Of a DNA stretch of 64,000 nucleotides, positions 1-64,000 are shown one piece after another. Positions within the stretch are counted from its first letter, which is position 1; every line of letters starts with the position of its first letter. Under the pieces are notes generated by a model, which saw only the letters and a list, made by a program, of their open reading frames with translations, was not told the DNA's origin and did not search any database. This stretch comes from Kosakonia radicincitans DSM 16656. GTDB taxonomy: Bacteria > Pseudomonadota > Gammaproteobacteria > Enterobacterales > Enterobacteriaceae. The position numbers were made by a program, and so were the translations under genes. The stretch is taken from contig NZ_CP018016.1 in the NCBI RefSeq assembly GCF_000280495.2, forward strand, positions 3,782,001 through 3,846,000, read 5' to 3'.

Positions 1-798
1 GGTTTTCGCGCCCAGCACCACCGAGATCAGGCGCATATCGCCCTGCGTCGCGGACGCCACCAGGTTGTAACCGGCGCCGTCGGTCGTACCGGTTTTCATG
101 CCGTCCACGTTCATACTGGTGTTCCACAGCAGCCGGTTACGGTTCGGCTGGCGGATCTTATTAAAGGTGAACTCTTTTTCCTTGTGAATGGCGTACTCAT
201 CGGGCACATCATGAATTAAGGCTTTGCCGAGCAGCGCCATATCGCGCGCAGTACTGAACTGGCCCGGCGCATCCAGCCCGTGCACGGTTTTAAAGGTGGT
301 ATTGGTCAGCCCCAGTTTCTGCGAGTAGCTGTTCATCAGGCTGACGAATGAATCCTGGCTCCCGGCAACATAGTCGGCAATGGCGATGCTGGCATCGTTG
401 CCGGACTGAATAATGACCCCTTTATTCAAATCCGCGACCGACACCTGATCGCCCGGTTTCAGGAACATCAGCGAGGAGCCGCGCAGTACCGGGTTGCCGG
501 TCGCCCAGGCATCTTTACCGACGGTTACCGTATCGGTGAGGTGAATTTTTCCGGCTTTCAATGCCTGACCAACCACGTAGCTGGTCATCAGTTTGGTGAG
601 GCTGGCGGGATCGAGTTTCTCGTCGGCATTACCTTCCGCCAGCACTTTACCGCTGGCGTAATCCATCAGGATCCATGCGCGGGCGTCAACCGGCGGCGCC
701 GCCGGGTTTTGTTCAACCGCATAGAGTGAAGGAGAAAAGAGAAATAACAGCGCGGAGCCCGCAGCCAGGCCGCGAAGGGATAAAGAGAAATGCGTCAT
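1..798 (-). CDS. dacC: D-alanyl-D-alanine carboxypeptidase DacC (PBP6), C-terminus cut by window edge
   Basis: Penicillin-binding protein 6 trims the terminal D-Ala from peptidoglycan pentapeptides in the periplasm. The first 266 residues are present, of roughly 400 in the family; the remainder lies beyond base 1. A hydrophobic signal peptide (about residues 1-28) is followed by the S11 peptidase domain. All three active-site motifs are visible: SLTK at residues 67-70, SGN at 133-135 and KTG at 236-238. The sequence closely follows my memory of E. coli DacC throughout. The start at 798 gives the expected N-terminus. The gene is divergent from gstB with 234 bp between them. Confidence 0.96.
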
Positions 799-1032
799 AT
801 ATGGCCACCCGAGTATCCATTCAAACAAACGTCACAACACGTGCCGCAACAAACGGTGAGTAATAGCGCACAAACGGAGCGAAAAAAACCGTCGGTGAGT
901 AAAGTTATTAAAGTTTATGCAATAACAGGGTGTTGCGCTCACTTTGTGCGATCTTTTTCTAAGTCGTTGCCAGAACGTTAACTTTCCCCCACCATAAATC
1001 CCCAGACAGAGATCCACTTCAAAGGGGTAAAA

Positions 1033-1662
1033 ATGATAACGCTATGGGGCAGGAATAACTCAACTAATGTCAAAAAAGTTCGCTGGCTGCTGGAAGAACT
1101 GGAGTTGCCGTACGAGCACATTCTGGCGGGCGGGCAATTTGGCCTGAATCACGATGCCGAATATCTGGCGATGAATCCGAACGGGCTGGTGCCGCTGCTG
1201 CGCGACGATGAAACCGGCGTTGTGCTGTGGGAATCAAACACTATCGTGCGTTATCTTGCCGCCCAGTACGGGCAGGACCGCCTGTGGATTGAAACTCCCG
1301 CCGCGCGTGCGGAAGGGGAAAAATGGATGGACTGGACGATTGGCACCCTGGCGCCGAAATATTCCCAGGTGATGATTGGGCTGGTACGCACGCCGCCAGA
1401 GCAGCGGGATAACGCCGCGATTGCTGCCGCAATACAATCGCTCGAAGGAATGCTGGATATTCTCGATAACGCGCTGGCAAAACAGAGCTGGTTTTCCGGC
1501 GAAACTTTTGGCTGCAGCGATATCGCCGTTGGTCCGTTTATCTACAACCTGTTTGCGATTCCCGGCTTAAGCTGGGCGCCACGCGCCAATCTGCAACGCT
1601 GGTACGCGCAACTGTGCGAGCGTCCGGGGTTCCGCATAACCGTGATGATTCCGGTAACCTGA
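1033..1662 (+). CDS. gstB: Glutathione S-transferase GstB (YliJ)
   Basis: This cytosolic glutathione S-transferase has 209 residues. It has an N-terminal thioredoxin-like glutathione-binding domain (residues 1-80, beginning [11 protein letters not shown], with the conserved NPNGLVPLL and WESN segments) and an all-helical C-terminal domain. The N-terminal segment matches E. coli GstB almost residue for residue. The start has a good ribosome-binding site (AAGGGG, about six bases upstream). The dacC-gstB neighbourhood is that of E. coli, but what follows here differs. E. coli GstB acts on bromoacetate and other halogenated substrates; that function is assumed by homology. Confidence 0.94.
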
Positions 1663-1672
1663 TACCCGACGT

Positions 1673-1694
1673 TACCGGGCAGGGAAGCCCGGTA
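1673..1694. terminator. Hairpin between convergent genes
   Basis: The arms TACCGGGC and GCCCGGTA flank a six-base loop just after the gstB stop codon. A similar position serves the converging gene that ends at 1706. There is no clear T-run, so termination strength is uncertain. Confidence 0.5.
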
Positions 1695-1705
1695 AACCCC
1701 GCGCC

Positions 1706-2164
1706 CTACTCTTCGCCGCCTTCGTCATCTGCAAATAGTGCTTCATCTTCTTTGAACAAGTTGCTCTCATCCCATTCGATTTCCTCGCTGGCATAATGCA
1801 CCGGATCAATGCCGCAGCACTCTTCCAGCACTTCTTCGGCTTCATCCAGCAAGGCAATCGCATCCTGCCAGCAGACCGTGATGTCCGCATCGACAAGCTC
1901 GCCATTATCAATCGCCTCAAGTTTCGTCATCGCAAACTCAATATTATGTAAACTCTCCAGCACCAGATTGACTTCTTCGCCGAGCCCCATACCGGAAATA
2001 GCTGCAGCATGATCATCACTCAATGCGTCATCGAATTCATCGCCCGCGTTATCTGACAACGCAGATGTTCTGGCGACAGCCAAAAATAACTGCGAACGTT
2101 TTTTGAGAAAACTTGCCCGTTCTAACGAAAGATCCAACTGTGCAGTGACTTCAATATCCATCAT
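1706..2164 (-). CDS. Hypothetical acidic protein
   Basis: I do not recognise this 152-residue protein. It is strongly acidic, especially in its C-terminal third, where Glu and Asp are dense around conserved-looking Cys-Cys and Trp positions. It has no signal peptide or membrane segment and looks mostly helical. The reading frame extends upstream to 2269, but that extension is AT-rich. The paired ATG codons at 2164 and 2161 follow a purine-rich stretch and give a more plausible N-terminus (MMDIEV). It lies at the left edge of the block inserted between gstB and yliI, and reads away from the LysR gene with about 190 bp between them. No function is assigned. Confidence 0.6.
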   Translation of the reverse strand: MMDIEVTAQLDLSLERASFLKKRSQLFLAVARTSALSDNAGDEFDDALSDDHAAAISGMGLGEEVNLVLESLHNIEFAMTKLEAIDNGELVDADITVCWQDAIALLDEAEEVLEECCGIDPVHYASEEIEWDESNLFKEDEALFADDEGGEE

Positions 2165-2352
2165 CTCAATCTCATAAAGTAATATACAAAACTCATGGCG
2201 GTAGCTGAATATTTTTCTAAATGCGATGTTAAAGGGTGCGGAAAACAGAGCAGCATTGCTGAGAAACAAACGCTATGCCGTTTTTAAACGTTTGCATCTC
2301 AACGTGTTGCTCCTCAAATTTAAACGCACGTTGGTGCGCAGAAAAACAATCG

Positions 2353-3255
2353 TTACACTCCCTGGCGCACAGGGCGAAGCCGGGCACTAATCCTGCCTGC
2401 GACATCATTGCCGAAACTGTAATATTTCTCTTTCATGATATCGCCCGTGCGCATCATCAAAAATACTTTGCGGGATAAATTATTATCCTTAATATTGATA
2501 TATTTGATGCTGCTTTGCTCATTTCCAAGCGTTGACAATTTCGGAAAGAAAGAAACATTATCAGAATTTCTCACCATATATCTGATGGTTTCCAGATCGT
2601 TTGAAATACTGCGCGCATGATTGAGAATCTCCTCACTACCTGGCTCAAGCTGTAAATGTTCTGGCATCGACTTGGTCATAATGAGTTTATGCTTCTTCAA
2701 ATCTTTGAGCTCAATAGCTTCATAGCTGGATAACGGATGGCTGATATTCACCCCCAGAACAAATTGCTCTTCATAAAGTTGGGCTTCGAAAAAACGATCG
2801 TTATCAATCGGGCCAATCAGCAAACCCAGTTGCAATTGCCCTTTATCCAGCATGCTCAATAGATTATCTTCATTGACCTCATGCAACTTGATTTCATTAT
2901 CAGGAAATTTCTCTTTAAATACGCTAAATAAATCATCATGAATGTAAGAACCCAGCGTCGGGGTAATGCCGATATTAATAACACCAACCGGCTGAAAACG
3001 TAGCCAGCGCGCCATTTCCTGAAGGTTATGAACTTCACGGAGAATATTTTCGATCACCGGCAATAGATGCAGACCGGTTGGCGACAGGCTAAAGCCTTTA
3101 CCTTTGCGGTGCAGCAGAGGGATGCCCAGCTCTTCCTCCAGCTTCTTGATTTGTATGCTGAGGGTCGGTTGTGAAACATCACACGCCTCGGCAGCTTTCT
3201 GGAAATTCATATGTTGCACCAACGATACAAAATATTCCAAATCCTGGGTTCTCAT
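2353..3255 (-). CDS. LysR-family transcriptional regulator
   Basis: This 300-residue protein has the LysR layout: an N-terminal winged helix-turn-helix (residues 1-60, starting MRTQDLEYF, with the recognition segment SQPTLSIQIKKLEEELG) and a C-terminal type 2 periplasmic-binding-protein effector domain. The start at 3255 is chosen because GGGAGAG lies eight bases upstream and the N-terminus is typical of the family; an upstream extension to 3309 lacks these. It reads away from the flagellin gene, with more than 800 bp between their starts. Its targets are unknown. It could control the flagellin/CheZ-like pair, but nothing in the sequence proves that. Confidence 0.9.
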   Translation of the reverse strand: MRTQDLEYFVSLVQHMNFQKAAEACDVSQPTLSIQIKKLEEELGIPLLHRKGKGFSLSPTGLHLLPVIENILREVHNLQEMARWLRFQPVGVINIGITPTLGSYIHDDLFSVFKEKFPDNEIKLHEVNEDNLLSMLDKGQLQLGLLIGPIDNDRFFEAQLYEEQFVLGVNISHPLSSYEAIELKDLKKHKLIMTKSMPEHLQLEPGSEEILNHARSISNDLETIRYMVRNSDNVSFFPKLSTLGNEQSSIKYINIKDNNLSRKVFLMMRTGDIMKEKYYSFGNDVAGRISARLRPVRQGV

Positions 3256-3979
3256 ATTGTCAACTCTCCCGTGTGTAGAAAAAATAAAGAACAAAACACT
3301 ACAGAGCATAAGGTCTTTTATGTTTCCAGCGACACAAACAACCTGCCGATGGCATTTAAGTAAATTCTTATGCGTAATTTAATTTAAGGACCACAAAAGC
3401 ACTTTTCATCAATTATTTGTTTTATACAAAACCCCAAATTTACACGCATCAATAATCGATGACAGAAGTAAAAACTTTAATCGGTAATTTATATCGTCAA
3501 AATCACAATAGGATGTAACGATGTAAAAATAGAAAATTTGCTTTTAGTGGTGCTTTTATGACTACTATTTCACCTGTTTTATAATCATCACATTAATGAA
3601 CAACAAGAACGGAGAAAGTTACCCACCGATTTCTTTTAAGCAGAGAATTCTGATAGCAGAACGCATATTCAAATATGAGACTAACAGCATCGAACAGTTA
3701 AGAAAAGCTAATTTATAGTGTGTCTCCCGCTCTCCGCATAAACAAACAATAAAATCATAATCGTTGCTTAATTGATTGTTAAGCAATACTACATTAAATT
3801 AAACGCAGACTAATCAATATTTCATCTCTTAGGTAAAATTATAATTGCAATGGCCTATAGAAGATCTGCAAATAGAATTAACCGTTGTCATAATTAATAT
3901 ATTCAAATTACCTATTAGCTATAAAATCATTATGTTGAACAGTGATATTTATAAAATAAAAATATTCTCCATTTAAATT
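3256..3979. other. AT-rich intergenic region without a visible gene
   Basis: About 720 bp of very AT-rich DNA separate the LysR gene from the flagellin promoter. I see no open frame of convincing length and no RNA gene. Its base composition differs from the GC-rich backbone and is typical of DNA bound by H-NS, which fits horizontal acquisition. Confidence 0.6.
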
Positions 3980-4006
3980 TAAAGTTTTATTAATCCCATC
4001 CGATAT
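3980..4006 (+). promoter_or_regulatory. Sigma-28 (FliA) promoter of the flagellin gene
   Basis: TAAAGTTT, an exact match to the FliA -35 element, is followed after exactly 11 bases by TCCGATAT, which matches six of eight positions of GCCGATAA. It lies about 67 bases upstream of the flagellin ATG. This is the standard class 3 flagellar promoter layout. Confidence 0.85.
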
Positions 4007-4073
4007 GATTGAAGCCCGGCGATATTATCAGGGCGACACTAATAGATTAATTCTATATTCCTGGAGAAATAAA

Positions 4074-4979
4074 ATGGCTGTTATTAATACCAACACCTTG
4101 TCTTTAACGACCCAAAATAACCTGAGCAAATCGCAATCTTCATTGGGCACCTCCATTGAACGCCTGTCATCCGGTCTGCGTATTAATAGCGCAAAAGATG
4201 ATGCTGCTGGTCAGGCAATTGCAAACCGCTTTACATCAAATATTAATGGCCTGTCTGTTGCCGCACGTAACGCCAATGACGGGATCTCACTGGCGCAAAC
4301 CACTGAAGGCGCACTGAGCGAAGTCAACAACAACCTGCAACGTATTCGTGACCTGACTGTACAAGCGCAAAACGGTTCCAACTCCGCATCTGACGTTGAC
4401 TCCATTCAGGCCGAAGTCAACCAGCGCATGGAAGAGATCAACCGCATCACCACTCAGACGGACTTCAACGGTCTGAAAGTGCTGAACACCGGTTCCGGCG
4501 ACAGCGTGTATAACTTCCAGGTTGGCGCGAAAGATGGCGAAACCATCAGCATCACCGTCAGCAGCAGCGATGCCTTCAACCTCTACAGCACCACCGGCGC
4601 AACGGCTTCCACCACCGGGCAAATTGTCAACGGCAGCGCGCGTGCCACTGACGCGCACGGCTTCGATGTATTGCAGGGCGTGGTTGATGCCACCGGCGGC
4701 ACAAACGGTAACCCGCTGGCGGATCTGGATACCGCCATCAAAGCGGTGGACAGCGAGCGCAGCCTGCTGGGTGCTTCCCAAAACCGTTTTGAATCCACCA
4801 TCTCTAACCTGAATAACACCACCAACAATCTCTCTGCCGCGCGCAGCCGTATTCAGGATTCCGATTACGCGACGGAAGTTTCCAACATGTCACGTGCGCA
4901 GATCCTGCAACAGGCTGGCAGCTCGGTACTGGCGCAGGCGAACCAGGTTCCGCAAACCATGTTGTCGCTGCTGCGTTAA
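4074..4979 (+). CDS. Flagellin, short, outside a flagellar operon
   Basis: This protein polymerises into the flagellar filament after export by the flagellar type III system. It has 301 residues, against about 500 for E. coli FliC. The N-terminal D0/D1 segment (about residues 1-140, starting MAVINTNTLS, including SSGLRINSAKDDAAGQAI) and the C-terminal D1/D0 segment (about residues 220-301, ending MLSLLR) are intact. The variable D2/D3 part is reduced to roughly 80 residues. The TLR5-contact region (LQRIRDLTVQ) is present. The ATG at 4074 follows CTGGAG; the longer frame from 4005 begins inside the promoter. No filament-cap, hook or chaperone gene lies nearby, so it depends on flagellar machinery encoded elsewhere. 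Confidence 0.93.
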   Translation: MAVINTNTLSLTTQNNLSKSQSSLGTSIERLSSGLRINSAKDDAAGQAIANRFTSNINGLSVAARNANDGISLAQTTEGALSEVNNNLQRIRDLTVQAQNGSNSASDVDSIQAEVNQRMEEINRITTQTDFNGLKVLNTGSGDSVYNFQVGAKDGETISITVSSSDAFNLYSTTGATASTTGQIVNGSARATDAHGFDVLQGVVDATGGTNGNPLADLDTAIKAVDSERSLLGASQNRFESTISNLNNTTNNLSAARSRIQDSDYATEVSNMSRAQILQQAGSSVLAQANQVPQTMLSLLR

Positions 4980-5102
4980 GCAGGCTAAGGTCCGTTACCC
5001 TCCTTCATAGCGGATCGTTTTAAACGTTATTTCAGGTAATACATCCCCGCTTTGCCATGAGGGCGGGTGATTCAGCATAACTGTCTATTGAGAAATATTT
5101 TT

Positions 5103-5138
5103 ATCCCGCAATGTTAGATGGCATTGCGGGATTTTTTT
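5103..5138 (+). terminator. Rho-independent terminator after flagellin
   Basis: ATCCCGCAATG pairs perfectly with CATTGCGGGAT across an eight-base loop and is followed by a run of seven T. Confidence 0.9.
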
Positions 5139-5185
5139 CGCCTGTTTTATTATGCTCCTGTGCACAAAGTTATTATCCCGCAGAA

Positions 5186-5216
5186 ATAAAAAAGGATGCA
5201 ATGAACCATTGCATCC
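5186..5216 (-). terminator. Rho-independent terminator after the CheZ-like gene
   Basis: Read on the minus strand, GGATGCAATG pairs with CATTGCATCC across a three-base loop and is followed by a T-run. It lies about 70 bases past the stop codon of the CheZ-like gene. Confidence 0.85.
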
Positions 5217-5287
5217 AGAATAAATAACAGCAAGTAAAACAGCTTTTACATCACCTGAGGGTTTTCATAGTGCAGCACAATTACTGA

Positions 5288-5905
5288 TTACAGACCAAGG
5301 CTATCCAGTAACTCATCAATATCATCTTGTGTGGAAGCCGCAGGCAAATGTGCGGCGTGTTCTTTCTCTCTGGTCAGCGTCGCCCGGCTTTCCTGCGGTA
5401 CGCTGTCTAATAAGACCGCGAGGAATTGTTTTTCTAAATTCTCCAGCAGCGCCATCATGCGCACAATAATGCGCGCGGTGGTATCCGGAAAATCCTGCGC
5501 CAGCATAATATCGCGCAGATAGTTTTTGGTGGCATCGGTACAAAGCGGCACCGCGCCAAGCCAGCCGCGCGTTGCGCGGGCAAGCGCCATCATACCGTCA
5601 ATGCCATCGCTCTCTTTAATACCATCCCATTGTGACAGTAGCTGGCTGGCTTCTTTGCTGAGCCGCTCCTGCAACGGCTGCGTCTGCTCAATCAAATTAA
5701 GCGTTTTACCGGAGGCCTGCGCCGTCAAATCGACAACATATTGCAAACGGCTGCGCGCATCGGGAATAGAGTGGGCGATTTCAGCAATAGTAATATCATG
5801 CCCCAGCTCACGCAGGCTGGTTCTTAACATCCGGGTCACATTACCAATGCGGGCAATCAATTCATAAATATCGGTTGCCGTATGCGGAACAGTATGCACA
5901 TTCAT
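5288..5905 (-). CDS. CheZ-like chemotaxis protein lacking the catalytic glutamine
   Basis: CheZ dephosphorylates CheY-P to reset the flagellar switch. This 205-residue protein aligns with E. coli CheZ (214 residues) along its whole length: an N-terminal IARIGNVTRMLRTSLRELG segment, the central helical hairpin, and the C-terminal CheY-binding tail DDIDELLDSLGL. The active-site stretch, DLTGQ in E. coli with Asp143 and Gln147, reads DTTAR here (Asp141, Arg145; codon at 5471-5473). The Gln that activates the attacking water is therefore replaced by Arg. No cheY or cheA lies nearby. The gene has a strong ribosome-binding site (AGGAGAGG), its own FliA promoter, and converges on the flagellin gene. 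It may bind CheY-P without hydrolysing it; that is inference. Confidence 0.9.
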   Translation of the reverse strand: MNVHTVPHTATDIYELIARIGNVTRMLRTSLRELGHDITIAEIAHSIPDARSRLQYVVDLTAQASGKTLNLIEQTQPLQERLSKEASQLLSQWDGIKESDGIDGMMALARATRGWLGAVPLCTDATKNYLRDIMLAQDFPDTTARIIVRMMALLENLEKQFLAVLLDSVPQESRATLTREKEHAAHLPAASTQDDIDELLDSLGL

Positions 5906-5945
5906 TATTACCTCTCCTTTACGCCATCTTTTCTCGGATATTCAG

Positions 5946-5972
5946 TTATCGGCACTTTATCCACACACTTAA
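5946..5972 (-). promoter_or_regulatory. Sigma-28 (FliA) promoter of the CheZ-like gene
   Basis: On the minus strand the -10 element is a perfect GCCGATAA. Exactly 11 bases upstream is TTAAGTGT, six of eight matches to TAAAGTTT. The promoter lies about 40 bases ahead of the start codon. Confidence 0.87.
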
Positions 5973-6111
5973 ATAAAAGGCGCAAGATAGCCAACCGCTA
6001 TATAAATAGAGAAAGGCGTAAAGGTTTATTTTAATAAATATAAAAGGCAGACATTATAGAACACCGTAATATAGTTATTATCTAATACTGCGTTTTAACC
6101 AGGAAAAAGCG

Positions 6112-6130
6112 AAAAAGGGAATCCATTCCC
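6112..6130 (-). terminator. Terminator after yliI
   Basis: On the minus strand GGGAAT and ATTCCC form a short hairpin directly followed by five T, a few bases past the yliI stop codon. Confidence 0.65.
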
Positions 6131-6135
6131 CCTCT

Positions 6136-7249
6136 TCACGAAGCCGGACGCACTTTCCACAGCTCGCCGTCCGATGAATCCGTCAGCACGTAAAGGTAAC
6201 CATCCGGCCCCACGCGCACATCGCGGATACGCTGTTTACGATCGGTAAGAATGCGGCCATCTTCCGTGATTTTGTCGCCATTAACACTCATCACGATGAC
6301 ATCTTCATCTTTAAGCGCGCCAATAAAGAGTTTGTTTTTCCACTGCGGGAACGTGTCGGCGTTATAGAATGCCATGCCGCTTATCGCCGGAGATTTCTGC
6401 CAGTAGAAGATCGGCTGTTCGGTGCCAGGCACAATCTGCCCCTTCGCCTCGGGGATTTTCAGCCCGCTATAGTTAATGCCCCAGGTAGCAATTGGCCAGC
6501 CATAATTTTTGCCTTTTTGCGCAATATTAATTTCATCACCGCCGCGCGGGCCATGTTCGTGCCACCACAGGGCATTGCTCCACGGGTTTATCGCCATTCC
6601 TTGCGGGTTACGAATGCCATATGCCCAGATCTCCGGACGGGCATCTTTGCGGCTGACAAACGGGTTATCATCCGGCACTTTCCCCTGATCGGTCAGCCGT
6701 ACCAGTTTGCCCTGCAATTTATCCAGATCCTGCGCCGTCGGGCGCTGGTTGTTCTCACCCAGCGCAATCCACAGATAGCCTTTGCCGTCAAACACCAGCC
6801 GACCACCAAAGTGGTTGCCGGTTGAGAGTTTCGGCTGCTGGCGGAACACCGTCTGAAATGCCTCCAGACGGGTGAAATCCTCGCTCAGGCGGCCATAACC
6901 GACTGCTGTACCGGCTTTGCCCTCTTTGTCCGCTTCCGCATAGCTTAACCACACCCGGCGCGACTGGGCGAAATCAGGCGCCAGCACCACATCCAGCAAG
7001 CCGCCCTGCCCGTGCGCCCACACTTTCGGCACACCGCTTATCGGATCGGAAAGCCCCTTACCGGCCTGCCATAAACGCAGTTGCCCGCCGCGCAAAGTAA
7101 TTAGCATGCCGTGATTATCGGGCAAAAATGCCAGCGACCAGGGGTGATCAAGTTTGCCTTGCAGAACATCAACCTTCACCCTTCACCGCCGCGGGCTCAG
7201 CCCATACCGGGACGGAAAGAAACAGCAGCAACAGGGGAAGACGGCGCAT
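6136..7249 (-). pseudogene. yliI: Aldose sugar dehydrogenase YliI, frameshifted after its signal peptide
   Basis: YliI is a periplasmic PQQ-dependent soluble aldose dehydrogenase with a six-bladed propeller fold. Translation from the ATG at 7249, which has the good ribosome-binding site GGAG, gives a signal peptide (MRRLPLLLLFLSVPVWAEPAAV) that stops at TGA 7169-7171. The remaining enzyme is intact in another frame (6136-7179, KVDVLQGKLDHPW onward, 347 residues) and matches E. coli YliI closely. The break is a 7-bp tandem duplication at 7174-7187; removing one copy restores a continuous gene. A GTG at 7179 could start the mature part alone, but that product would stay in the cytoplasm. Sequencing error, recent loss or phase variation cannot be told apart here. 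Confidence 0.88.
7174..7187 (-). repeat. 7-bp tandem duplication that frameshifts yliI
   Basis: Two adjacent copies of GGTGAAG (minus strand; cttcacc at 7174-7180 and 7181-7187) occur exactly where the signal peptide joins the mature YliI sequence. One copy alone would read A-V-K-V-D-V-L in frame, as in E. coli. Confidence 0.9.
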
Positions 7250-7389
7250 CGGGCTCTCCTTTATTCAGCAGCTTCGCAGAGTAAAGGGTAGACCGGGGCG
7301 CAGAAATGAAACGCAGGTTTACAGAATTTATACATTCGGCATGAAAGAAAACGGACAGACAAGAAGGGGGAGTTCCCTCCCCCTTAAGC

Positions 7390-7773
7390 TTAGGCCTCTT
7401 CGAGCGGTGAATGCTCGTTAAGGTAGAGAATGGCATGATCAAGCACATTCAGTGAACGTTCGAGTTTGTCGGCATTCACAGAGATATACGTTGGGCAATC
7501 CTGTCGCCCGCTCATCAGGCAAACCGCCGCTGAAGAGAGCGCCTCTTCGGCGCGGTACAACGCACCCCGCGATTCGCGATCCGGCATTTCATTCAGCCGT
7601 TCTCCTTTATCACGAATCTCAAGCGCCAGGGCAAACAGACGTTCACGCAGACGATCGTTTTCGCTGACCGACATATAACCTTTTGCCTTCCTCATCTGGG
7701 TGTAGGCCGCAAGGTCCGCTCTGGCAGCAGTCAACTTCGTCAACAAGCGACGAACAAGTTCATCAAAGCTCAT
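7390..7773 (-). CDS. bssR: Biofilm regulator BssR (YliH)
   Basis: This 127-residue cytoplasmic protein matches E. coli BssR in its recognisable segments: DLAAYTQMRKAKGYMSVSE, RAEEALSSAAVCLMSG and CPTYISVNADKLE. It has no known enzymatic motif. In E. coli it influences biofilm formation, indole transport and AI-2 uptake genes. It sits upstream of yliI as in E. coli and reads the same way. About 100 bp separate it from the end of the guanidine operon, which marks the left edge of the large accessory region. Confidence 0.92.
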   Translation of the reverse strand: MSFDELVRRLLTKLTAARADLAAYTQMRKAKGYMSVSENDRLRERLFALALEIRDKGERLNEMPDRESRGALYRAEEALSSAAVCLMSGRQDCPTYISVNADKLERSLNVLDHAILYLNEHSPLEEA

Positions 7774-7876
7774 ACATATTTCCTCCCTTGTCAGCCAATG
7801 GGGTAAGTTAATAGTATGGCTGCTATTTGCACAAAATCATGCACGCGGTCAATAATTAATCGATATTGACAATCCT

Positions 7877-9676
7877 TTACAAACCGGAAGCCAGCCAGGC
7901 GCGCCATCCTCCGTAAGACGTGATCTCCTGCGCCCCCTGCAAGCCATAATTTTCACAAATGAATCCGCTCAACCAGCGACCATCTTCCAGCTCGACTTTA
8001 CCCAACCCAAGCGGCGCCGGAATACCAGCAAGGAAAGAGCCGACTTCGCTGTGCGGCAGTTCCCACACTTCCACGTCGATCGCCGTACCTTGCTGCTCAT
8101 CGCGCACCATGCCTGGCCGTTTACCGTCTGCCAGCGCATATAACCGATAACGCGGCGCGCTGCGGGTGGCGCTAAGTAGAGTCGCGCCCCGCTGACGCAA
8201 CTGCCCATTAAGCGCCAGCCCGTCCAGATGCGCGCCACACACCACCAGCGCCAGCCGATCGTGGCTCGCGGTATTTACCGGAACGGCAGCCGCCATTTTC
8301 CGCCCACCGGGCAAGGCCAGCGACGCGTTGCGCTGCATCGCATCGGCAAGGCTCAGCAGATACTGATCGGTAAACGCGCGGCCAAACAGCGTAACGCCGG
8401 AAGGCAGGCCGTTGGCCATCATGCCGTTTGGCACCGCAACAGCGGCGTAATCCAGCAGGTTCATAAAATTGGTGTAGTAACCGAGATCGGCATTGCGTTT
8501 TACCGGTTCATCAGCCAGCTCCGCCAGCGTCACCGGGCGCGGATAGGTCGGCGTCAGGACGCAGTCCAGACCGGTAAGCAGTGCGTCGCACTGCGCTTTG
8601 TAGGCCTGTAAGCGGTATTGTGCATCAAAGGTCGCCACTGCATCGGTGGAGGGCGCTTTGCTCAGCACCGCCTTGATCACCGGCAGCACCGCATCCGGCT
8701 GTTTTTCAATCAGCGGCCCGACGACGTGGTAGCGCTCCGCCACCCACGGCCCTTCATACAGCAGGCGCGCAGCGGCAAGAAACGGGGCGAAATCAAGCGT
8801 CACCGGCACGCCGCCAAGCGACTCCAGCCGCGCTTTTGCCGCATAAAACAGCGCCTCACTCTCTGCGCAGCCGAGGAATTCCAGCGTAGCCGGGACGCCA
8901 AAACGGAAACCCGGCTGCGGCGCGCCAAAGGCCTGCGCGCCGTTCCACGCCGGGTTACTGCGGCTGTAGGCATCGCGCACGTCTTTCACTGCTGTTAGCG
9001 CCAGTAAACGGCTGGCTTCGGCGGCGGTAGCGGTAAAAAAGGTCACGCAATCGAGCGTGCGACAGGCCGGTACCACACCCGCCGTGGAGATCAACCCTTT
9101 GGTCGCTTTCAGGCCAACCAGATTATTGAGCGACGCCGGAACACGCCCGCTGCCTGCGGTATCCGTGCCGAGCGCAAAGCTTGCCAGCCCAAGCGCCACC
9201 GCCAGCGACGATCCGGCACTGGAGCCACCTGCCGGATAATCGGCATGCACACTATTACGGCAGACGCCATACGGTGAACGCGTGCCGTTCAGCCCGGTGG
9301 CAAACTGATCGAGATTGGTTTTACCCAGCGGCACCGCGCCCAGCGCAATCAGTTGCGCAACGATGGTCGCATCCTGTTCTGCGGTATACGCAAATGCCGG
9401 GCAGGCGGCGGTGGTCGGAATGCCAGCCAGATCGATATTGTCTTTGATGGCGAACGGCACGCCATACAGCGGCAGCGACTGAGGCGGCACGTTGTCCAGC
9501 GCCGCCAGATACGGTTCCAGTTCCGCCGCGCTGAGAAGATAAATAAAGGTGTTGAATTCCGGATTCAACGCCAGCGCCCGCGTGCGCAGCGTCGCTATCA
9601 CGTCGCGCGGCGTTAAATGGCCGTCGCGGTAAGCCTGCGCCAGAACATCAAGGCGTAAATCAAATGGCTGCATCAT
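7877..9676 (-). CDS. atzF: Allophanate hydrolase
   Basis: This amidase-signature enzyme splits allophanate into ammonium and carbon dioxide, the last step of guanidine or urea degradation by the carboxylase route. It has 599 residues, normal for the family. The Ser-cisSer-Lys triad is visible as Lys78 (AIKDN), Ser152/153 (AGGSSAGSS) and Ser176 (DTAGSGR). A C-terminal domain of about 130 residues, typical of allophanate hydrolases, follows the amidase domain. The start at 9676 overlaps the carboxylase stop codon (ATGA), so translation is probably coupled. The open frame extends further upstream, but only inside the carboxylase gene. Confidence 0.94.
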   Translation of the reverse strand: MMQPFDLRLDVLAQAYRDGHLTPRDVIATLRTRALALNPEFNTFIYLLSAAELEPYLAALDNVPPQSLPLYGVPFAIKDNIDLAGIPTTAACPAFAYTAEQDATIVAQLIALGAVPLGKTNLDQFATGLNGTRSPYGVCRNSVHADYPAGGSSAGSSLAVALGLASFALGTDTAGSGRVPASLNNLVGLKATKGLISTAGVVPACRTLDCVTFFTATAAEASRLLALTAVKDVRDAYSRSNPAWNGAQAFGAPQPGFRFGVPATLEFLGCAESEALFYAAKARLESLGGVPVTLDFAPFLAAARLLYEGPWVAERYHVVGPLIEKQPDAVLPVIKAVLSKAPSTDAVATFDAQYRLQAYKAQCDALLTGLDCVLTPTYPRPVTLAELADEPVKRNADLGYYTNFMNLLDYAAVAVPNGMMANGLPSGVTLFGRAFTDQYLLSLADAMQRNASLALPGGRKMAAAVPVNTASHDRLALVVCGAHLDGLALNGQLRQRGATLLSATRSAPRYRLYALADGKRPGMVRDEQQGTAIDVEVWELPHSEVGSFLAGIPAPLGLGKVELEDGRWLSGFICENYGLQGAQEITSYGGWRAWLASGL

Positions 9677-12600
9677 GCTGTTTTCTCCAGAACCACCACA
9701 CATTGACCTGCACGCACCGAACTGCCCGGCTGCACGCGCACCTGGCTTACCACACCATCGTGGGCGGCAAGCAGCGGGATCTCCATCTTCATCGACTCCA
9801 GCACCACCAGCACATCGCCTGCGCGAACCTGGCTGCCCGGCGTGACATTCACCTGCCACAAGTTGCCGGAGATCGGGCTGTCGATGCCCTGTTGCCCCGG
9901 CTGTAACGGTGCATCTTCGCCCTCTTCCGCCAGCGCTTCACTGCTGTCGAAATGCGCCTGGCCGCTGGCGATCCAGCGATCGCGTTCGGCGGCGAAAGCG
10001 CCCTGCTGTTGCGCACGGAAAGCAGCAATACTTTGCGCTTCATCGGCGAGAAACTGCTGATACTCCGCCAGCTTCAGCGTGGTGTGCTCAATGCGCAGCG
10101 GATAACGCCCGAGCGGGAAGTCGCGACGAATGGTTAACAATTCATCGGCAGACACCGGATAAAAACGGATCTGATCGAAGAAGCGCAGCAGCCATGGCTT
10201 ACCGGCAAAATCCGCCACGGTATGGTAGCGATTCCACATTTGCAGCGTCCGCCCGACAAACTGGTAGCCGCCCGGCCCTTCCATGCCATACACGCAAAGG
10301 TACGCACCGCCAATGCCGACCGAGTTTTCCGCCGTCCAGGTGCGCGCCGGGTTGTACTTGGTGGTCACCAGACGGTGGCGCGGATCGAGCGGTGTCGCCA
10401 CCGGCGCGCCAAGGTAGACATCGCCCAGCCCCATCACCAGATAGCTGGCGTCAAACACCGTTTTGTAGACTTCATCGATATTCGCCAGATCGTTAATGCG
10501 GCGGATAAATTCCAGGTTGCTCGGGCACCACGGCGCATCGCGGCGCACGGTGGTCATATATTTGTCGATGGCTTTCTGGCACGCCGGGTCGTCCCACGAG
10601 AGTGGCAGCCAGACAATGCGCGACGGCACATCCAGATCCTGGCGCTCACACACGCCCTGCCACAACCCGGCCACCGTCTCCAGCAGTTGCGCCAGCCCCA
10701 GCGCTTCCGGCTGGTAGTGAATTTGCAGCGAGCGAATGCCCGGCGTCAGATCGATTACCCCCGGCAGCGCCAGGGCTTCCAGCGCCTGCATTAAGGCGTG
10801 GGCGCGAAAACGCAGCACCAGATCCAGCTCCGGCTCGCCGATCTCCAGCAGCAGATGCGTATCGCCGGAAAGCCGCGCCACCAGGCGCTTATCCGCCTCG
10901 CCGCAGTTCAGGACGATCGGCGAAGCCAACGCCACGGGTTGCCATACCACCTCCTGCGGTGTGAGGCTGGCGATTTGCGCTTCCTGCGCCTGCGCCAGAC
11001 GGCGCGCAGTGGCGATATCCACCGGGATAAAACGCACTTTATCGCCCGCTTTCAGTTGGCCGACGGCCGGTAAATCCGCTTCGATAATGGTCACCGGACA
11101 GACAAAACCGCCGAGGCTCGGGCCGTCCGGGCCGAGAATCACCGGCATGTCGCCGGTAAAATCCACCGCACCGATGGCATACGGGTTGTCGTGAATATTG
11201 GAGGGATGCAGCCCGGCTTCGCCGCCGCTGTCGCGCACCCACTCCGGTTTCGGGCCGATCAGGCGCACGCCGGTGCGGCTGGAGTTGAAATGCACTTCCC
11301 AGTCGGTCGCCAAAAAGGTCGCCATATACGCCGGGGTGAAGTACTCCGGCGCGCCGTGCGGGCCATAAATCACCCGCAGCTCACGCACCGGGGAAAGCGG
11401 CGTATGCAACACCTGCGGTAGCGCCGTTTCGCGGCATGGTGCCGTTAACGGTGCCAGATGCAGCACGTCGCCGGTACGCAGCGCGCGCCCGGCATGGCCG
11501 CCAAATTGCCCCAGCGTGAAGGTGCTTTTGCTGCCCAGGTACTCCGGCACCTGGAATCCCCCACGCAAGCAGAGATAACTGCGCACACCGTCACCGCTGA
11601 TGTCGCCGATGTGCAGCGTCATCCCCGCCCGCAGCATGAAGATACGGTTCATCGCCAGCGGCTCGCCATCGAGCGTTAGCGCAATATCCGCCCCGGTGAC
11701 AACCGCCTGTGCATCGCAGTTAAATTTCAGCGTCGGGCCGCTCAGAGTGATCTCCAGTGCCGCCGCGTTGTCATTATTGCCCAGCAGACGGTTGCCAAGA
11801 CGCAGCGCGCGGCTGTCCATCGGGCCGGATGGCGGCACACCCACCGCCCAGTATCCCACGCGCCCGGGGTGATCCTGCACGGTGGTTTGCGTCCCGGCGC
11901 TCAGCACCTCCAGCGTATACGCCTGATACGTCAGCCCTTCAAGGCAGCGCGTCCAGGGTTCACCGCAGGCGAACGGGGCAAAGGTTAAGATCTGCTGTAA
12001 ATAGGTGCGGTTAGTCTCCACGCCGTATAAACGGGTTGCGCCCAGCGCGTCGTGCAGCGCATGCACCGCCGCCTCACGCGTGGGCTGCCAGGCGATGATT
12101 TTCGCCAGCATCGGGTCGAAGAACGGCGGCACTTCACAGCCGGATTCCACCCAGCTATCGATACGCAATGTCCGGCGATCGTCCGTCGGAAATGCCACGT
12201 CAGTCAGTAAACCGGGAGATGGCTGGAACTGGCGGCCAGGATCTTCCGCATAAACCCGCGCCTGAATCGCGTGGCCGCTGGGTGTCAGGCTGTCGCGAAG
12301 CTGCGCCAGCGGCGGCAGTTCTCCGGCGGCGAGCGCAATCATCCAGCCCACCAGATCGACGCCCCACACCTGCTCGGTCACGCCGTGCTCAACCTGCAAA
12401 CGGGTGTTCACTTCGAGGAAGTAAAACCGTTTAGCTTCGCTGTCGTAGACAAACTCCACCGTGCCCGCGCTGCGGTAGTTGACCGCTTTGCCGAGCTTAA
12501 TGGCCGCGCTGCACAGCGCTTCTTCCATGCCCGCAGGCAGATTTGGCGCAGGCGTCTCTTCCAGCACTTTCTGGTTACGACGCTGCACGGAACAATCGCG

Positions 12601-13275
12601 CACGCCAAGGGCAATCACCTCACCTGCGCCATCGCCGAAGATCTGCACTTCCAGATGGCGGGCGCGGGCGATGTACTTCTCAATAAAGACCCCCGCGTCG
12701 CTGAAGTTGTTTTTCCCCAGCCGCACCACCGCGTCGAATGCGTCGTGTAATTCAGCGGCCGTCGTGCAGACGCGCATCCCAATACCACCGCCACCCGCCG
12801 TGCTTTTCAGCATCACCGGGTAACCGACGATTTCTGCGGCGCGCAGCGCTTCATCCACATCCGCCAGCAGTTCGGTGCCTTCCAGCATTGGCACCCCCTG
12901 TTTTTTCGCCAGCGCGCGGGCGGTATGTTTCAGGCCGAAAACGCGCAGTTGCGCAGGCGTAGGGCCAACAAAGGCAATGCCCGCCGCTTCGCAAGCTTCG
13001 GCAAAGGCCGCGTTTTCAGAGAGGAAACCATAGCCGGGATGAATAGCCTGTGCCCCGCTCTCGCGGGCGGCGGCAATGATTTTTTCCGTCACCAGATAGG
13101 TGCCTGCTGCCGGGCCATCGCCGAGGCTAATCGCTTCGTCGGCCTCGCGGATATGCAGGCTGCTGATATCGGCATCGGAATAGACGGCAACGCCGCCAAT
13201 CTGCATGGCACGCAAGGTGCGCAGGATGCGGCAGGCAATCGCCCCGCGGTTGGCGATCAGGAGTTTCGTAAACAT
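9673..13275 (-). CDS. uca: Guanidine/urea carboxylase (biotin-dependent)
   Basis: This 1,200-residue enzyme is annotated in databases as urea carboxylase. It uses ATP and biotin to carboxylate its substrate. From N- to C-terminus it has a biotin carboxylase with ATP-grasp glycine loop (GGGGIGMR, about residue 162), paired KipA/KipI-like carboxyltransferase domains (about 460-1050) and a biotinyl domain with the modified lysine in ESMKMEI (Lys1163). The riboswitch and the DUF1989 genes in this operon point to guanidine as the substrate; homologues in such operons have been shown to be guanidine carboxylases. It is co-transcribed with its neighbours and is separated from the upstream DUF1989 gene by about 150 bp. 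Confidence 0.95.
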   Translation of the reverse strand: MFTKLLIANRGAIACRILRTLRAMQIGGVAVYSDADISSLHIREADEAISLGDGPAAGTYLVTEKIIAAARESGAQAIHPGYGFLSENAAFAEACEAAGIAFVGPTPAQLRVFGLKHTARALAKKQGVPMLEGTELLADVDEALRAAEIVGYPVMLKSTAGGGGIGMRVCTTAAELHDAFDAVVRLGKNNFSDAGVFIEKYIARARHLEVQIFGDGAGEVIALGVRDCSVQRRNQKVLEETPAPNLPAGMEEALCSAAIKLGKAVNYRSAGTVEFVYDSEAKRFYFLEVNTRLQVEHGVTEQVWGVDLVGWMIALAAGELPPLAQLRDSLTPSGHAIQARVYAEDPGRQFQPSPGLLTDVAFPTDDRRTLRIDSWVESGCEVPPFFDPMLAKIIAWQPTREAAVHALHDALGATRLYGVETNRTYLQQILTFAPFACGEPWTRCLEGLTYQAYTLEVLSAGTQTTVQDHPGRVGYWAVGVPPSGPMDSRALRLGNRLLGNNDNAAALEITLSGPTLKFNCDAQAVVTGADIALTLDGEPLAMNRIFMLRAGMTLHIGDISGDGVRSYLCLRGGFQVPEYLGSKSTFTLGQFGGHAGRALRTGDVLHLAPLTAPCRETALPQVLHTPLSPVRELRVIYGPHGAPEYFTPAYMATFLATDWEVHFNSSRTGVRLIGPKPEWVRDSGGEAGLHPSNIHDNPYAIGAVDFTGDMPVILGPDGPSLGGFVCPVTIIEADLPAVGQLKAGDKVRFIPVDIATARRLAQAQEAQIASLTPQEVVWQPVALASPIVLNCGEADKRLVARLSGDTHLLLEIGEPELDLVLRFRAHALMQALEALALPGVIDLTPGIRSLQIHYQPEALGLAQLLETVAGLWQGVCERQDLDVPSRIVWLPLSWDDPACQKAIDKYMTTVRRDAPWCPSNLEFIRRINDLANIDEVYKTVFDASYLVMGLGDVYLGAPVATPLDPRHRLVTTKYNPARTWTAENSVGIGGAYLCVYGMEGPGGYQFVGRTLQMWNRYHTVADFAGKPWLLRFFDQIRFYPVSADELLTIRRDFPLGRYPLRIEHTTLKLAEYQQFLADEAQSIAAFRAQQQGAFAAERDRWIASGQAHFDSSEALAEEGEDAPLQPGQQGIDSPISGNLWQVNVTPGSQVRAGDVLVVLESMKMEIPLLAAHDGVVSQVRVQPGSSVRAGQCVVVLEKTA

Positions 13276-13427
13276 AGGTCAGACTCAATCGTGGCGGGTC
13301 GTCCCGCCGAACATTGGCTCACCGCATGGTCGTCCATGGGGAAAATGCGATTACAGCAGGATGCGTCCGGCGCGTACCGCGCAGAGGTGGTAAAGCGCCA
13401 GGCGCAGGCGCTGCCAGCGAGTTGGCG

Positions 13428-14060
13428 TCAATTCCATACCAGCACCTCCGCAGGCGTCGGATTCCAGCCATTGCACGGGTTGTTGAGCTGTGGGCAGTTA
13501 GAGATCAGTACAATCACATCACACTCGGCGCGCAGTTCAACATATTTCCCCGGCGCGGAGATGCCATCTTCAAACGTCAGCCCGCCCTGTGGCGTTACCG
13601 GCACGTTCATAAAGAAGTTGATGTTTGCGCCAATGTCGCGCTTTTGCAGGCGGCCATCGTGCAGGCAGGCGCAGAGGAAGTTATCGCGGCAACTGTGCAT
13701 GTGCCGTTTATCCAGCGCATAACGCACGGTGTTGCTCTCCTGCGCGCAGGCGCCGCCAAGGGTGTCGTGGCGGCCACAGGTATCGGCGACAATGGTCAGC
13801 AGCGGGTTGCCAAGGTTGGAGTACAGCACGCTGCCGCTGGTGAGATAGGCGTTGTTCTGCCGACGCAGCGTGCGCTGGGCATCGTAGCGTTCACGCGGGT
13901 TCTGCGCATTGTAGAACAGCGTATCAATGGCCTGATTTCCTTCCAGATCCAGCAAACGCAGTGTCTGACCTTTTTTCACTTCAAACAGATACGGTTCACC
14001 CGCCGGGATCACATGGCGGAAAACGGCATGTTGGGCTTGTTTTTCGCTGGCAACTGTCAT
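13428..14060 (-). CDS. Carboxyguanidine deiminase subunit (DUF1989, urea amidolyase-associated protein 2)
   Basis: This 210-residue DUF1989 protein forms a pair with the next gene. The family was long called urea carboxylase-associated protein. Published work on guanidine-assimilating bacteria identified the pair as the two subunits (CgdA/CgdB) of carboxyguanidine deiminase, which turns carboxyguanidine into allophanate and ammonium. Typical features are [20 protein letters not shown] near the N-terminus and several Cys and His residues ([24 protein letters not shown]) suited to metal binding. AAGGAG lies just ahead of the start. The gene begins 11 bases after the partner gene ends. Confidence 0.9.
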
Positions 14061-14071
14061 CGTGCGGCTCC

Positions 14072-14788
14072 TTACAGGGCGAAAAGTTGGGTATTGGTGA
14101 AGGCACGGCTGTTTTCCGGGCGCGTCAGCAGGGCGTTGATCATCGCCTGCTCATCGTCGGCCTGCCGCCAGCTCAGTTGTACCGGGCGCGGCGCATACTC
14201 GCGGGAAGGGTCCATCGGATGTTGCAGCGCGGTCAGCACCACCAGCACATCCATCGGCGCAAACAGTTCAACATAGCTTCCCGGCTGAGAATGGCCACTG
14301 TGGAAGGTGAACTGGCCGTGGTCATCAACCGACACTTTGCTGAAGAAGTTAACCACCATCAGCAGATCTTCGAGGTTGAGATCCCACTTGCCCATCTCCA
14401 CCAGCAGGTTATCCGCACCGTTGCGGAAAAAGCCGTTACGCAGCTCCTGGTAGCGCCCCTGGCCGTACTTTTCCGCCACTTCGGCCGCGTTCAGTACGCC
14501 GCCAAAGGGATCGTGCCAGCCGCTGGTATCAGCGGTGATGCCCGCCAGCACGCGCCCCATATCCGAGTAGAAACAGTGCCCGGCCGTCAGGCGCGCGGTG
14601 TGCTGGCCTTTCAGGGTATCCGGCAGGTTCAGACGCTCACTTTTTTCATGGGCGTTGAGCATCATCAGGCTGACGTTTGCGCCGCCTTCGATGTCGGTCA
14701 TGCGCAGGATCTGCCCGCGTTTGAGGATAAAAGAGAGATGGCCGCCGCCAGGCAGGATCTCGTCACGAAGAACAGAAGTTGGATTCAC
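14072..14788 (-). CDS. Carboxyguanidine deiminase subunit (DUF1989, urea amidolyase-associated protein 1)
   Basis: This 238-residue DUF1989 protein is the second deiminase subunit. It shares the family signature with its neighbour ([20 protein letters not shown] and the WHDPFGG segment) but is longer, so the two are ancient paralogues rather than recent duplicates. The start is GTG at 14788, placed by AAGGAG a few bases upstream, which overlaps the end of the ATPase gene. The order ATPase, subunit 1, subunit 2, carboxylase and hydrolase fits one transcript read on the minus strand. Confidence 0.9.
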
Positions 14789-14792
14789 AGGA

Positions 14793-15569
14793 TTATCTCC
14801 TTAATGCGTAGACGTTATCGGGCTTCGCGCCGCTCATCGCGGAGAGCCGCGTTTCGTTGAGCGGGATGTCATAGGTGATGCGTGCGCCGTAAGCGTTGGG
14901 TGCCTGCGGATCAATACGCACCTTGTCGAACACCAGCAGGCGGGTGCCGAGGTTGAAGCCTTCCGAAAGATCGTGGGTCACCATAAAGACCGTCATGCGG
15001 GTTTCACTCCACAGTTGCAGCAGCAGCGTATGCATCTCTTTACGGATACCGGGGTCAAGCGCGCCAAACGGCTCATCCAGCAGCAGGACGCGCGGTTGCA
15101 TAATAAAAGCCTGAGCGATGGCTAAACGCTGTTGCATACCGCCGGAGAGCTGCGCCGGATATTTCTTCAGCGCGTGACCAAGACCGACTTTTTCCAGCAA
15201 TTCTCTGGCCTGCTCGCGGGCGGCGCGTTTTTTCGCGCCAAAGAACCGCCCAAAAAACGGAGATTGCGGCAGTTCGAGGCCAATGGCGACGTTATCCAGC
15301 ACCGTGAGGTGCGGGAACACCGAGTAGCGCTGAAACACCACGCCACGGCTGCTGTCCGGTTCGGCGCTCAGCGGTTTTCCCTCCAGCGTGATGACGCCGC
15401 GGCTCGGTTTTTCCTGGCCGAGCAGCAGGCGCAGAAAGGTTGATTTGCCGCAGCCGGACGCGCCGACCATCGAGCAAAACTCCCCCTCTTTCACCTGCAA
15501 GTTCAGGCGCTCCAGCACCACGTGGTCGCCGTACTCCTGCCAGATATTGTCGATAGTGATAAAGCTCAT
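14793..15569 (-). CDS. ABC transporter ATPase, probable guanidine importer
   Basis: This is the ATP-hydrolysing subunit of a nitrate/taurine-type importer, 258 residues long. The Walker A motif GASGCGKST, signature LSGGMQQR and Walker B LLLDEPFGALD are all present, followed by the switch histidine in THD. The ATG at 15569 has a strong ribosome-binding site (GGAGGGAAGG) and overlaps the permease stop codon as ATGA, so the two are translationally coupled; the longer open frame only runs back into the permease gene. Guanidine as the cargo is inferred from the operon and its riboswitch. Confidence 0.9.
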   Translation of the reverse strand: MSFITIDNIWQEYGDHVVLERLNLQVKEGEFCSMVGASGCGKSTFLRLLLGQEKPSRGVITLEGKPLSAEPDSSRGVVFQRYSVFPHLTVLDNVAIGLELPQSPFFGRFFGAKKRAAREQARELLEKVGLGHALKKYPAQLSGGMQQRLAIAQAFIMQPRVLLLDEPFGALDPGIRKEMHTLLLQLWSETRMTVFMVTHDLSEGFNLGTRLLVFDKVRIDPQAPNAYGARITYDIPLNETRLSAMSGAKPDNVYALRR

Positions 15570-16381
15570 GCCTTCCCTCCTTCCGCCCAGGGAAAACAGG
15601 TTTTGTGTAACTGACGCAGCGCCAGATCCATCAGCCACGCCAGCAACGTGATCCACAAGACGTACGGGATAATGACGTCCATCGCCATATAGCGACGCAC
15701 AAGGAAAATGCGGTAGCCCAGCCCGGCGGTTGAGGAAATCGCCTCTGCCGAGATGAGAAACAGCCACGCCGAACCCAGTAGCAGACGCAGCGACATCAGC
15801 AGGCGCGACAGCAACTGCGGCAACACCACCCGCAGCACCAGCGTCCAGCTATTGGCGCCGAGGGTTTGCGCTTTGATCAGGATCTCCGCCGGGATTTCGC
15901 AGGCGCGCTGCTCCAGATCGCGGGCCAGCATCGGCGTGATGCCAATGACAATCAGCATCACTTTCGACAGCTCATCGAGGCCAAAAACGATAAACAACAC
16001 CGGTAAAATCGCCAGCGGCGGGATCATCGACAGCACCGTCATCAGCGGCGACAACGACGCCCGCCACAGCGGGAAAACGCCGGCGGTGATGCCAATGCAC
16101 AGACCAATCACCGAGGCGATAGCAAGGCCCATCAGCAAGCGGCCGAGGCTCACCAGCGTGTCCATCCAGAACAGGTATTCGCCGCTGCGTTTATCCGGGG
16201 TAAACGCCATCCGTGAAAGTGCATCCAGCATCTGTTGCAGACCGGGCAGCAGCTTGTCCTGTGGATTGGCCTCCAGCCGTACTGCTGAGCCCATAAAATA
16301 GGCGGCCAGCAGCAGGACGAAAGGCAGCAGGATCAGCAGCGTCCGCATGCCAGAGGTGGGATGGCGATTAATTTGTCGCAT
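15566..16381 (-). CDS. ABC transporter permease, probable guanidine importer
   Basis: This 271-residue inner-membrane subunit has about six hydrophobic segments. The cytoplasmic coupling-loop motif of BPD-type permeases is visible as ILIKAQTLGANSWTLVLRVVLP, containing the usual EAA-like Ala-Gly/Ala pattern. The start has GGAG upstream. It lies between the binding protein and the ATPase genes, as in other carboxylase-linked importers. Confidence 0.9.
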   Translation of the reverse strand: MRQINRHPTSGMRTLLILLPFVLLLAAYFMGSAVRLEANPQDKLLPGLQQMLDALSRMAFTPDKRSGEYLFWMDTLVSLGRLLMGLAIASVIGLCIGITAGVFPLWRASLSPLMTVLSMIPPLAILPVLFIVFGLDELSKVMLIVIGITPMLARDLEQRACEIPAEILIKAQTLGANSWTLVLRVVLPQLLSRLLMSLRLLLGSAWLFLISAEAISSTAGLGYRIFLVRRYMAMDVIIPYVLWITLLAWLMDLALRQLHKTCFPWAEGGKA

Positions 16382-16399
16382 GGCGAACTCCGTCAGTTA

Positions 16400-17458
16400 T
16401 CACAGCTTGCCGGCAGCGGCCATCTTCACGAAGCTGTCGTCAAAGCGCAGTTTCACGTTATTCGCATCGCCCTGCGTAACATTGCCGGGGAAGGTCATAC
16501 CGATAAAATCCGCGCTCTGCGCACCATCGCCGAGCAGGCCTTTTTCAAAGGAGAATGACGCAACGCGCTGCATGGTTTTCGCCAGCTCCGCTGACGTCAC
16601 AAAAGCAATATTGTCCGCCGGGGTGTAGAACAGGTGGGTGGTTTTCAGTTGCGCCTTGTAACCAGCCAGATCGGTACCGGAAGCGGCGGCCATCGAATTA
16701 AGCGCCGTGGCGTCCTGCGCTTTCATCAGCCCCATCATTTCATACCATGCGCCGGTCAGCGCTTTACCCAGCGCCGGATTATCTTTCAGGGTGGCGCTGT
16801 TGACCACCATCATGTCGATCAACTCGCCCGGCACCTGCGAGGAGCTAAAGACTTCGGTGGTTTTCGGCGTGGCTTTAATCACGGAGAGCTGCGGGTTCCA
16901 GGCGACGGCAGCCTGCACATTTGGCGTACCAAACGCCGAGACAATATCCGCATCGGAGGTGTTCACCACGGTGACGTCTTTCTCCGCCAGCCCGGCTTTT
17001 TCCAGCCCGCGCACCAGCAGATAGTGAGAAACGGAGAGTTCTGGCAGGTAGACTTTCATCCCTTTCAAATCTTTGAGGGTTTTGCCCTCACCTTTCATTA
17101 CGACACCGTCGTTGCCTTCGGAGTAACTGCCGAGGATCAGCGCCGTACTGTCAACGCCGCCCGCAGCCGGAATGGTCAGCGCATCCATATTGGTCATGGT
17201 GCAGCCATCAAACTGGCCGGCGGTGTACTGGTTGATGGATTCGATATAGTCGTTCAGTTGCACGACATTGATCTTGATACCGTATTTGCTGGCCCATTTA
17301 TCAATGATTTTGCTACTGCTGATGGTGCCCCACGGCATCCATCCGGCGTAAATGGTCCAGCAGACGTTGAACTCTTTTTTCACGGCGGCAAAGGTGGGGA
17401 GACTGACCAGCATCGCCAGCGACAACACAAGAGAGCGGAACAATGGAGATTTCTTCAT
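16400..17458 (-). CDS. ABC transporter substrate-binding protein, first gene of guanidine operon
   Basis: This 352-residue periplasmic protein has a signal peptide (about residues 1-24, ending PTFAA) and a type 2 binding fold of the nitrate/taurine kind. The sequence FNVCWTIYAGWMPWG near the mature N-terminus is characteristic of the binding proteins found beside urea/guanidine carboxylases. The start follows AGAGGT. It is the first gene after the guanidine-I riboswitch, with about 50 bases between riboswitch and start codon, so the whole operon is expected to switch on when guanidine binds the RNA. Confidence 0.92.
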   Translation of the reverse strand: MKKSPLFRSLVLSLAMLVSLPTFAAVKKEFNVCWTIYAGWMPWGTISSSKIIDKWASKYGIKINVVQLNDYIESINQYTAGQFDGCTMTNMDALTIPAAGGVDSTALILGSYSEGNDGVVMKGEGKTLKDLKGMKVYLPELSVSHYLLVRGLEKAGLAEKDVTVVNTSDADIVSAFGTPNVQAAVAWNPQLSVIKATPKTTEVFSSSQVPGELIDMMVVNSATLKDNPALGKALTGAWYEMMGLMKAQDATALNSMAAASGTDLAGYKAQLKTTHLFYTPADNIAFVTSAELAKTMQRVASFSFEKGLLGDGAQSADFIGMTFPGNVTQGDANNVKLRFDDSFVKMAAAGKL

Positions 17459-17510
17459 TCTTGACCTCTGATTGGCACAAAGTTAGGGGGCAGCGCGACA
17501 CCCATTGGTG

Positions 17511-17609
17511 CTGCTGTCTCCCGGGTTTTTGTCCCGCCGTGTAACCTCGCAGAGGTCGCCAGCTCTTGGACCAGTCATTCACCGAAGTGAACCGGAACCC
17601 TAGCCAGCT
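17511..17609 (-). ncRNA. Guanidine-I (ykkC subtype 1) riboswitch
   Basis: The conserved ykkC blocks occur in order on the minus strand: CTAGGGTTCCG, then GACTGGTCCAAGAG, then ACACGGCGGGACAAAAAC followed by CCCGGGAGA. GCTG near the 5' end can pair with CAGC after the last block to close helix P1. One conserved position differs from the usual GGTCCGAGAG. A second hairpin (arms near 17483-17516) follows before the start codon but lacks a T-run, so control may be by a translational or non-canonical mechanism. The downstream genes are those expected of guanidine degradation. Confidence 0.95.
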
Positions 17610-17835
17610 ATTTTCAAATTGTGTGTTGCACTGCCCTCTCGCATTTGCAAGCGCTGTGCCAGGTTGTTTTTGCTTTATCGTCATAACGTTAGCGATTTGT
17701 TGCGTTACGCTATCCCTGTTTTGGTGAGCCACAACAAGGCACTGCACCACGCTGGTGCTACAGCGCAAGTGGCGGGAATACATTCGACTGGTGTATTGTT
17801 TTTAAACGATTAATCACGCAGACGGATGTTTATAT

Positions 17836-18459
17836 ATGCTCAAAATCCTTGGCAAAACCTCTTCTATCAATGTGCGTAAAGTGTTGTGGACCTGCGAGGA
17901 AGCGGGGCTGGATTATTTACAGGAAGATTACGGCAGCGGTTTTGCCTCGACCGAGACCGACGCATTCCGCGCACTGAACCCGAACGCCATGGTGCCCGTT
18001 CTGCTGGATGATGAGTTTGTGCTGTGGGAATCGAACTCGATTTGCCGCTATCTGGCGCGTAAAACGGGGCGCAGCGATCTGTTACCTGCCGAACCGCAGG
18101 CCTGCGCCATTGTGGAGCACTGGATGGACTGGCAAGCCACCGAGTTTAACAACGCCTGGCGCTATGTCTTCCCCGCGCTGGCGCGCAAAAACCCGGCCTT
18201 TAATGATCCAAAAGCCATTGAGGCGGGTATCAAAGAGTGGAACCACTGCATCTCCATTCTGGAGCAGCAACTGCAACGCACCGGCGCCTTTGCCGCGGGC
18301 GATACCTTTACACTGGCAGATGTGGTGCTGGGGCTGTCGGTGAACCGCTGGAAAATGACGCCGTTTGAACATCCGGAGGTGCCGGCTATCGACGCGTGGT
18401 TTGCGCGGCTGAACCAGCGCCCGGCGTTTTTGCGCCATGGTAATAATGGGATGGTATAG
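17836..18459 (+). CDS. Glutathione S-transferase family protein
   Basis: This 207-residue cytosolic protein has an N-terminal thioredoxin-like domain (residues 1-78, with SSINVRKVLW, NPNAMVPVL and WESNSICRYL) and an all-helical C-terminal domain (WMDWQATEFN onward). It belongs to the same broad branch as gstB earlier in the window, but the two differ too much to be a recent duplication. The substrate is unknown. It reads away from the guanidine operon with an intervening region of about 225 bp. The ribosome-binding site is weak. Confidence 0.9.
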   Translation: MLKILGKTSSINVRKVLWTCEEAGLDYLQEDYGSGFASTETDAFRALNPNAMVPVLLDDEFVLWESNSICRYLARKTGRSDLLPAEPQACAIVEHWMDWQATEFNNAWRYVFPALARKNPAFNDPKAIEAGIKEWNHCISILEQQLQRTGAFAAGDTFTLADVVLGLSVNRWKMTPFEHPEVPAIDAWFARLNQRPAFLRHGNNGMV

Positions 18460-18499
18460 GAAAGCGGAGCAGCGAAAAGGATTTGAAAACGGCAGAAAA

Positions 18500-18515
18500 C
18501 TGTATTTATATACAG
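18500..18515. promoter_or_regulatory. LexA (SOS) box upstream of the Nudix gene
   Basis: CTGTATTTATATACAG has the full CTG-N10-CAG core with the alternating AT interior. Sixteen of 20 positions fit the extended E. coli consensus. It overlaps the likely -10 region of a promoter whose -35 candidate is TTGAAA at 18483, and ends 23 bases ahead of the Nudix start codon. Confidence 0.85.
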
Positions 18516-18538
18516 CTTTCTGCAAACCTGGTGAAAAG

Positions 18539-18976
18539 ATGAAACGAGGAAGATACTGCCTGTCGGTTGCCGTTTTTGTCCTGCTGCGCAAAGAAAATCA
18601 TATCTGCATGTTGAAACGTACCGGCACGGGCTGGATGGACGGTTGGTACAGCCTGCCTGCCGGTGGGCTGGAGGAGAATGAAACGCTGGCGACGGCAGCG
18701 GCCAGAGAAGCCAAAGAGGAGAGCGGCGTGCTGATTGCCCCGCAGGATCTTCGCTTAAGCCATTCGATGCATGTCCGCACGGAAGACCGCTCATGGATGG
18801 GGCATTTTTTTACCTGCACCCGCTGGGAAGGCGAACCACACATTGCCGAGCCGGACAAGCACGGCGATATGCACTGGCAGGCCATTGCGGATTTGCCGCA
18901 AAACACTATCCCGTATGTCCGGCAGGCGGTTCAGCAGATTATCGCGGGGCAGCCCTACTCAGAATACGGCTGGTGA
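18539..18976 (+). CDS. Nudix hydrolase, probably SOS-induced
   Basis: Nudix enzymes hydrolyse nucleoside diphosphate derivatives, often to clear damaged nucleotides. This 145-residue protein carries a full Nudix box, GGLEENETLATAAAREAKEE followed by SGV, matching GX5EX7REUXEEXGU. The start at 18539 (MKRGRYCLSV) is chosen because the fold begins here and GGTGAAAAG precedes it. An open frame reaching back to 18437 overlaps the GST gene and contains the LexA box. The preceding GST gene is close, but the LexA box indicates a separate promoter. The substrate cannot be named. Confidence 0.9.
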   Translation: MKRGRYCLSVAVFVLLRKENHICMLKRTGTGWMDGWYSLPAGGLEENETLATAAAREAKEESGVLIAPQDLRLSHSMHVRTEDRSWMGHFFTCTRWEGEPHIAEPDKHGDMHWQAIADLPQNTIPYVRQAVQQIIAGQPYSEYGW

Positions 18977-18986
18977 AGCGCGGGGT

Positions 18987-19256
18987 TCAGCGCCCGAGGA
19001 TTGTCCGCACCCCTTTTACACCTCGCGCTAAGCCCCAGGCAATAACCAACACAATCAGCACCAGCATGAAAGTGCTTGCCGGATCCATGCCCCATTCGTA
19101 GGTATCAGCAAGGATCTTGTGCTGCCAGAGCAGATCAAAAAACCTGTCCGATGACCACAGCCAGAATCTATCGACAGGCCTGACGGCACCGGTGATAAAA
19201 AAGGCGATCGCCACATAGAACAGCCCCGCCAGAACCTTAATAATTGCCGCCCGCAT
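18987..19256 (-). CDS. Small two-segment membrane protein
   Basis: I do not recognise this 89-residue protein. It has a hydrophobic segment near the N-terminus (VLAGLFYVAIAFFITGAV) and a second near the C-terminus (FMLVLIVLVIAWGLA), separated by an aromatic- and Asp-rich loop of about 35 residues, and ends in a short basic tail. Start 19256 is preferred to 19283 because AAAGGGAA lies a few bases upstream. It probably sits in the inner membrane. It may share a transcript with the upstream alcohol dehydrogenase gene, which reads the same way with about 40 bp between. Confidence 0.7.
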   Translation of the reverse strand: MRAAIIKVLAGLFYVAIAFFITGAVRPVDRFWLWSSDRFFDLLWQHKILADTYEWGMDPASTFMLVLIVLVIAWGLARGVKGVRTILGR

Positions 19257-19294
19257 CGTTTTTCCCTTTACAGCGCTGCTCACTTAGAACGGTT

Positions 19295-20344
19295 TTACCA
19301 GCGCGTGGCCTGCATATCGATAACAAAGCGATACTTCACCTCGCCTTTCAGCATGCGGGCAAACGCCATTTCAATCTCTTCACCGTTAATCATTTCGATA
19401 TCAGCGGTGATGTTATGTTCGCCGCAGAAGTCCAGCATCTGCTGAGTTTCCTGAATGCTGCCAATCGATGAACCGCTGATGCTCAGGCGACGAAAAACCA
19501 TGGGCGTAATGTCCGGCGCGGCGTGTGGCCGATCCGGAATGCCAACCAGCACCAGGCGGCCATTGGTTTTTAAGGTGGCCAGATATGGATCGAGATCGTG
19601 CGGTGCGGCAACACAGTCAAGAATAAAATCCAGCGAGGTCTGGCAGGCGGCCATCTGCGCGGCATCGCGGGAAACGACAACGCGCGTTGCTCCAAGGCGG
19701 CGGGCATCGGCGCCCTTCTCCGGCGAGGTGGTAAACAGCGTCACTTCTGCGCCCATCGCGCTCGCCAGTTTCACCGCCATATGCCCCAGCCCGCCAAGGC
19801 CGACGACGCCCACCGCATCGCCAGCTTTAACGTTGAAATGGCGCAGCGGCGACCAGACGGTGACCCCAGCGCAGAGCAGCGGCGCAACGCCCGCCAACGG
19901 CAAGTTTTTCGGTACAGAAACGACAAAGTGCTGATCGACAACCACGCGCTGCGCATAACCGCCCCAGGTACTGTCGCCGGTATATTTATCGATGCCGTTG
20001 TAGGTGGCGGTAAAGCCCGTTTCGCAATACTGCTCTTCCTGCTGTTTGCAGAAGTGACATTCACGGCAGGAATCGACCATCACACCGACACCAACGATAT
20101 CGCCAGGTTGATATTTCGTTACCGCCGCGCCGGTTGCCACCACGCGGCCGACGATTTCATGCCCCGGCACCAGCGGATAGCGACTCACCGCCCATTCGTT
20201 ACGCGCCATGTGCAGATCCGAGTGGCAAACGCCGCAGTAAAGGATCTCGATACTCACGTCCTGCTGTTGCAGCGGGCGCAGATTAATCGTGCCGGAAGTC
20301 AGAGGGTTAGCCGCATCGCGTGCAACTAATGCATTGATTTTCAT
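19295..20344 (-). CDS. Zinc-dependent alcohol/aldehyde dehydrogenase (YahK/cinnamyl alcohol type)
   Basis: This 349-residue NAD(P)-dependent medium-chain dehydrogenase has the catalytic zinc site (CGVCHSDLH and GHE), the structural zinc cluster (CRECHFCKQQEEQYC) and a Rossmann glycine motif (GLGGLGH). It is in the aldehyde-reductase group with E. coli YahK. Start 20344 follows GGAGG and gives the normal N-terminus. It is divergent from an HxlR-family gene, a common arrangement in which the regulator controls the dehydrogenase in response to reactive electrophiles such as quinones or aldehydes. The actual substrate is unknown. Confidence 0.92.
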   Translation of the reverse strand: MKINALVARDAANPLTSGTINLRPLQQQDVSIEILYCGVCHSDLHMARNEWAVSRYPLVPGHEIVGRVVATGAAVTKYQPGDIVGVGVMVDSCRECHFCKQQEEQYCETGFTATYNGIDKYTGDSTWGGYAQRVVVDQHFVVSVPKNLPLAGVAPLLCAGVTVWSPLRHFNVKAGDAVGVVGLGGLGHMAVKLASAMGAEVTLFTTSPEKGADARRLGATRVVVSRDAAQMAACQTSLDFILDCVAAPHDLDPYLATLKTNGRLVLVGIPDRPHAAPDITPMVFRRLSISGSSIGSIQETQQMLDFCGEHNITADIEMINGEEIEMAFARMLKGEVKYRFVIDMQATRW

Positions 20345-20419
20345 AGTGCCTCCATGAGAACAGGCGTTGGCTGACTGAAGGCGGCAGACTATAATCCTCA
20401 TGGTTCGATATTGATAGTA

Positions 20420-20435
20420 GTCACCATTTGGTGAC
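20420..20435. promoter_or_regulatory. Inverted repeat, probable HxlR operator
   Basis: The arms GTCACCA and TGGTGAC flank a two-base centre in the space between the divergent dehydrogenase and HxlR genes, 20 bases ahead of the regulator's start codon. It is a perfect 7-bp inverted repeat. Confidence 0.65.
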
Positions 20436-20455
20436 CATAACGTGGGGAGATCGCC

Positions 20456-20836
20456 ATGCCAGCCTGGGTCGACGGCAAACTCTTTTTCTATGCGGATTCG
20501 CCGCCGCGTCGTTTGATGGATCTTTTTTCAGTGAAATGGAGCACCATGGTGCTGCATGCGTTGTATCACTGGCCGGAAGGACGCGCCCGTACCGGCGAAC
20601 TGCAACGTAGCCTGCAAGGCATTTCGAAAAAGATGCTGTTTCAGACGCTAAAGGAGCTGGAGCAACGCGGGCTGATCGTGCGCCACGTTTATGACGTAGT
20701 GCCGCCCAGGGTGGATTACCGGCTCACGGCGCTGGGTAAAACCTTTGCCGAACCGATCGAACAGATGTATCAGTGGGGGCTGGAAAACCAGGCCGCGCTG
20801 GATGAAATGGAAAAGAACTACCGCACGCCGGAATAA
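20456..20836 (+). CDS. HxlR-family transcriptional regulator
   Basis: This 126-residue winged-helix DNA-binding protein contains the HxlR core: SVKWSTMVLHALYHWPEGRARTGELQRSLQGISKKMLFQTLKELEQRGLI, quoted here only in part as SKKMLFQTLKELEQRGLI, then the wing with VPPRVDYRLTALG. Members often sense electrophiles through cysteines near the N-terminus, but this protein appears to have no Cys, so its signal may differ. GGGGAGA precedes the start. It is divergent from the zinc alcohol dehydrogenase across a perfect inverted repeat, and probably controls both genes. Confidence 0.92.
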   Translation: MPAWVDGKLFFYADSPPRRLMDLFSVKWSTMVLHALYHWPEGRARTGELQRSLQGISKKMLFQTLKELEQRGLIVRHVYDVVPPRVDYRLTALGKTFAEPIEQMYQWGLENQAALDEMEKNYRTPE

Positions 20837-20863
20837 CTGCCCCGCCCGCGCGGTCACCCTAAA

Positions 20864-21340
20864 TTAACGCTCAGATTGATCGGCCGGTTTTTTGGCGTTC
20901 TGGTAAATATCTGGCCGGGCGATGGTCCAGGTGTAATTTTGCCGGTTAACCGGTTGATAGCCGAACTTCTCGTACAGCCAGGGGGCGGTGGAGGTAAATA
21001 GCACGATCCGGCGTAATTTCGCGAAAACCGGATGCGCGTGGCAGCAGGCGATCAGCCAGCGGCCCAGCTTCTCCCCCTGATACTCCTCCAGCACATATAC
21101 GTCGCAAAGATAAGCAAACGTGGCGTAATCCGTCACCAGCCGGGCAAAACCGACCTGCTCACCGTTGTGAAAAAGACCGAAATTCAGGCTGTTTTGTACG
21201 GAGATAGCCACCGTTTCGCGATCAATACCCGCCGCCCATGTGGAACGGGTCAAATAACGGTGGATTGCCGCGATATCCTGCTTCTCTTTATCGGTGGTGA
21301 TCAGATAACCCTCTTTACGCCATTCCTGTGTCGCTATCAT
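20864..21340 (-). CDS. GNAT-family N-acetyltransferase
   Basis: This 158-residue protein fits the GNAT fold. Visible features are GEQVGFARLVTDYATFAYLCDVYVLEEYQGEKLGRWLI, in which VYVLEEYQGEKLGRWL holds the acetyl-CoA pyrophosphate-binding Q/RxxGxG/A-like loop, and the late LYEKFGYQPV strand-helix. No leader or membrane segment is present. The acceptor molecule is unknown. It converges with the HxlR gene, 27 bp apart, and a purine-rich sequence precedes its start. Confidence 0.88.
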   Translation of the reverse strand: MIATQEWRKEGYLITTDKEKQDIAAIHRYLTRSTWAAGIDRETVAISVQNSLNFGLFHNGEQVGFARLVTDYATFAYLCDVYVLEEYQGEKLGRWLIACCHAHPVFAKLRRIVLFTSTAPWLYEKFGYQPVNRQNYTWTIARPDIYQNAKKPADQSER

Positions 21341-21455
21341 GCTGGTTTCTCTTCTGTCGTCTCGCCCAAAAGTTCACCGTACCACGATCTGAGAACAAAG
21401 AAGTACGGTATCGTTTTTTTACATTGCCCTGTATTGAGCAGGCAGACTGCATACA

Positions 21456-21608
21456 ATGCCGTTTGAAACCGACGCGGAAGATGAAGCGCAGGCGGTGGAT
21501 AACATGCTGGCGCATTTCAAAGAGAACACCGCTGCGCCCGAAGAATTCATCAAAGATGACTGCATTCCCGCCACGATTTTTGAACTCATTTTCGCCGCAG
21601 CTCGATAA
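21456..21608 (+). CDS. Possible small acidic protein (50 residues)
   Basis: A 50-codon frame (MPFETDAEDEAQAVDNM at the start, ELIFAAAR at the end) stops two bases before a strong Rho-independent terminator that reads the same way. This arrangement suggests a real short gene or the surviving tail of one. It is acidic and looks helical. No convincing ribosome-binding site is visible and I do not recognise the sequence. Confidence 0.4.
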   Translation: MPFETDAEDEAQAVDNMLAHFKENTAAPEEFIKDDCIPATIFELIFAAAR

Positions 21609-21612
21609 AGCG

Positions 21613-21636
21613 AAGGCCGCAGGCGCGGCCTTTTTT
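21613..21636 (+). terminator. Rho-independent terminator
   Basis: AAGGCCGC and GCGGCC form a GC-rich hairpin followed by six T. It overlaps the stop codon of the converging esterase gene, and there is no other annotated plus-strand gene just upstream, which supports the 50-codon frame at 21456. Confidence 0.8.
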
Positions 21637-22537
21637 AATGCGATGCGGGCAGCGCCTCGCCGGACATATGCAATATTGCCGCCTTCATCGACACGTCAAA
21701 CATCGCGCCGTGCGTCAGCCCAGGATAGAGCAAATACGTAACCGGCAAATCATCAGCGCGCAGGCGGGAAACCCTGTGTTGTATAGCGCTTAATACACCG
21801 GACGTGGCGTTTTCATCATTGGCCTTGCGGTCGCCATCACCTTCGAGAAACCACAGCGATTTATGGCTGAATGACGCTTTCGGCAACCTGCCCATCGCTT
21901 TGAGCAACGTAAAGTTGTTCCGCTCCAGCGAAGGTACAGCCGAGTAATAAGCGCTAAAAAATGTCGATGAGAGATAACTCTCCAGCACCAATAACCCGCC
22001 GTAAGAGTGCCCCCACAGCGCCCGTTTCTGCGGATTTACCGCAACGCCTTTTTCGGCCTGCGGCGCGATGGTGGTTTCCAGCAACTGACGGAAAAGCGCG
22101 CTGCCACCGCCCTGACGGCCACGCAGATTTTGCGGCTCTCCTTCTGCGGCAGGTGTGTAATCGTAGGCCCTGGCCGTCAGATCAAAAGGCAGATCGGTCT
22201 GATAACCGACCGCCACCAGCACCGGCGGATCGCGTTCTGACAATTTCTGCAACAGCGGCTCCGAAAGCTTGTCCATTACCGCATTGCCATCCAGCAGATA
22301 CAGCACCGGATAACCGGCCGCGGGAGGACTTTTTTTCGGTATCGCGGTCCACACTTTGTAATGCCGCTTGCCGTCGGTGGAATCAAAAGTATTGACGGCA
22401 AAATGGTAAAATGCCGACCCCTTATCGGCGATATTCGGCCCGAGCGGGGTCATATCAGGCCGTGAAAAAACGGTTTTCGAACAAAGCAGCAGCACAACCA
22501 GCGCGGCCAGGCGCGCGGCATAAAAACGACGATGCAT
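21635..22537 (-). CDS. IroE-like alpha/beta hydrolase (esterase), exported
   Basis: This 300-residue protein resembles the siderophore esterase IroE and related BesA/putative esterase (D-family) hydrolases. It has a signal peptide (MHRRFYAARLAALVVLLLC onward), the segment YPVLYLLDGNAVMD, the nucleophile motif GHSYGG and a late LTHGAMF histidine. Start 22537 is preferred because GGGAG lies eight bases upstream; a longer frame to 22636 has no support. IroE trims trilactone siderophores in the periplasm, but no siderophore genes are present here, so that substrate should not be assumed. Confidence 0.86.
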   Translation of the reverse strand: MHRRFYAARLAALVVLLLCSKTVFSRPDMTPLGPNIADKGSAFYHFAVNTFDSTDGKRHYKVWTAIPKKSPPAAGYPVLYLLDGNAVMDKLSEPLLQKLSERDPPVLVAVGYQTDLPFDLTARAYDYTPAAEGEPQNLRGRQGGGSALFRQLLETTIAPQAEKGVAVNPQKRALWGHSYGGLLVLESYLSSTFFSAYYSAVPSLERNNFTLLKAMGRLPKASFSHKSLWFLEGDGDRKANDENATSGVLSAIQHRVSRLRADDLPVTYLLYPGLTHGAMFDVSMKAAILHMSGEALPASH

Positions 22538-22830
22538 TACGCATACTCCCTGTGCATCAGCACCGCAGTCTTCGCTGCCAGGCTGAAAGGTCAAATGAAC
22601 GGGACAAACGTTAATAGGAATTATTCTTGATTGCAATAATTACGCGTTTACCTCTTACCTGAACAAATCTGGCTTCATCTTCCTTCCACGACCGAACAAC
22701 GCAGAACACCAGGCGGCTTTCCTGCCTCTCCTCTCTCAACCAGGATAAATCTTATTCCGCGAAAAATAGCCCGATGTAGCATGACAACGCCTTGTTATCT
22801 TGTGGTTTTCATTTTTTCAAAGGGAATTTT

Positions 22831-23199
22831 ATGGGATGGGATAGATCTGCTGCGGTGGATTATCTGGTGAAACATGCAGGCACAAAATCCCGGTCTGAAT
22901 GCGCAAAATACACTCGACTGGCGATAGCTGCTGGCGGCATCAACCTTATACAAACGCGGTATGCGAAAGATTATGGCGACTCATTGCTGAAAGCTGGATT
23001 TGTCGCCTTACCGCAAACGGCAACACCAGAGAAAGGCGATGTTGCCATTATTCAGCCCTATATTGGGGGGAACGGTATCGGACATATGACCATGTTTGAT
23101 GGTAAAACATGGTACTCAGATTTTAAACAACGAGACATGTATCCGGGGCCGGGTTATCGCAGACTTCACCCTTCTTATACTATCTACAGGAAGAACTGA
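22831..23199 (+). CDS. Probable peptidoglycan amidase effector (NlpC/P60-CHAP-like)
   Basis: This 122-residue protein has the layout of small cysteine amidases of the NlpC/P60-CHAP superfamily. A candidate nucleophile is Cys24 (SECAKYTR, at the start of a helix), followed by the strand GDVAIIQP and the candidate His85 (GIGHMTMFDG). It has no signal peptide. It is immediately followed, with overlapping stop and start codons, by a small secreted protein. This matches type VI secretion amidase effector (Tae) and immunity (Tai) pairs. No secretion apparatus lies in the window, so it would be an orphan cargo. A housekeeping amidase is less likely because it lacks an export signal. Confidence 0.75.
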   Translation: MGWDRSAAVDYLVKHAGTKSRSECAKYTRLAIAAGGINLIQTRYAKDYGDSLLKAGFVALPQTATPEKGDVAIIQPYIGGNGIGHMTMFDGKTWYSDFKQRDMYPGPGYRRLHPSYTIYRKN

Positions 23200-23657
23200 T
23201 GCGTTTAATAATCTCATTATTGCTCGCGTGTTATCTGCCCTTCGCCAGCGCAAATACTGCCACCGATGTGCAGAAAAATATTACGGAATTCTATACCTTT
23301 TATCTGCATGAATTAGATAAAACACCGCCGGATGAAATGGCCAAAATGGAGAAAATGCACAAGTGGGTCTCCGGTAAATTACTGGCCCGCATTGCAGCTA
23401 TCTATAATATGCCTGAACAGGAGTTGCTGGGAGCCGACTATTTCACCTACAGCCAGGATTATGATCCGGCGTGGATCCCACGCCTGAAAGTTTCTCCGGC
23501 GTATCCTGATGGGGATAATCTTAAGCTCGATGTCTGGCTGGGTATAGAAGATAACAAGCTGGCGCATCTGCAGGTCTGGACATGCAAGGAAGACGGACAA
23601 TGGAAAATCTTCCGGGTTATTGATGCCGGGGAACATATCGAACAAAAATTGTATTAA
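23199..23657 (+). CDS. Probable periplasmic immunity protein (DUF3828-like)
   Basis: This 152-residue protein has a clear signal peptide (MRLIISLLLACYLPFASA) and a mature domain with FTYSQDYDPAW and WTCKEDGQWKIFRVID, which resembles the DUF3828 family. Its ATG overlaps the stop codon of the amidase gene (TGATG), so the two are translated together. A periplasmic location is what an immunity protein against a peptidoglycan amidase needs. The family assignment is from memory and the role is inferred from the pairing. Confidence 0.72.
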   Translation: MRLIISLLLACYLPFASANTATDVQKNITEFYTFYLHELDKTPPDEMAKMEKMHKWVSGKLLARIAAIYNMPEQELLGADYFTYSQDYDPAWIPRLKVSPAYPDGDNLKLDVWLGIEDNKLAHLQVWTCKEDGQWKIFRVIDAGEHIEQKLY

Positions 23658-23667
23658 ATCGGCTTCG

Positions 23668-23692
23668 CCCGTGGAAACACGGGTTTTATTTC
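23668..23692 (+). terminator. Rho-independent terminator after the amidase/immunity pair
   Basis: CCCGTG and CACGGG form a hairpin with a GAAA tetraloop, followed by TTTTATTTC, about ten bases past the stop codon. Confidence 0.85.
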
Positions 23693-23817
23693 TGCTTCAA
23701 AACACCAATTTAATACCGCCGGGTGTTTATTTACTTCCCCACCCCACGTTATTCGATATTCGCTCCCGCCTTAATTGTGATCGATCTCTTTTCCCTTCCT
23801 GTTCGCCTGGCCTGTTA

Positions 23818-26800
23818 TTAACGTCCGGCAAATCGGATATCCAGCGGCAGCACAATGACCGGGCGAGCATTTTTCTGACGTTTAATCCACGCGCCCTCTT
23901 GCCGCGGTTGTTCTGTAATGCGCGTTCCCTGTTCACGCAAAATCGTAATGACATGTTCGAACTCGGTTTCACTCACCGGCCGGGGCTGCCAGAATGTTTG
24001 CTGGTTATCGGTAAAAATGGGCTGTAATTCCAGCGCTGGCTGTGTGCCCCCTAAGGACAAACGCACGATAAAACCGTACGGCGGCATTCCGCGTGACTGA
24101 TACTCTCCGTTGCTGTTGAACACGCCATTACCAATGCTGTAGAGCACCCAGCCTTGCCCGGTACGCAGGATATCGCCAGGAATATGCGGGCCGGAGCCAA
24201 TAATCAGATCGGCGCCAGCATCCATCAACCGCTTCGCAAGCTGGCGCTGCTGAGGGCGTGTCCATTGATAATCTTGCCCCCAGTGAGCCAGCACAATCAG
24301 CGTTGCCGGATCGTCGCTGCGTTTTTCCTCGCGCAGCTTTTCCGTTAATCCTCCACTGATACAGGCAACGCCTGCGCGGCGGGGCTGCGCGTAGAAAGCG
24401 CAATCCTGCTCCATATATTGTCGAAACCAGTAAGCGCTGAAAAATTTAAAACGCCTGTCGTTGATCGCCAGCGTCAACGGCGCATGCGCCTGTGTGGCAT
24501 TCATTCCCGCGCCAAACGTTGATATTCCTTGCTGATGAAAAGCATCCAGTGTACGACGTAGCCCGGCGATCCCCGCGTCCATTGCATGATTATTTGCCAG
24601 CGTCACAGCATCAATGCCATGATTTTTTAAGGTCACCGTTGTCGCGAGCGGATCGCCGGTAAGACAAAAGGGTTTACGCCCCGCCAGCGTGCCTTGCGTG
24701 CTCTCGGTGAGCGCCGCTTCAAAATTCGCGATCGTCAGATCGCTCCCCGCCAGTAGCGGCGCAATGCCGAGGAACGCGTGATCGTAACCGTAACGTTGCA
24801 GCCCATCATCGATGCCGCGGCGCTGACGCTGGCGCGTGTACCACTCGCCACAATAGGTGTCGCCCAGCAGCGCCACGGTAATGTCGTTTTTATCGAAGGT
24901 GATGACCTGCTCATCATTAACCACCGTTGCCTCTCCTTCCGCCTGCGCTAACAATTCATCCAATAAATAATCGAGATGAAAAGCATCATCTGCACCAGCG
25001 GCACAGGCCAGCCATAGCTCGCCGCCGTGGCGATGAATGGCAAATCCCCAGCGCGGTGTCCCGCCGGAGCTATAGCTGTAGCTGGCGCGGCCTGCGGCCT
25101 GAATGTTGCTGCTCTTGCGGTAAAGCCGCTCGCCAGACACCATTTCGCTTTCGGCAAACCAGTGCAGAAAATGAGGAAAATGGTGGTAAAAATGGCGAAC
25201 CAGCTGCGCGATATCCTGCACCGTTGTTTGCTGCTGCCGCCACAACCGCCCCGACACATTACTGATTTGCGTCTGCGTCATCTTCAGCGCCTTTGCCTGC
25301 GCCTGCACGCGCGAAAGCGCCGCCGCCGTATCGCCGGCCAGATAATGCGCCAGGTTAACGGCGGCATCTCTGGCGTTGTGAATGATCATCGCCTGCAGCA
25401 GACATTTTACGCTGTACTCTTGTCCCGCTTTCAGCCCCAATGCCGGGCCTTTTTGCAAAATACCGGCAGGCACCGTTTTCGCGGTGATGGGGGTGGTCAG
25501 CGCGCTGTTGTTTTTGTTCTGCCGGGCAGCAAGTTGCGTAATTAATAACAGATGACTTAAATGCAAGGGTTCGAAAACCGCATCAGCATGGCACGACACC
25601 ACCTGCTCACCGCGGGAAAGATTGATCAACACACCCGCCGTCTGACCCTCTTTTAACGCTGGCGCCGCACGACGGCTGATATTTTTCATTCGCCTGACGA
25701 TCTGATGGAAGTCGGAGTCACTGACGCTGCCTTTTACCAGAACCACATCCCCCGCTTTCAGCCCGGCCATCACGCTTTCAGCCATCTCGTCAACCCGGGT
25801 AAAGTGGCCGCTGACCCGTCCGGCAGGCAACACGGCCATCAAATCCCGCATCTCTTCGCCATGCAACCAGACCCGATCAAAACCAGCCTGCAGCAGAGGT
25901 TCCGCCAGGGCAATATGGCTCTCTTTAGCCAGTTCGCCGAGGGTTGCCAGCCGCCCGAGAACCGCAACACGCCGTTGCCCTGGACGCATTTGATACAGGG
26001 AGGCAACTTCAAATGCATTGCACATTGAGGTCAGCGTAGCGTTATAGTTGTCATCAATTAGCGTCACCGAACCGCCGCCAGGCAGCGTCATTGTCCCGGT
26101 TTGTAATTTATTTTTATGATTACGGTAATCTGCAATACGTCCGGCCGCTTTATTGATATCGCCGCCTGAAAAATGAATGGCAATTAGCGCAGCAACAGAA
26201 TTTCTCGCCATGCCTTTTCCCGGCACATTCAGTTGATATTTAATTGCCGTGCCGTTGAATAAAATTTCTATTATTGAGTGGTCCGTTTCCGCTGCATAAT
26301 TTGTGACAGGAACATCAGCCTGCGGATGAAAACCATAACTGATTACGCGGGCGCCGTAGCGAATAGCCTCCTGAGATACAAAATCATATTCATCCATATC
26401 ACGATTTAATATCGCGTAGCCGCCAGGTAAAATCGCATTGCATAACCGTGTTTTAAAACGTGCAGTATCACGCAATGTTTTCACATTACGCCCCACCTGC
26501 GTCATGCCTATTTCCGTGATGATAACAATGTGGGGTTTTATTCGCGTCCCCGCGCCGCCAGACTGCATCCATAATGCGGAAATAGCCACTTCCAGCACCG
26601 CATGTTGTGGATCGGTAATACAGCGAGCAAGGCTTACCATCGTTCCGGTTCGGGTATTATGGTTCCCTTGTGTCGCAATCGTGGCCCCCTCCTCCGCCAG
26701 CAACATATGTAATAAATCTTTCGTCGATGATTTCCCTACCGTACCGGTGATAGCAATAATGGTGCCATTCATCCGACGGCGTGCTTCATCGGCGAGAACC

Positions 26801-27147
26801 GGTAATACATCATAGGTATTTTCCACAACCATTTGCGGAAACCCGTCAGGAAGCTCCGCAAGATAATGCTGAACAATTGCGCCACAGAAGTGATGATAAT
26901 TATTTTTTAATACTTCATGAGTATCTTTCCAGCCCGCATAAATACCCATATTCCCGGAACCGGCATGCCAGGTTTTTTCATCCATCGCGATAAATAAACA
27001 TTTACCGTTATTTTTTTGGGTATCAACCATGGTTAGCGCAATATTATCTGCCCGCCAGTCTGTGCCAGGTTGTACGTGCCATTTACTGCCCAGCAAACGC
27101 TCAAGCTCCGCGCTTTGCCATCCTCGCTGATGTGCATTGTTTGACAT
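23818..27147 (-). CDS. Three-domain fusion: Mur ligase, degenerate S11 peptidase, CapA
   Basis: This 1,109-residue protein joins three domains. Residues 1-495 are a MurF-like ligase with ATP loop GTVGKSS (135-141), the later NYNA and the C-terminal ligase domain. Residues 503-735 follow the S11 (DacA/DacC) fold, but the SxxK active site reads HLSH (His529, His532), and SGN and KTG are also gone, so it cannot be a normal carboxypeptidase. Residues 755-1100 are a CapA/PgsA metallophosphatase-like domain with LLGD, NFE (808-810), NNH (852-854), HWG and GPH. MurF-like ligases and CapA occur together in poly-gamma-glutamate systems. No signal peptide is visible. The start overlaps the hydrolase gene by 47 bases. 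The polymer is unknown. Confidence 0.87.
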   Translation of the reverse strand: MSNNAHQRGWQSAELERLLGSKWHVQPGTDWRADNIALTMVDTQKNNGKCLFIAMDEKTWHAGSGNMGIYAGWKDTHEVLKNNYHHFCGAIVQHYLAELPDGFPQMVVENTYDVLPVLADEARRRMNGTIIAITGTVGKSSTKDLLHMLLAEEGATIATQGNHNTRTGTMVSLARCITDPQHAVLEVAISALWMQSGGAGTRIKPHIVIITEIGMTQVGRNVKTLRDTARFKTRLCNAILPGGYAILNRDMDEYDFVSQEAIRYGARVISYGFHPQADVPVTNYAAETDHSIIEILFNGTAIKYQLNVPGKGMARNSVAALIAIHFSGGDINKAAGRIADYRNHKNKLQTGTMTLPGGGSVTLIDDNYNATLTSMCNAFEVASLYQMRPGQRRVAVLGRLATLGELAKESHIALAEPLLQAGFDRVWLHGEEMRDLMAVLPAGRVSGHFTRVDEMAESVMAGLKAGDVVLVKGSVSDSDFHQIVRRMKNISRRAAPALKEGQTAGVLINLSRGEQVVSCHADAVFEPLHLSHLLLITQLAARQNKNNSALTTPITAKTVPAGILQKGPALGLKAGQEYSVKCLLQAMIIHNARDAAVNLAHYLAGDTAAALSRVQAQAKALKMTQTQISNVSGRLWRQQQTTVQDIAQLVRHFYHHFPHFLHWFAESEMVSGERLYRKSSNIQAAGRASYSYSSGGTPRWGFAIHRHGGELWLACAAGADDAFHLDYLLDELLAQAEGEATVVNDEQVITFDKNDITVALLGDTYCGEWYTRQRQRRGIDDGLQRYGYDHAFLGIAPLLAGSDLTIANFEAALTESTQGTLAGRKPFCLTGDPLATTVTLKNHGIDAVTLANNHAMDAGIAGLRRTLDAFHQQGISTFGAGMNATQAHAPLTLAINDRRFKFFSAYWFRQYMEQDCAFYAQPRRAGVACISGGLTEKLREEKRSDDPATLIVLAHWGQDYQWTRPQQRQLAKRLMDAGADLIIGSGPHIPGDILRTGQGWVLYSIGNGVFNSNGEYQSRGMPPYGFIVRLSLGGTQPALELQPIFTDNQQTFWQPRPVSETEFEHVITILREQGTRITEQPRQEGAWIKRQKNARPVIVLPLDIRFAGR

Positions 27148-28003
27148 ACTTTAACTCTTGATTGCCTTTAAGATTATGATATTCAGGGGGATATGCAGGC
27201 GATTCAATTAAAGCGACGCGATGATGTTTATCACGCAATGCGCGTGCAAATTTAACCTGAAGTTCAAAGGGGGTGATTTGATCCTGAAGATTACCAATGA
27301 TCAGAATCTGACGCTGCGGGTCAGGAGGAATATTATCAATGTGGTAGAGCGGATCATAAGGATTATCCAGGCCGGTAATATCTTTCCCTGCATCGCTGCG
27401 CTCACCACGTTCTTTACGCAGCACTTCTGCCCGATTAAGAAGATCCCATGCTCCTGACGTTAAAATCGCACAGCGAATATCATTACGCCCGAGCGTTAAT
27501 AATGCTGAAGCCGCAGTTGCGCCGCCACTATGGCCTGTCAAAATAAACTGCCCGATATTGTATTGTTGTCGCAACTTGTCCAGCGTGGCGTTTAACGCCA
27601 GAAATTCAGCACGTTGCCGACGATTATAGTGATTACCGCTGGAGCCGTAAGTCCCTGGTCTGGCAACAATAACGACCGGCAGGCCGGTTCGTATACTGAA
27701 TTTTTGTGCGATTTTTCGTTGTGCCGTCGCGGTATTTGCCGGAATAGTTTGAGGATCGCGCTTGATAAAAGGCACACGATCGCCCAGAAATACCACCACC
27801 ACCAGGGGTGCATTCTGCATATTTCCACCTGCAAAATAGCGAATACAGTCAACTCCGCCATCATATTTTACCCAGACTTCATCAGCCGTAATGGGACAAT
27901 TACTGCTAATGGCTTTTTGATTCCATAACAAGGGTATATCCGCATAAACAGAAACGGATAAAAAAAATAATGTGATTATTCCGATACGCAGTGGAAATAA
28001 CAT
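27101..28003 (-). CDS. Secreted alpha/beta hydrolase
   Basis: This 300-residue protein has a signal peptide (about residues 1-21, ending SVYA) and an alpha/beta-hydrolase fold with nucleophile motif GHSGGA and a following serine-hydrolase acid region (IIGNLQDQITPF). His residues near YPPEYHNLK are candidates for the triad. Four Cys residues suggest disulphides in the periplasm. It is the first gene of a two-gene minus-strand unit with the Mur ligase/CapA fusion, which begins inside its last 47 bases, so the enzyme probably acts on the same product. It is divergent from the alpha/alpha-toroid gene with about 100 bp between. Confidence 0.83.
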   Translation of the reverse strand: MLFPLRIGIITLFFLSVSVYADIPLLWNQKAISSNCPITADEVWVKYDGGVDCIRYFAGGNMQNAPLVVVVFLGDRVPFIKRDPQTIPANTATAQRKIAQKFSIRTGLPVVIVARPGTYGSSGNHYNRRQRAEFLALNATLDKLRQQYNIGQFILTGHSGGATAASALLTLGRNDIRCAILTSGAWDLLNRAEVLRKERGERSDAGKDITGLDNPYDPLYHIDNIPPDPQRQILIIGNLQDQITPFELQVKFARALRDKHHRVALIESPAYPPEYHNLKGNQELKYVKQCTSARMAKRGA

Positions 28004-28107
28004 ATTTGCCCCCAGAACCAGAACAATGGGCTGCTACAATTGCAGGGTATAAACCTGAAATTATTAAGAATAGATGTTGCTGGCGCTAAAAATTAACGGG
28101 GAGCCAA

Positions 28108-29787
28108 ATGTCGCTTCATCAATTACTTACACATATGCAGCCCGCCGCAGAACAACTGGATATTAGCACGCCTTCCTCTTCCTCACCTGGCTGGGTTATT
28201 TTTTTCAGCGCCAGCGATGGTAAAAGCCGTGCTCAGGTTGTGTGCGGGCGCGGCCAGCGTTTCGATGAAGCATGGCAGAACGGAGCTGCTGCATTGCAAC
28301 ATTCATGTGGTATCCGGGAAGCAGCCATGATCTGGCTGCGCGTTGATATCGTTGAACAGGTTGAAAAACTGCGTTGGGAGAAATTGCAGGAGAAGCTGGC
28401 GGCGACCAAACGTAACTATTTTCGTTGGGGATTAAGTTTCGATCCCGCTTTTAACTATGCCTTTCTGGAACAGGAAATTGCTGCCAACGCGCTGCTGTAT
28501 GATGGAAAACAGGGCGTCGCGACGCCCAATAGTGCAAATCTGGCGCACTTTACCCGGCGGCGTTTTGGTGCGCGATTCGACTGGCCGCAGGAGGCGGATC
28601 GGCCGATCTGGCGCTTCAAAACCAGAGCGCTTTTTTCCGACGGTAAAACGCTACTGCCCATTGAATCTCACGGGCGAAACTCAGGGTATCGTCAGCTAAC
28701 GCACTGGCAGGATGAACTGGAGATGATGATCCTGTCGGCCACCGATTATCTGGCGCGCCAGATAAAACCTGGCGGCCAATATGAATATGGCTGGTTTCCC
28801 TGTTTTGACCGCCGGATCCCCACCTACAACACGTTACGCCACGCCAGTTCGACCTATGCCTTACTTGAGGGCTGGGAGGTGAGCCGCAACGATGATCAGC
28901 GAAGGGCTATCGAACGCGCCCTGAAAAACCTGAGCGATGAGCTGATTCAAAATTATCAACTCCCCGATGGCAGCAGCGCGGATTTTCTTATCGATAGCGG
29001 TAATGAAATCAAGCTGGGCGGTAACGCAGTTTGCATCCTGGCAATGGCAAAACATGCTGAACTCACCGCCGACGATCGTTATCTTGCGCAGATGAACCGG
29101 CTGGCGAATGGCATTTGTTATATGCAGGATCCGCAAACCGGCGGTTTTGTGCATGTACTGCATGCAGCTGATTTATCACTAAAAGCTGAGCATCGCATTA
29201 TCTATTACGATGGCGAAGCCGCCTTTGCGCTGATGCGCCTGTACGGAATTACCCGCGAGCCGCGCTGGCTCTCCTGCGTTGAACGGGCGATGGGCTATTT
29301 TATCGCTCAGCGGCACTGGCAGGCGCACGATCACTGGTTAAGCTACTGCGTGAATGAGTTGACACTCTATCGTCCGCTTGAACGTTATTACCAGTTTGGC
29401 CTTGACAACGTTCATGGCCATCTTGATTTTGTACTGAACCGGATCACAACCTACCCAACACTGCTGGAACTGATGATGGCGGCGGCAAAAATGATAGCCC
29501 GCCTGACGGAATCTGAGCACCGGCATTTGTTAAAAGAACACGATCCTGAAAAATTTTCTCTGGCGCTGGAAACTCGCGCCCGTTATCTGGCTAATGGTTT
29601 TTTTTGGCCGGAACTGGCGATGTTTTTTAAAAATCCATCGCGTATCGTTGGCAGCTTTTTTATTCGCCACCACAGCTATCGGGTCAGGATTGATGATGTC
29701 GAACACTATCTTTCAGGTTACATCGCCTATCGAAAATACTGGCAACAACAAGCCGCTCAGAAAACTGAACAACACTCGGCTCTTTAG
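28108..29787 (+). CDS. Alpha/alpha-toroid (six-hairpin) protein of unknown activity
   Basis: I cannot name this 559-residue protein. Its middle and C-terminal parts show repeated helix pairs with aromatic and acidic turns ([47 protein letters not shown]), as in six-hairpin glycosidases, polysaccharide lyases and lanthionine-cyclase-like toroids. No signal peptide is seen, so it is probably cytoplasmic. GGGGAG precedes the start. It ends nine bases before lapG, so it is in the same operon as lapG and lapD, while the Mur ligase/CapA pair reads divergently. It may build or process the same surface polymer; that is inference. Confidence 0.72.
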
Positions 29788-29796
29788 TACTGACTT

Positions 29797-30501
29797 ATGA
29801 ACGGGCGCCTCTACTCAACCAGAGCAGGCCATGGCAGGCAGCGATATTTGTGCTTCTGGTTGTTGCTTGTGTTTCTTTTTTCTCCCGGCGGATTGGCGGC
29901 GAGATGGGATTTCAATGCCATTAATTCCCGCACGCACCAGTTATATGGCACAGCGACGCCAGCAGCTCAGCAACGGATTGATCAATGGGCAATATTGGTG
30001 AATAACCCGCCGCAGGAATCGATTAAAGGAAAGTTAAATCGTGTGAACCAGTTTTTTAATCAACGCATGCTTTTTCGCGATGACAAGCTGGTCTGGGGAA
30101 CGGAAGACTACTGGGCAACACCGATTGAATTTTTACGTAAAGGTGAAGGCGACTGCGAGGATTATGCATTAGCCAAATATTTCACATTGCGCGAAATTGG
30201 CGTGCCTGCCAGCCAGTTACGCATCACCTATGTCAAAGCAGTAAAACTGAACCAGGCGCATATGGTGGTGACGTGGTATGCCACGCCGGATGCGATCCCG
30301 TTGGTACTGGATAATTTGAATACCGCAATTTTACCGGCCACGCAGCGTCCGGATCTTCTGCCGGTTTATGCATTTAACGGCGAGGGGCTATGGCTGCCAA
30401 GAGCCGGGGGAAATAAACGTGTCGGCGACAGTAAGCGCTTATCCCGCTGGCAGGAGCTTCTCACAAGAATGCGGGCGGAAGGATTTGTCATTCAAGAATA
30501 G
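29797..30501 (+). CDS. lapG: LapG-type periplasmic cysteine protease
   Basis: LapG cuts the N-terminal anchor of a LapA-type adhesin and so releases cells from biofilm. This 234-residue bacterial transglutaminase-like protease has an N-terminal hydrophobic signal segment (about residues 18-34) and the Cys-His-Asp triad: Cys120 in GEGDCEDYALAKY, His155 in NQAHMVVTWY and Asp172 in LVLDNLN. It is followed ten bases later by lapD, its inhibitor, and by a matching adhesin. The ribosome-binding site ahead of the ATG is poor, so translation may depend on the upstream toroid gene. Confidence 0.93.
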   Translation: MNGRLYSTRAGHGRQRYLCFWLLLVFLFSPGGLAARWDFNAINSRTHQLYGTATPAAQQRIDQWAILVNNPPQESIKGKLNRVNQFFNQRMLFRDDKLVWGTEDYWATPIEFLRKGEGDCEDYALAKYFTLREIGVPASQLRITYVKAVKLNQAHMVVTWYATPDAIPLVLDNLNTAILPATQRPDLLPVYAFNGEGLWLPRAGGNKRVGDSKRLSRWQELLTRMRAEGFVIQE

Positions 30502-30510
30502 GAGATTGCC

Positions 30511-32448
30511 ATGTCATTGTATAAGCAGCTACTGATCGGCATCTGTCTGTTTACATTGGTTCTTTTATGCGGAAATTACGTGATCACGCTTGAAAGCTCA
30601 CGTGAGCAATACAGTAATCAGCTGAACTCGCACGCTCAGGATGCCGCGACCGCGCTGGGCGTTGCACTGACCGGCCATATTGACGACCCGGCAGTGATCG
30701 AGCTGATGGTAGATTCCATTTTTGACAGCGGTTATTTCTACAGCATTCGCCTGGTCGATGTGAAGAGTGGTAAGACGTTAATTGAGCGAAAAGGCACGCC
30801 GCAAAGTGCGAATGTTCCCCAGTGGTTCGCACATCTCGTGAGACTGCGGCCAGGCGTGGGCGATGCCATTGTGATGAATGGCTGGATTCAGGCAGCACGT
30901 GTTGAAGTGGTCAGCCATCAGATGTTTTCTGTGGCCCGGTTATGGAACAATATGGTCGCCAGTTTCCTGTGGTTGAGCCTGTGCAGTTTGCTGTGCATCC
31001 TGTGCGCGATGTTCATGTTGCACCGCAGCCTGCGCCCCTTGAATAACGTTGTTGAGCAGGCTCGCTCCATCTGCCACCGCGAGTTTCGCAAAGTCACCGA
31101 TGTACCTAAAACGCCGGAGCTGATGCGCGTTGTCGAAGCCAGCAACATGATGGTTTCGCAACTGAAAGCCCTGTTTCATGAGCAAGCAGAACGCACCGAA
31201 TCTCTGCGTGAAGCCGCCTATCGCGATAGCCTGACGGAACTCAATAACCGCCGCGCGTTTGATATCAAACTGCAATCACTGCTGAGCGACGAAGAGAGCA
31301 AAGAAGGGAACCTTATTTTACTGCGAGTGCAGGATCTTATCGGGTTGAATCAGCGCATCGGCGCAGAAAAAGCCGATGAACTACTGAAATCTATTGCCAC
31401 TATTTTGCGCGAACTACAGAAACGCTTCCTGCGCAACGAGGGTTTTCTCGCCCGCATTCGCGGCAGTGAATTTGCTCTCCTGACCGGCGAGTTTCTTCCG
31501 CCAGAACTGGAAAACACGTTGTCCAGGCGGCTGAAAGCGCTTAACGACACGGGGATGAGCGATACCTCGCCCGTCGCCTATTTCACGCATGTTACGTTTC
31601 GCATGGGTGACACGCCACAGGCGGTGCTGACGCAGGCCGATCACGCGCTGGCGGAGGCCGAAACGGAGAAACATTACGCCGCCGAACCGTGGATAACAGC
31701 AACGGGATACAGTGAGGAGAACCATCACCAGTGGCTTAGCAAACTCGAAAAAGTATTGAATGCAGAAAAGTTTATCCTTTACGCGCAGCCGGTATTTTCC
31801 TGTCACGATCAACAGCGCATTTTGCACTATAAAGTGCTGGCGCGAATAAAAGAGGATAATGGCGAATTAACGCCTGCCGGACATTTCATGCCCTGGATTC
31901 ATCGGTTTTCACTTAGCTTTCGTATGGATTTAGTCATGCTTAAGCAAATACTGCGTGAAATGACAAATATCCCCTACCCTTTAGCGCTGAGCATCAGCGG
32001 TGAAAGCGTAGCGAATGACGAAAAACTGGATGCGATATTACAGCTGTTAAAAAATGCGCCAAATCAGGCCAGTAGCTTAACACTCGAACTGGATGAAAAT
32101 GAATTGCCCCATGCCGAACGCGTCAATGAACTGGTTAATAAACTTAAAGCCGTGGGTTGCCATCTGGGTATTCAGCATTTTGGCGGTAGATTCAATTTGA
32201 TAGGTAATTTACCTCAATGGGGGCTGGCCTGGATAAAAGTGGACGGCGCCTATATTCATCTTATTGATACAGAAGAAGACAAGAGAATTTTTATTGAAGC
32301 GATGTACTGGGCAACCCGGCAAATTGATCTTCCGCTTATTGCTGAGCGAGTGGAAACATCCGGAGAATTAGCGATACTCAATAAAATAGGTCTCTACGGG
32401 GCAATGGGGCGTTACTTCGGCGATCCCGGTTTATTGTCGAAACAATAA
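30511..32448 (+). CDS. lapD: LapD-type c-di-GMP receptor
   Basis: LapD senses c-di-GMP in the cytoplasm and, when bound, holds LapG in the periplasm so the adhesin stays on the surface. This 645-residue protein has a first membrane segment (about residues 6-26), a periplasmic domain, a second membrane segment (about 150-172), HAMP, GGDEF and EAL domains. Both enzymatic signatures are degenerate: GGDEF reads RGSEF (31459-31473) and EAL reads KVL (31831-31839), as in known LapD receptors. It therefore binds rather than makes or degrades c-di-GMP. AGGAG precedes the start. It lies between lapG and a small conserved gene. Confidence 0.95.
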   Translation: MSLYKQLLIGICLFTLVLLCGNYVITLESSREQYSNQLNSHAQDAATALGVALTGHIDDPAVIELMVDSIFDSGYFYSIRLVDVKSGKTLIERKGTPQSANVPQWFAHLVRLRPGVGDAIVMNGWIQAARVEVVSHQMFSVARLWNNMVASFLWLSLCSLLCILCAMFMLHRSLRPLNNVVEQARSICHREFRKVTDVPKTPELMRVVEASNMMVSQLKALFHEQAERTESLREAAYRDSLTELNNRRAFDIKLQSLLSDEESKEGNLILLRVQDLIGLNQRIGAEKADELLKSIATILRELQKRFLRNEGFLARIRGSEFALLTGEFLPPELENTLSRRLKALNDTGMSDTSPVAYFTHVTFRMGDTPQAVLTQADHALAEAETEKHYAAEPWITATGYSEENHHQWLSKLEKVLNAEKFILYAQPVFSCHDQQRILHYKVLARIKEDNGELTPAGHFMPWIHRFSLSFRMDLVMLKQILREMTNIPYPLALSISGESVANDEKLDAILQLLKNAPNQASSLTLELDENELPHAERVNELVNKLKAVGCHLGIQHFGGRFNLIGNLPQWGLAWIKVDGAYIHLIDTEEDKRIFIEAMYWATRQIDLPLIAERVETSGELAILNKIGLYGAMGRYFGDPGLLSKQ

Positions 32449-32485
32449 GTTAATAGTCACATCATAAATACAACAGGAGTTAAGC

Positions 32486-32827
32486 ATGCATTACATTGAA
32501 CGCGATGCTGAAGGACGAATTACACGAGTCGAATCCTCGCCATTTGCGGGGATGGTAGAACAGCGTGAAGAAGATACTCAAGAAATCACCGAATGGATTC
32601 GTATACATGCCATGCATCAGGAGACGCTTAAACGGCTCCAGCAAAGCGATCTTGAAATGGTTCGTGTGCTGGAGGATCTTATTGAAGTATTGATGAGTAA
32701 AGGAATTATTAGTATTACCGATCTGCCGCAAGCCGCGCAAAGCAAACTGATTAATCGCACGCAAGCGCGACTTACACTCAGCGGGCTGGAACGTTTAATC
32801 GATGATGAAGATGAGGGGATCTTCTGA
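32486..32827 (+). CDS. Small conserved protein of Lap clusters
   Basis: This 113-residue acidic protein begins MHYIERDAEGRITRVE. Proteins of this kind beside Lap-type adhesin genes are often labelled 'tryptophan synthase subunit beta like', a name that seems to have no functional basis. It is mostly helical, has no signal peptide or membrane segment, and ends DDEDEGIF. GGAG precedes the start. It follows lapD by 37 bases and is probably in the same transcript. Its role is unknown. Confidence 0.8.
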   Translation: MHYIERDAEGRITRVESSPFAGMVEQREEDTQEITEWIRIHAMHQETLKRLQQSDLEMVRVLEDLIEVLMSKGIISITDLPQAAQSKLINRTQARLTLSGLERLIDDEDEGIF

Positions 32828-32840
32828 ATTACTTTTCACT

Positions 32841-33014
32841 TTCGGAATAATCATCAACTTATAATAAATACTATTTTTTAGGAAAAATCACATAACTTTT
32901 AAATAACATTTCTTTTTTATCTTAGGAATAATCACGAACCTTAAAATAAGATGACCCTTAGGAAAAATCACATTTCCTTAGAAATCATGTTGATTTTATT
33001 TTAGGAAAAATCAC
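32841..33014 (+). promoter_or_regulatory. Array of five RcsB-box-like direct repeats upstream of the adhesin
   Basis: TTAGGAAWAATCAC occurs at 32878, 32922, 32958 and 33001, with a weaker copy (TTCGGAATAATCAT) at 32841. All point the same way, at intervals of 37, 44, 36 and 43 bases. The core TAGGAAAAATC is, as I recall it, like RcsB/RcsAB boxes, for example that of flhDC. The array fills the AT-rich space ahead of the adhesin gene. Confidence 0.65.
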
Positions 33015-33150
33015 CACCTTTAAAACAACGCTTTAAAAATAATAATTCCGATACCGAATATAATTATCCGGGCATCGATTATTTAATTTAACAAATGCAT
33101 TTCTGATTATTCAGCGGCAAATATCTGACGTATTTAAGAGGCTAATTTAT

Positions 33151-36100
33151 ATGAGTGTCGGGGTCGTAAAAACAGTTATAGGACAAGTCTTTGCGACCTC
33201 CCCTGATGGAAGCAGACATCTGCTGGTTGAAGGCGACACAATCCAGGAAGGAGAGCAAATAGATACGGGTGCCGCAGGTGCCATTTCGATTACCTTATAC
33301 GATGGAAAAACCCTCGATTTGGGCCGTGATACCCATTGGGATAGCCACGACGTTGCTTTAACCGCGGACTCCGAAACCCCATCCACAGACGTTGAAGCCA
33401 TCCAGCAGGCGATTGCCGCCGGGCAGGACCCGACGCAAACCCTTGAAGCACCTGCCGCAGGCCCGAATGCCAACGCCACACCCGCCGCGCCGGATGGCGG
33501 TGAGGAAGGCGGTAGCCACACTCAAGTCATCCTCGATCTTACCGGTGAGATCCTCGATCCCACCGCCGGATACCCCACTGCCGGAATTGATAATCCCGAT
33601 GGCGACCTGCGTGAAGAATTAGGCCTTCCTGCATCCGAACAAGGCCCCGAAATCGCTGGCGCGAATGCAGATGCGGATGCTGACTCCGATGCTGATGCTG
33701 ATGCCGACGCGGATGCCAATGCGGATGCCGATGCGGATTCCGACGCTGATGCCGACGCCGATGCGGACGCGGATTCTGACACGGATGCCGATGCAGATTC
33801 GGACGCCGATGCTGATGCGGATGCGGATGCGGATGCAGATTCGGACGCCGATGCCGATGCAGACGCCGACTCCGATGCTGATGCGGATGCGGATGCGGAT
33901 GCGGATGCGGATGCGGATGCGGATTCAGATGCAGATTCGGACGCCGATGCAGACGCCGATGCAGACGCCGATGCTGATGCTGATGCTGATGCTGATGCTG
34001 ATGCTGATGCTGATGCTGATGCTGATGCTGATGCTGATGCAGATTCCGACGCGGATGCTGATTCTGATGCGGATTCCGACGCTGACTCGGATGCGGACGC
34101 CGATTCTGACGCTGATGCGGATGCAGATGCTGATGCGGACGCGGATGCCGACTCCGACGCCGATGCCGATACCGATGCTGATTCGGATGCCGACGCGGAT
34201 GCAGATGCGGATGCAGACTCTGATGCTGACTCCGACTCGGATGCGGACGCTGATGCCGATGCGGACTCCGATGCAGATTCCGACGCGGACTCTGATGCCG
34301 ATGCAGACGCCGATTCCGATGCTGATGCCGATGCCGACGCGGATACTGATGCGGACACCGACGCGGATGCTGATGCGGATGCGGACTCCGATTCCGACGC
34401 CGATTCCGATGCGGATGCCGACGCAGACGCTGATGCAGACACTGATGCCGATGCGGACTCCGATGCCGATGCAGACGCCGACGCCGACGCAGATGCAGAT
34501 GCAGATGCAGATGCAGATGCGGACGCTGATGCTGATGCCGATGCCGATGCCGATTCCGACGCAGACACTGATGCAGATGCCGATGCGGATGCCGACGCAG
34601 ACGCTGATGCAGACACTGATGCCGATGCGGACTCCGATGCCGATGCAGACGCCGACGCAGATGCAGATGCAGATGCAGATGCAGATGCCGACGCTGATGC
34701 CGATGCAGACTCCGACGCAGATGCTGATGCTGATGCTGATGCAGACGCTGATGCGGATGCAGATTCCGACGCGGATGCAGACGCAGATGCCGACGCTGAT
34801 GCAGATGCGGACTCCGATGCGGATGCGGACGCCGATGCGGATTCTGATGCAGACTCCGACGCTGATGCAGACTCCGACGCCGACTCGGACGCAGATTCCG
34901 ATGCCGACGCCGATGCTGACTCCGATGCCGATGCCGACGCGGATGCTGATGCAGATTCCGACGCCGACGCAGACGCCGATGCGGACTCTGACGCGGACGC
35001 GGATGCCGATTCAGACGCTGATGCGGATGCAGACGCCGACGCAGACGCAGACGCAGACGCCGATGCCGACTCTGATGCAGATTCGGATGCCGACGCTGAT
35101 TCGGATACCGATGCAGATGCGGACTCCGATGCCGACGCGGATGCGGATGCAGATGCCGATGCGGATTCGGACGCGGATGCCGATGCGGACGCGGACGCGG
35201 ATGCCGACGCAGATGCAGATGCAGACGCGGATGCAGATGCGGACGCTGATGCGGATGCTGACTCCGACGCGGACGCGGATGCAGACGCAGATGCAGATTC
35301 CGATGCAGATGCAGATGCAGATGCAGATGCAGATGCAGATGCAGACGCCGATTCTGACGCAGACTCTGATGCGGATGCGGACTCTGACGCGGATGCCGAT
35401 GCCGATGCGGATGCGGATTCTGACGCAGATGCTGATGCGGATTCCGACGCCGATGCGGATTCTGATGCAGACTCCGACGCTGATGCAGACTCCGACGCCG
35501 ACTCGGACGCAGATTCCGATGCCGACGCCGATGCTGACTCCGATGCCGATGCCGACGCGGATGCTGATGCAGATTCCGACGCCGACGCAGACGCCGATGC
35601 GGACTCTGACGCGGACGCGGATGCCGATTCAGACGCTGATGCGGATGCAGACGCCGACGCAGACGCAGACGCAGACGCCGATGCCGACTCTGATGCAGAT
35701 TCGGATGCCGACGCTGATTCGGATACCGATGCAGATGCGGATTCCGACGCTGACTCGGATGCGGACGCCGATTCCGATGCTGATTCTGACGCCGATGCGG
35801 ATTCTGACGCTGATGCGGATGCGGACTCCGATGCAGATTCGGATGCGGATGCAGATGCAGACGCCGATTCCGACGCTGATGCGGATGCCGATTCTGACGC
35901 TGATGCTGACTCGGATGCCGACGCTGACTCGGATGCCGATGCGGATGCGGATGCCGATTCTGATGCGGATTCCGACGCCGATGCGGATTCTGATGCAGAC
36001 TCCGATGCCGACGCGGATGCGGATGCAGATGCCGATGCGGATTCGGACGCAGACGCAGACTCCGACGCAGATGCAGACTCCGACGCAGATGCTGATTCTG

Positions 36101-39100
36101 ATGCGGATTCCGATGCTGATGCAGACTCGGATGCAGATTCTGACGCCGATGCCGACTCCGACGCGGATGCGGATGCCGATGCGGACTCCGACGCGGATTC
36201 TGATGCAGACGCGGATGCTGATGCGGATGCCGATGCGGATGCAGATTCTGACGCCGACGCGGATTCGGACGCCGACGCCGATGCGGATTCGGACGCCGAC
36301 GCCGATGCGGATTCGGACGCCGATGCCGACTCCGACGCTGATGCGGATGCCGATGCGGATGCAGATGCAGATGCAGATGCAGATTCCGACGCCGATGCCG
36401 ATACCGACGCTGATTCAGATGCCGACGCTGACTCGGATGCGGATGCGGATGCGGATTCCGACGCGGATGCTGATGCTGATGCTGATGCAGACGCCGACTC
36501 CGATGCCGACGCAGACGCAGACGCTGATGCGGACTCCGATGCAGATTCGGATGCCGATGCGGATGCGGATGCTGATTCGGACGCCGATGCCGATTCTGAC
36601 GCGGATGCTGATGCAGACTCCGACGCGGATGCGGATTCTGACGCAGACTCCGACGCCGATGCCGATGCGGACTCCGATGCTGATCACCCTTCTGATTCAG
36701 GCAGCGATTCGGATGTGCATCTGACTGTAACGGTGACGCCGGGCAGCAGTACGGATAATTCGTCTGACAATGACGTCATTCATATTAATGGCGGCAGCGG
36801 CAATCCAGATGGTTATGACATACAGAATGGCGTGATTGTTGCTATCGGCGACAACGTGCAGATCTGGCTGACGCCGGACAGCCCGGACGGCGCAATTCAG
36901 GGGGATTTTGTTCCCAAATGCAGCGATCCGAGTCAGATTCACTATTACGACAGCAACGGTAACGTGAACGGCAGCTCAGCCGGTCATACCGATATTTTTG
37001 TGGTGGGCGATCATACCGGCGGCTACTACCAGCAGGGTGACTGGTCGAACGATCACTATGATTTCCGTCCAGTCAATAATATTACCGGCAACCAGGGTGT
37101 ACCTGAGGGCGAAGCGGGCAAAGACTATATTTTTGTTAACGGTGACAGTTCGAATTACAACGTAACGGGCGTCGATCACCCGGATAACCATCAGAACAAC
37201 TCCGTTGATAACGTACAGATCACCAATACGGAAAATGGCTCGCACCCGATCGGTAATGCGAACGGTGTCGAAGGCATTATCTTTGGCGATGGCCCCTCTT
37301 CCAGTCTGGGCGGCTCTACGGATGTGACGCACTCCGTAACGCTGAACGTCGATGTGGATCTGCAAAGTTCCGACAGCAGCGATCATCTGCACTCGATCAC
37401 GATCAATGGTCTTCCGGAAGGGGCTCAATTTGGCGGCGAATATACCAGCGTCACCTACGATCCTGAGCATGGCAGCTACACGCTGACGTTTGATGACAGC
37501 ACTACCCATTACGACGGGCAGGTAACGGTTACCCTGCCGGATGGTGCAAGCAATCTCGGCGAGATAACCATAGATGTCGGCTCCACGGCATCTGATCATA
37601 TCGATCACGACTTCACCTTCGATGGCGAAGAAGGCGGGCAATTGACCAGCGGCACGGAGAGCGCGTCGGCTGATACCCTGCATCCAGTCTCAGAAAGCGT
37701 GGCTACAGATGTCACGCATGATGAAGCACACGCTACCACAACGGATGATTCCGGCACGACAGCGACGGATGACGCCAGCGCCGTAACCGCTGATGATGCA
37801 GGCACAACCACGGCTGAAGAGACTGCCAGCGACGCAGCCGCAGCGCAGCCCGATACGGCAGCAAGCAGCGATAGCAGCGCTCAGGCGGTGCCAGTCGCAG
37901 ACGTGACCGTGACCAGTATCGAAGCCGTTGATGTTCATCTCACGGTAGGCGTTACTCCGGGTAGCCAGTCGGAAGAGGCTTCTGATAACAACGTGATGCA
38001 TATCAACGGCGGTAGTGAAGATCCGAACGGCTACGATGTGCAGAATGGCGTCATTATCGCGATTGGCGACAACGTGCAAATCTGGCTGACGCCAGACAGC
38101 CCGGACGGCGCGATTAAAGGCGATCACGTTCCGGAATGCAGTAATCCGGGTCAGATTCACTATTACGACAGCAACGGTAACGTGAACGGCAGTTCGGCCG
38201 GTCATACCGATATCTTCGTGGTGGGCGATCACACTGGCGGCTACTACCAGCAGGGTGACTGGTCGAATGATCACTATGATTTCAGGCCAGTACATAACAT
38301 TACCGGCAATCATGGTGTGGCTGAGGGCAGCGCTGGCAAAGACTATATCTTTGTTAACGGTGACAGCGCGAATTACAACGTTTCCGGCGTCGATCACCCG
38401 GCAAATCACCAGAACAACTCCATCGATAACCTGCAAATTACCAATACCGAAAATGGCTCGCACCCGATCGGGAATGCGAACGGTATTGAAGGCGTTATCT
38501 TCGGTGACGGCCCCTCTTCCAGCCTGGGCGGCTCGACGGAGGTTACGCACTCCGTAACGCTGAAAGTCGACGTGGATCTGGAAAGTTCGGACAGCAACGA
38601 TCATCTGACGTCGATCACCCTTAACGGGCTTCCGGAAGGCGCTGAGTTTAGCGGTGAATATACCGACGTCAGCTATGACGGCGACAAAGGGTCGTACACC
38701 CTGACCTTTGACGAGCATGCCACCCATTACGATGGGCAGATTTCCGTCGACCTCCCGGAAGGCCAGCATGATATCGGTGATATCTCAATGGAGGTGAACT
38801 CTACCGCCTCTGAGCATCACGATACTGACTTTAGCTTCAATGCCGGGGAAGGCGGGCAATTCGTCAGCGGAACCGACATGACCGACAGCGACGATCACCC
38901 TGCGGATGACGCCGCTGATAGCGCGCACATTGAAGCCACCAGCGCAGCAGTGGATGACCTCTCGCATGCCGATGCCGGTGATACCCACGCGAATACCGAT
39001 GATACCCACACCGATGCCGGAGATGCACCTGCCGACGCAGAGACAGCCGCCGATACCGATGCGACGGCTGCCGATAACGCCAGTGCGCCATTACTGGTCG

Positions 39101-39585
39101 ATAGCAGTGAGATCAGTCTGGACTTTGGCAGCAGCGAAGATGCCGAAGCGCACGACGACCAGAGTATATCGACAACGGATGCAGGTTCGCTGAATAACCT
39201 GCTGGAAGACGATGGTGAGCAGGCTGAGAACGACACGGGCGGGACAGCGGATCACGCAACGCAGCCTGACAACAGCAGCGCTTCGGGTGAAGGCAGCGAA
39301 ACTGCCTCACAGGATAGCGGCGACAGCACCTCGCCAGGCCTTGACCAGGATCAGCAGATCAACTTCAGCGACATCATCCTTGATGGTGACGAACACCAGG
39401 ATCTGGCAAGACTTATCCAGGGTGACAGCGCGCCAGCCACGCCAGTCGATCCCACGGAGGATACCGATCATCCCGCCCCTGCCGCACCTCCCGGTGAAGG
39501 CGGCGATGACGCGGGCAGTGGTGATGGAGGCAGTCACGATGACATGGATAACTTGATCGCCAAACCCGACAGCGATGGAGGCTGA
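33151..39585 (+). CDS. Giant LapA-type adhesin with Asp-Ala/Asp-Ser repeat
   Basis: This 2,144-residue type I secreted adhesin has four parts. Residues 1-170 form a Lap-type retention module that plugs the outer-membrane channel, with a LapG cleavage candidate PAAG at 101-104. Residues about 172-1178 are almost pure (Asp-Ala/Ser/Thr) dipeptides, giving an enormous negative charge. Two collinear copies of a domain of about 315 residues follow (36712-37655 and 37930-38873, no indels), each with [18 protein letters not shown]. An acidic Ser/Thr-rich tail ends [13 protein letters not shown] see no GGxGxDxUx calcium repeats, which many LapA-type proteins have. The following genes encode its exporter. 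AGG precedes the start at normal spacing. Confidence 0.93.
34828..35123 (+). repeat. Direct repeat inside adhesin gene, copy 1
   Basis: A 296-bp stretch is identical at every base to 35446-35741, 618 bp downstream. In this codon-diverse region that cannot be chance; it records a recent segmental duplication. Confidence 0.92.
35446..35741 (+). repeat. Direct repeat inside adhesin gene, copy 2
   Basis: This is the second copy of the 296-bp segment at 34828-35123. A shorter pair of 77 bp (34408 and 34582, 174 bp apart) shows the same process elsewhere in the repeat. Confidence 0.92.
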
Positions 39586-39638
39586 TGATTCAGCTCCCTT
39601 TTGCCCGGAATAAACCTCAACGCAGTACAAGGTGACAT

Positions 39639-40991
39639 ATGTTATATCGCAATACGCTGTTATTCGGAGTTGGGCTCTCGCTGCTTTTACTGAAAAGCGC
39701 GAACGCCACGACGCTTGAGCAAGCGGTGAAAGATGCCATCCTCTGGCATCCGGATGTGAGCGCTTCCAGTAATCGTCGCTATTCGGCGGAACAGGATCTG
39801 CGCGCAGCGCGTGGGGGATATTATCCCAGCGTGGAACTCTCTGCGGGAACGGGTTGGGAGCGAACGGATAACTCCACCACGCGCGCAGAGGGATACCATC
39901 GGCGCGATCTGCAACGCAACGAATCCAGCATTTCGGTGACGCAGAACCTGTTTAGTGGTTTTGCCACCCGTAGCGAAGTGGCCAGACAGACCGCCACGGT
40001 CAACTCCCGCGCCTGGACGGTACTGGACACCAGCGAAACGACGGCGCTGACGGCGATTCAGGCCTATCTGGATGTGCTGAGAGGTCGCCAGATGGTACTG
40101 CTGGCAGAAGATAACCTGAAAAACCACGAGCGTATTTTCGATCAAATTACCTTACGTACCGAGCAGGGCGTTGGCCGTCAGGCCGATTACGAACAAGCCG
40201 AAGCCCGACTGGCGCAGGCACGCAATAACCTGCTGACGGAACAGACCAACCTGGATGATTCGCTGGCGAATTATCAGAGCGTGGTTGGTAAAGAAGCCGA
40301 TGATCTCACCCTTCCTGCAAAGTCGGCGATCCCTGACTCGCTGGAAGCGGCGCGAAAAGTGATGTTGCAAAACAGTCCATTACTGAAACAAGCCGATGAA
40401 GATGTGGAAGCCACACGGCAACAATATGAAGCGGCGAAGTCACGTTTTTACCCCAGCGTAAATCTGGAAGTGGCGCGCACAATGGATGACAACATTGACG
40501 GCACCCGGGGCCATAACCAGGAATGGCAGGCGATGGTGCGCATGAGTTACAACCTCTACAACGGCGGCAGTGATAAAGCGGCCTTAATGTCCGACGCTTA
40601 CAAAATGAAGGAAGCGCAGGATGTCAAAAACAACGCCCTGCGCCAGCTTAACGAAGAGTTACGCCTCTCCTGGAACGCGTTACAGAACGCCGAGAAACAG
40701 GTTCCTATCGCCAAAGATTATGCAGATCGAAGCAAGACGGTTCGCACCGCTTATCAGGAGCAGTTCAGCTTAGGCGATCGGTCACTGCTGGATATGCTCG
40801 ACAGCGAAAACGAAGTCTTCACCGCGCAACGCCGTTACGTTGAGCTGCAATTTATCGAGATGTTTACGACGTACCGTATCAACGCACGTACCGGAACATT
40901 ACTCAAGACACTAAATATCCAGCCGCCCTCTTCGGCTCAGCCCGTTGACGAGTTGCAAACTTCAAAAGTCGAATTGCCGGAACTGAAGTAA
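39639..40991 (+). CDS. lapE: LapE, TolC-type outer-membrane channel
   Basis: This 450-residue outer-membrane efflux protein forms the outer-membrane exit of a type I secretion system and, in Lap systems, the pore that holds the adhesin's retention module. A signal peptide (about residues 1-23, ending ANA) is followed by TTLEQAVKDAILWHPDV, typical of the family, and two repeats of long helical pairs with the NLFSGF and NLYNGG beta-strand turns. AAGGTG precedes the start. It lies 53 bases after the adhesin stop codon and ahead of lapB. Confidence 0.93.
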   Translation: MLYRNTLLFGVGLSLLLLKSANATTLEQAVKDAILWHPDVSASSNRRYSAEQDLRAARGGYYPSVELSAGTGWERTDNSTTRAEGYHRRDLQRNESSISVTQNLFSGFATRSEVARQTATVNSRAWTVLDTSETTALTAIQAYLDVLRGRQMVLLAEDNLKNHERIFDQITLRTEQGVGRQADYEQAEARLAQARNNLLTEQTNLDDSLANYQSVVGKEADDLTLPAKSAIPDSLEAARKVMLQNSPLLKQADEDVEATRQQYEAAKSRFYPSVNLEVARTMDDNIDGTRGHNQEWQAMVRMSYNLYNGGSDKAALMSDAYKMKEAQDVKNNALRQLNEELRLSWNALQNAEKQVPIAKDYADRSKTVRTAYQEQFSLGDRSLLDMLDSENEVFTAQRRYVELQFIEMFTTYRINARTGTLLKTLNIQPPSSAQPVDELQTSKVELPELK

Positions 40992-41092
40992 CAGTTCGGA
41001 TTCAGGCAAGGGTATTTCAGGTGTTCCGGATGGAATATTCCCTTATTGGTTCTCCGCATAGCAGATTCACCGCTGGTTTGAGAGGTCAGAAT

Positions 41093-43273
41093 ATGACGCA
41101 ACATGATGATTCTCAAGATAACACTGATTCGTCTAATGAGATTCTCAGGAGCGATCCACGACAGACACATGACGATCCTTTACTGGATTGCCTGATGATT
41201 GTCTGCACGCTGCACAACATTACTACGTCGCGTCACGCCTTAACGTCCGGGCTGCCGCTAAAAAACCATACGCTGATCCTCAGCATTTTTCCGCGCGCGG
41301 CGGCACGGGTCGATTTGAAAGCGAGAACGCTCCAGCGCCCGCTTCAGACTATCTCTTCCCACTCATTACCGGCGATCCTGCTGCTGAAAAACAACCAGGC
41401 TGCCGTGCTGGTCGCCTGGGACGGAGAAAAGGCGCGGCTGTTACCGAGTGAAACGGAAGGTGGGGAAATTACCCTGACGCGCGAAGAACTGGAGGAGGAT
41501 TACAGCGGTGTCGCGATCTTTCTCCAGCCGCAGCATGAATACGATACACAAGCGACGGCGAAGATTCCGCGTACCAAAAACTGGTTCCAGGATACGCTGA
41601 AGCTCTCGAAGTTTCTCTATATCGATGCGGTGATTGCCAGTCTGCTGGTTAATATCATCGCACTGGCCGCTCCACTGTTCGTTATGAACGTCTATGATCG
41701 CGTCGTACCCAATCAGGCGACGGTGACGTTATGGGTGCTGGCAATTGGCATTACCATTGCCTACTTTTTTGATTTTATTCTGAAAATATTGCGCGGCATG
41801 TGTCTGGATCTGGCGGGTAAAAAAACGGATCTGATCGTTTCTGCGGCGCTATTTGAACGCATGCTGGGCATGAAGATGAAGCTTCGCCCGCCGCGCGTCG
41901 GAAGCTTTGCGCAAAATTTCCAGGAGTATCAGTCAGTGCGCGATTTTCTCTCCTCGCTGACGCTGACCGGGATGATCGACTTTCCTTTCACCCTGCTCAT
42001 TGTACTGGTCATCGGCATCATCGGCGGCCCGCTGGTTTTTATTCCGCTGGTCGCCTACCCGGTTGCGTTGGTGGGTAACTGGCTGCTCCAGCGCCCGTTG
42101 ATGTCCAGAGTCCAAAAAACGTTCCGCTTGTCCAGCGAGCGTCAGGCCATGCTGGTCGAAACCCTGACCGGGCTTGATGCCATCAAAGTGAATAACGCGC
42201 AAAGCGAACGCCAGTATCAGTGGGAACAGATTATTGGTCAGCTCAGTAAAATGGAATTGAAGGTGAAATCGCTCTCGTTCGTCGCGGTTAACTTTACCTC
42301 GTGGGTGCAGCAGGCCAGCGGAGTGGCGATTATCGTCGCCGGGGTTTATGTCATTATCAGCGGTAATCTCACCCAGGGCGGCCTGGTTGCCTGCTACTTA
42401 CTGCATCGCCGCGCCATGATGCCTGTCGGACAGCTTTGCGGGCTGATTACCCGTTATCAACGGGCAAAAACCACCAAAGAAACCGTGGATCGCATGATGG
42501 ATCTGGAGCAGGAGATCCACGACGATGAGGTTCCGTTAAAACGCGAGAAACTCTCTGGCGCGATTGAGTTCCGCGATGTCACGTTTCACTATCCATCCAA
42601 TCAATATACATCGCTGAATAATATTTCTCTGACTATCAAGCCGGGCGAAAAAATCGGCATTATTGGCCGCAGCGGTTCCGGCAAAAGCTCGCTGGCAAAA
42701 TTGCTGGTCGGCTTCTACCAGCCGGATGCAGGCAGCATATTGATTGACGATATCGATGCCCGGCAGTTGGATGTGCATGAGCTGCGCCACAACATTGGCT
42801 ATGCGCCGCAGGATATTCATTTATTTAGCGGCACGTTGCGCGACAACTTGCTGTATGGCGCCAGCTATATGGATGAAGAAGCGATGCTGCAGGTGGCTAC
42901 AATCACCGGCGTGCATGAGTTCGCGCGTCGCCATCCCTCCGGCTATAACATGCGCGTGGGAGAGCGTGGAATGAACCTTTCCGGCGGCCAGCGCCAGGCG
43001 GTGGCGCTGGCCCGCGCGCTGCTGCTCAATCCCCCCATTTTGTTGATGGATGAACCGACCAGCTCAATGGATAACACGAGCGAAGAACTGATCAAAAAAG
43101 CCTTGATGCCGGTGGTAGCCGATAAAACGCTGTTATTGGTGACCCACCGCGCTTCATTACTGTCACTGGTTGAACGACTCATCATTCTCGATAACGGCAA
43201 AATCATTGCCGATGGTCCGAAAGAGAGTGTGATGAGTGCTCTGAAAAAGGGGCAAATCCATGCGAATCGTTGA
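41093..43273 (+). CDS. lapB: LapB, type I secretion ATP-binding permease
   Basis: This 726-residue inner-membrane exporter has an N-terminal C39-like domain without the catalytic Cys motif (about residues 25-150), a membrane domain with five or six segments (about 175-450), and an ATPase domain with Walker A GRSGSGKSS, signature LSGGQRQ and Walker B LLMDEPTSSMD. The inactive peptidase-like domain usually binds unfolded substrate. Start 41093 is chosen because AGAGGT lies six bases upstream; an open frame reaching back to 41021 has no such site. Its end overlaps lapC by 14 bases. Confidence 0.94.
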   Translation: MTQHDDSQDNTDSSNEILRSDPRQTHDDPLLDCLMIVCTLHNITTSRHALTSGLPLKNHTLILSIFPRAAARVDLKARTLQRPLQTISSHSLPAILLLKNNQAAVLVAWDGEKARLLPSETEGGEITLTREELEEDYSGVAIFLQPQHEYDTQATAKIPRTKNWFQDTLKLSKFLYIDAVIASLLVNIIALAAPLFVMNVYDRVVPNQATVTLWVLAIGITIAYFFDFILKILRGMCLDLAGKKTDLIVSAALFERMLGMKMKLRPPRVGSFAQNFQEYQSVRDFLSSLTLTGMIDFPFTLLIVLVIGIIGGPLVFIPLVAYPVALVGNWLLQRPLMSRVQKTFRLSSERQAMLVETLTGLDAIKVNNAQSERQYQWEQIIGQLSKMELKVKSLSFVAVNFTSWVQQASGVAIIVAGVYVIISGNLTQGGLVACYLLHRRAMMPVGQLCGLITRYQRAKTTKETVDRMMDLEQEIHDDEVPLKREKLSGAIEFRDVTFHYPSNQYTSLNNISLTIKPGEKIGIIGRSGSGKSSLAKLLVGFYQPDAGSILIDDIDARQLDVHELRHNIGYAPQDIHLFSGTLRDNLLYGASYMDEEAMLQVATITGVHEFARRHPSGYNMRVGERGMNLSGGQRQAVALARALLLNPPILLMDEPTSSMDNTSEELIKKALMPVVADKTLLLVTHRASLLSLVERLIILDNGKIIADGPKESVMSALKKGQIHANR

Positions 43274-44624
43274 CATGCTTAGCCGCCTGATGGGCTGGCT
43301 TTTCGGCGACAGAAAATCCAGCCCAATCGCCATTAATGAAGTCAATCAGGCGGTAATCGATGACTCACCGCGCGTTATGCGTATCACGCTGTGGGCAATA
43401 TTTGCCTTTTTTATCTGCATGTTTTTCTGGTCGGCCCTCGCCGATATTGATGAAGTGGCGCGCGGAGAAGGCCGGGCGATTCCCTCTGCTCGTCTGCAAA
43501 AAATTCAAAACCTGGAGGGCGGGATTGTCGCTCAGGTCTACGTGCGCGATGGCGATATTGTGAATGCCGGTGCGCCGCTCATTCGGCTCGATGATACCCG
43601 TTTTCGTTCGAATGCCGAGGAAACCGGTGCCGATCGTTTGGCATTGCGGGCGCGCGTAGAGCGCCTGACAGCCCAGACGAATGGCGACACAACGCTGACG
43701 TTGTCACCCGATATTGTTAAAGATGCGCCGGATATCGCCAAAGGCGAAATGGAACTGTTTACCAGCATTAATAACCGCGTCAACAGCGCTATCGCGGGGC
43801 TGAATGAACAGCTGGTGCAAAAAAAACAGGAACTGCTTGATATGCAGGCCAAAGCCGGGCAGTACCGGAAAAGCCTGCAATTGTTGCAACAGGAGATCAG
43901 CCTTTCTGTCCCGTTAATCAGCAAAGGCGCGATCTCCCGCGTGGAAGTGTTGCGACTCCAGCGAACAGAAGTGGAGACGCGCGGGCAACTGGACACCACA
44001 ACAGTGGCGATACCGGGTGCGGTAGCCGCGGTAAAAGAGATAGAAAGCAAAATCAAAGAGACGCTGGACAATACCCGCAGCGACGCACTCACTCAACTGA
44101 ATCAGGCTCGTACCGATCTCAGCAAAGCCGAAGCAACCAACAAAGCGATTGAAGACCGGGTCAATCGCACCATGGTCGTCTCACCGGTACGGGGGATTGT
44201 GCAGCAGGTCATGGTCAACACCATTGGCGGCGTTATTCAGCCAGGAAATGATATGGTTGAAATCGTACCGCTGGATGACACATTGCTGATTGAGGCAAAA
44301 ATTCGCCCGCAGGATATTGCCTTTATCCATCCGGGGCAGGAAGCGATGGTGAAATTCTCCGCTTACGATTACACCATTTACGGTGGTCTGCCTGCCAAAC
44401 TGGTGCAGATAAGCCCGGATACGGTGACAGATAAGGATGGGAATAGTTTCTATGTTATTCGTCTGCGCACCGATAAAAACCATCTTGGCACTGACGATAA
44501 ACCGTTATTAATCATTCCGGGTATGGTGGCTTCGGTCGATATTATTACGGGTAAGCGCACCATTCTTCAGTACCTGTTAAAACCGCTCTTGCGCGCCAGA
44601 GCAGATGCATTACATGAAAGGTAA
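43260..44624 (+). CDS. lapC: LapC, HlyD-type membrane fusion protein
   Basis: This 454-residue periplasmic adaptor links the LapB exporter to LapE. A single membrane segment (about residues 40-60, LWAIFAFFICMFFWSALA) is followed by a lipoyl half (GRAIPSARLQKIQNLEGGIV), long coiled-coil hairpins and the second lipoyl half with beta-barrel domain, ending with ITGKRTILQYLLKPLLR, characteristic of HlyD adaptors. It begins inside lapB. It is the last gene of the Lap block. A hairpin (ACGGGTG with CACCCGT, 44632-44657) follows without a T-run. Confidence 0.94.
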   Translation: MRIVDMLSRLMGWLFGDRKSSPIAINEVNQAVIDDSPRVMRITLWAIFAFFICMFFWSALADIDEVARGEGRAIPSARLQKIQNLEGGIVAQVYVRDGDIVNAGAPLIRLDDTRFRSNAEETGADRLALRARVERLTAQTNGDTTLTLSPDIVKDAPDIAKGEMELFTSINNRVNSAIAGLNEQLVQKKQELLDMQAKAGQYRKSLQLLQQEISLSVPLISKGAISRVEVLRLQRTEVETRGQLDTTTVAIPGAVAAVKEIESKIKETLDNTRSDALTQLNQARTDLSKAEATNKAIEDRVNRTMVVSPVRGIVQQVMVNTIGGVIQPGNDMVEIVPLDDTLLIEAKIRPQDIAFIHPGQEAMVKFSAYDYTIYGGLPAKLVQISPDTVTDKDGNSFYVIRLRTDKNHLGTDDKPLLIIPGMVASVDIITGKRTILQYLLKPLLRARADALHER

Positions 44625-44872
44625 AATCACGACGGGTGTCGCTGCGCCGCCACCCGTACACCATCGCCCGGCCCCATCAGATGATCTTTTATTGTGTTCT
44701 TCGAGCGAACAGCGCCCGCCGGGGATCTTCAATTTCAATAAGTTCCATTCGGCGCGTAAAACAAACGCCCGGTTAACCCTTTTATGCGGCCTTTTCGATA
44801 ACCAGCAGATATAGCTGTACCGTTGAGGCATATGTATAATCCCCCGATTCCGAGCAATGTACAGTATAAAAA
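44625..44872. other. Intergenic region at the right edge of the accessory region
   Basis: About 250 bp separate lapC from rimO. A possible -10 element TATAAT lies at 44835-44840, about 35 bases ahead of rimO. An open frame at 44605-44814 is low in codon quality and has no ribosome-binding site. No tRNA, integrase or attachment-site repeat is visible. Confidence 0.5.
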
Positions 44873-46180
44873 ATGTCTAAGATTGGTTTTATATCGTTAG
44901 GGTGTCCGAAAAACCTGGTCGATTCCGAGCGCATCCTTACCGAGCTGCGCACCGAAGGTTACGACGTTGTCCAGAGCTATGACGACGCCGATATGGTTAT
45001 CGTCAATACCTGCGGCTTTATCGACAGCGCGGTGCAAGAGTCGCTGGAAGTCATCGGCGAAGCGCTGAACGAAAACGGCAAAGTTATCGTCACCGGTTGC
45101 CTGGGTGCGAAAGAAGATCAAATTCGCGAAGTGCATCCGAAGGTGCTGGAAATCACCGGGCCGCACAGCTATGAGCAGGTGCTGTCCCATGTTCATCACT
45201 ATGTGCCGAAACCGAAACACAACCCGTTTATCAGCCTGGTGCCGGAACAGGGCGTAAAACTGACGCCGCGTCACTACGCGTATCTGAAAATTTCCGAAGG
45301 CTGTAACCACCGTTGCACCTTCTGCATCATCCCGTCGATGCGTGGCGATCTGGTGAGCCGTCCGATTGGCGATGTGCTGGCCGAAGCCAAACGTCTGGTC
45401 GATGCGGGCGTGAAAGAGCTGCTGGTGATCTCGCAGGATACTTCCGCTTATGGCGTGGATGTGAAGCATCGCATGGGCTTCCATAACGGCGAGCCGGTGA
45501 AAACCAGTATGGTCGGCCTGTGCGAGCAACTGGCGAAGCTCGGCATCTGGACGCGTCTGCATTACGTTTATCCGTATCCGCACGTTGATGATGTCATTCC
45601 GCTGATGGCGGAAGGCAAAATCCTGCCGTACCTGGATATCCCGCTGCAACACGCCAGCCCACGCATTCTCAAGCTGATGAAGCGCCCGGGTTCGGTCGAT
45701 CGTCAGTTAGCGCGCATCAAACAGTGGCGTGAGATTTGCCCGGAGCTGACCCTGCGCTCCACCTTTATCGTCGGCTTCCCTGGTGAAACCGAAGAAGATT
45801 TCCAGATGCTGCTGGATTTCCTGAAAGAAGCGCGTCTGGATCGCGTCGGCTGCTTCAAATACAGCCCGGTGGAAGGCGCAACGGCCAACGAGCTGGCGGA
45901 TCAGGTGCCGGAAGAGGTCAAAGAGGAGCGCTGGAACCACTTTATGCAGTTGCAACAGCAGATCTCGGCGGAACGTTTGCAGGAAAAAATCGGCCGCGAA
46001 ATTCTCGTCATCATTGATGAAGTGGATGAAGAAGGCGCGATTGGCCGCAGCATGGCAGATGCGCCTGAGATCGACGGCGCGGTGTACCTGAACGGTGAAA
46101 CCCGTGTCAAACCGGGCGATGTGATCCGCGTGAAAGTGGAAAACGCCGACGAGTACGACCTGTGGGGCTCCCGCGTTTAA
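44873..46180 (+). CDS. rimO: Ribosomal protein uS12 methylthiotransferase RimO
   Basis: RimO is a radical-SAM enzyme that methylthiolates Asp89 of ribosomal protein S12. The 435-residue sequence is nearly identical to E. coli RimO. It has an N-terminal UPF0004 domain with three cluster cysteines (GCPKN, NTCGF, GCLGA), the radical-SAM motif [11 protein letters not shown] and a C-terminal TRAM domain. E. coli RimO has a few more residues at the N-terminus (MSKVTPQP), missing here, so the protein starts [10 protein letters not shown]. It marks the return to backbone after the accessory region. Confidence 0.97.
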
Positions 46181-46188
46181 TGCCATAA

Positions 46189-46217
46189 AAACCCGGCTAC
46201 TATGCCGGGTTTTTTGT
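46189..46217 (+). terminator. Rho-independent terminator after rimO
   Basis: AACCCGGC and GCCGGGTT form a hairpin with a six-base loop, followed by a T-run. The A-run on the other side suggests it may also serve the gsi operon from the opposite direction. Confidence 0.9.
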
Positions 46218-46281
46218 TTCTGCTGTACCATTTCCCCAGATCAAATAAGCCGACGCCGCCATCCGGCAATAGAGATCGGCC

Positions 46282-47193
46282 TTACCCTTTAATCTTCGGA
46301 TCCAGCGCGTCGCGCAGGCCGTCGCCGAACAGGTTAAACGCCAGCACCGTCAGAAAAATCGCCAGCGATGGAAACAGCGCCACATGCGGGGCAATCACCA
46401 TATCCGCACGGGCTTCGTTGAGCATCGCGCCCCACTCCGGCGTCGGCGGTTGCGCGCCCATTCCGAGGAACGACAGGCTGGCGGCAGAGATAATCGAGGT
46501 GCCGATACGCATGGTGAAATAGACCACAATCGACGACACCGTTCCCGGCAGAATATGGTGGAACAAAATCACCGTATCGCTGGCACCGATGCTGCGCGCC
46601 GACTCGATAAACGTCTGCTGCTTCAGCACCAGCGTATTGCCGCGCACCAAGCGGGCAAAAGCGGGCACCGAGAAGACGGCCACGGCAATGATCACATTCG
46701 CCATCCCGCTGCCCATCACCGCCACCACCGCAATCGCCAGCAGAATGCCGGGAAACGCGAACAGCACGTCGCAGATGCGCATGATAAGGCGATCCCACCA
46801 GCCTTCGTAATAACCCGCCAGCAACCCAAGCACCGTACCAATCGCTGCGCCAATCAGCACGGCAAAAAGGCCGGCCGCCAGCGAGATCTGCGCGCCAACC
46901 AGCACGCGGCTGAAGATATCGCGGCCCAGCGAATCGACGCCGAACCAGTGCACCAGCGACGGCCCTTCATTCAGCCGGTCATAGTCGAAGTAGGTTTCCG
47001 CATCGTAGGGAGCAATCCACGGCGCAATTACCGCCAGCAGGATCAGCAGCAGCACAAACAGCCCGGCGGCCATAGCCAGTGGCTGGCGGCAAAAACGTCG
47101 CCAGAACTCATGCCACGGCGTGCGGACATGTCCCGGTTTCACCACCGGCATGGCGTTCAAAATCGCCTGTCGGCGCCAGTTAAACAATCGCAT
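46282..47193 (-). CDS. gsiD: Glutathione ABC importer permease GsiD
   Basis: GsiD is one of two inner-membrane subunits of the glutathione importer GsiABCD. The 303-residue protein has about six membrane segments and the dipeptide-permease coupling motif ([22 protein letters not shown], quoted in part as [18 protein letters not shown]). It begins two bases after gsiC ends. It is the last gene of the operon. In E. coli, yliE and yliF follow gsiD, but here rimO comes next and neither gene is present. Confidence 0.95.
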
Positions 47194-47195
47194 CC

Positions 47196-48116
47196 TTACT
47201 TATACCTGATAGCAGGGTTGAGCGCGGCGTAGAGCACATCAACCACCAAGTTGATAAGAATAAATTCCAGCGAAAAGAGCAGCACTTCCGCCTGGATCAC
47301 CGGGTAGTCGCGCATTTCCACCGAGTCCACCAGCAAACGCCCCAGCCCCGGCCAGTTAAAGACTTTTTCCACCACAATCGAGCCGCCCAGCAGGAAGCCA
47401 AATTGCAGCCCCATCATAGTGACGACCGGGATCATCGCATTACGCAGACCGTGCTTAAGGATCACCCAGCGCTCGCTGACGCCTTTGGCGCGCGCGGTGC
47501 GCATATAATCCTCATTCAGCACATCAACAAACGAGGCGCGGGTGAAGCGCGCCATCACGGCGGCCACGGCCGCGCCCAGCGTCAAAGAAGGCAAAATATA
47601 GTGCTGCCAGCTATCGGCGCCCACGGTCGGCAACCAGCCCAGTTCAACGGAGAAGATTTGCATCAGCAGCATCCCCAGCGCAAAAGCGGGGAATGAGATC
47701 CCGGTGACCGCCAGCGCCATTCCCAGATGATCCGGCCAGCGGTTGCGCCACACGGCGGCGGCAATGCCGGCACCCAGCCCGAACAGCATCGCCCAGAACA
47801 TGCTGGTGAGGGTTAGCAGCAGCGTCGGCATAAAGCGGCTGGCGATCTCATCCACTACCGGGCGGCGGGACGCCATCGAAATGCCGAAATCCCCCTGCAA
47901 CACGCTGGTGATGTAGTGCCAGAACTGTAACCACAGCGGCTGATCCAGCCCAAGCTGGCGGCGCACCAGTTCAATCACCTGCGCGTCAGCCTCCTGCCCG
48001 GCAATCAGCCGCGCCGGATCCCCTGGCAGTAAATGCACAAATAAAAACACCAGCACGGCCACAATCAGTAGCGTCGGGATCAGGCCCAGCAGGCGTTTAA
48101 TAATATAATTAAGCAT
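47196..48116 (-). CDS. gsiC: Glutathione ABC importer permease GsiC
   Basis: This 306-residue membrane subunit matches E. coli GsiC closely, for example [12 protein letters not shown] near the N-terminus and [14 protein letters not shown] in the coupling loop. Start 48116 ([11 protein letters not shown]) matches the E. coli N-terminus and has GAGGGAAC upstream. A start five codons earlier (48131) also has a purine-rich site and cannot be excluded. Confidence 0.95.
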
Positions 48117-48165
48117 CGCTTGTTCCCTCATGCCCCCTTCCGTCCGGTAAGGTGGAATGAGTCAG

Positions 48166-49707
48166 TTATTTCACCAAATCAGCATTGTCAAAGCTGAACC
48201 CGGTATCGGGCATGATATAGAAACCGGTCAGCTTCTTGTTATGCGCGGAAACCAGCTTTTCCACCACCAGCGGCACCCATGGCGCCTCCTGCCAGATGAT
48301 GTCCTGCGCCTGTTTGTACAAACGCTCTTTCTCTTGCGGGCTGAAGGTTCTTAGCGCATCGGCAAAATCTTTATCCACCTGTGGGTTACTGTAAAACGCG
48401 GTGTTGAACTGCGTCGGCGGCCAGTTCCATGAAGCAAACAGCGGCGACAGCCCCCAGTCTGCTTCGCCGGTTGAGGCCGACCAACCGGTATAAAACATGC
48501 GTACGCCACTCTCTTTCTGCCCTTTGGCTTCCACTTGCGCCGCGCGCTGCCCGGCATCCATCGCGGTCACCTGCACTTTAATCCCCACCTGCGCCAGTTG
48601 CTGCTGGGTAAACTGCAACACCTTCTGCGCGGTACTGTGGTTATGCGACGACCACAGCGTTGTGCTGAAGCCCTGCGGATAACCCGCCTCTTTCAGCAGC
48701 TCGCGGGCTTTTGCCGGATCGTAAGGCCAGGGCTGATATGCCTGCGAATAGGGGATCGACGGCGGCAACACGCCGGTAGCGGGCGTAGCGAAACCGGCAA
48801 AAGCTACCTTCACCAGCGCCGGGCGGTTGATAGCGTAGTTAATCGCTTCGCGCACTTTCGGGTTATCAAACGGTTTTTGTGTGACGTTCATGCTGATGTA
48901 ACGCTGCATAATCGACGGGCTGGCGACCAGTTCAAGCTTGCTGTTTCTCTTCAGCACTTCCGCCTGCTCATAAGGGATCGGAAATGCGAACTGCGCCTCA
49001 CCGGTTTGCAGCATCGCCGCACGCGTATTGTTATCCACCACCGGGCGCCAGGTGATGGAATCGAGTTTCGGCTGCCCTTTCTGCCAGTAACCGTCGAACT
49101 TCTTCACCTTCACAAAGTCGGTCTGATTCCAGGCTTCCAGTTCATACGGGCCGGTACCCACCGGATGAAAACCGATATCTTTGCCGTACTTTTTTAGCGC
49201 CGCCGGAGAGATCATCGCCGTTGCCGGATGCGCCAGAATATTGATAAACGCTGAGAAAGGCTGCTTAAGAATGATTTTTACCGTGTAGCGATCCACCACC
49301 TCGGTTAAGTCGATATTTTTATACAGGTTGTAGCGCTTCAGGCTGTTATCCGGATCGCTGGCGCGATCGAGGTTGGCCTTAACGGCTGCGGCATCAAAGT
49401 CGGTTCCATCCTGAAACTTCACGCCCTGACGCAGGAAAATGGTGTAGATCAGCCCGTCGGCAGAAACTGTGTAGCTTTGCGCCAGCACGTTTTCCAGTTT
49501 CATATCTTTATCCAGGCCAAACAGCCCCTGATAAAAGGATTTTGCTACCGCCTGCGACAGCGTGTCATTGGCATCATAGGGATCGAGCGTGGTGAAATTG
49601 GAGCCGACCGCAACCACCACGTCTTTCGCGGCAAAGGCCTGCGTGGCGGTCAGCGCGAACAACATGCCTGCAACGAGCCGCCACTGCCGGTAAACGAATT
49701 GTGTCAT
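48166..49707 (-). CDS. gsiB: Glutathione-binding periplasmic protein GsiB
   Basis: GsiB captures glutathione in the periplasm and delivers it to GsiCD. This 513-residue protein has a signal peptide (about residues 1-26, ending AFA) and the SBP_bac_5 (DppA/OppA) fold, with the typical [27 protein letters not shown] region (quoted in part as [14 protein letters not shown]). GGAGAGC precedes the start. It lies between gsiA and gsiC, 33 and 49 bases away. Confidence 0.96.
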
Positions 49708-49740
49708 GTTGCTCTCCTGAATAACCCTGCCACTGCTCAG

Positions 49741-51612
49741 TTAAAAACGGGACTGCGTACTGCCAGGCGTGGAACGGGCAACATAGTGCCCCGGCCCCAC
49801 GTTCTGCAACTGCACGCGTTGCATTGACTCGCCGCGCTTGCGGATATTGCTGGGCATGTCATCAGATAACAGCACTCTTTGCGCATGGGTATGCGCAGGA
49901 TCGGCCACCGGAACCGCCGACATTAATTTGCGCGTATAGGGGTGTTGCGGGTTTTCGAATACCGCGCGGCGCGGGCCAATCTCAACAATCTGCCCAAGGT
50001 ACATTACCGCCACCCGGTGGCTGATGCGCTCCACCACCGCCATATCGTGGGAAATAAACAGGAACGCGATCCCCATTTCACGCTGGAGATCGAGCAATAA
50101 ATTGATGATCTGCGCGCGGATAGAGACATCCAGCGCCGAGACCGACTCATCCGCCACTACCACGCGCGGATTCAGCGCCAGCGCGCGGGCAATGCAGATG
50201 CGCTGCCGCTGGCCGCCGGAAAACTCATGTGGGTAACGCCAGGCGTGCTCCGGTTTCAGGCCGACGCGCTCCAGCAGCCACTCAATCCGCTGATGTCCCT
50301 CTTTTTCCGCTAATAAATTGTGCACCCGCAGCGGCTCGATAATCGAATCGCCCACCGTCTGGCGGGGATCCAGCGAAGCATAAGGATCCTGGAAAATAAA
50401 CTGAATATCGCGACGCACCTGTTTCAATTTGCTGTCCGGCAACGTGTCGATCCGCTGACCGTTAAAGATAATCGAACCGCCCTGACTCTCCACCAGCCGC
50501 AGCAGCGCCCGCCCGGTGGTTGACTTTCCACAGCCAGATTCACCGACCAGCGACAGCGTTTCGCCCGGCCAGAGATCAAAGCTGACGCCTTCCACCGCAT
50601 GCACCTCTTTGGTCACGCGGTTGAGAATGCCGCTGCGCAGCGGAAAGCGCGCTTCCAGATCGCGCACCTGCAAAATCGGCTCGCCCGGCACCACCGTATT
50701 CTGTTCGGTTTCCGCTTCCTGATGCTGAGGGTTTTTCATGGAAATCAGCGGAAAGCGGCGCGGCAGATTGCTGCCGTTCATCGCGCCAAGTTTGGGCACT
50801 GCAGCCAGCAGCGCTTTGGTATAAGGATGCGACGGCGCATTGAAAACCTGATCTACCGTGCCCGTCTCCACCGCTTCGCCATCGTTCATCACCAGAACCC
50901 GGTCAGCGACATCCGCCACCACGCCCATATCGTGAGTGATAAAAATCACCCCCATCGACATCTCTTTTTGCAGCACCGCGATCAGTTGCAGGATCTGCGC
51001 CTGGATCGTGACATCCAGCGCGGTGGTCGGCTCGTCGGCGATCAGCACCGCCGGACGACACGACAGCGCCATAGCAATCATCACCCGCTGGCGCATGCCG
51101 CCGGAAAGCTGATGCGGGAAGCTGGATAAAATAGCCTGCGACTCCGGAATGCGCACCAGGTCGAGCATGCGCCGCGCTTCATTCATCGCATCTTCACGCC
51201 CCAGCCGCTGGTGCAGGCGAATCGACTCGGCAATCTGCTCGCCAACCGGAAAGACCGGGTTGAGCGAGGTCATCGGCTCCTGAAAAATCATCGCAATGTC
51301 AGCGCCGCGCACGCTACGCATCTGCGACGAAGAGAGGCGGGTCAGATCCACTTTCTGGCGATTGCGCCGCGTCAAGCGCATATGATCGCAGCTCACTTCA
51401 CCGCCCGCCTGTTCAATCAGGCGCAGCAGCGACAGCGCCGTCACCGATTTACCGGAGCCGGACTCGCCGACAATAGCCAGCGTTTCGCCCCGTTTCAGGG
51501 AAAATGAGAGGTGACGTACCGCCGGGGTCAGCTCTTTTTCATCACGAAAACCGATATTCAGATTGCGGACATCCAGCACCACATCGGCATCTGTCTCAAC
51601 CCCGTGCGACAC
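49741..51612 (-). CDS. gsiA: Glutathione ABC importer ATPase GsiA
   Basis: GsiA carries two ABC ATPase domains in one 623-residue chain, the same length as in E. coli. Walker A motifs are GESGSGKS and GESGCGKS; signature motifs are LSGGMRQR and FSGGQRQR. I place the start at GTG 51612, because AAGGAG lies about seven bases upstream and the N-terminus ([13 protein letters not shown]) then aligns with E. coli MPHSDELDAGNVL. An upstream GTG at 51630 would overlap the end of iaaA by eight bases and add six residues. Confidence 0.95.
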
Positions 51613-51622
51613 CCCACTCTCC

Positions 51623-52564
51623 TTATTCACGATAAATGCCTACGCTCGGCGCATCGCCGGCATAGCCCCAGGCGCGGTACATCCCTTCGCTGTTAAACGG
51701 CAATGCGACATTGCCTTCACGATCGATAGCAATCAGCCCGCCGCTGCCGCCGAGCGCCGGGAGTTTATCCATCACCACCGCTTCGCAGGCCTCGTGCAGA
51801 CTTAATCCGCCGTAGTCCATCAGCGCCGCAATATCGTACGCCGCCAGCGTGCGGATAAAGACTTCGCCGGTGCCGGTACAGGAGACCGCTACACTGGCGT
51901 TATTGGCATAACACCCGGCGCCCGGCAGCGGGCTGTCGCCGACGCGCCCCGGCAATTTATTGGTCATACCACCCGTAGAGGTCGCGGCCGCCAGGTTCCC
52001 CTGTTTATCGAGCGCCACCGCACCAACCGTACCGAATTTTTTACTCTCATCGAGCGGCGCAGAGCCATGATCGAGCACCGTTTGCCCGTTTTCCCGCGCC
52101 TGCAACAGTTGCTGGAAACGCTCCGGCGTAGAGAAGATCGTCGGCGAAACCTCGGCCATACCGTGCGAAAAGGCGAAATTCTCCGCCCCTTCGCCAATCA
52201 TTAATACGTGCGGGCTTTGCTCCATCACCAGCCGCGCCGCCAGCACCGGGTTACGCAGGCGGCTGACGCCTGCGACGGCCCCGGCGTGCAGAGTGTTGCC
52301 ATCCATCACGCAGGCATCAAGTTCGTGGGTTTCATCGCGGGTGAACACCGCGCCGATCCCGGCGTTAAACAGCGGGCACTCTTCCAGCAGGCGCACCGCT
52401 TCGGTGACCACGTCCAGCGCGCTTTCGCCCGCCTCCAGCATTCGCTGGCCGGTTTCGACAATCGAAGAGAGTGCCTCGACATATCGCAGCTCCTGTTGCT
52501 GGCTCATCTGCGCACGGGCGATCGCTCCCGCCCCGCCATGTATTGCGATTACCGCTTTCACCAT
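51623..52564 (-). CDS. iaaA: Isoaspartyl peptidase / L-asparaginase IaaA
   Basis: IaaA is an Ntn-hydrolase that cleaves itself into two subunits and degrades isoaspartyl dipeptides. The 313-residue sequence matches E. coli IaaA closely. The autocleavage site with nucleophilic Thr is GTVGAVAL, and the substrate-binding [12 protein letters not shown] is present. The C-terminus is about eight residues shorter than in E. coli. It is the first gene of the iaaA-gsiABCD operon, immediately ahead of gsiA, and is divergent from moeA. Confidence 0.95.
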
Positions 52565-52727
52565 TTGTGCTGCCCGGGTTCACTTCGTTTCCGACGATTT
52601 CTGAATATAGAAATTCGTTACAACGATGTAAAGCGATGTGATTACAACGAGGTAGCCGCAAGCCGTGTTGGCGACTCGCCTTTTCTGCCATAATGTGCCC
52701 CTTAACGCATTGTGCAGGACAGTAAAT

Positions 52728-53960
52728 ATGGAATCATCAAATGGCCTGATCTCGCTGGAGACGGCCCTGTCACAGATGTTGTCACGCATTTCGCCGCTGA
52801 CGGAAAGCGAAACCTTACCGCTCATCGCCTGCTTTGGCCGCGTGGTGGCAGAAGATATTATCTCCCCGCTAAATGTCCCCGGTTTTGATAACTCGGCGAT
52901 GGACGGTTATGCCGTGCGGATCGCCGATGTGAGTAGCGGCAGCGCTTTACCGGTGGCGGGCAAAGCCTTTGCCGGACAGCCTTTCGCAGGCGAGTGGCCA
53001 GCAGGCACCTGCGTGCGCATTATGACCGGCGCGCCGATTCCTGCCGGTTGCGATGCCGTCGTGATGCAGGAACAAACCGAGCAAACAGACGCCGGTATCC
53101 GCTTTACCTCTGAGGTACGCCAAAATCAGAACATCCGCAGGGCCGGTGAAGATATCACCAAAGATGCCGTGGTGTTTCGCGCCGGAACCAAACTGACTGC
53201 CGCCGAGTTGCCGGTGCTGGCATCGCTGGGCATTGCGGATGTCTCCGTGCTGCGCAAAGTCCGCGTGGCGCTGTTCTCTACCGGTGACGAGCTGCAACTG
53301 CCGGGGCAACCGCTGGCCGACGGGCAGATTTATGACACCAACCGCCTGGCTATTCATCTGATGCTGGCGCAACTGGGTTACGAGGTGATTAACCTCGGCA
53401 TTATTCCGGACGATCCGGAAAAACTGCGTGCGACCTTTATCGCCGCAGACCAGCAGGCCGATGTGGTCATCAGCTCCGGCGGCGTGTCGGTAGGCGAAGC
53501 CGATTACACCAAAACCATCCTCGACGAACTGGGCGAAATCGCCTTCTGGAAGCTGGCGATCAAGCCCGGCAAACCCTTCGCCTTCGGCAAGCTGAGCCAT
53601 AGCTGGTTCTGCGGTCTGCCCGGCAATCCGGTTTCCGCTGTTCTCACTTTCTACCAACTGGTGCAGCCGCTGCTGGCGAAACTGAGCGGCGATACGGCTA
53701 CTTTCGAGCCGCTGCGTTTTCGCGCCCGCGCCGTGGAACGGTTGAAAAAGACACCCGGTCGTCTCGATTTCCAGCGCGGCATAGTAAGCCGCGGCGAAGA
53801 TGGTTCGCTGGAAGTGCGCAGTACCGGACATCAGGGTTCGCACATTTTCAGCTCCTTCAGCCAGGGCAACTGTTTCGTGGTGCTGGAGCGCGAGCGCGGC
53901 AATGTCGAAGCGGGCGAATGGGTGGACGTTGAGATGTTTACCCCGCTCTTTGGAGGCTAA
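52728..53960 (+). CDS. moeA: Molybdopterin molybdenumtransferase MoeA
   Basis: MoeA inserts molybdenum into adenylated molybdopterin. This 410-residue protein follows E. coli MoeA throughout. Typical segments are [43 protein letters not shown] and [10 protein letters not shown]. The start at 52728 follows AGGACAG; an open frame that begins at 52665 lies in the promoter region. moeB follows after two bases, in the same operon. In E. coli this promoter is controlled by ModE and oxygen regulators; I did not find a clear ModE site here. Confidence 0.96.
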
Positions 53961-53962
53961 AG

Positions 53963-54712
53963 ATGGTCGAACTCAGCGACGCGGAGATGATGCGCTACAA
54001 CCGGCAGATCATTCTGCGCGGTTTTGATTTTGACGGTCAGGAGCGGTTAAAAGCTGCCCGCGTGCTGGTGGTCGGCCTGGGCGGTCTGGGTTGCGCTGCC
54101 GCGCAGTATCTGGCGGCGGCGGGCGCCGGGCAGATGACGCTGCTCGATTTCGATAGCGTGGCGCTCTCCAATCTGCAACGCCAGACGCTGCACGGCGATG
54201 CGGATATTGGCGTGGCGAAAGTGGATTCCGCCCGCGAATCGCTGCTGCGCATTAATCCGCATGTGCAGTACACCGCCATCAATGCGCTGCTGGATGAAGC
54301 GTCGCTGTTCGCGCAGATTGCCGCCCATGACCTGGTGCTGGACTGCACCGATAATGTCGCCATTCGCAATCAACTCAACGCGGGCTGTTTTCAGCATAAA
54401 GTGCCGCTGGTTTCCGGCGCGGCCATTCGTATGGAGGGGCAGATCAGCGTCTTTACCTGGCAAGAAAATACCCCCTGCTACCGCTGTCTGAGCCGCCTGT
54501 TTGGCGAAAACGCGCTGACCTGCGTGGAAGCCGGTGTGATGGCGCCATTAGTGGGAGTGATTGGTTCGTTGCAGGCGATGGAAGCGATAAAAGTGCTGGC
54601 GCACTATGGCACGCCAGCGGCGGGGAAAATCGTGATGTATGATGCGATGACCTGCCAGTTCCGCGAAATGAAACTGCAACGCAACCCCACCTGTGAAGTA
54701 TGCGGCGGCTGA
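53963..54712 (+). CDS. moeB: Molybdopterin-synthase adenylyltransferase MoeB
   Basis: MoeB adenylates the C-terminus of MoaD so that it can receive sulphur for molybdopterin synthesis. It is 249 residues long, as in E. coli. The nucleotide loop GLGGLG, the DFDSVALSNLQRQ segment and two zinc-binding Cys pairs (CYRC and CEVC) are present. GGAGG, overlapping the moeA end, precedes the start. Confidence 0.96.
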   Translation: MVELSDAEMMRYNRQIILRGFDFDGQERLKAARVLVVGLGGLGCAAAQYLAAAGAGQMTLLDFDSVALSNLQRQTLHGDADIGVAKVDSARESLLRINPHVQYTAINALLDEASLFAQIAAHDLVLDCTDNVAIRNQLNAGCFQHKVPLVSGAAIRMEGQISVFTWQENTPCYRCLSRLFGENALTCVEAGVMAPLVGVIGSLQAMEAIKVLAHYGTPAAGKIVMYDAMTCQFREMKLQRNPTCEVCGG

Positions 54713-54718
54713 TGTCAT

Positions 54719-54745
54719 TGCCGGATGGCGCGATGCCAGCCGGCT
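54719..54745. terminator. Hairpin between moeB and fsa
   Basis: GCCGG and CCGGC arms around an internal GGCGCGATGCC form a REP-like hairpin in the gap between the convergent moeB and fsa genes. No T-run follows. Confidence 0.5.
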
Positions 54746-54751
54746 TATTAC

Positions 54752-55414
54752 TCAGAGCGTGACGCGCCCAAAGGCCGCCAGCCAGTCCTGTTCAAACTTC
54801 CCGACTGCCGCACTTACCGCCGGAGCAGCAATCATCTGCTGCGCCACATCCAGCGGCAGCGTAATGGATGCACAGCCCGCCAGCAGGCAATCCAGCGCCT
54901 GGCGCGGTGTTTTAAAGCTCGCCGCCAGCACTTTCGACTGCGGCGCATGCAGCGTGAGCAGGCGCTGTAACTCTGTCACGGTCTGAATTCCGTCGCCGCC
55001 CTGCGCATCTACGCGGTTAACATACGGCGCGATATACTCCGCGCCCGCCAGCGCCGCCAGCAATCCCTGCGCCGCGCCGTAAACGGCAGTGCCGAGCGTC
55101 GGAATACCTTCCGTTTTTAAGCGCTTAATCGCCGCCAGACCTTCTGCCGTTACCGGTACTTTCACCACCAGATCGGCCACCATTTCCCGCAGCTTACGCG
55201 CTTCGGCCACCATACCGTCGGCATCATTCGCCAGCACCTGGGCAAACAACCGCCCGCGGCCGTCCAGCGCCTCATGCAAGGCGGGCAACAGTTTCTCAAT
55301 TGGTATAGCGCCGCTGGCGACAATGCTGGGGTTTGTGGTTACACCCGCCAGCGGGAAGATACGCGCCAGTTTCTTCACTGCCGCGACATCAGAGGTATCA
55401 AGATAGAGTTCCAT
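54752..55414 (-). CDS. fsa: Fructose-6-phosphate aldolase
   Basis: This 220-residue enzyme of the transaldolase family splits fructose 6-phosphate into dihydroxyacetone and glyceraldehyde 3-phosphate. The Schiff-base lysine lies in VVKVPVT, and [10 protein letters not shown] and [12 protein letters not shown] are typical. The length is normal for FsaA, which it resembles most. Start 55414 follows AGGTGAAAA; the longer frame to 55444 has no such site. It is divergent from the glycyl-radical activase pflE, with two palindromes in between. Confidence 0.95.
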
Positions 55415-55497
55415 CGTTTTCACCTGAAGTGTGAGTTTCCGCATGCTTTAACGCTATCACGCAACAACCCGCCAAAGAGTTGACCTTCATCAAAATA

Positions 55498-55513
55498 ACT
55501 TTCATTCGAAAGT
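55498..55513. promoter_or_regulatory. Inverted repeat upstream of pflE
   Basis: ACTTTCATTCGAAAGT has arms ACTTTC and GAAAGT around four bases. Fifteen of its 16 bases recur in reverse orientation upstream of ybiU (60116-60130). A second palindrome, TTCATATGAA, lies at 55523-55532, just before the pflE ribosome-binding site. Confidence 0.6.
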
Positions 55514-55548
55514 AATTTACTATTCATATGAAATAACGGAGGCAGGTT

Positions 55549-56448
55549 ATGATTTTCAATATTCAGCGCTATTCCACCCATGATGGCCCCGGTATTCGTA
55601 CGGTGGTCTTTCTGAAGGGCTGTTCGCTGAGCTGCCGCTGGTGCCAGAACCCGGAAAGCCGCTCCCGCACGCGCGACCTGCTGTTTGATGAGCGTCTGTG
55701 CCTTGCAGGCTGCGATTTGTGTCAGCAGGCCGCACCGCAGGTGATTGAGCGTGCGCTGAACGGTTTGCTGATCCACCGGGAAAAGCTAAACGATACGCAG
55801 CTTAACGCCCTGACCGATTGCTGCCCGACCCAGGCGCTGAGCGTCTGCGGCGAAACGCAAAGCGTTGATGAAATCATGGCCGCCGTGCTGCGCGATAAAC
55901 CCTTTTACCTGCGCAGCGGCGGCGGGATCACCCTTTCCGGCGGCGAACCGTTTATGAACCCGCAACTGGCGCAGGCGCTGCTGCAAAGCAGCCACCAGCA
56001 GGGTATTCATACGGCAGTGGAAACCTGCCTGCATGTGCCGTGGCACTATATCGAACCTTCCCTGCCTTACGTTGATCTGTTTCTGGCGGATTTGAAGCAC
56101 GTCGATGAGGCTCTATTTCGTCAGTGGACCGGCGGTTCGGCCAGACGCGTGCTCGACAACCTGAAACGGCTGGCGCAGGCGGGGAAAAAGATGACCATCC
56201 GCGTGCCGCTGATCCCCGGTTTTAACGCTGACGAAGCGTCAATCAAAGCCATTACCACCTTTGCCGCCGACGAACTGAACGTCAGCGACATCCATTTTTT
56301 GCCTTATCACACGCTGGGCATGAACAAGTACCACCTGCTTGGCGAACCCTACACCGCCCCTGAAAAGCCGCTCGACGCCCCGCAATTGCTGGCGTTTGCC
56401 GAAGATTTTGCCAGCCAGAAAGGGCTGACGGCGACATTACGAGGATAA
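55549..56448 (+). CDS. pflE: Glycyl-radical enzyme activase PflE (YbiY)
   Basis: This radical-SAM enzyme installs the glycyl radical on the neighbouring PflF-type enzyme. The 299-residue protein has the CX3CX2C motif as CSLSCRWC, then further Cys residues of a ferredoxin-like insert ([18 protein letters not shown]; one of the usual Cys positions appears incomplete), and [11 protein letters not shown]. The start has GGAGG upstream. It sits four bases ahead of pflF and shares its promoter. Confidence 0.93.
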
Positions 56449-56452
56449 CACC

Positions 56453-58885
56453 ATGACCACACTGCAACTGAACACGCTGACTGACCGCATCAAAGCGCAT
56501 AAAACGGCGCTGATCCATATTGTTAAACCGCCGGTCTGCACCGAACGCGCCCGCCATTACACTCAGATTTATCAGCAGAATATGGATAAACCGCTGCCGG
56601 TACGTCGCGCGCTGGCGCTGGCGCACCATCTGGCGCAGCGCACGATCTGGATCAAGCATGACGAGTTGATTATCGGCAACCAGGCCAGCGAAGTTCGCGC
56701 CGCGCCGATCTTCCCGGAATACACCGTTTCGTGGATTGAAAAAGAGATCGACGAACTGGCGGATCGCCCCGGTGCCGGTTTTGCCGTCAGCGAAGAGAAT
56801 AAGCGCATACTGCATGAGATCTGCCCGTGGTGGCGCGGCCAGACGGTGCAGGATCGTTGCTATGGTATGTTTACCGACGAACAAAAAGCGCTGCTCGACA
56901 CCGGCATTATTAAAGCCGAAGGCAACATGACCTCCGGCGATGCGCACCTCGCCGTCAACTTCCCGCTGCTGCTGGAGAAAGGGCTGGATGGTCTGCGGCA
57001 TAAAGTGGACGAACGCCGCACGCGCATCAACCTGACGGTGCTTGACGATCTGCACGGCGACCAGTTCCTGAAAGCGATCGATATCGTGCTTGAGGCCGTG
57101 AGCCTGCATATTGAGCGTTTTGCCGATCTGGCGCGGAAAATGGCGGGTGAAGAAACGCGCCAAAGCCGCCGCGACGAACTGCTGGCGATAGCGGAAAACT
57201 GCCTGATTATTGCCCATGAACCGCCGAAAACTTTCTGGCAGGCGTTGCAGCTTTGCTATTTTATCCAGTTGATTTTGCAAATTGAATCCAACGGCCACTC
57301 GGTCTCGTTCGGCCGCATGGATCAGTATCTCTATCCCTATTACCGCCGCGATGTTGAACTGCAACAATCACTGCAACGGGAAGATGCCATCGAGCTGTTG
57401 CACAGTTGCTGGTTGAAGCTGCTGGAAGTGAACAAGATCCGTTCCGGCTCGCACTCGAAAGCGTCGGCGGGTAGCCCGCTATACCAGAACGTCACCATCG
57501 GCGGGCAGCAGTGGATTAACGGCGCAGCGCAGGATGCGGTAAATCCGCTGTCGTATGCGATCCTCGAATCCTGCGGTCGTCTGCGCTCCACGCAGCCGAA
57601 CCTGAGCGTGCGTTACCACGCCGGGATGAGCAACGACTTCCTCGACGCCTGCGTGCAGGTGATCCGCTGCGGCTTCGGCATGCCGGCGTTCAATAACGAC
57701 GAAATTGTGATCCCGGAATTTATCAAACTGGGCGTCGAAACGGCCGATGCCTACGACTATGCCGCGATTGGCTGTATCGAAACAGCGGTCGGCGGCAAAT
57801 GGGGCTACCGCTGCACCGGCATGAGTTTTATCAATTTTGCCCGCGTGATGCTGGCCGCGCTGGAAGGCGGTCGCGACGCCACCAGCGGTAAGATCTTCCT
57901 GCCGCAGAGCAAAGCGCTTTCCACCGGTAACTTTGCAGCATTTGATGAAGTGATGCAGGCGTGGGATCGGCAGATCCGCTATTACACGCGTAAATCCATC
58001 GAGATCGAGTATGTCGTCGATACCATGCTGGAAGAGAACGTGCCGGATATTCTCTGCTCAGCGCTGGTTGACGACTGCATCGAACGGGCGAAAAGCATCA
58101 AACAGGGCGGTGCGAAGTATGACTGGGTTTCCGGTTTGCAGGTCGGGATCGCCAACCTCGGCAACAGCCTGGCTGCGGTGAAAAAACTGGTCTTTGATCA
58201 GGGCGTAATCGGGCAGCAGCAACTGGCAGATGCGCTGGCGGCGAATTTTGACGGCCTGACGCACGAACAACTGCGCCAGCGTCTGGTGAACAGCGCGCCG
58301 AAATACGGTAACGACGATGACAGCGTGGATAACCTGCTGGTGCGCGCCTATCAGACCTATATCGACGAACTGAAGCAGTACCATAATCCACGCTACGGCC
58401 GCGGCCCGATTGGCGGCAATTACTACGCCGGAACGTCGTCGATTTCCGCCAACGTGCCGTTTGGTGCCGCCACCATGGCAACGCCGGATGGCCGCAAGGC
58501 GCACACCCCGCTGGCGGAAGGTGCAAGTCCCGCTTCCGGTACCGATCATCTCGGCCCGACGGCGGTCATCAGTTCGGTGGGTAAACTGCCGGTCGAAGCG
58601 ATCCTCGGCGGCGTGTTGTTGAACCAGAAGCTGAACCCGGCAACGCTGGAAAACGAGAGCGATAAGCAGAAACTGATGGTGCTGCTGCGCACGTTCTTTG
58701 AAGTGCATAAGGGCTGGCATATTCAGTACAACATTGTTTCGCGCGAGACGCTGCTGGAAGCGAAAAAACATCCGGATCAGTACCGCGATTTAGTGGTGCG
58801 CGTGGCAGGTTATTCGGCGTTCTTCACCGCCCTGTCGCCGGATACGCAGGACGACATTATCGCCCGTACCGAACACACTTTGTAA
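56453..58885 (+). CDS. pflF: Glycyl-radical enzyme PflF (YbiW), formate C-acetyltransferase-like
   Basis: This 810-residue protein is the same length as E. coli YbiW. The radical-bearing Gly is in RVAGYSAFF near the C-terminus and the active-site Cys and Glu are in GCIET. The GCIE motif resembles that of the dehydratase/lyase branch of glycyl-radical enzymes rather than the CC pair of true pyruvate formate-lyase, so the pyruvate formate-lyase name is doubtful. The substrate is unknown. The enzyme must work without oxygen. It follows its activase by four bases. Confidence 0.92.
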   Translation: MTTLQLNTLTDRIKAHKTALIHIVKPPVCTERARHYTQIYQQNMDKPLPVRRALALAHHLAQRTIWIKHDELIIGNQASEVRAAPIFPEYTVSWIEKEIDELADRPGAGFAVSEENKRILHEICPWWRGQTVQDRCYGMFTDEQKALLDTGIIKAEGNMTSGDAHLAVNFPLLLEKGLDGLRHKVDERRTRINLTVLDDLHGDQFLKAIDIVLEAVSLHIERFADLARKMAGEETRQSRRDELLAIAENCLIIAHEPPKTFWQALQLCYFIQLILQIESNGHSVSFGRMDQYLYPYYRRDVELQQSLQREDAIELLHSCWLKLLEVNKIRSGSHSKASAGSPLYQNVTIGGQQWINGAAQDAVNPLSYAILESCGRLRSTQPNLSVRYHAGMSNDFLDACVQVIRCGFGMPAFNNDEIVIPEFIKLGVETADAYDYAAIGCIETAVGGKWGYRCTGMSFINFARVMLAALEGGRDATSGKIFLPQSKALSTGNFAAFDEVMQAWDRQIRYYTRKSIEIEYVVDTMLEENVPDILCSALVDDCIERAKSIKQGGAKYDWVSGLQVGIANLGNSLAAVKKLVFDQGVIGQQQLADALAANFDGLTHEQLRQRLVNSAPKYGNDDDSVDNLLVRAYQTYIDELKQYHNPRYGRGPIGGNYYAGTSSISANVPFGAATMATPDGRKAHTPLAEGASPASGTDHLGPTAVISSVGKLPVEAILGGVLLNQKLNPATLENESDKQKLMVLLRTFFEVHKGWHIQYNIVSRETLLEAKKHPDQYRDLVVRVAGYSAFFTALSPDTQDDIIARTEHTL

Positions 58886-58889
58886 GGTG

Positions 58890-58922
58890 ATTGCCGGACA
58901 GCGCTGCGTTTGTCCGGCAATA
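58890..58922 (+). terminator. Hairpin after pflF
   Basis: ATTGCCGGACA and TGTCCGGCAAT form a near-perfect stem a few bases past the pflF stop. The T-run is missing, so it could also act as a transcript-stabilising element. Confidence 0.55.
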
Positions 58923-58954
58923 TACATAACGCCGCTACCTGTACTCCCTTCCCC

Positions 58955-59081
58955 TTTAACCTATGGATTTCGAATGGCAGGAAGGCGGCAAGGCGGTAAG
59001 TCCCCGGGAGCTTACACTAGTAAGTGACCGGGGCGCACCGCCGCAGCCAACGCACCTGCGGTTCGAAAGACGACGGTTAAA
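58955..59081. repeat. ERIC element (127 bp)
   Basis: This imperfect palindrome begins TTTAACC and ends GGTTAAA, and is exactly 127 bp, the standard ERIC length. The central GAGCTTACACTAGTAAGTGA matches the well-known ERIC core. It is non-coding and lies between pflF and ybiV. Confidence 0.9.
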
Positions 59082-59082
59082 C

Positions 59083-59094
59083 TTTCATATGAAA
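59083..59094. promoter_or_regulatory. Palindrome upstream of ybiV
   Basis: TTTCATATGAAA is a perfect palindrome, preceded by AC, immediately after the ERIC element. It resembles the second palindrome ahead of pflE (TTCATATGAAATAA). Confidence 0.5.
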
Positions 59095-59165
59095 TAAAAT
59101 TTGTGCATCAGCTCACATTGTCTCTAGAATATTGCTCGTTACAAAAATATTCAGGAGCGCAGTAT

Positions 59166-59981
59166 ATGACCGTCAAAGTTATCGTCACTGACATGGACGG
59201 AACTTTCCTTGATGACGCCAAGCAGTACGATCGCACGCGGTTTATGGCGCAATTCCAGCAACTTCAGCAGCGCGGTATTGAGTTTGTGGTCGCCAGCGGC
59301 AACCAGTATTACCAGCTGATCTCCTTCTTCCCGGAACTGAAAGAGAAGATTTGTTTCGTCGCCGAAAACGGCGCGCTGGTGTATGAACATGGCCAGCAAC
59401 TGTTCCACGGTGAGCTGACCCGTCACGAAGCGCAGGTCGTCATTGGCGAACTGTTAAAAGACAGCAGCCTGAACTTTGTCGCCTGCGGGCTGGAAAGCGC
59501 CTACGTAAGCGAGAACGCCCCGGCCGAATTTGTCGATCTGATGTCAAAGCACTACTACCGTTTAAAACCGGTGCGCGATTTCCAGAAGATTGACGACACG
59601 CTGTTTAAGTTCTCGCTGAACTTACCGGACAGCGAGATTCCGCAGCTCATCGATGAACTGCATGTCTCACTTGATGGCATTATGAAGCCGGTCACCAGCG
59701 GTTTTGGCTTCGTTGATTTGATTATCCCCGGTCTGCATAAAGCCAACGGCATTACCCGCCTGCTGAAACGCTGGGGCGTGTCGCCGCAGCAGTGCGTCAC
59801 CATTGGCGACAGCGGTAATGACGCTGAAATGCTACGCATGACGGAGTTCTCCTTTGCCATGGGCAACGCCGGGGATGCCATTAAAGCCATTGCCCGCCAT
59901 CAGACCGATGACAACAATCATCAGGGCGCGCTGAACGTGATTCAGGCCGTGCTCGATAATACCGCACCGTTCGACCGCTAA
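59166..59981 (+). CDS. ybiV: HAD-family sugar phosphatase YbiV
   Basis: YbiV is a cytosolic Cof-type HAD hydrolase that dephosphorylates sugar phosphates. It is 271 residues long, as in E. coli. The nucleophile motif is DMDGTFLD, and the late motifs are Lys in LHKANGIT and [10 protein letters not shown]. Start 59166 follows AGGAG; the open frame to 59103 only covers the leader. It lies between the ERIC element and a strong terminator. Confidence 0.95.
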
Positions 59982-59987
59982 TCTCCC

Positions 59988-60012
59988 GCCGGAGCGCCCG
60001 CTCCGGCTTTTT
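59988..60012 (+). terminator. Rho-independent terminator after ybiV
   Basis: GCCGGAGCG and CGCTCCGGC form a perfect 9-bp stem with a two-base centre, followed by TTTTT. Confidence 0.92.
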
Positions 60013-60115
60013 CCTCCCCTGCTCTTCTCTCTTTTCTCCCTTTGTGCTGCCCATCAAATTTTTAAACTTGCATTAACTTATTTTTAACTTAGATTATCAC
60101 TTGTAAGTTTAATTT

Positions 60116-60130
60116 CTTTCGAATGAAAGT
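60116..60130. promoter_or_regulatory. Inverted repeat upstream of ybiU, shared with pflE
   Basis: CTTTCGAATGAAAGT is the exact reverse complement of 15 bases at the palindrome upstream of pflE. It lies 13 bases ahead of the ybiU start codon, where a bound repressor would block expression. Confidence 0.6.
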
Positions 60131-60142
60131 TGAGAGGTTCAC

Positions 60143-61402
60143 ATGACGTTTACCAGCGAGACCTTGCCTGCCGATCACAAAGCGTCGATTCGTCAGATGA
60201 AACAGACACTGCGCGCGCAGATCGGCGACGTGCAAAGCGTCTTTAACCGCCTGAGCGAGCAGATTGCCGCCCGTGTCGCAGAGATCAAAGCGCTGCAAGC
60301 GCGCGGCGAATCGGTCTGGCCACAAATCCCTTACGCCGATATTGCGCAGGGCCGTGTTAGCGACGCGCAGCGGGCGCTGATTAAACAGCGCGGTTGCGCG
60401 GTGATCAAAGGCCACTTTCCGCGCGATCGGGCGCTGGGCTGGGATCGCGCAATGCTGGATTATCTCGACGCCAACCATTTTGACGATGTGTATAAAGGCC
60501 CGGGCGACAGCTTCTTTGGCACGCTGGAAGCGTCGCGCCCGGAAATCTACCCGATTTACTGGTCGCAGGCGCAAATGCAGGCGCGGCAAAGCAATGAAAT
60601 GGCGGCAGTGCAATCTTTCCTCAATCGCCTGTGGCGTTTCGAAAGCGAAGGCCGCCAGTGGTTCGACCCGGATGTCAGCGTGATCTACCCGGATCGCATC
60701 CGCCGTCGCCCGCCGGGTACCACCTCAAAAGGGCTCGGCGCGCATACCGATTCCGGCGCGCTGGAGCGCTGGTTGCTGCCCGCTTACCAGCGCGTATTCG
60801 CCAGCGTGTTTAACGGCAAACTGGAAGAGTACGATCCGTGGGATGCCGCGCATCGCACCGAGGTGGAAGAGTACACGGTGGATAACACCACCAAATGCTC
60901 AGTATTCCGTACCTTCCAGGGCTGGACGGCGCTGTCGGACATGATCCCCGGCCAGGGATTGCTGCACGTGGTGCCGATCCCGGAAGCGATGGCGTATATC
61001 CTGCTGCGTCCGCTGCTTGACGATGTACCGGAGGATGAACTGTGCGGCGTCGCGCCGGGCCGCGTTCTGCCGGTTTCAGAGAAGTGGCACCCGCTACTGA
61101 TTGAGGCGCTGAGCAGCATACCAGCGCTGGACGCGGGCGATTCCGTGTGGTGGCACTGCGATGTTATCCACTCGGTCGCGCCGGTGGAAAACCAGCAGGG
61201 CTGGGGGAACGTGATGTATATTCCCGCCGCGCCGCTGTGCGAGAAGAACCTCGCTTATGCCCGCAAGGTGAAAGTGGCGCTGGAGCAAGGCGCATCGCCG
61301 GGGGATTTCCCGCGCGAGAACTACGAAAGCGACTGGACAGGCCGCTTTACGCTTGATGATCTGAATGCGCACGGTAAACGTGCGCTGGGTATCGACGTTT
61401 AA
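60143..61402 (+). CDS. ybiU: YbiU, DUF1479 (Fe(II)/2-oxoglutarate oxygenase-like)
   Basis: This 419-residue protein matches E. coli YbiU. It belongs to DUF1479, related to Fe(II)/2-oxoglutarate-dependent oxygenases. The metal-binding triad is probably His-Asp in GAHTDSGALE and His in CDVIHSVAP. The actual substrate is unknown. GAGAGG precedes the start. It converges with the LacI-family gene; their ends overlap by four bases. Confidence 0.92.
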   Translation: MTFTSETLPADHKASIRQMKQTLRAQIGDVQSVFNRLSEQIAARVAEIKALQARGESVWPQIPYADIAQGRVSDAQRALIKQRGCAVIKGHFPRDRALGWDRAMLDYLDANHFDDVYKGPGDSFFGTLEASRPEIYPIYWSQAQMQARQSNEMAAVQSFLNRLWRFESEGRQWFDPDVSVIYPDRIRRRPPGTTSKGLGAHTDSGALERWLLPAYQRVFASVFNGKLEEYDPWDAAHRTEVEEYTVDNTTKCSVFRTFQGWTALSDMIPGQGLLHVVPIPEAMAYILLRPLLDDVPEDELCGVAPGRVLPVSEKWHPLLIEALSSIPALDAGDSVWWHCDVIHSVAPVENQQGWGNVMYIPAAPLCEKNLAYARKVKVALEQGASPGDFPRENYESDWTGRFTLDDLNAHGKRALGIDV

Positions 61403-62472
61403 GCGTCGTATAGCCCCTGCCATTCAACGGCGGTGCGTTGCTGTCCCGAACGTATCCGCCGTACCGATTCCCGCACCACCAGCGTGCCGTTCAACAGCAG
61501 CGAACCGACCGCCGCCTGCGGACGAATCAACCGCTGCTGTAACAGATGCACCGCTTCAACGCCCAGCTCATCGCGCGGAACATGCACCGCCGTCAGCGGG
61601 ACATCCTGAATCGCCGCCAGGTTAAAGGCATCGATACTCATCACCGAGATATCCTGCGGCACACGCAAACCGCGCTGCTGCAACGCGCGCACCGTGCCTT
61701 CCGCCATAAAATCCCCACTGACGAGAAATGCCGTGGGCGGCACATTATGCGCCGGGTCGTCCAGCCACTCGCCCACCCGCTGCTGCGCTTCGCGGGCGCT
61801 GAAACTGGGAACCGTGATCAAATTGCGCTTGCTGTTAAAGCGCAAATTGTCATGCAGCCAGGCATCTTTGATCCCCGCCAGCCGCAGATCCATGGTGTAA
61901 CGGCGCAGGCACATAACAGTCACCACGTCGCGGTGGCCCATATCAAACAGATAGCGTGCGGCAAATTCGCCAATGGTGCGGTGATCCGGCGCGATCGACG
62001 GTAGACGCATCCGCCTGTCGCGGCAGTTGATCAACACGCAGGGTTTGCCGCTCTCTGCTGCCAGATCGTGAATGTGCGGATCGTCAATGCCGAGCAGGAT
62101 TGCGGCCTGCGTTTCCGCAGCCTGCATCCTGCCAAGAAACGTGCCAGCGTCGCTGTCCAACTCCTCCAGCGCACAGTAGCGCAGCCGTACTTCGTGAGAA
62201 TCGAGCGCTTTGTTGATGCTCTGGATCACGCGGTAATAAAAGATGTCGGACCGCTCATCAAAAGCGCGCTGCGGCGCAAAGACCACCAGGTTATTCAGCA
62301 ACAGACGCCCGGCAGCAATGCCCTCCATCACGCCCAGCTCACGGGCGCAGGCGAGCACCGCGCTTCGTGCCTGCTCGCTGGTGTTTGCTTTACCGGCCAG
62401 CACGCGTGAAACGGTACTGGTAGACAGGTTTGTACGGCGGGCAATTTCACTGATTTTTAGCTTTTTATCCAT
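61399..62472 (-). CDS. LacI-family transcriptional regulator
   Basis: This protein has an N-terminal LacI helix-turn-helix (KISEIARRTNLSTSTVSRVL) and a periplasmic-binding-like effector domain that senses a sugar or sugar acid. The start is uncertain. I use ATG 62472 (MDKKLKISEIA, 357 residues) because family members begin a few residues ahead of the helix-turn-helix; 62490 or 62520 are possible. A GAAAATTTTC palindrome at 62502-62511 would then lie in its promoter and could be an autoregulatory site. It reads away from the MFS transporter gene, which is its most likely target. Confidence 0.9.
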   Translation of the reverse strand: MDKKLKISEIARRTNLSTSTVSRVLAGKANTSEQARSAVLACARELGVMEGIAAGRLLLNNLVVFAPQRAFDERSDIFYYRVIQSINKALDSHEVRLRYCALEELDSDAGTFLGRMQAAETQAAILLGIDDPHIHDLAAESGKPCVLINCRDRRMRLPSIAPDHRTIGEFAARYLFDMGHRDVVTVMCLRRYTMDLRLAGIKDAWLHDNLRFNSKRNLITVPSFSAREAQQRVGEWLDDPAHNVPPTAFLVSGDFMAEGTVRALQQRGLRVPQDISVMSIDAFNLAAIQDVPLTAVHVPRDELGVEAVHLLQQRLIRPQAAVGSLLLNGTLVVRESVRRIRSGQQRTAVEWQGLYDA

Positions 62473-62769
62473 TCTGTGATCTCGCTCCATTTGCTGAATG
62501 GGAAAATTTTCATGAGCCATAAACCCTGTTATTCATGGCATGAATAAGAGTTTGCCGCATATCTGCCGTCACTGATGAGAATCCTTGCACAAAATCCGCT
62601 TTAGCGGCGCATTTTTCTCACCTAACGTAAACCTGTCGTACAACTTCCATACTAGTTGTATGCATTTTGATGGCAAAAAACGAAAAAAATCTTCTGGCGA
62701 ACCACTTCGGTATAACAAATCTGAAAGACTCGCCCCGACTTCCCTACAAAACGATGTGCGGAGAAAAGA
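62473..62769. promoter_or_regulatory. Divergent promoter region of the LacI-family and transporter genes
   Basis: About 300 bp separate the two starts. ACAACT and AGTTGT at about 62640-62659 form an inverted repeat that could be an operator for the transporter gene. No other gene is visible. Confidence 0.45.
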
Positions 62770-64000
62770 ATGAGCCAGGGAATCAACAACGAAATGGCGG
62801 CCAGCAAGAGCCGCCGGATAGTGAAAAAATTACGCTGGTGGATGCTGGTGCTGTTTTTATTCGGTGTGACGGTGAACTACATCACCCGTAACTCGCTGGG
62901 CATTCTGGCGCCGGAACTGAAAAGCAGCCTCGGTATCACCACCGAACAGTACTCGTGGATTGTCGGCGCCTTTCAGCTCGCTTACACCATTTTTCAGCCG
63001 CTGTGCGGCTGGCTGATCGATGTCATCGGCCTGAAAGTCGGCTTTATGGTGTGCGCCATTATCTGGGCGCTGGCCTGTATCTTCCACGCGGGTGCTGCCA
63101 ACTGGGTGCATCTGGCGATCCTGCGCTTCACCATGGGCGCATCGGAAGCTGCTGCCACGCCAGCCAACGCCAAAACCATCGGCGAATGGTTCCCGAAAGC
63201 GGAACGCCCGGTTGCTGCGGGCTGGGCGGGCGTCGGCTTCTCGATTGGTGCGATGCTGGCGCCGCCGATCATCTACTTCGCCCATGCCTCGTTTGGCTGG
63301 CAGGGCGCGTTTATGTTTACCGGCGTGCTGGCGCTGGTGTGGGTCATTTTGTGGTGGGCGTTTTACCATAATCCGGATAAACACCCGAACCTGAGCAAGG
63401 ACGAACTGACCTTTATTCAGCAGGATCACGAACCGCCAGCGGTGAAACTCCCCTTCTTTACTGCGCTGAAAACCGTATCGAAAAACAAGCGCTTTTACGG
63501 TATCGCCATTCCCGCTTTTATGGCGGAACCGGCATGGGCGGTGCTGAGTTTCTGGGTGCCGCTCTATCTGGCGAAAGAGCACGGCATGGATCTGAAGCAG
63601 ATTGCGATGTTCGCCTGGCTGCCGTTCCTCGCCGCTGACCTCGGCAGCGTGGCGAGCGGTTATCTGACCAAACTCTATACCCGCTGGTTTGGCTGCACCC
63701 GTGTGAACTCGGTGGTGGCCAGTTCCGTGACCGGCGCATTCCTGATGATTTCGCTGGCCGTGGTCGCCATCACGCGCGATCCCTACATCACCATTGTGTT
63801 GATCTCGATTGGCGGTTTTGGCCACCAGATCATCTCCTGCATGTTGAGCGCACTGGTGGTCGAGTCCTTCGATAAAGGGCAAATGGCGACGGTGAACGGC
63901 ATGCGCGGCTCGGCGGCGTGGATCGCCAGCTTCCTCTTTTCACTGCTGATCGGCGTGACCGCCGACAAGATTGGTTTCAATCCGCTGTTTATTGCCATGG
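62770..64000 (+). CDS. MFS transporter, ExuT-like (hexuronate/sugar-acid uptake), C-terminus cut by window edge
   Basis: The first 410 residues of a major facilitator transporter are present; about 20-40 more are expected. It has the anion:cation symporter (ACS) family features, with NYITRNSLGILAPEL in the first membrane segment, RFTMGASEAAATPANAK and then the second six-helix half with FMAEPAWAVLSFWVPLYL. It resembles E. coli ExuT over its length. Start 62770 follows GGAG. Galacturonate, glucuronate or an aldonate is the likely cargo, inferred from the family and from the divergent LacI-type regulator. Confidence 0.9.
   Translation, partial: MSQGINNEMAASKSRRIVKKLRWWMLVLFLFGVTVNYITRNSLGILAPELKSSLGITTEQYSWIVGAFQLAYTIFQPLCGWLIDVIGLKVGFMVCAIIWALACIFHAGAANWVHLAILRFTMGASEAAATPANAKTIGEWFPKAERPVAAGWAGVGFSIGAMLAPPIIYFAHASFGWQGAFMFTGVLALVWVILWWAFYHNPDKHPNLSKDELTFIQQDHEPPAVKLPFFTALKTVSKNKRFYGIAIPAFMAEPAWAVLSFWVPLYLAKEHGMDLKQIAMFAWLPFLAADLGSVASGYLTKLYTRWFGCTRVNSVVASSVTGAFLMISLAVVAITRDPYITIVLISIGGFGHQIISCMLSALVVESFDKGQMATVNGMRGSAAWIASFLFSLLIGVTADKIGFNPLFIAM

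Follow-up and report, generated by a model that had tools for sequence, protein, structure and literature searches.

MurF is the UDP-MurNAc-tripeptide D-alanyl-D-alanine ligase, and poly-gamma-glutamate synthase is made up of CapB, CapC and CapA, with CapA and a Mur-type ligase as its classic parts. A Mur-like domain is also present in cyanophycin synthetase (CphA1), where it attaches Arg to the side chains of the poly-Asp backbone that the enzyme itself makes, and this protein combines an ATP-grasp G domain and the Mur-like M domain in one chain (PMC9262961). MslH is a lasso-peptide epimerase for which His88/Asp91, His295, the ligands Glu44 and Asn87, Asp11 and the metal ligands His259 and His261 have been described (PMC10406935). 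In the SCCmec pls locus of S. aureus, GtfC and GtfD modify the Ser-Asp repeat of the adhesin Pls; GtfC, with 538 aa and 69% identity to its S. epidermidis counterpart, helps in this glycosylation and is needed for it to be complete, and a second enzyme, a glycosyltransferase acting on Ser, completes the modification (PMC5230774). SdgA and SdgB are also dedicated glycosyltransferases, which read the DSD repeat of a surface adhesin with Ser as the acceptor (PMC8561734).

In the window, a 64,000-nucleotide stretch of Kosakonia radicincitans DSM 16656 DNA, one minus-strand gene (23818..27147) encodes a protein of 1109 aa in which a MurF-type ligase domain (residues 5-490; 25678..27135), a catalytically dead S11 or PBP6-like domain (residues 501-739; 24931..25647) and a CapA domain (PF09587; residues 753-1104; 23836..24891) are joined, as the initial annotation had proposed. 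The first domain has the MurF fold, and its ligase motif residues T134, G135, G138, K139, E186, K232, D365 and D366 are invariant in all 42 aligned sequences. Its best-scoring models are those of MurF, although both curated models stayed below their cut-offs (NF010693, 223.2 bits against 544; TIGR01143, 201.2 bits against 288.6), and the same genome has a second MurF-like gene that is 28% identical to it. Unlike MurF itself, the ligase is joined to S11 and CapA domains and has an accessory distribution, the fusion being present in 3 of 198 family genomes. Unlike CphA1, the chain gave no ATP-grasp match in the profile search, and its similarity to the cyanophycin synthetase structure 7wac is only remote (35.3 bits). 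No membrane segment was seen along the 1109 residues (maximum hydropathy of 1.37 over 19 residues).

The middle domain has the S11 fold and lacks the SxxK, SxN and KTG catalytic motifs. Both the Ser and the Lys of SxxK are His in the window protein (H529 and H532), as previously noted, and in the 42-sequence alignment Ser stands at the nucleophile column in none and Lys is retained in one; HxxH as a family motif was rejected on the same alignment. These data support the earlier idea that the dead domain may have become a binding module. In the CapA domain, D763, E810, N853, H854, D857 and H988 are invariant (42/42), and the calcineurin-like fold of MslH spans the whole domain. The MslH entries, whose PDB molecule name is still poly-gamma-glutamate synthesis protein, are its solved relatives. 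In the printed alignment, His88/Asp91, His295, Glu44 and Asn87 of MslH correspond to H854/D857, H988, E810 and N853 of the fusion, while D763 can be paired with Asp11 only through its spacing from the first residue of the structural match; H955 is also invariant among the 42, and its stretch, to be compared with His259 and His261, lies outside that alignment. The CapA part may be a peptide epimerase of the MslH type.

The fusion ORF overlaps by 47 nt that of an alpha/beta hydrolase with a signal-like N-terminus and a GHSGG motif (27101..28003, minus strand). The previously suggested connection between both genes was strengthened by co-occurrence: among p559 loci, relatives of the hydrolase are present in 11/29 of the ligase type, compared to 0/10 of the GT4 type and 1/9 of those without a recognised enzyme. 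Divergent from the fusion is p559 (28108..29787, plus strand), a protein of 559 aa without a Pfam match. It is followed, all on the plus strand, by the LapG periplasmic protease (29797..30501; NF045674, 357.6 bits, cut-off 320) and by the LapD c-di-GMP receptor (30511..32448), with LapD_MoxY_N, GGDEF and EAL domains and an NF045673 match over residues 1-639 (948 bits, below the cut-off of 1020). Next to them is a giant LapA-type adhesin of 2144 aa (33151..39585), our proposed substrate, which has no Pfam match and whose N-terminus is common to the adhesins of other LapG/LapD loci. Residues 191-1178 of the adhesin (33721..36684) form a core of 988 aa with ∼490 Asp-containing pairs, mainly Asp-Ala; over 1035 flagged residues, Asp occupies 505 of the 517 Asp places, and X is Ala in 74% and Ser in 21%. 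The type I secretion genes that follow, for a TolC-like outer-membrane part (39639..40991), an ABC transporter (41021..43273) and an HlyD-type periplasmic adaptor (43260..44624), were recognised by similarity to annotated TolC-type genes of related loci, to T1SS permease/ATPase genes and to HlyD genes, respectively. LapD, LapG, secretion and LapA-like adhesin genes are thus side by side, as in known LapA/LapD/LapG systems.

p559 very likely belongs to the GtfC family of S. aureus, GtfC being known to us by its description, as judged from length, place and identity. The staphylococcal p559 proteins (n = 6) have 538-544 aa, those linked to Mur share 68-70% identity with the two S. epidermidis forms, and their genes directly adjoin those of Ser-Asp or Ala-Asp repeat surface proteins, as described for GtfC. 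The window p559 is about 40% identical to its staphylococcal homologues over residues 76-547 (35-37% in the alignment), with invariant motifs in common. Its residues 198-552 (28699-29763) form an (alpha/alpha)6 barrel that resembles, at the fold level only, sugar enzymes including 2-epimerases. The window therefore shares with the pls locus a p559-family gene directly beside an adhesin with Asp at every second place, but has a MurF-S11-CapA fusion where the pls locus has a glycosyltransferase on Ser, X is mostly Ala, and the LapA-type adhesin is secreted by a type I system (PMC5230774). For SdgA and SdgB, the part of the report available names no p559-like partner (PMC8561734).

p559 is the constant partner across the loci of this system. 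The same fusion had been suggested as something to look for in other genomes, and Brevibacillus P0070 has p559, MurF, S11 and CapA in one chain; 13 proteins between P0097 and P0114 read p559-CapA-x-MurF, and at L033 p559 is fused to three ATP-grasp regions, that is, to other ATP-dependent ligase domains. A p559-Mur-S11 chain is found in Psychrobacter P0119 (S11 by Pfam), whose S11 domain is intact (ASLAK, SSN and KTG), so that a dead S11 is not general in such chains. In Kosakonia, the same 5 of 15 genomes hold both p559 and the fusion, and the matched fusion frame is free of stops in all five; in E. coli genomes the fusion gene had no match at the DNA level.

An Asp-X repeat, defined as alternating Asp in 40-residue windows anywhere in the fetched DNA of a locus, was present in 42 of 57 p559 loci. 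The first set contributed 35/49, a count without L088, which is the same place as L022, and without those p559 loci of under 7 kb, most of which were short duplicates of places refetched at full length; of the loci fetched later, 7/8 had the repeat. L066 was counted as positive through L085, where its full ORF shows a Ser-Asp stretch of 115 residues, and L008 is outside the 57. All LapD loci with p559 (13/13) have repeats. As controls, 16 LapB-type regions were chosen among the matches listed; an adhesin was present in 10 (in pieces in L080) and in none of the other 6, and 8 of the 10 also had LapD. Unlike the window, 7 of these 8 LapD loci without nearby p559 show no Asp-X stretch, and the genome of the remaining one has p559 elsewhere.

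Across the repeats Asp is kept and X is variable, and X follows the enzyme, which was assigned from tblastn matches at any point of the fetched DNA, with no requirement of adjacency. X is Ala in 20 and Ser in 2 of the Mur/ATP-grasp loci, and Ser in 9 and Ala in 1 of the GT4-type loci (Fisher 1.8e-5, kinship ignored); the only GT2-type locus (L061) has Thr. The exceptions are L056 (GT4, Ala) and L091 and L121 (Mur, Ser). The Mur gene of L121 is annotated as two CDS. The p559 tree offers just 3, at most 4, independent pairs that contrast in enzyme type; X shifts along with the enzyme in 2.4 of 3 and never against it, and the sign test is not significant and has low power. Few loci were gained from two additional genome scans.

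The best reading of these data is amide ligation, perhaps with epimerisation, of the Asp repeats, a cyanophycin-like chemistry on a ribosomal protein. In the Asp-Ala repeats of ligase-type loci, Asp alone offers a reactive side chain. It would resemble CphA1 in the amidation of Asp by a Mur-like domain and in the use of ATP-grasp domains, but the backbone proposed here is a ribosomal adhesin and not a product of the enzyme (PMC9262961). The system probably acts on the adhesin, and we consider it an even call that the fusion is a cytoplasmic enzyme that modifies the neighbouring LapA-type Asp-X stalk together with p559; amide formation on Asp could go either way, and epimerisation by the system is a more tentative suggestion. 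Starting from the observed anatomy, motifs, p559 fusions, repeats and Ala/Ser switch, we infer a substrate, a donor, an order of steps and a product. The unfolded (Asp-Ala)n chain would be engaged by p559 ahead of export, and the MurF-type domain would then activate Asp side-chain carboxylates with ATP and join an amine, such as an amino acid or a short peptide. A natural guess for the donor is D-Ala-D-Ala or a D-peptide like it, since this is what MurF handles and what S11 domains bind. The dead S11 domain would hold the D-peptide or the product, and the MslH-like CapA domain would epimerise a C-alpha in the repeat or in the attached group. Finally, the decorated adhesin would be exported by the type I system and retained or released by LapD/LapG, and outside the cell the secreted hydrolase might trim the decoration.

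Instead, the ligase could build an amide-bearing small-molecule or nucleotide-sugar donor, acting like MurF on a sugar acid, and p559 would transfer it to Ser/Thr of the repeat as an unusual O-glycan. Sugar chemistry is favoured by the sugar-enzyme-like barrel of p559 and by its studied staphylococcal relative, which takes part in glycosylation, and O-linked chemistry keeps some room because the window repeat still has 21% Ser. However, the ligase-type repeats of L023, L031, L032, L033 and L117 have 92-95% Ala and at most about 1% Ser, and thus almost no acceptor, and a sugar-nucleotide gene is annotated in none of L023, L032 and L033, so we regard an O-glycan as unlikely.

By comparison with poly-gamma-glutamate systems, the initial annotation favoured a pathway for an amide-linked surface polymer or for a peptidoglycan modification. 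A separate polymer, of poly-gamma-glutamate or another poly-amino acid, sharing just the biofilm context with the adhesin would agree with the pairing of CapA with a Mur-type ligase and with the clustering of biofilm genes. Nevertheless, CapC (PF14102) had no match in the one genome searched, with a positive B. subtilis control, the fusion shows no membrane segment, its ligase is nearest to MurF and its CapA part to a peptide epimerase; identity with poly-gamma-glutamate synthase was rejected for the first two reasons. Moreover, neither the one-chain p559 fusions nor the association of X with the type of enzyme would be expected, and such a polymer is quite improbable. Very improbable is a role in peptidoglycan modification or recycling, with the ligase putting D-Ala-D-Ala or a different group back on muropeptides and the S11 domain acting as a sensor: MurF models score best and S11 is a cell-wall fold, but both MurF cut-offs were missed, the separate MurF-like gene is available for the normal task, and the distribution is patchy and associated with p559 and repeat-adhesin loci. 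Separate domains tied to cell-wall recycling appeared at none of the loci read here, as an incidental observation. p559 and the Asp-Ala repeat adhesin, which the initial annotation had overlooked, make a secreted protein a more likely target than peptidoglycan or a free polymer. A decayed locus or passive hitchhiker, with the dead S11 reflecting a general loss of function, would fit the loss of the nucleophile in all 42 aligned proteins, but with the ligase and CapA motifs invariant and the frame open in five Kosakonia genomes it is extremely unlikely.

It is conceivable, if doubtful, that these loci represent a new class of post-translational modification, in which amide ligases of the Mur or ATP-grasp type decorate many or most Asp side chains in the ribosomal poly(Asp-Ala) stalks of secreted adhesins and an MslH-type domain epimerises part of these stalks, giving a cyanophycin-like or D-peptide-bearing polymer, and p559 would also serve glycosyltransferases on Ser-Asp/Thr-Asp repeats, repeat and enzyme being a swappable pair in Gram-negatives and Gram-positives. 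If true, the Asp-X pairs present by hundreds in adhesins of both groups would be a scaffold for dense chemical decoration, with the second residue telling which chemistry applies, and Mur-ligase and peptide-epimerase chemistry would enter the modification of large secreted proteins. It would also give a role to p559, a family without a Pfam model that is often named glucosyltransferase, and be relevant to the biofilm stalks of bacteria from environmental as well as clinical sources. Among the matches listed in the open-licence literature, no study was recognised that connects Asp-X adhesins with a Mur ligase or with CapA, which is weak evidence of absence.

Of the 57 p559 loci, 15 have no repeat in the stretch read; among them are L118, L090 and L092 of G562, the two A. 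baumannii loci, which have CapA, and several contigs from MAGs. Extra flank was still free of repeats in A. baumannii, Variovorax, L090, L092, L094, L095, L099 and L100. Some 14 kb separate the p559 of L090 from the repeat that was counted under L091. A 552-aa neighbour in Thioclava was discarded as a p559, as no similarity was found and its sole match, to GH88, was weak (E 0.00079). In Listeria and Enterococcus, p559 and Asp-Ala repeats occur at loci that show no ligase in the stretch read. Finally, L008 has the fusion and no p559 in its 23 kb, and p559 is found further along the same contig (L115).

The initial annotation rightly recognised the MurF-S11-CapA fusion (23818..27147, -), whose anatomy is richer than described there, but the surface-polymer or peptidoglycan pathway that it proposed is not the most likely reading, as the genomic context changes the meaning of the fusion. 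This context consists of p559, the divergent 559-aa partner (28108-29787, +), and an adhesin with an Asp-X repeat, in which Asp occupies every second residue. Most likely, Asp-X repeat adhesins are modified by a wider system with a glycosyltransferase branch, for which Pls already provides an example, and a ligase branch, to which the fusion belongs; there is a fair chance that the latter represents a new class of protein modification.

The Pfam scan of the window p559 gave no matches. According to tblastn on the fetched loci, p559 relatives recur alongside this ligase type: in Acinetobacter they adjoin a CapA gene, in Variovorax and on Staphylococcus plasmids Mur-type genes, and in Agrobacterium one shares a single ORF with Mur. 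Single chains with the order p559-MurF-S11-CapA (P0070 from Brevibacillus, 1722 aa), p559-Mur-S11 (P0119) or p559-CapA-x-MurF (P0097, P0098, P0100, P0102, P0103, P0105, P0106, P0108 and P0110-P0114) close the circle linking the partner gene to this ligase. Within Kosakonia, p559 and the fusion are present in the identical 5 of 15 genomes. In overlapping genome samples that include the own genome, p559 was present in 18/198 (family), 14/398 (phylum), 5/275 (order) and 2/262 (class) genomes, and the fusion in 3/198 family genomes; the phylum scan for the fusion gave 3/398, comprising the own genome plus two in which only the ligase part was matched. The public names of p559 relatives, poly(glycerol-phosphate) alpha-glucosyltransferase, Mur ligase and GH88 or GH127 protein (P0160, P0238), seem to have been carried over from domains that are fused to them or lie nearby, or to reflect similarity of fold; PF07470 is precomputed on the relatives P0197, P0259 and P0289.

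Beyond p559 the gene order is LapG, LapD, a 2144-aa adhesin and a type I secretion system. Residues 191-1178 of this adhesin are an unbroken Asp-X repeat, with Asp at 505 of the 517 Asp places and X being Ala in 74% and Ser in 21%. Such stretches, defined as alternating Asp of at least 70% over 40 residues in any stop-free frame of the fetched DNA, were present in 35 of the 49 p559 loci that span 7 kb or more and in 7/8 loci fetched after the rule had been seen (42/57 overall). They belong to Pls-, SdrF- and SdrD_B-type proteins in staphylococci, an LPXTG protein with Ala-Asp repeats in Listeria, BapA-type adhesins in Agrobacterium and Sulfitobacter, and LapA-type adhesins in enterobacteria. 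We infer that the Listeria locus L026 is that of Lmo1799, to which an excerpt of PMC8687577 assigns 226 AD repeats. In a matched control, the repeat was found in 13/13 loci with LapD and p559 versus 1/8 LapD loci without nearby p559, and the genome of that single locus (L070, G027:C1:2627000-2646900) has p559 elsewhere. L070 holds a second Asp-Ser repeat LapA-type adhesin, distant from the only p559 match of the genome, which hints at p559 acting in trans. An Asp-Gly repeat of ~200 residues near another p559 relative (L103, 7916-8518), where no enzyme was recognised, is possibly a further repeat type.

The second enzyme, assigned by Pfam for chosen examples and by tblastn for the remainder, appears as a C-terminally fused GT4, an N-terminally fused GT2, three ATP-grasp regions, Mur alone, Mur-S11, Mur-S11-CapA or CapA-Mur. 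Among loci with both repeat and recognised enzyme, X is Ser in 9/10 GT4 loci, Thr in the single GT2 locus (1/1) and Ala in 20/22 amide-ligase loci. The GT4/ligase table gives a Fisher value of 1.8e-5, but the loci are not phylogenetically independent; since the tree of 49 p559 holds no more than 3 independent pairs, or 4 at the most generous count, with X never in the wrong direction and a sign test that is not significant, this value is not independent evidence. The Ala/Ser contrast is present within Staphylococcus (L029 and L122 vs L021, L027 and L028) and, separately, within enterobacteria. Four of five later loci with enzyme and repeat agree with the rule; L121, with Mur annotated as two CDS, breaks it, as do L056 and L091. 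Hydrolase relatives occur in 11/29 ligase loci, 0/10 GT4 loci and 1/9 loci without recognised enzyme. Divergent to p559, L058 carries a molybdopterin oxidoreductase (5751-8084) where others have Mur/hydrolase genes, and L060 an ORF of equal length in the same place (5831-8164); their repeats are nonetheless Asp-Ala. In Pigmentiphaga (L008, 13361-16603), a Mur-S11-CapA fusion adjoins a separate protein that carries hexapeptide repeats and gave several ATP-grasp matches, together with hydrolase and type I secretion genes, and p559 with an Asp-Ala repeat lies further along the contig (L115).

In an alignment of 42 sequences (the window protein and 41 chosen among the 120 relatives listed), ligase residues T134, G135, G138, K139, E186, K232, D365 and D366 and CapA residues D763, N808, E810, N853, H854, D857, H955 and H988 are invariant. 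The S11 nucleophile Ser is absent from all 42, as had been noticed in the window protein, and the general-base Lys remains in 1/42; the double His noted at that time is one among several states. In contrast to these CapA-fused sequences, P0119 from Psychrobacter retains the S11 motifs ASLAK, SSN and KTG (residues 1150-1359), which predict an active DD-peptidase-like domain. A sequence search of the CapA part against the PDB returned three sequences of MslH, the lasso-peptide epimerase, and one chance match (E 0.99). In the printed alignment E810, N853, H854, D857 and H988 pair with MslH Glu44, Asn87, His88, Asp91 and His295, whose roles are taken from an excerpt of PMC10406935.

With a glycosyltransferase partner the repeat presents hydroxyls, and with an ATP-dependent amide-ligase partner mainly Asp carboxylates. 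Using ATP, Mur-type domains activate a carboxylate, to which they couple an amine. The fusion would amidate adhesin Asp prior to secretion, similarly to cyanophycin synthetase, whose Mur-like domain couples amines to Asp side chains (PMC9262961, in part). No membrane segment was found in the fusion, which fits a cytoplasmic task. The dead S11 domain could be a binder, perhaps for a D-Ala-D-Ala-like group, the MslH-like domain may epimerise one residue, and the exported hydrolase (27101..28003, -) may edit the product outside the cell.

Several data weigh against this reading. The p559 barrel fold is similar to that of sugar enzymes, which leans to sugar chemistry, and the 21% Ser remaining in the window repeat leaves room for O-linked chemistry. 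The repeat is absent from the stretch read in 15/57 p559 loci, among them the two from A. baumannii, which have a CapA gene. Some of these contigs end near the expected adhesin place, though not the contigs of L090 and L092. In Listeria and Enterococcus, p559 and Asp-Ala repeats occur in loci whose stretch shows no ligase, and our literature search found no reported chemistry for any Mur-type member.

Finally, the gene at 22792-23199 (+) encodes 135 aa that match nothing in Pfam or NCBIfam, and directly after it comes one for a DUF3828 protein (23199-23657, +). The pair, which adjoins the end of the MurF-S11-CapA gene, is reminiscent of small amidase effectors that attack the cell wall and are encoded with an immunity protein.
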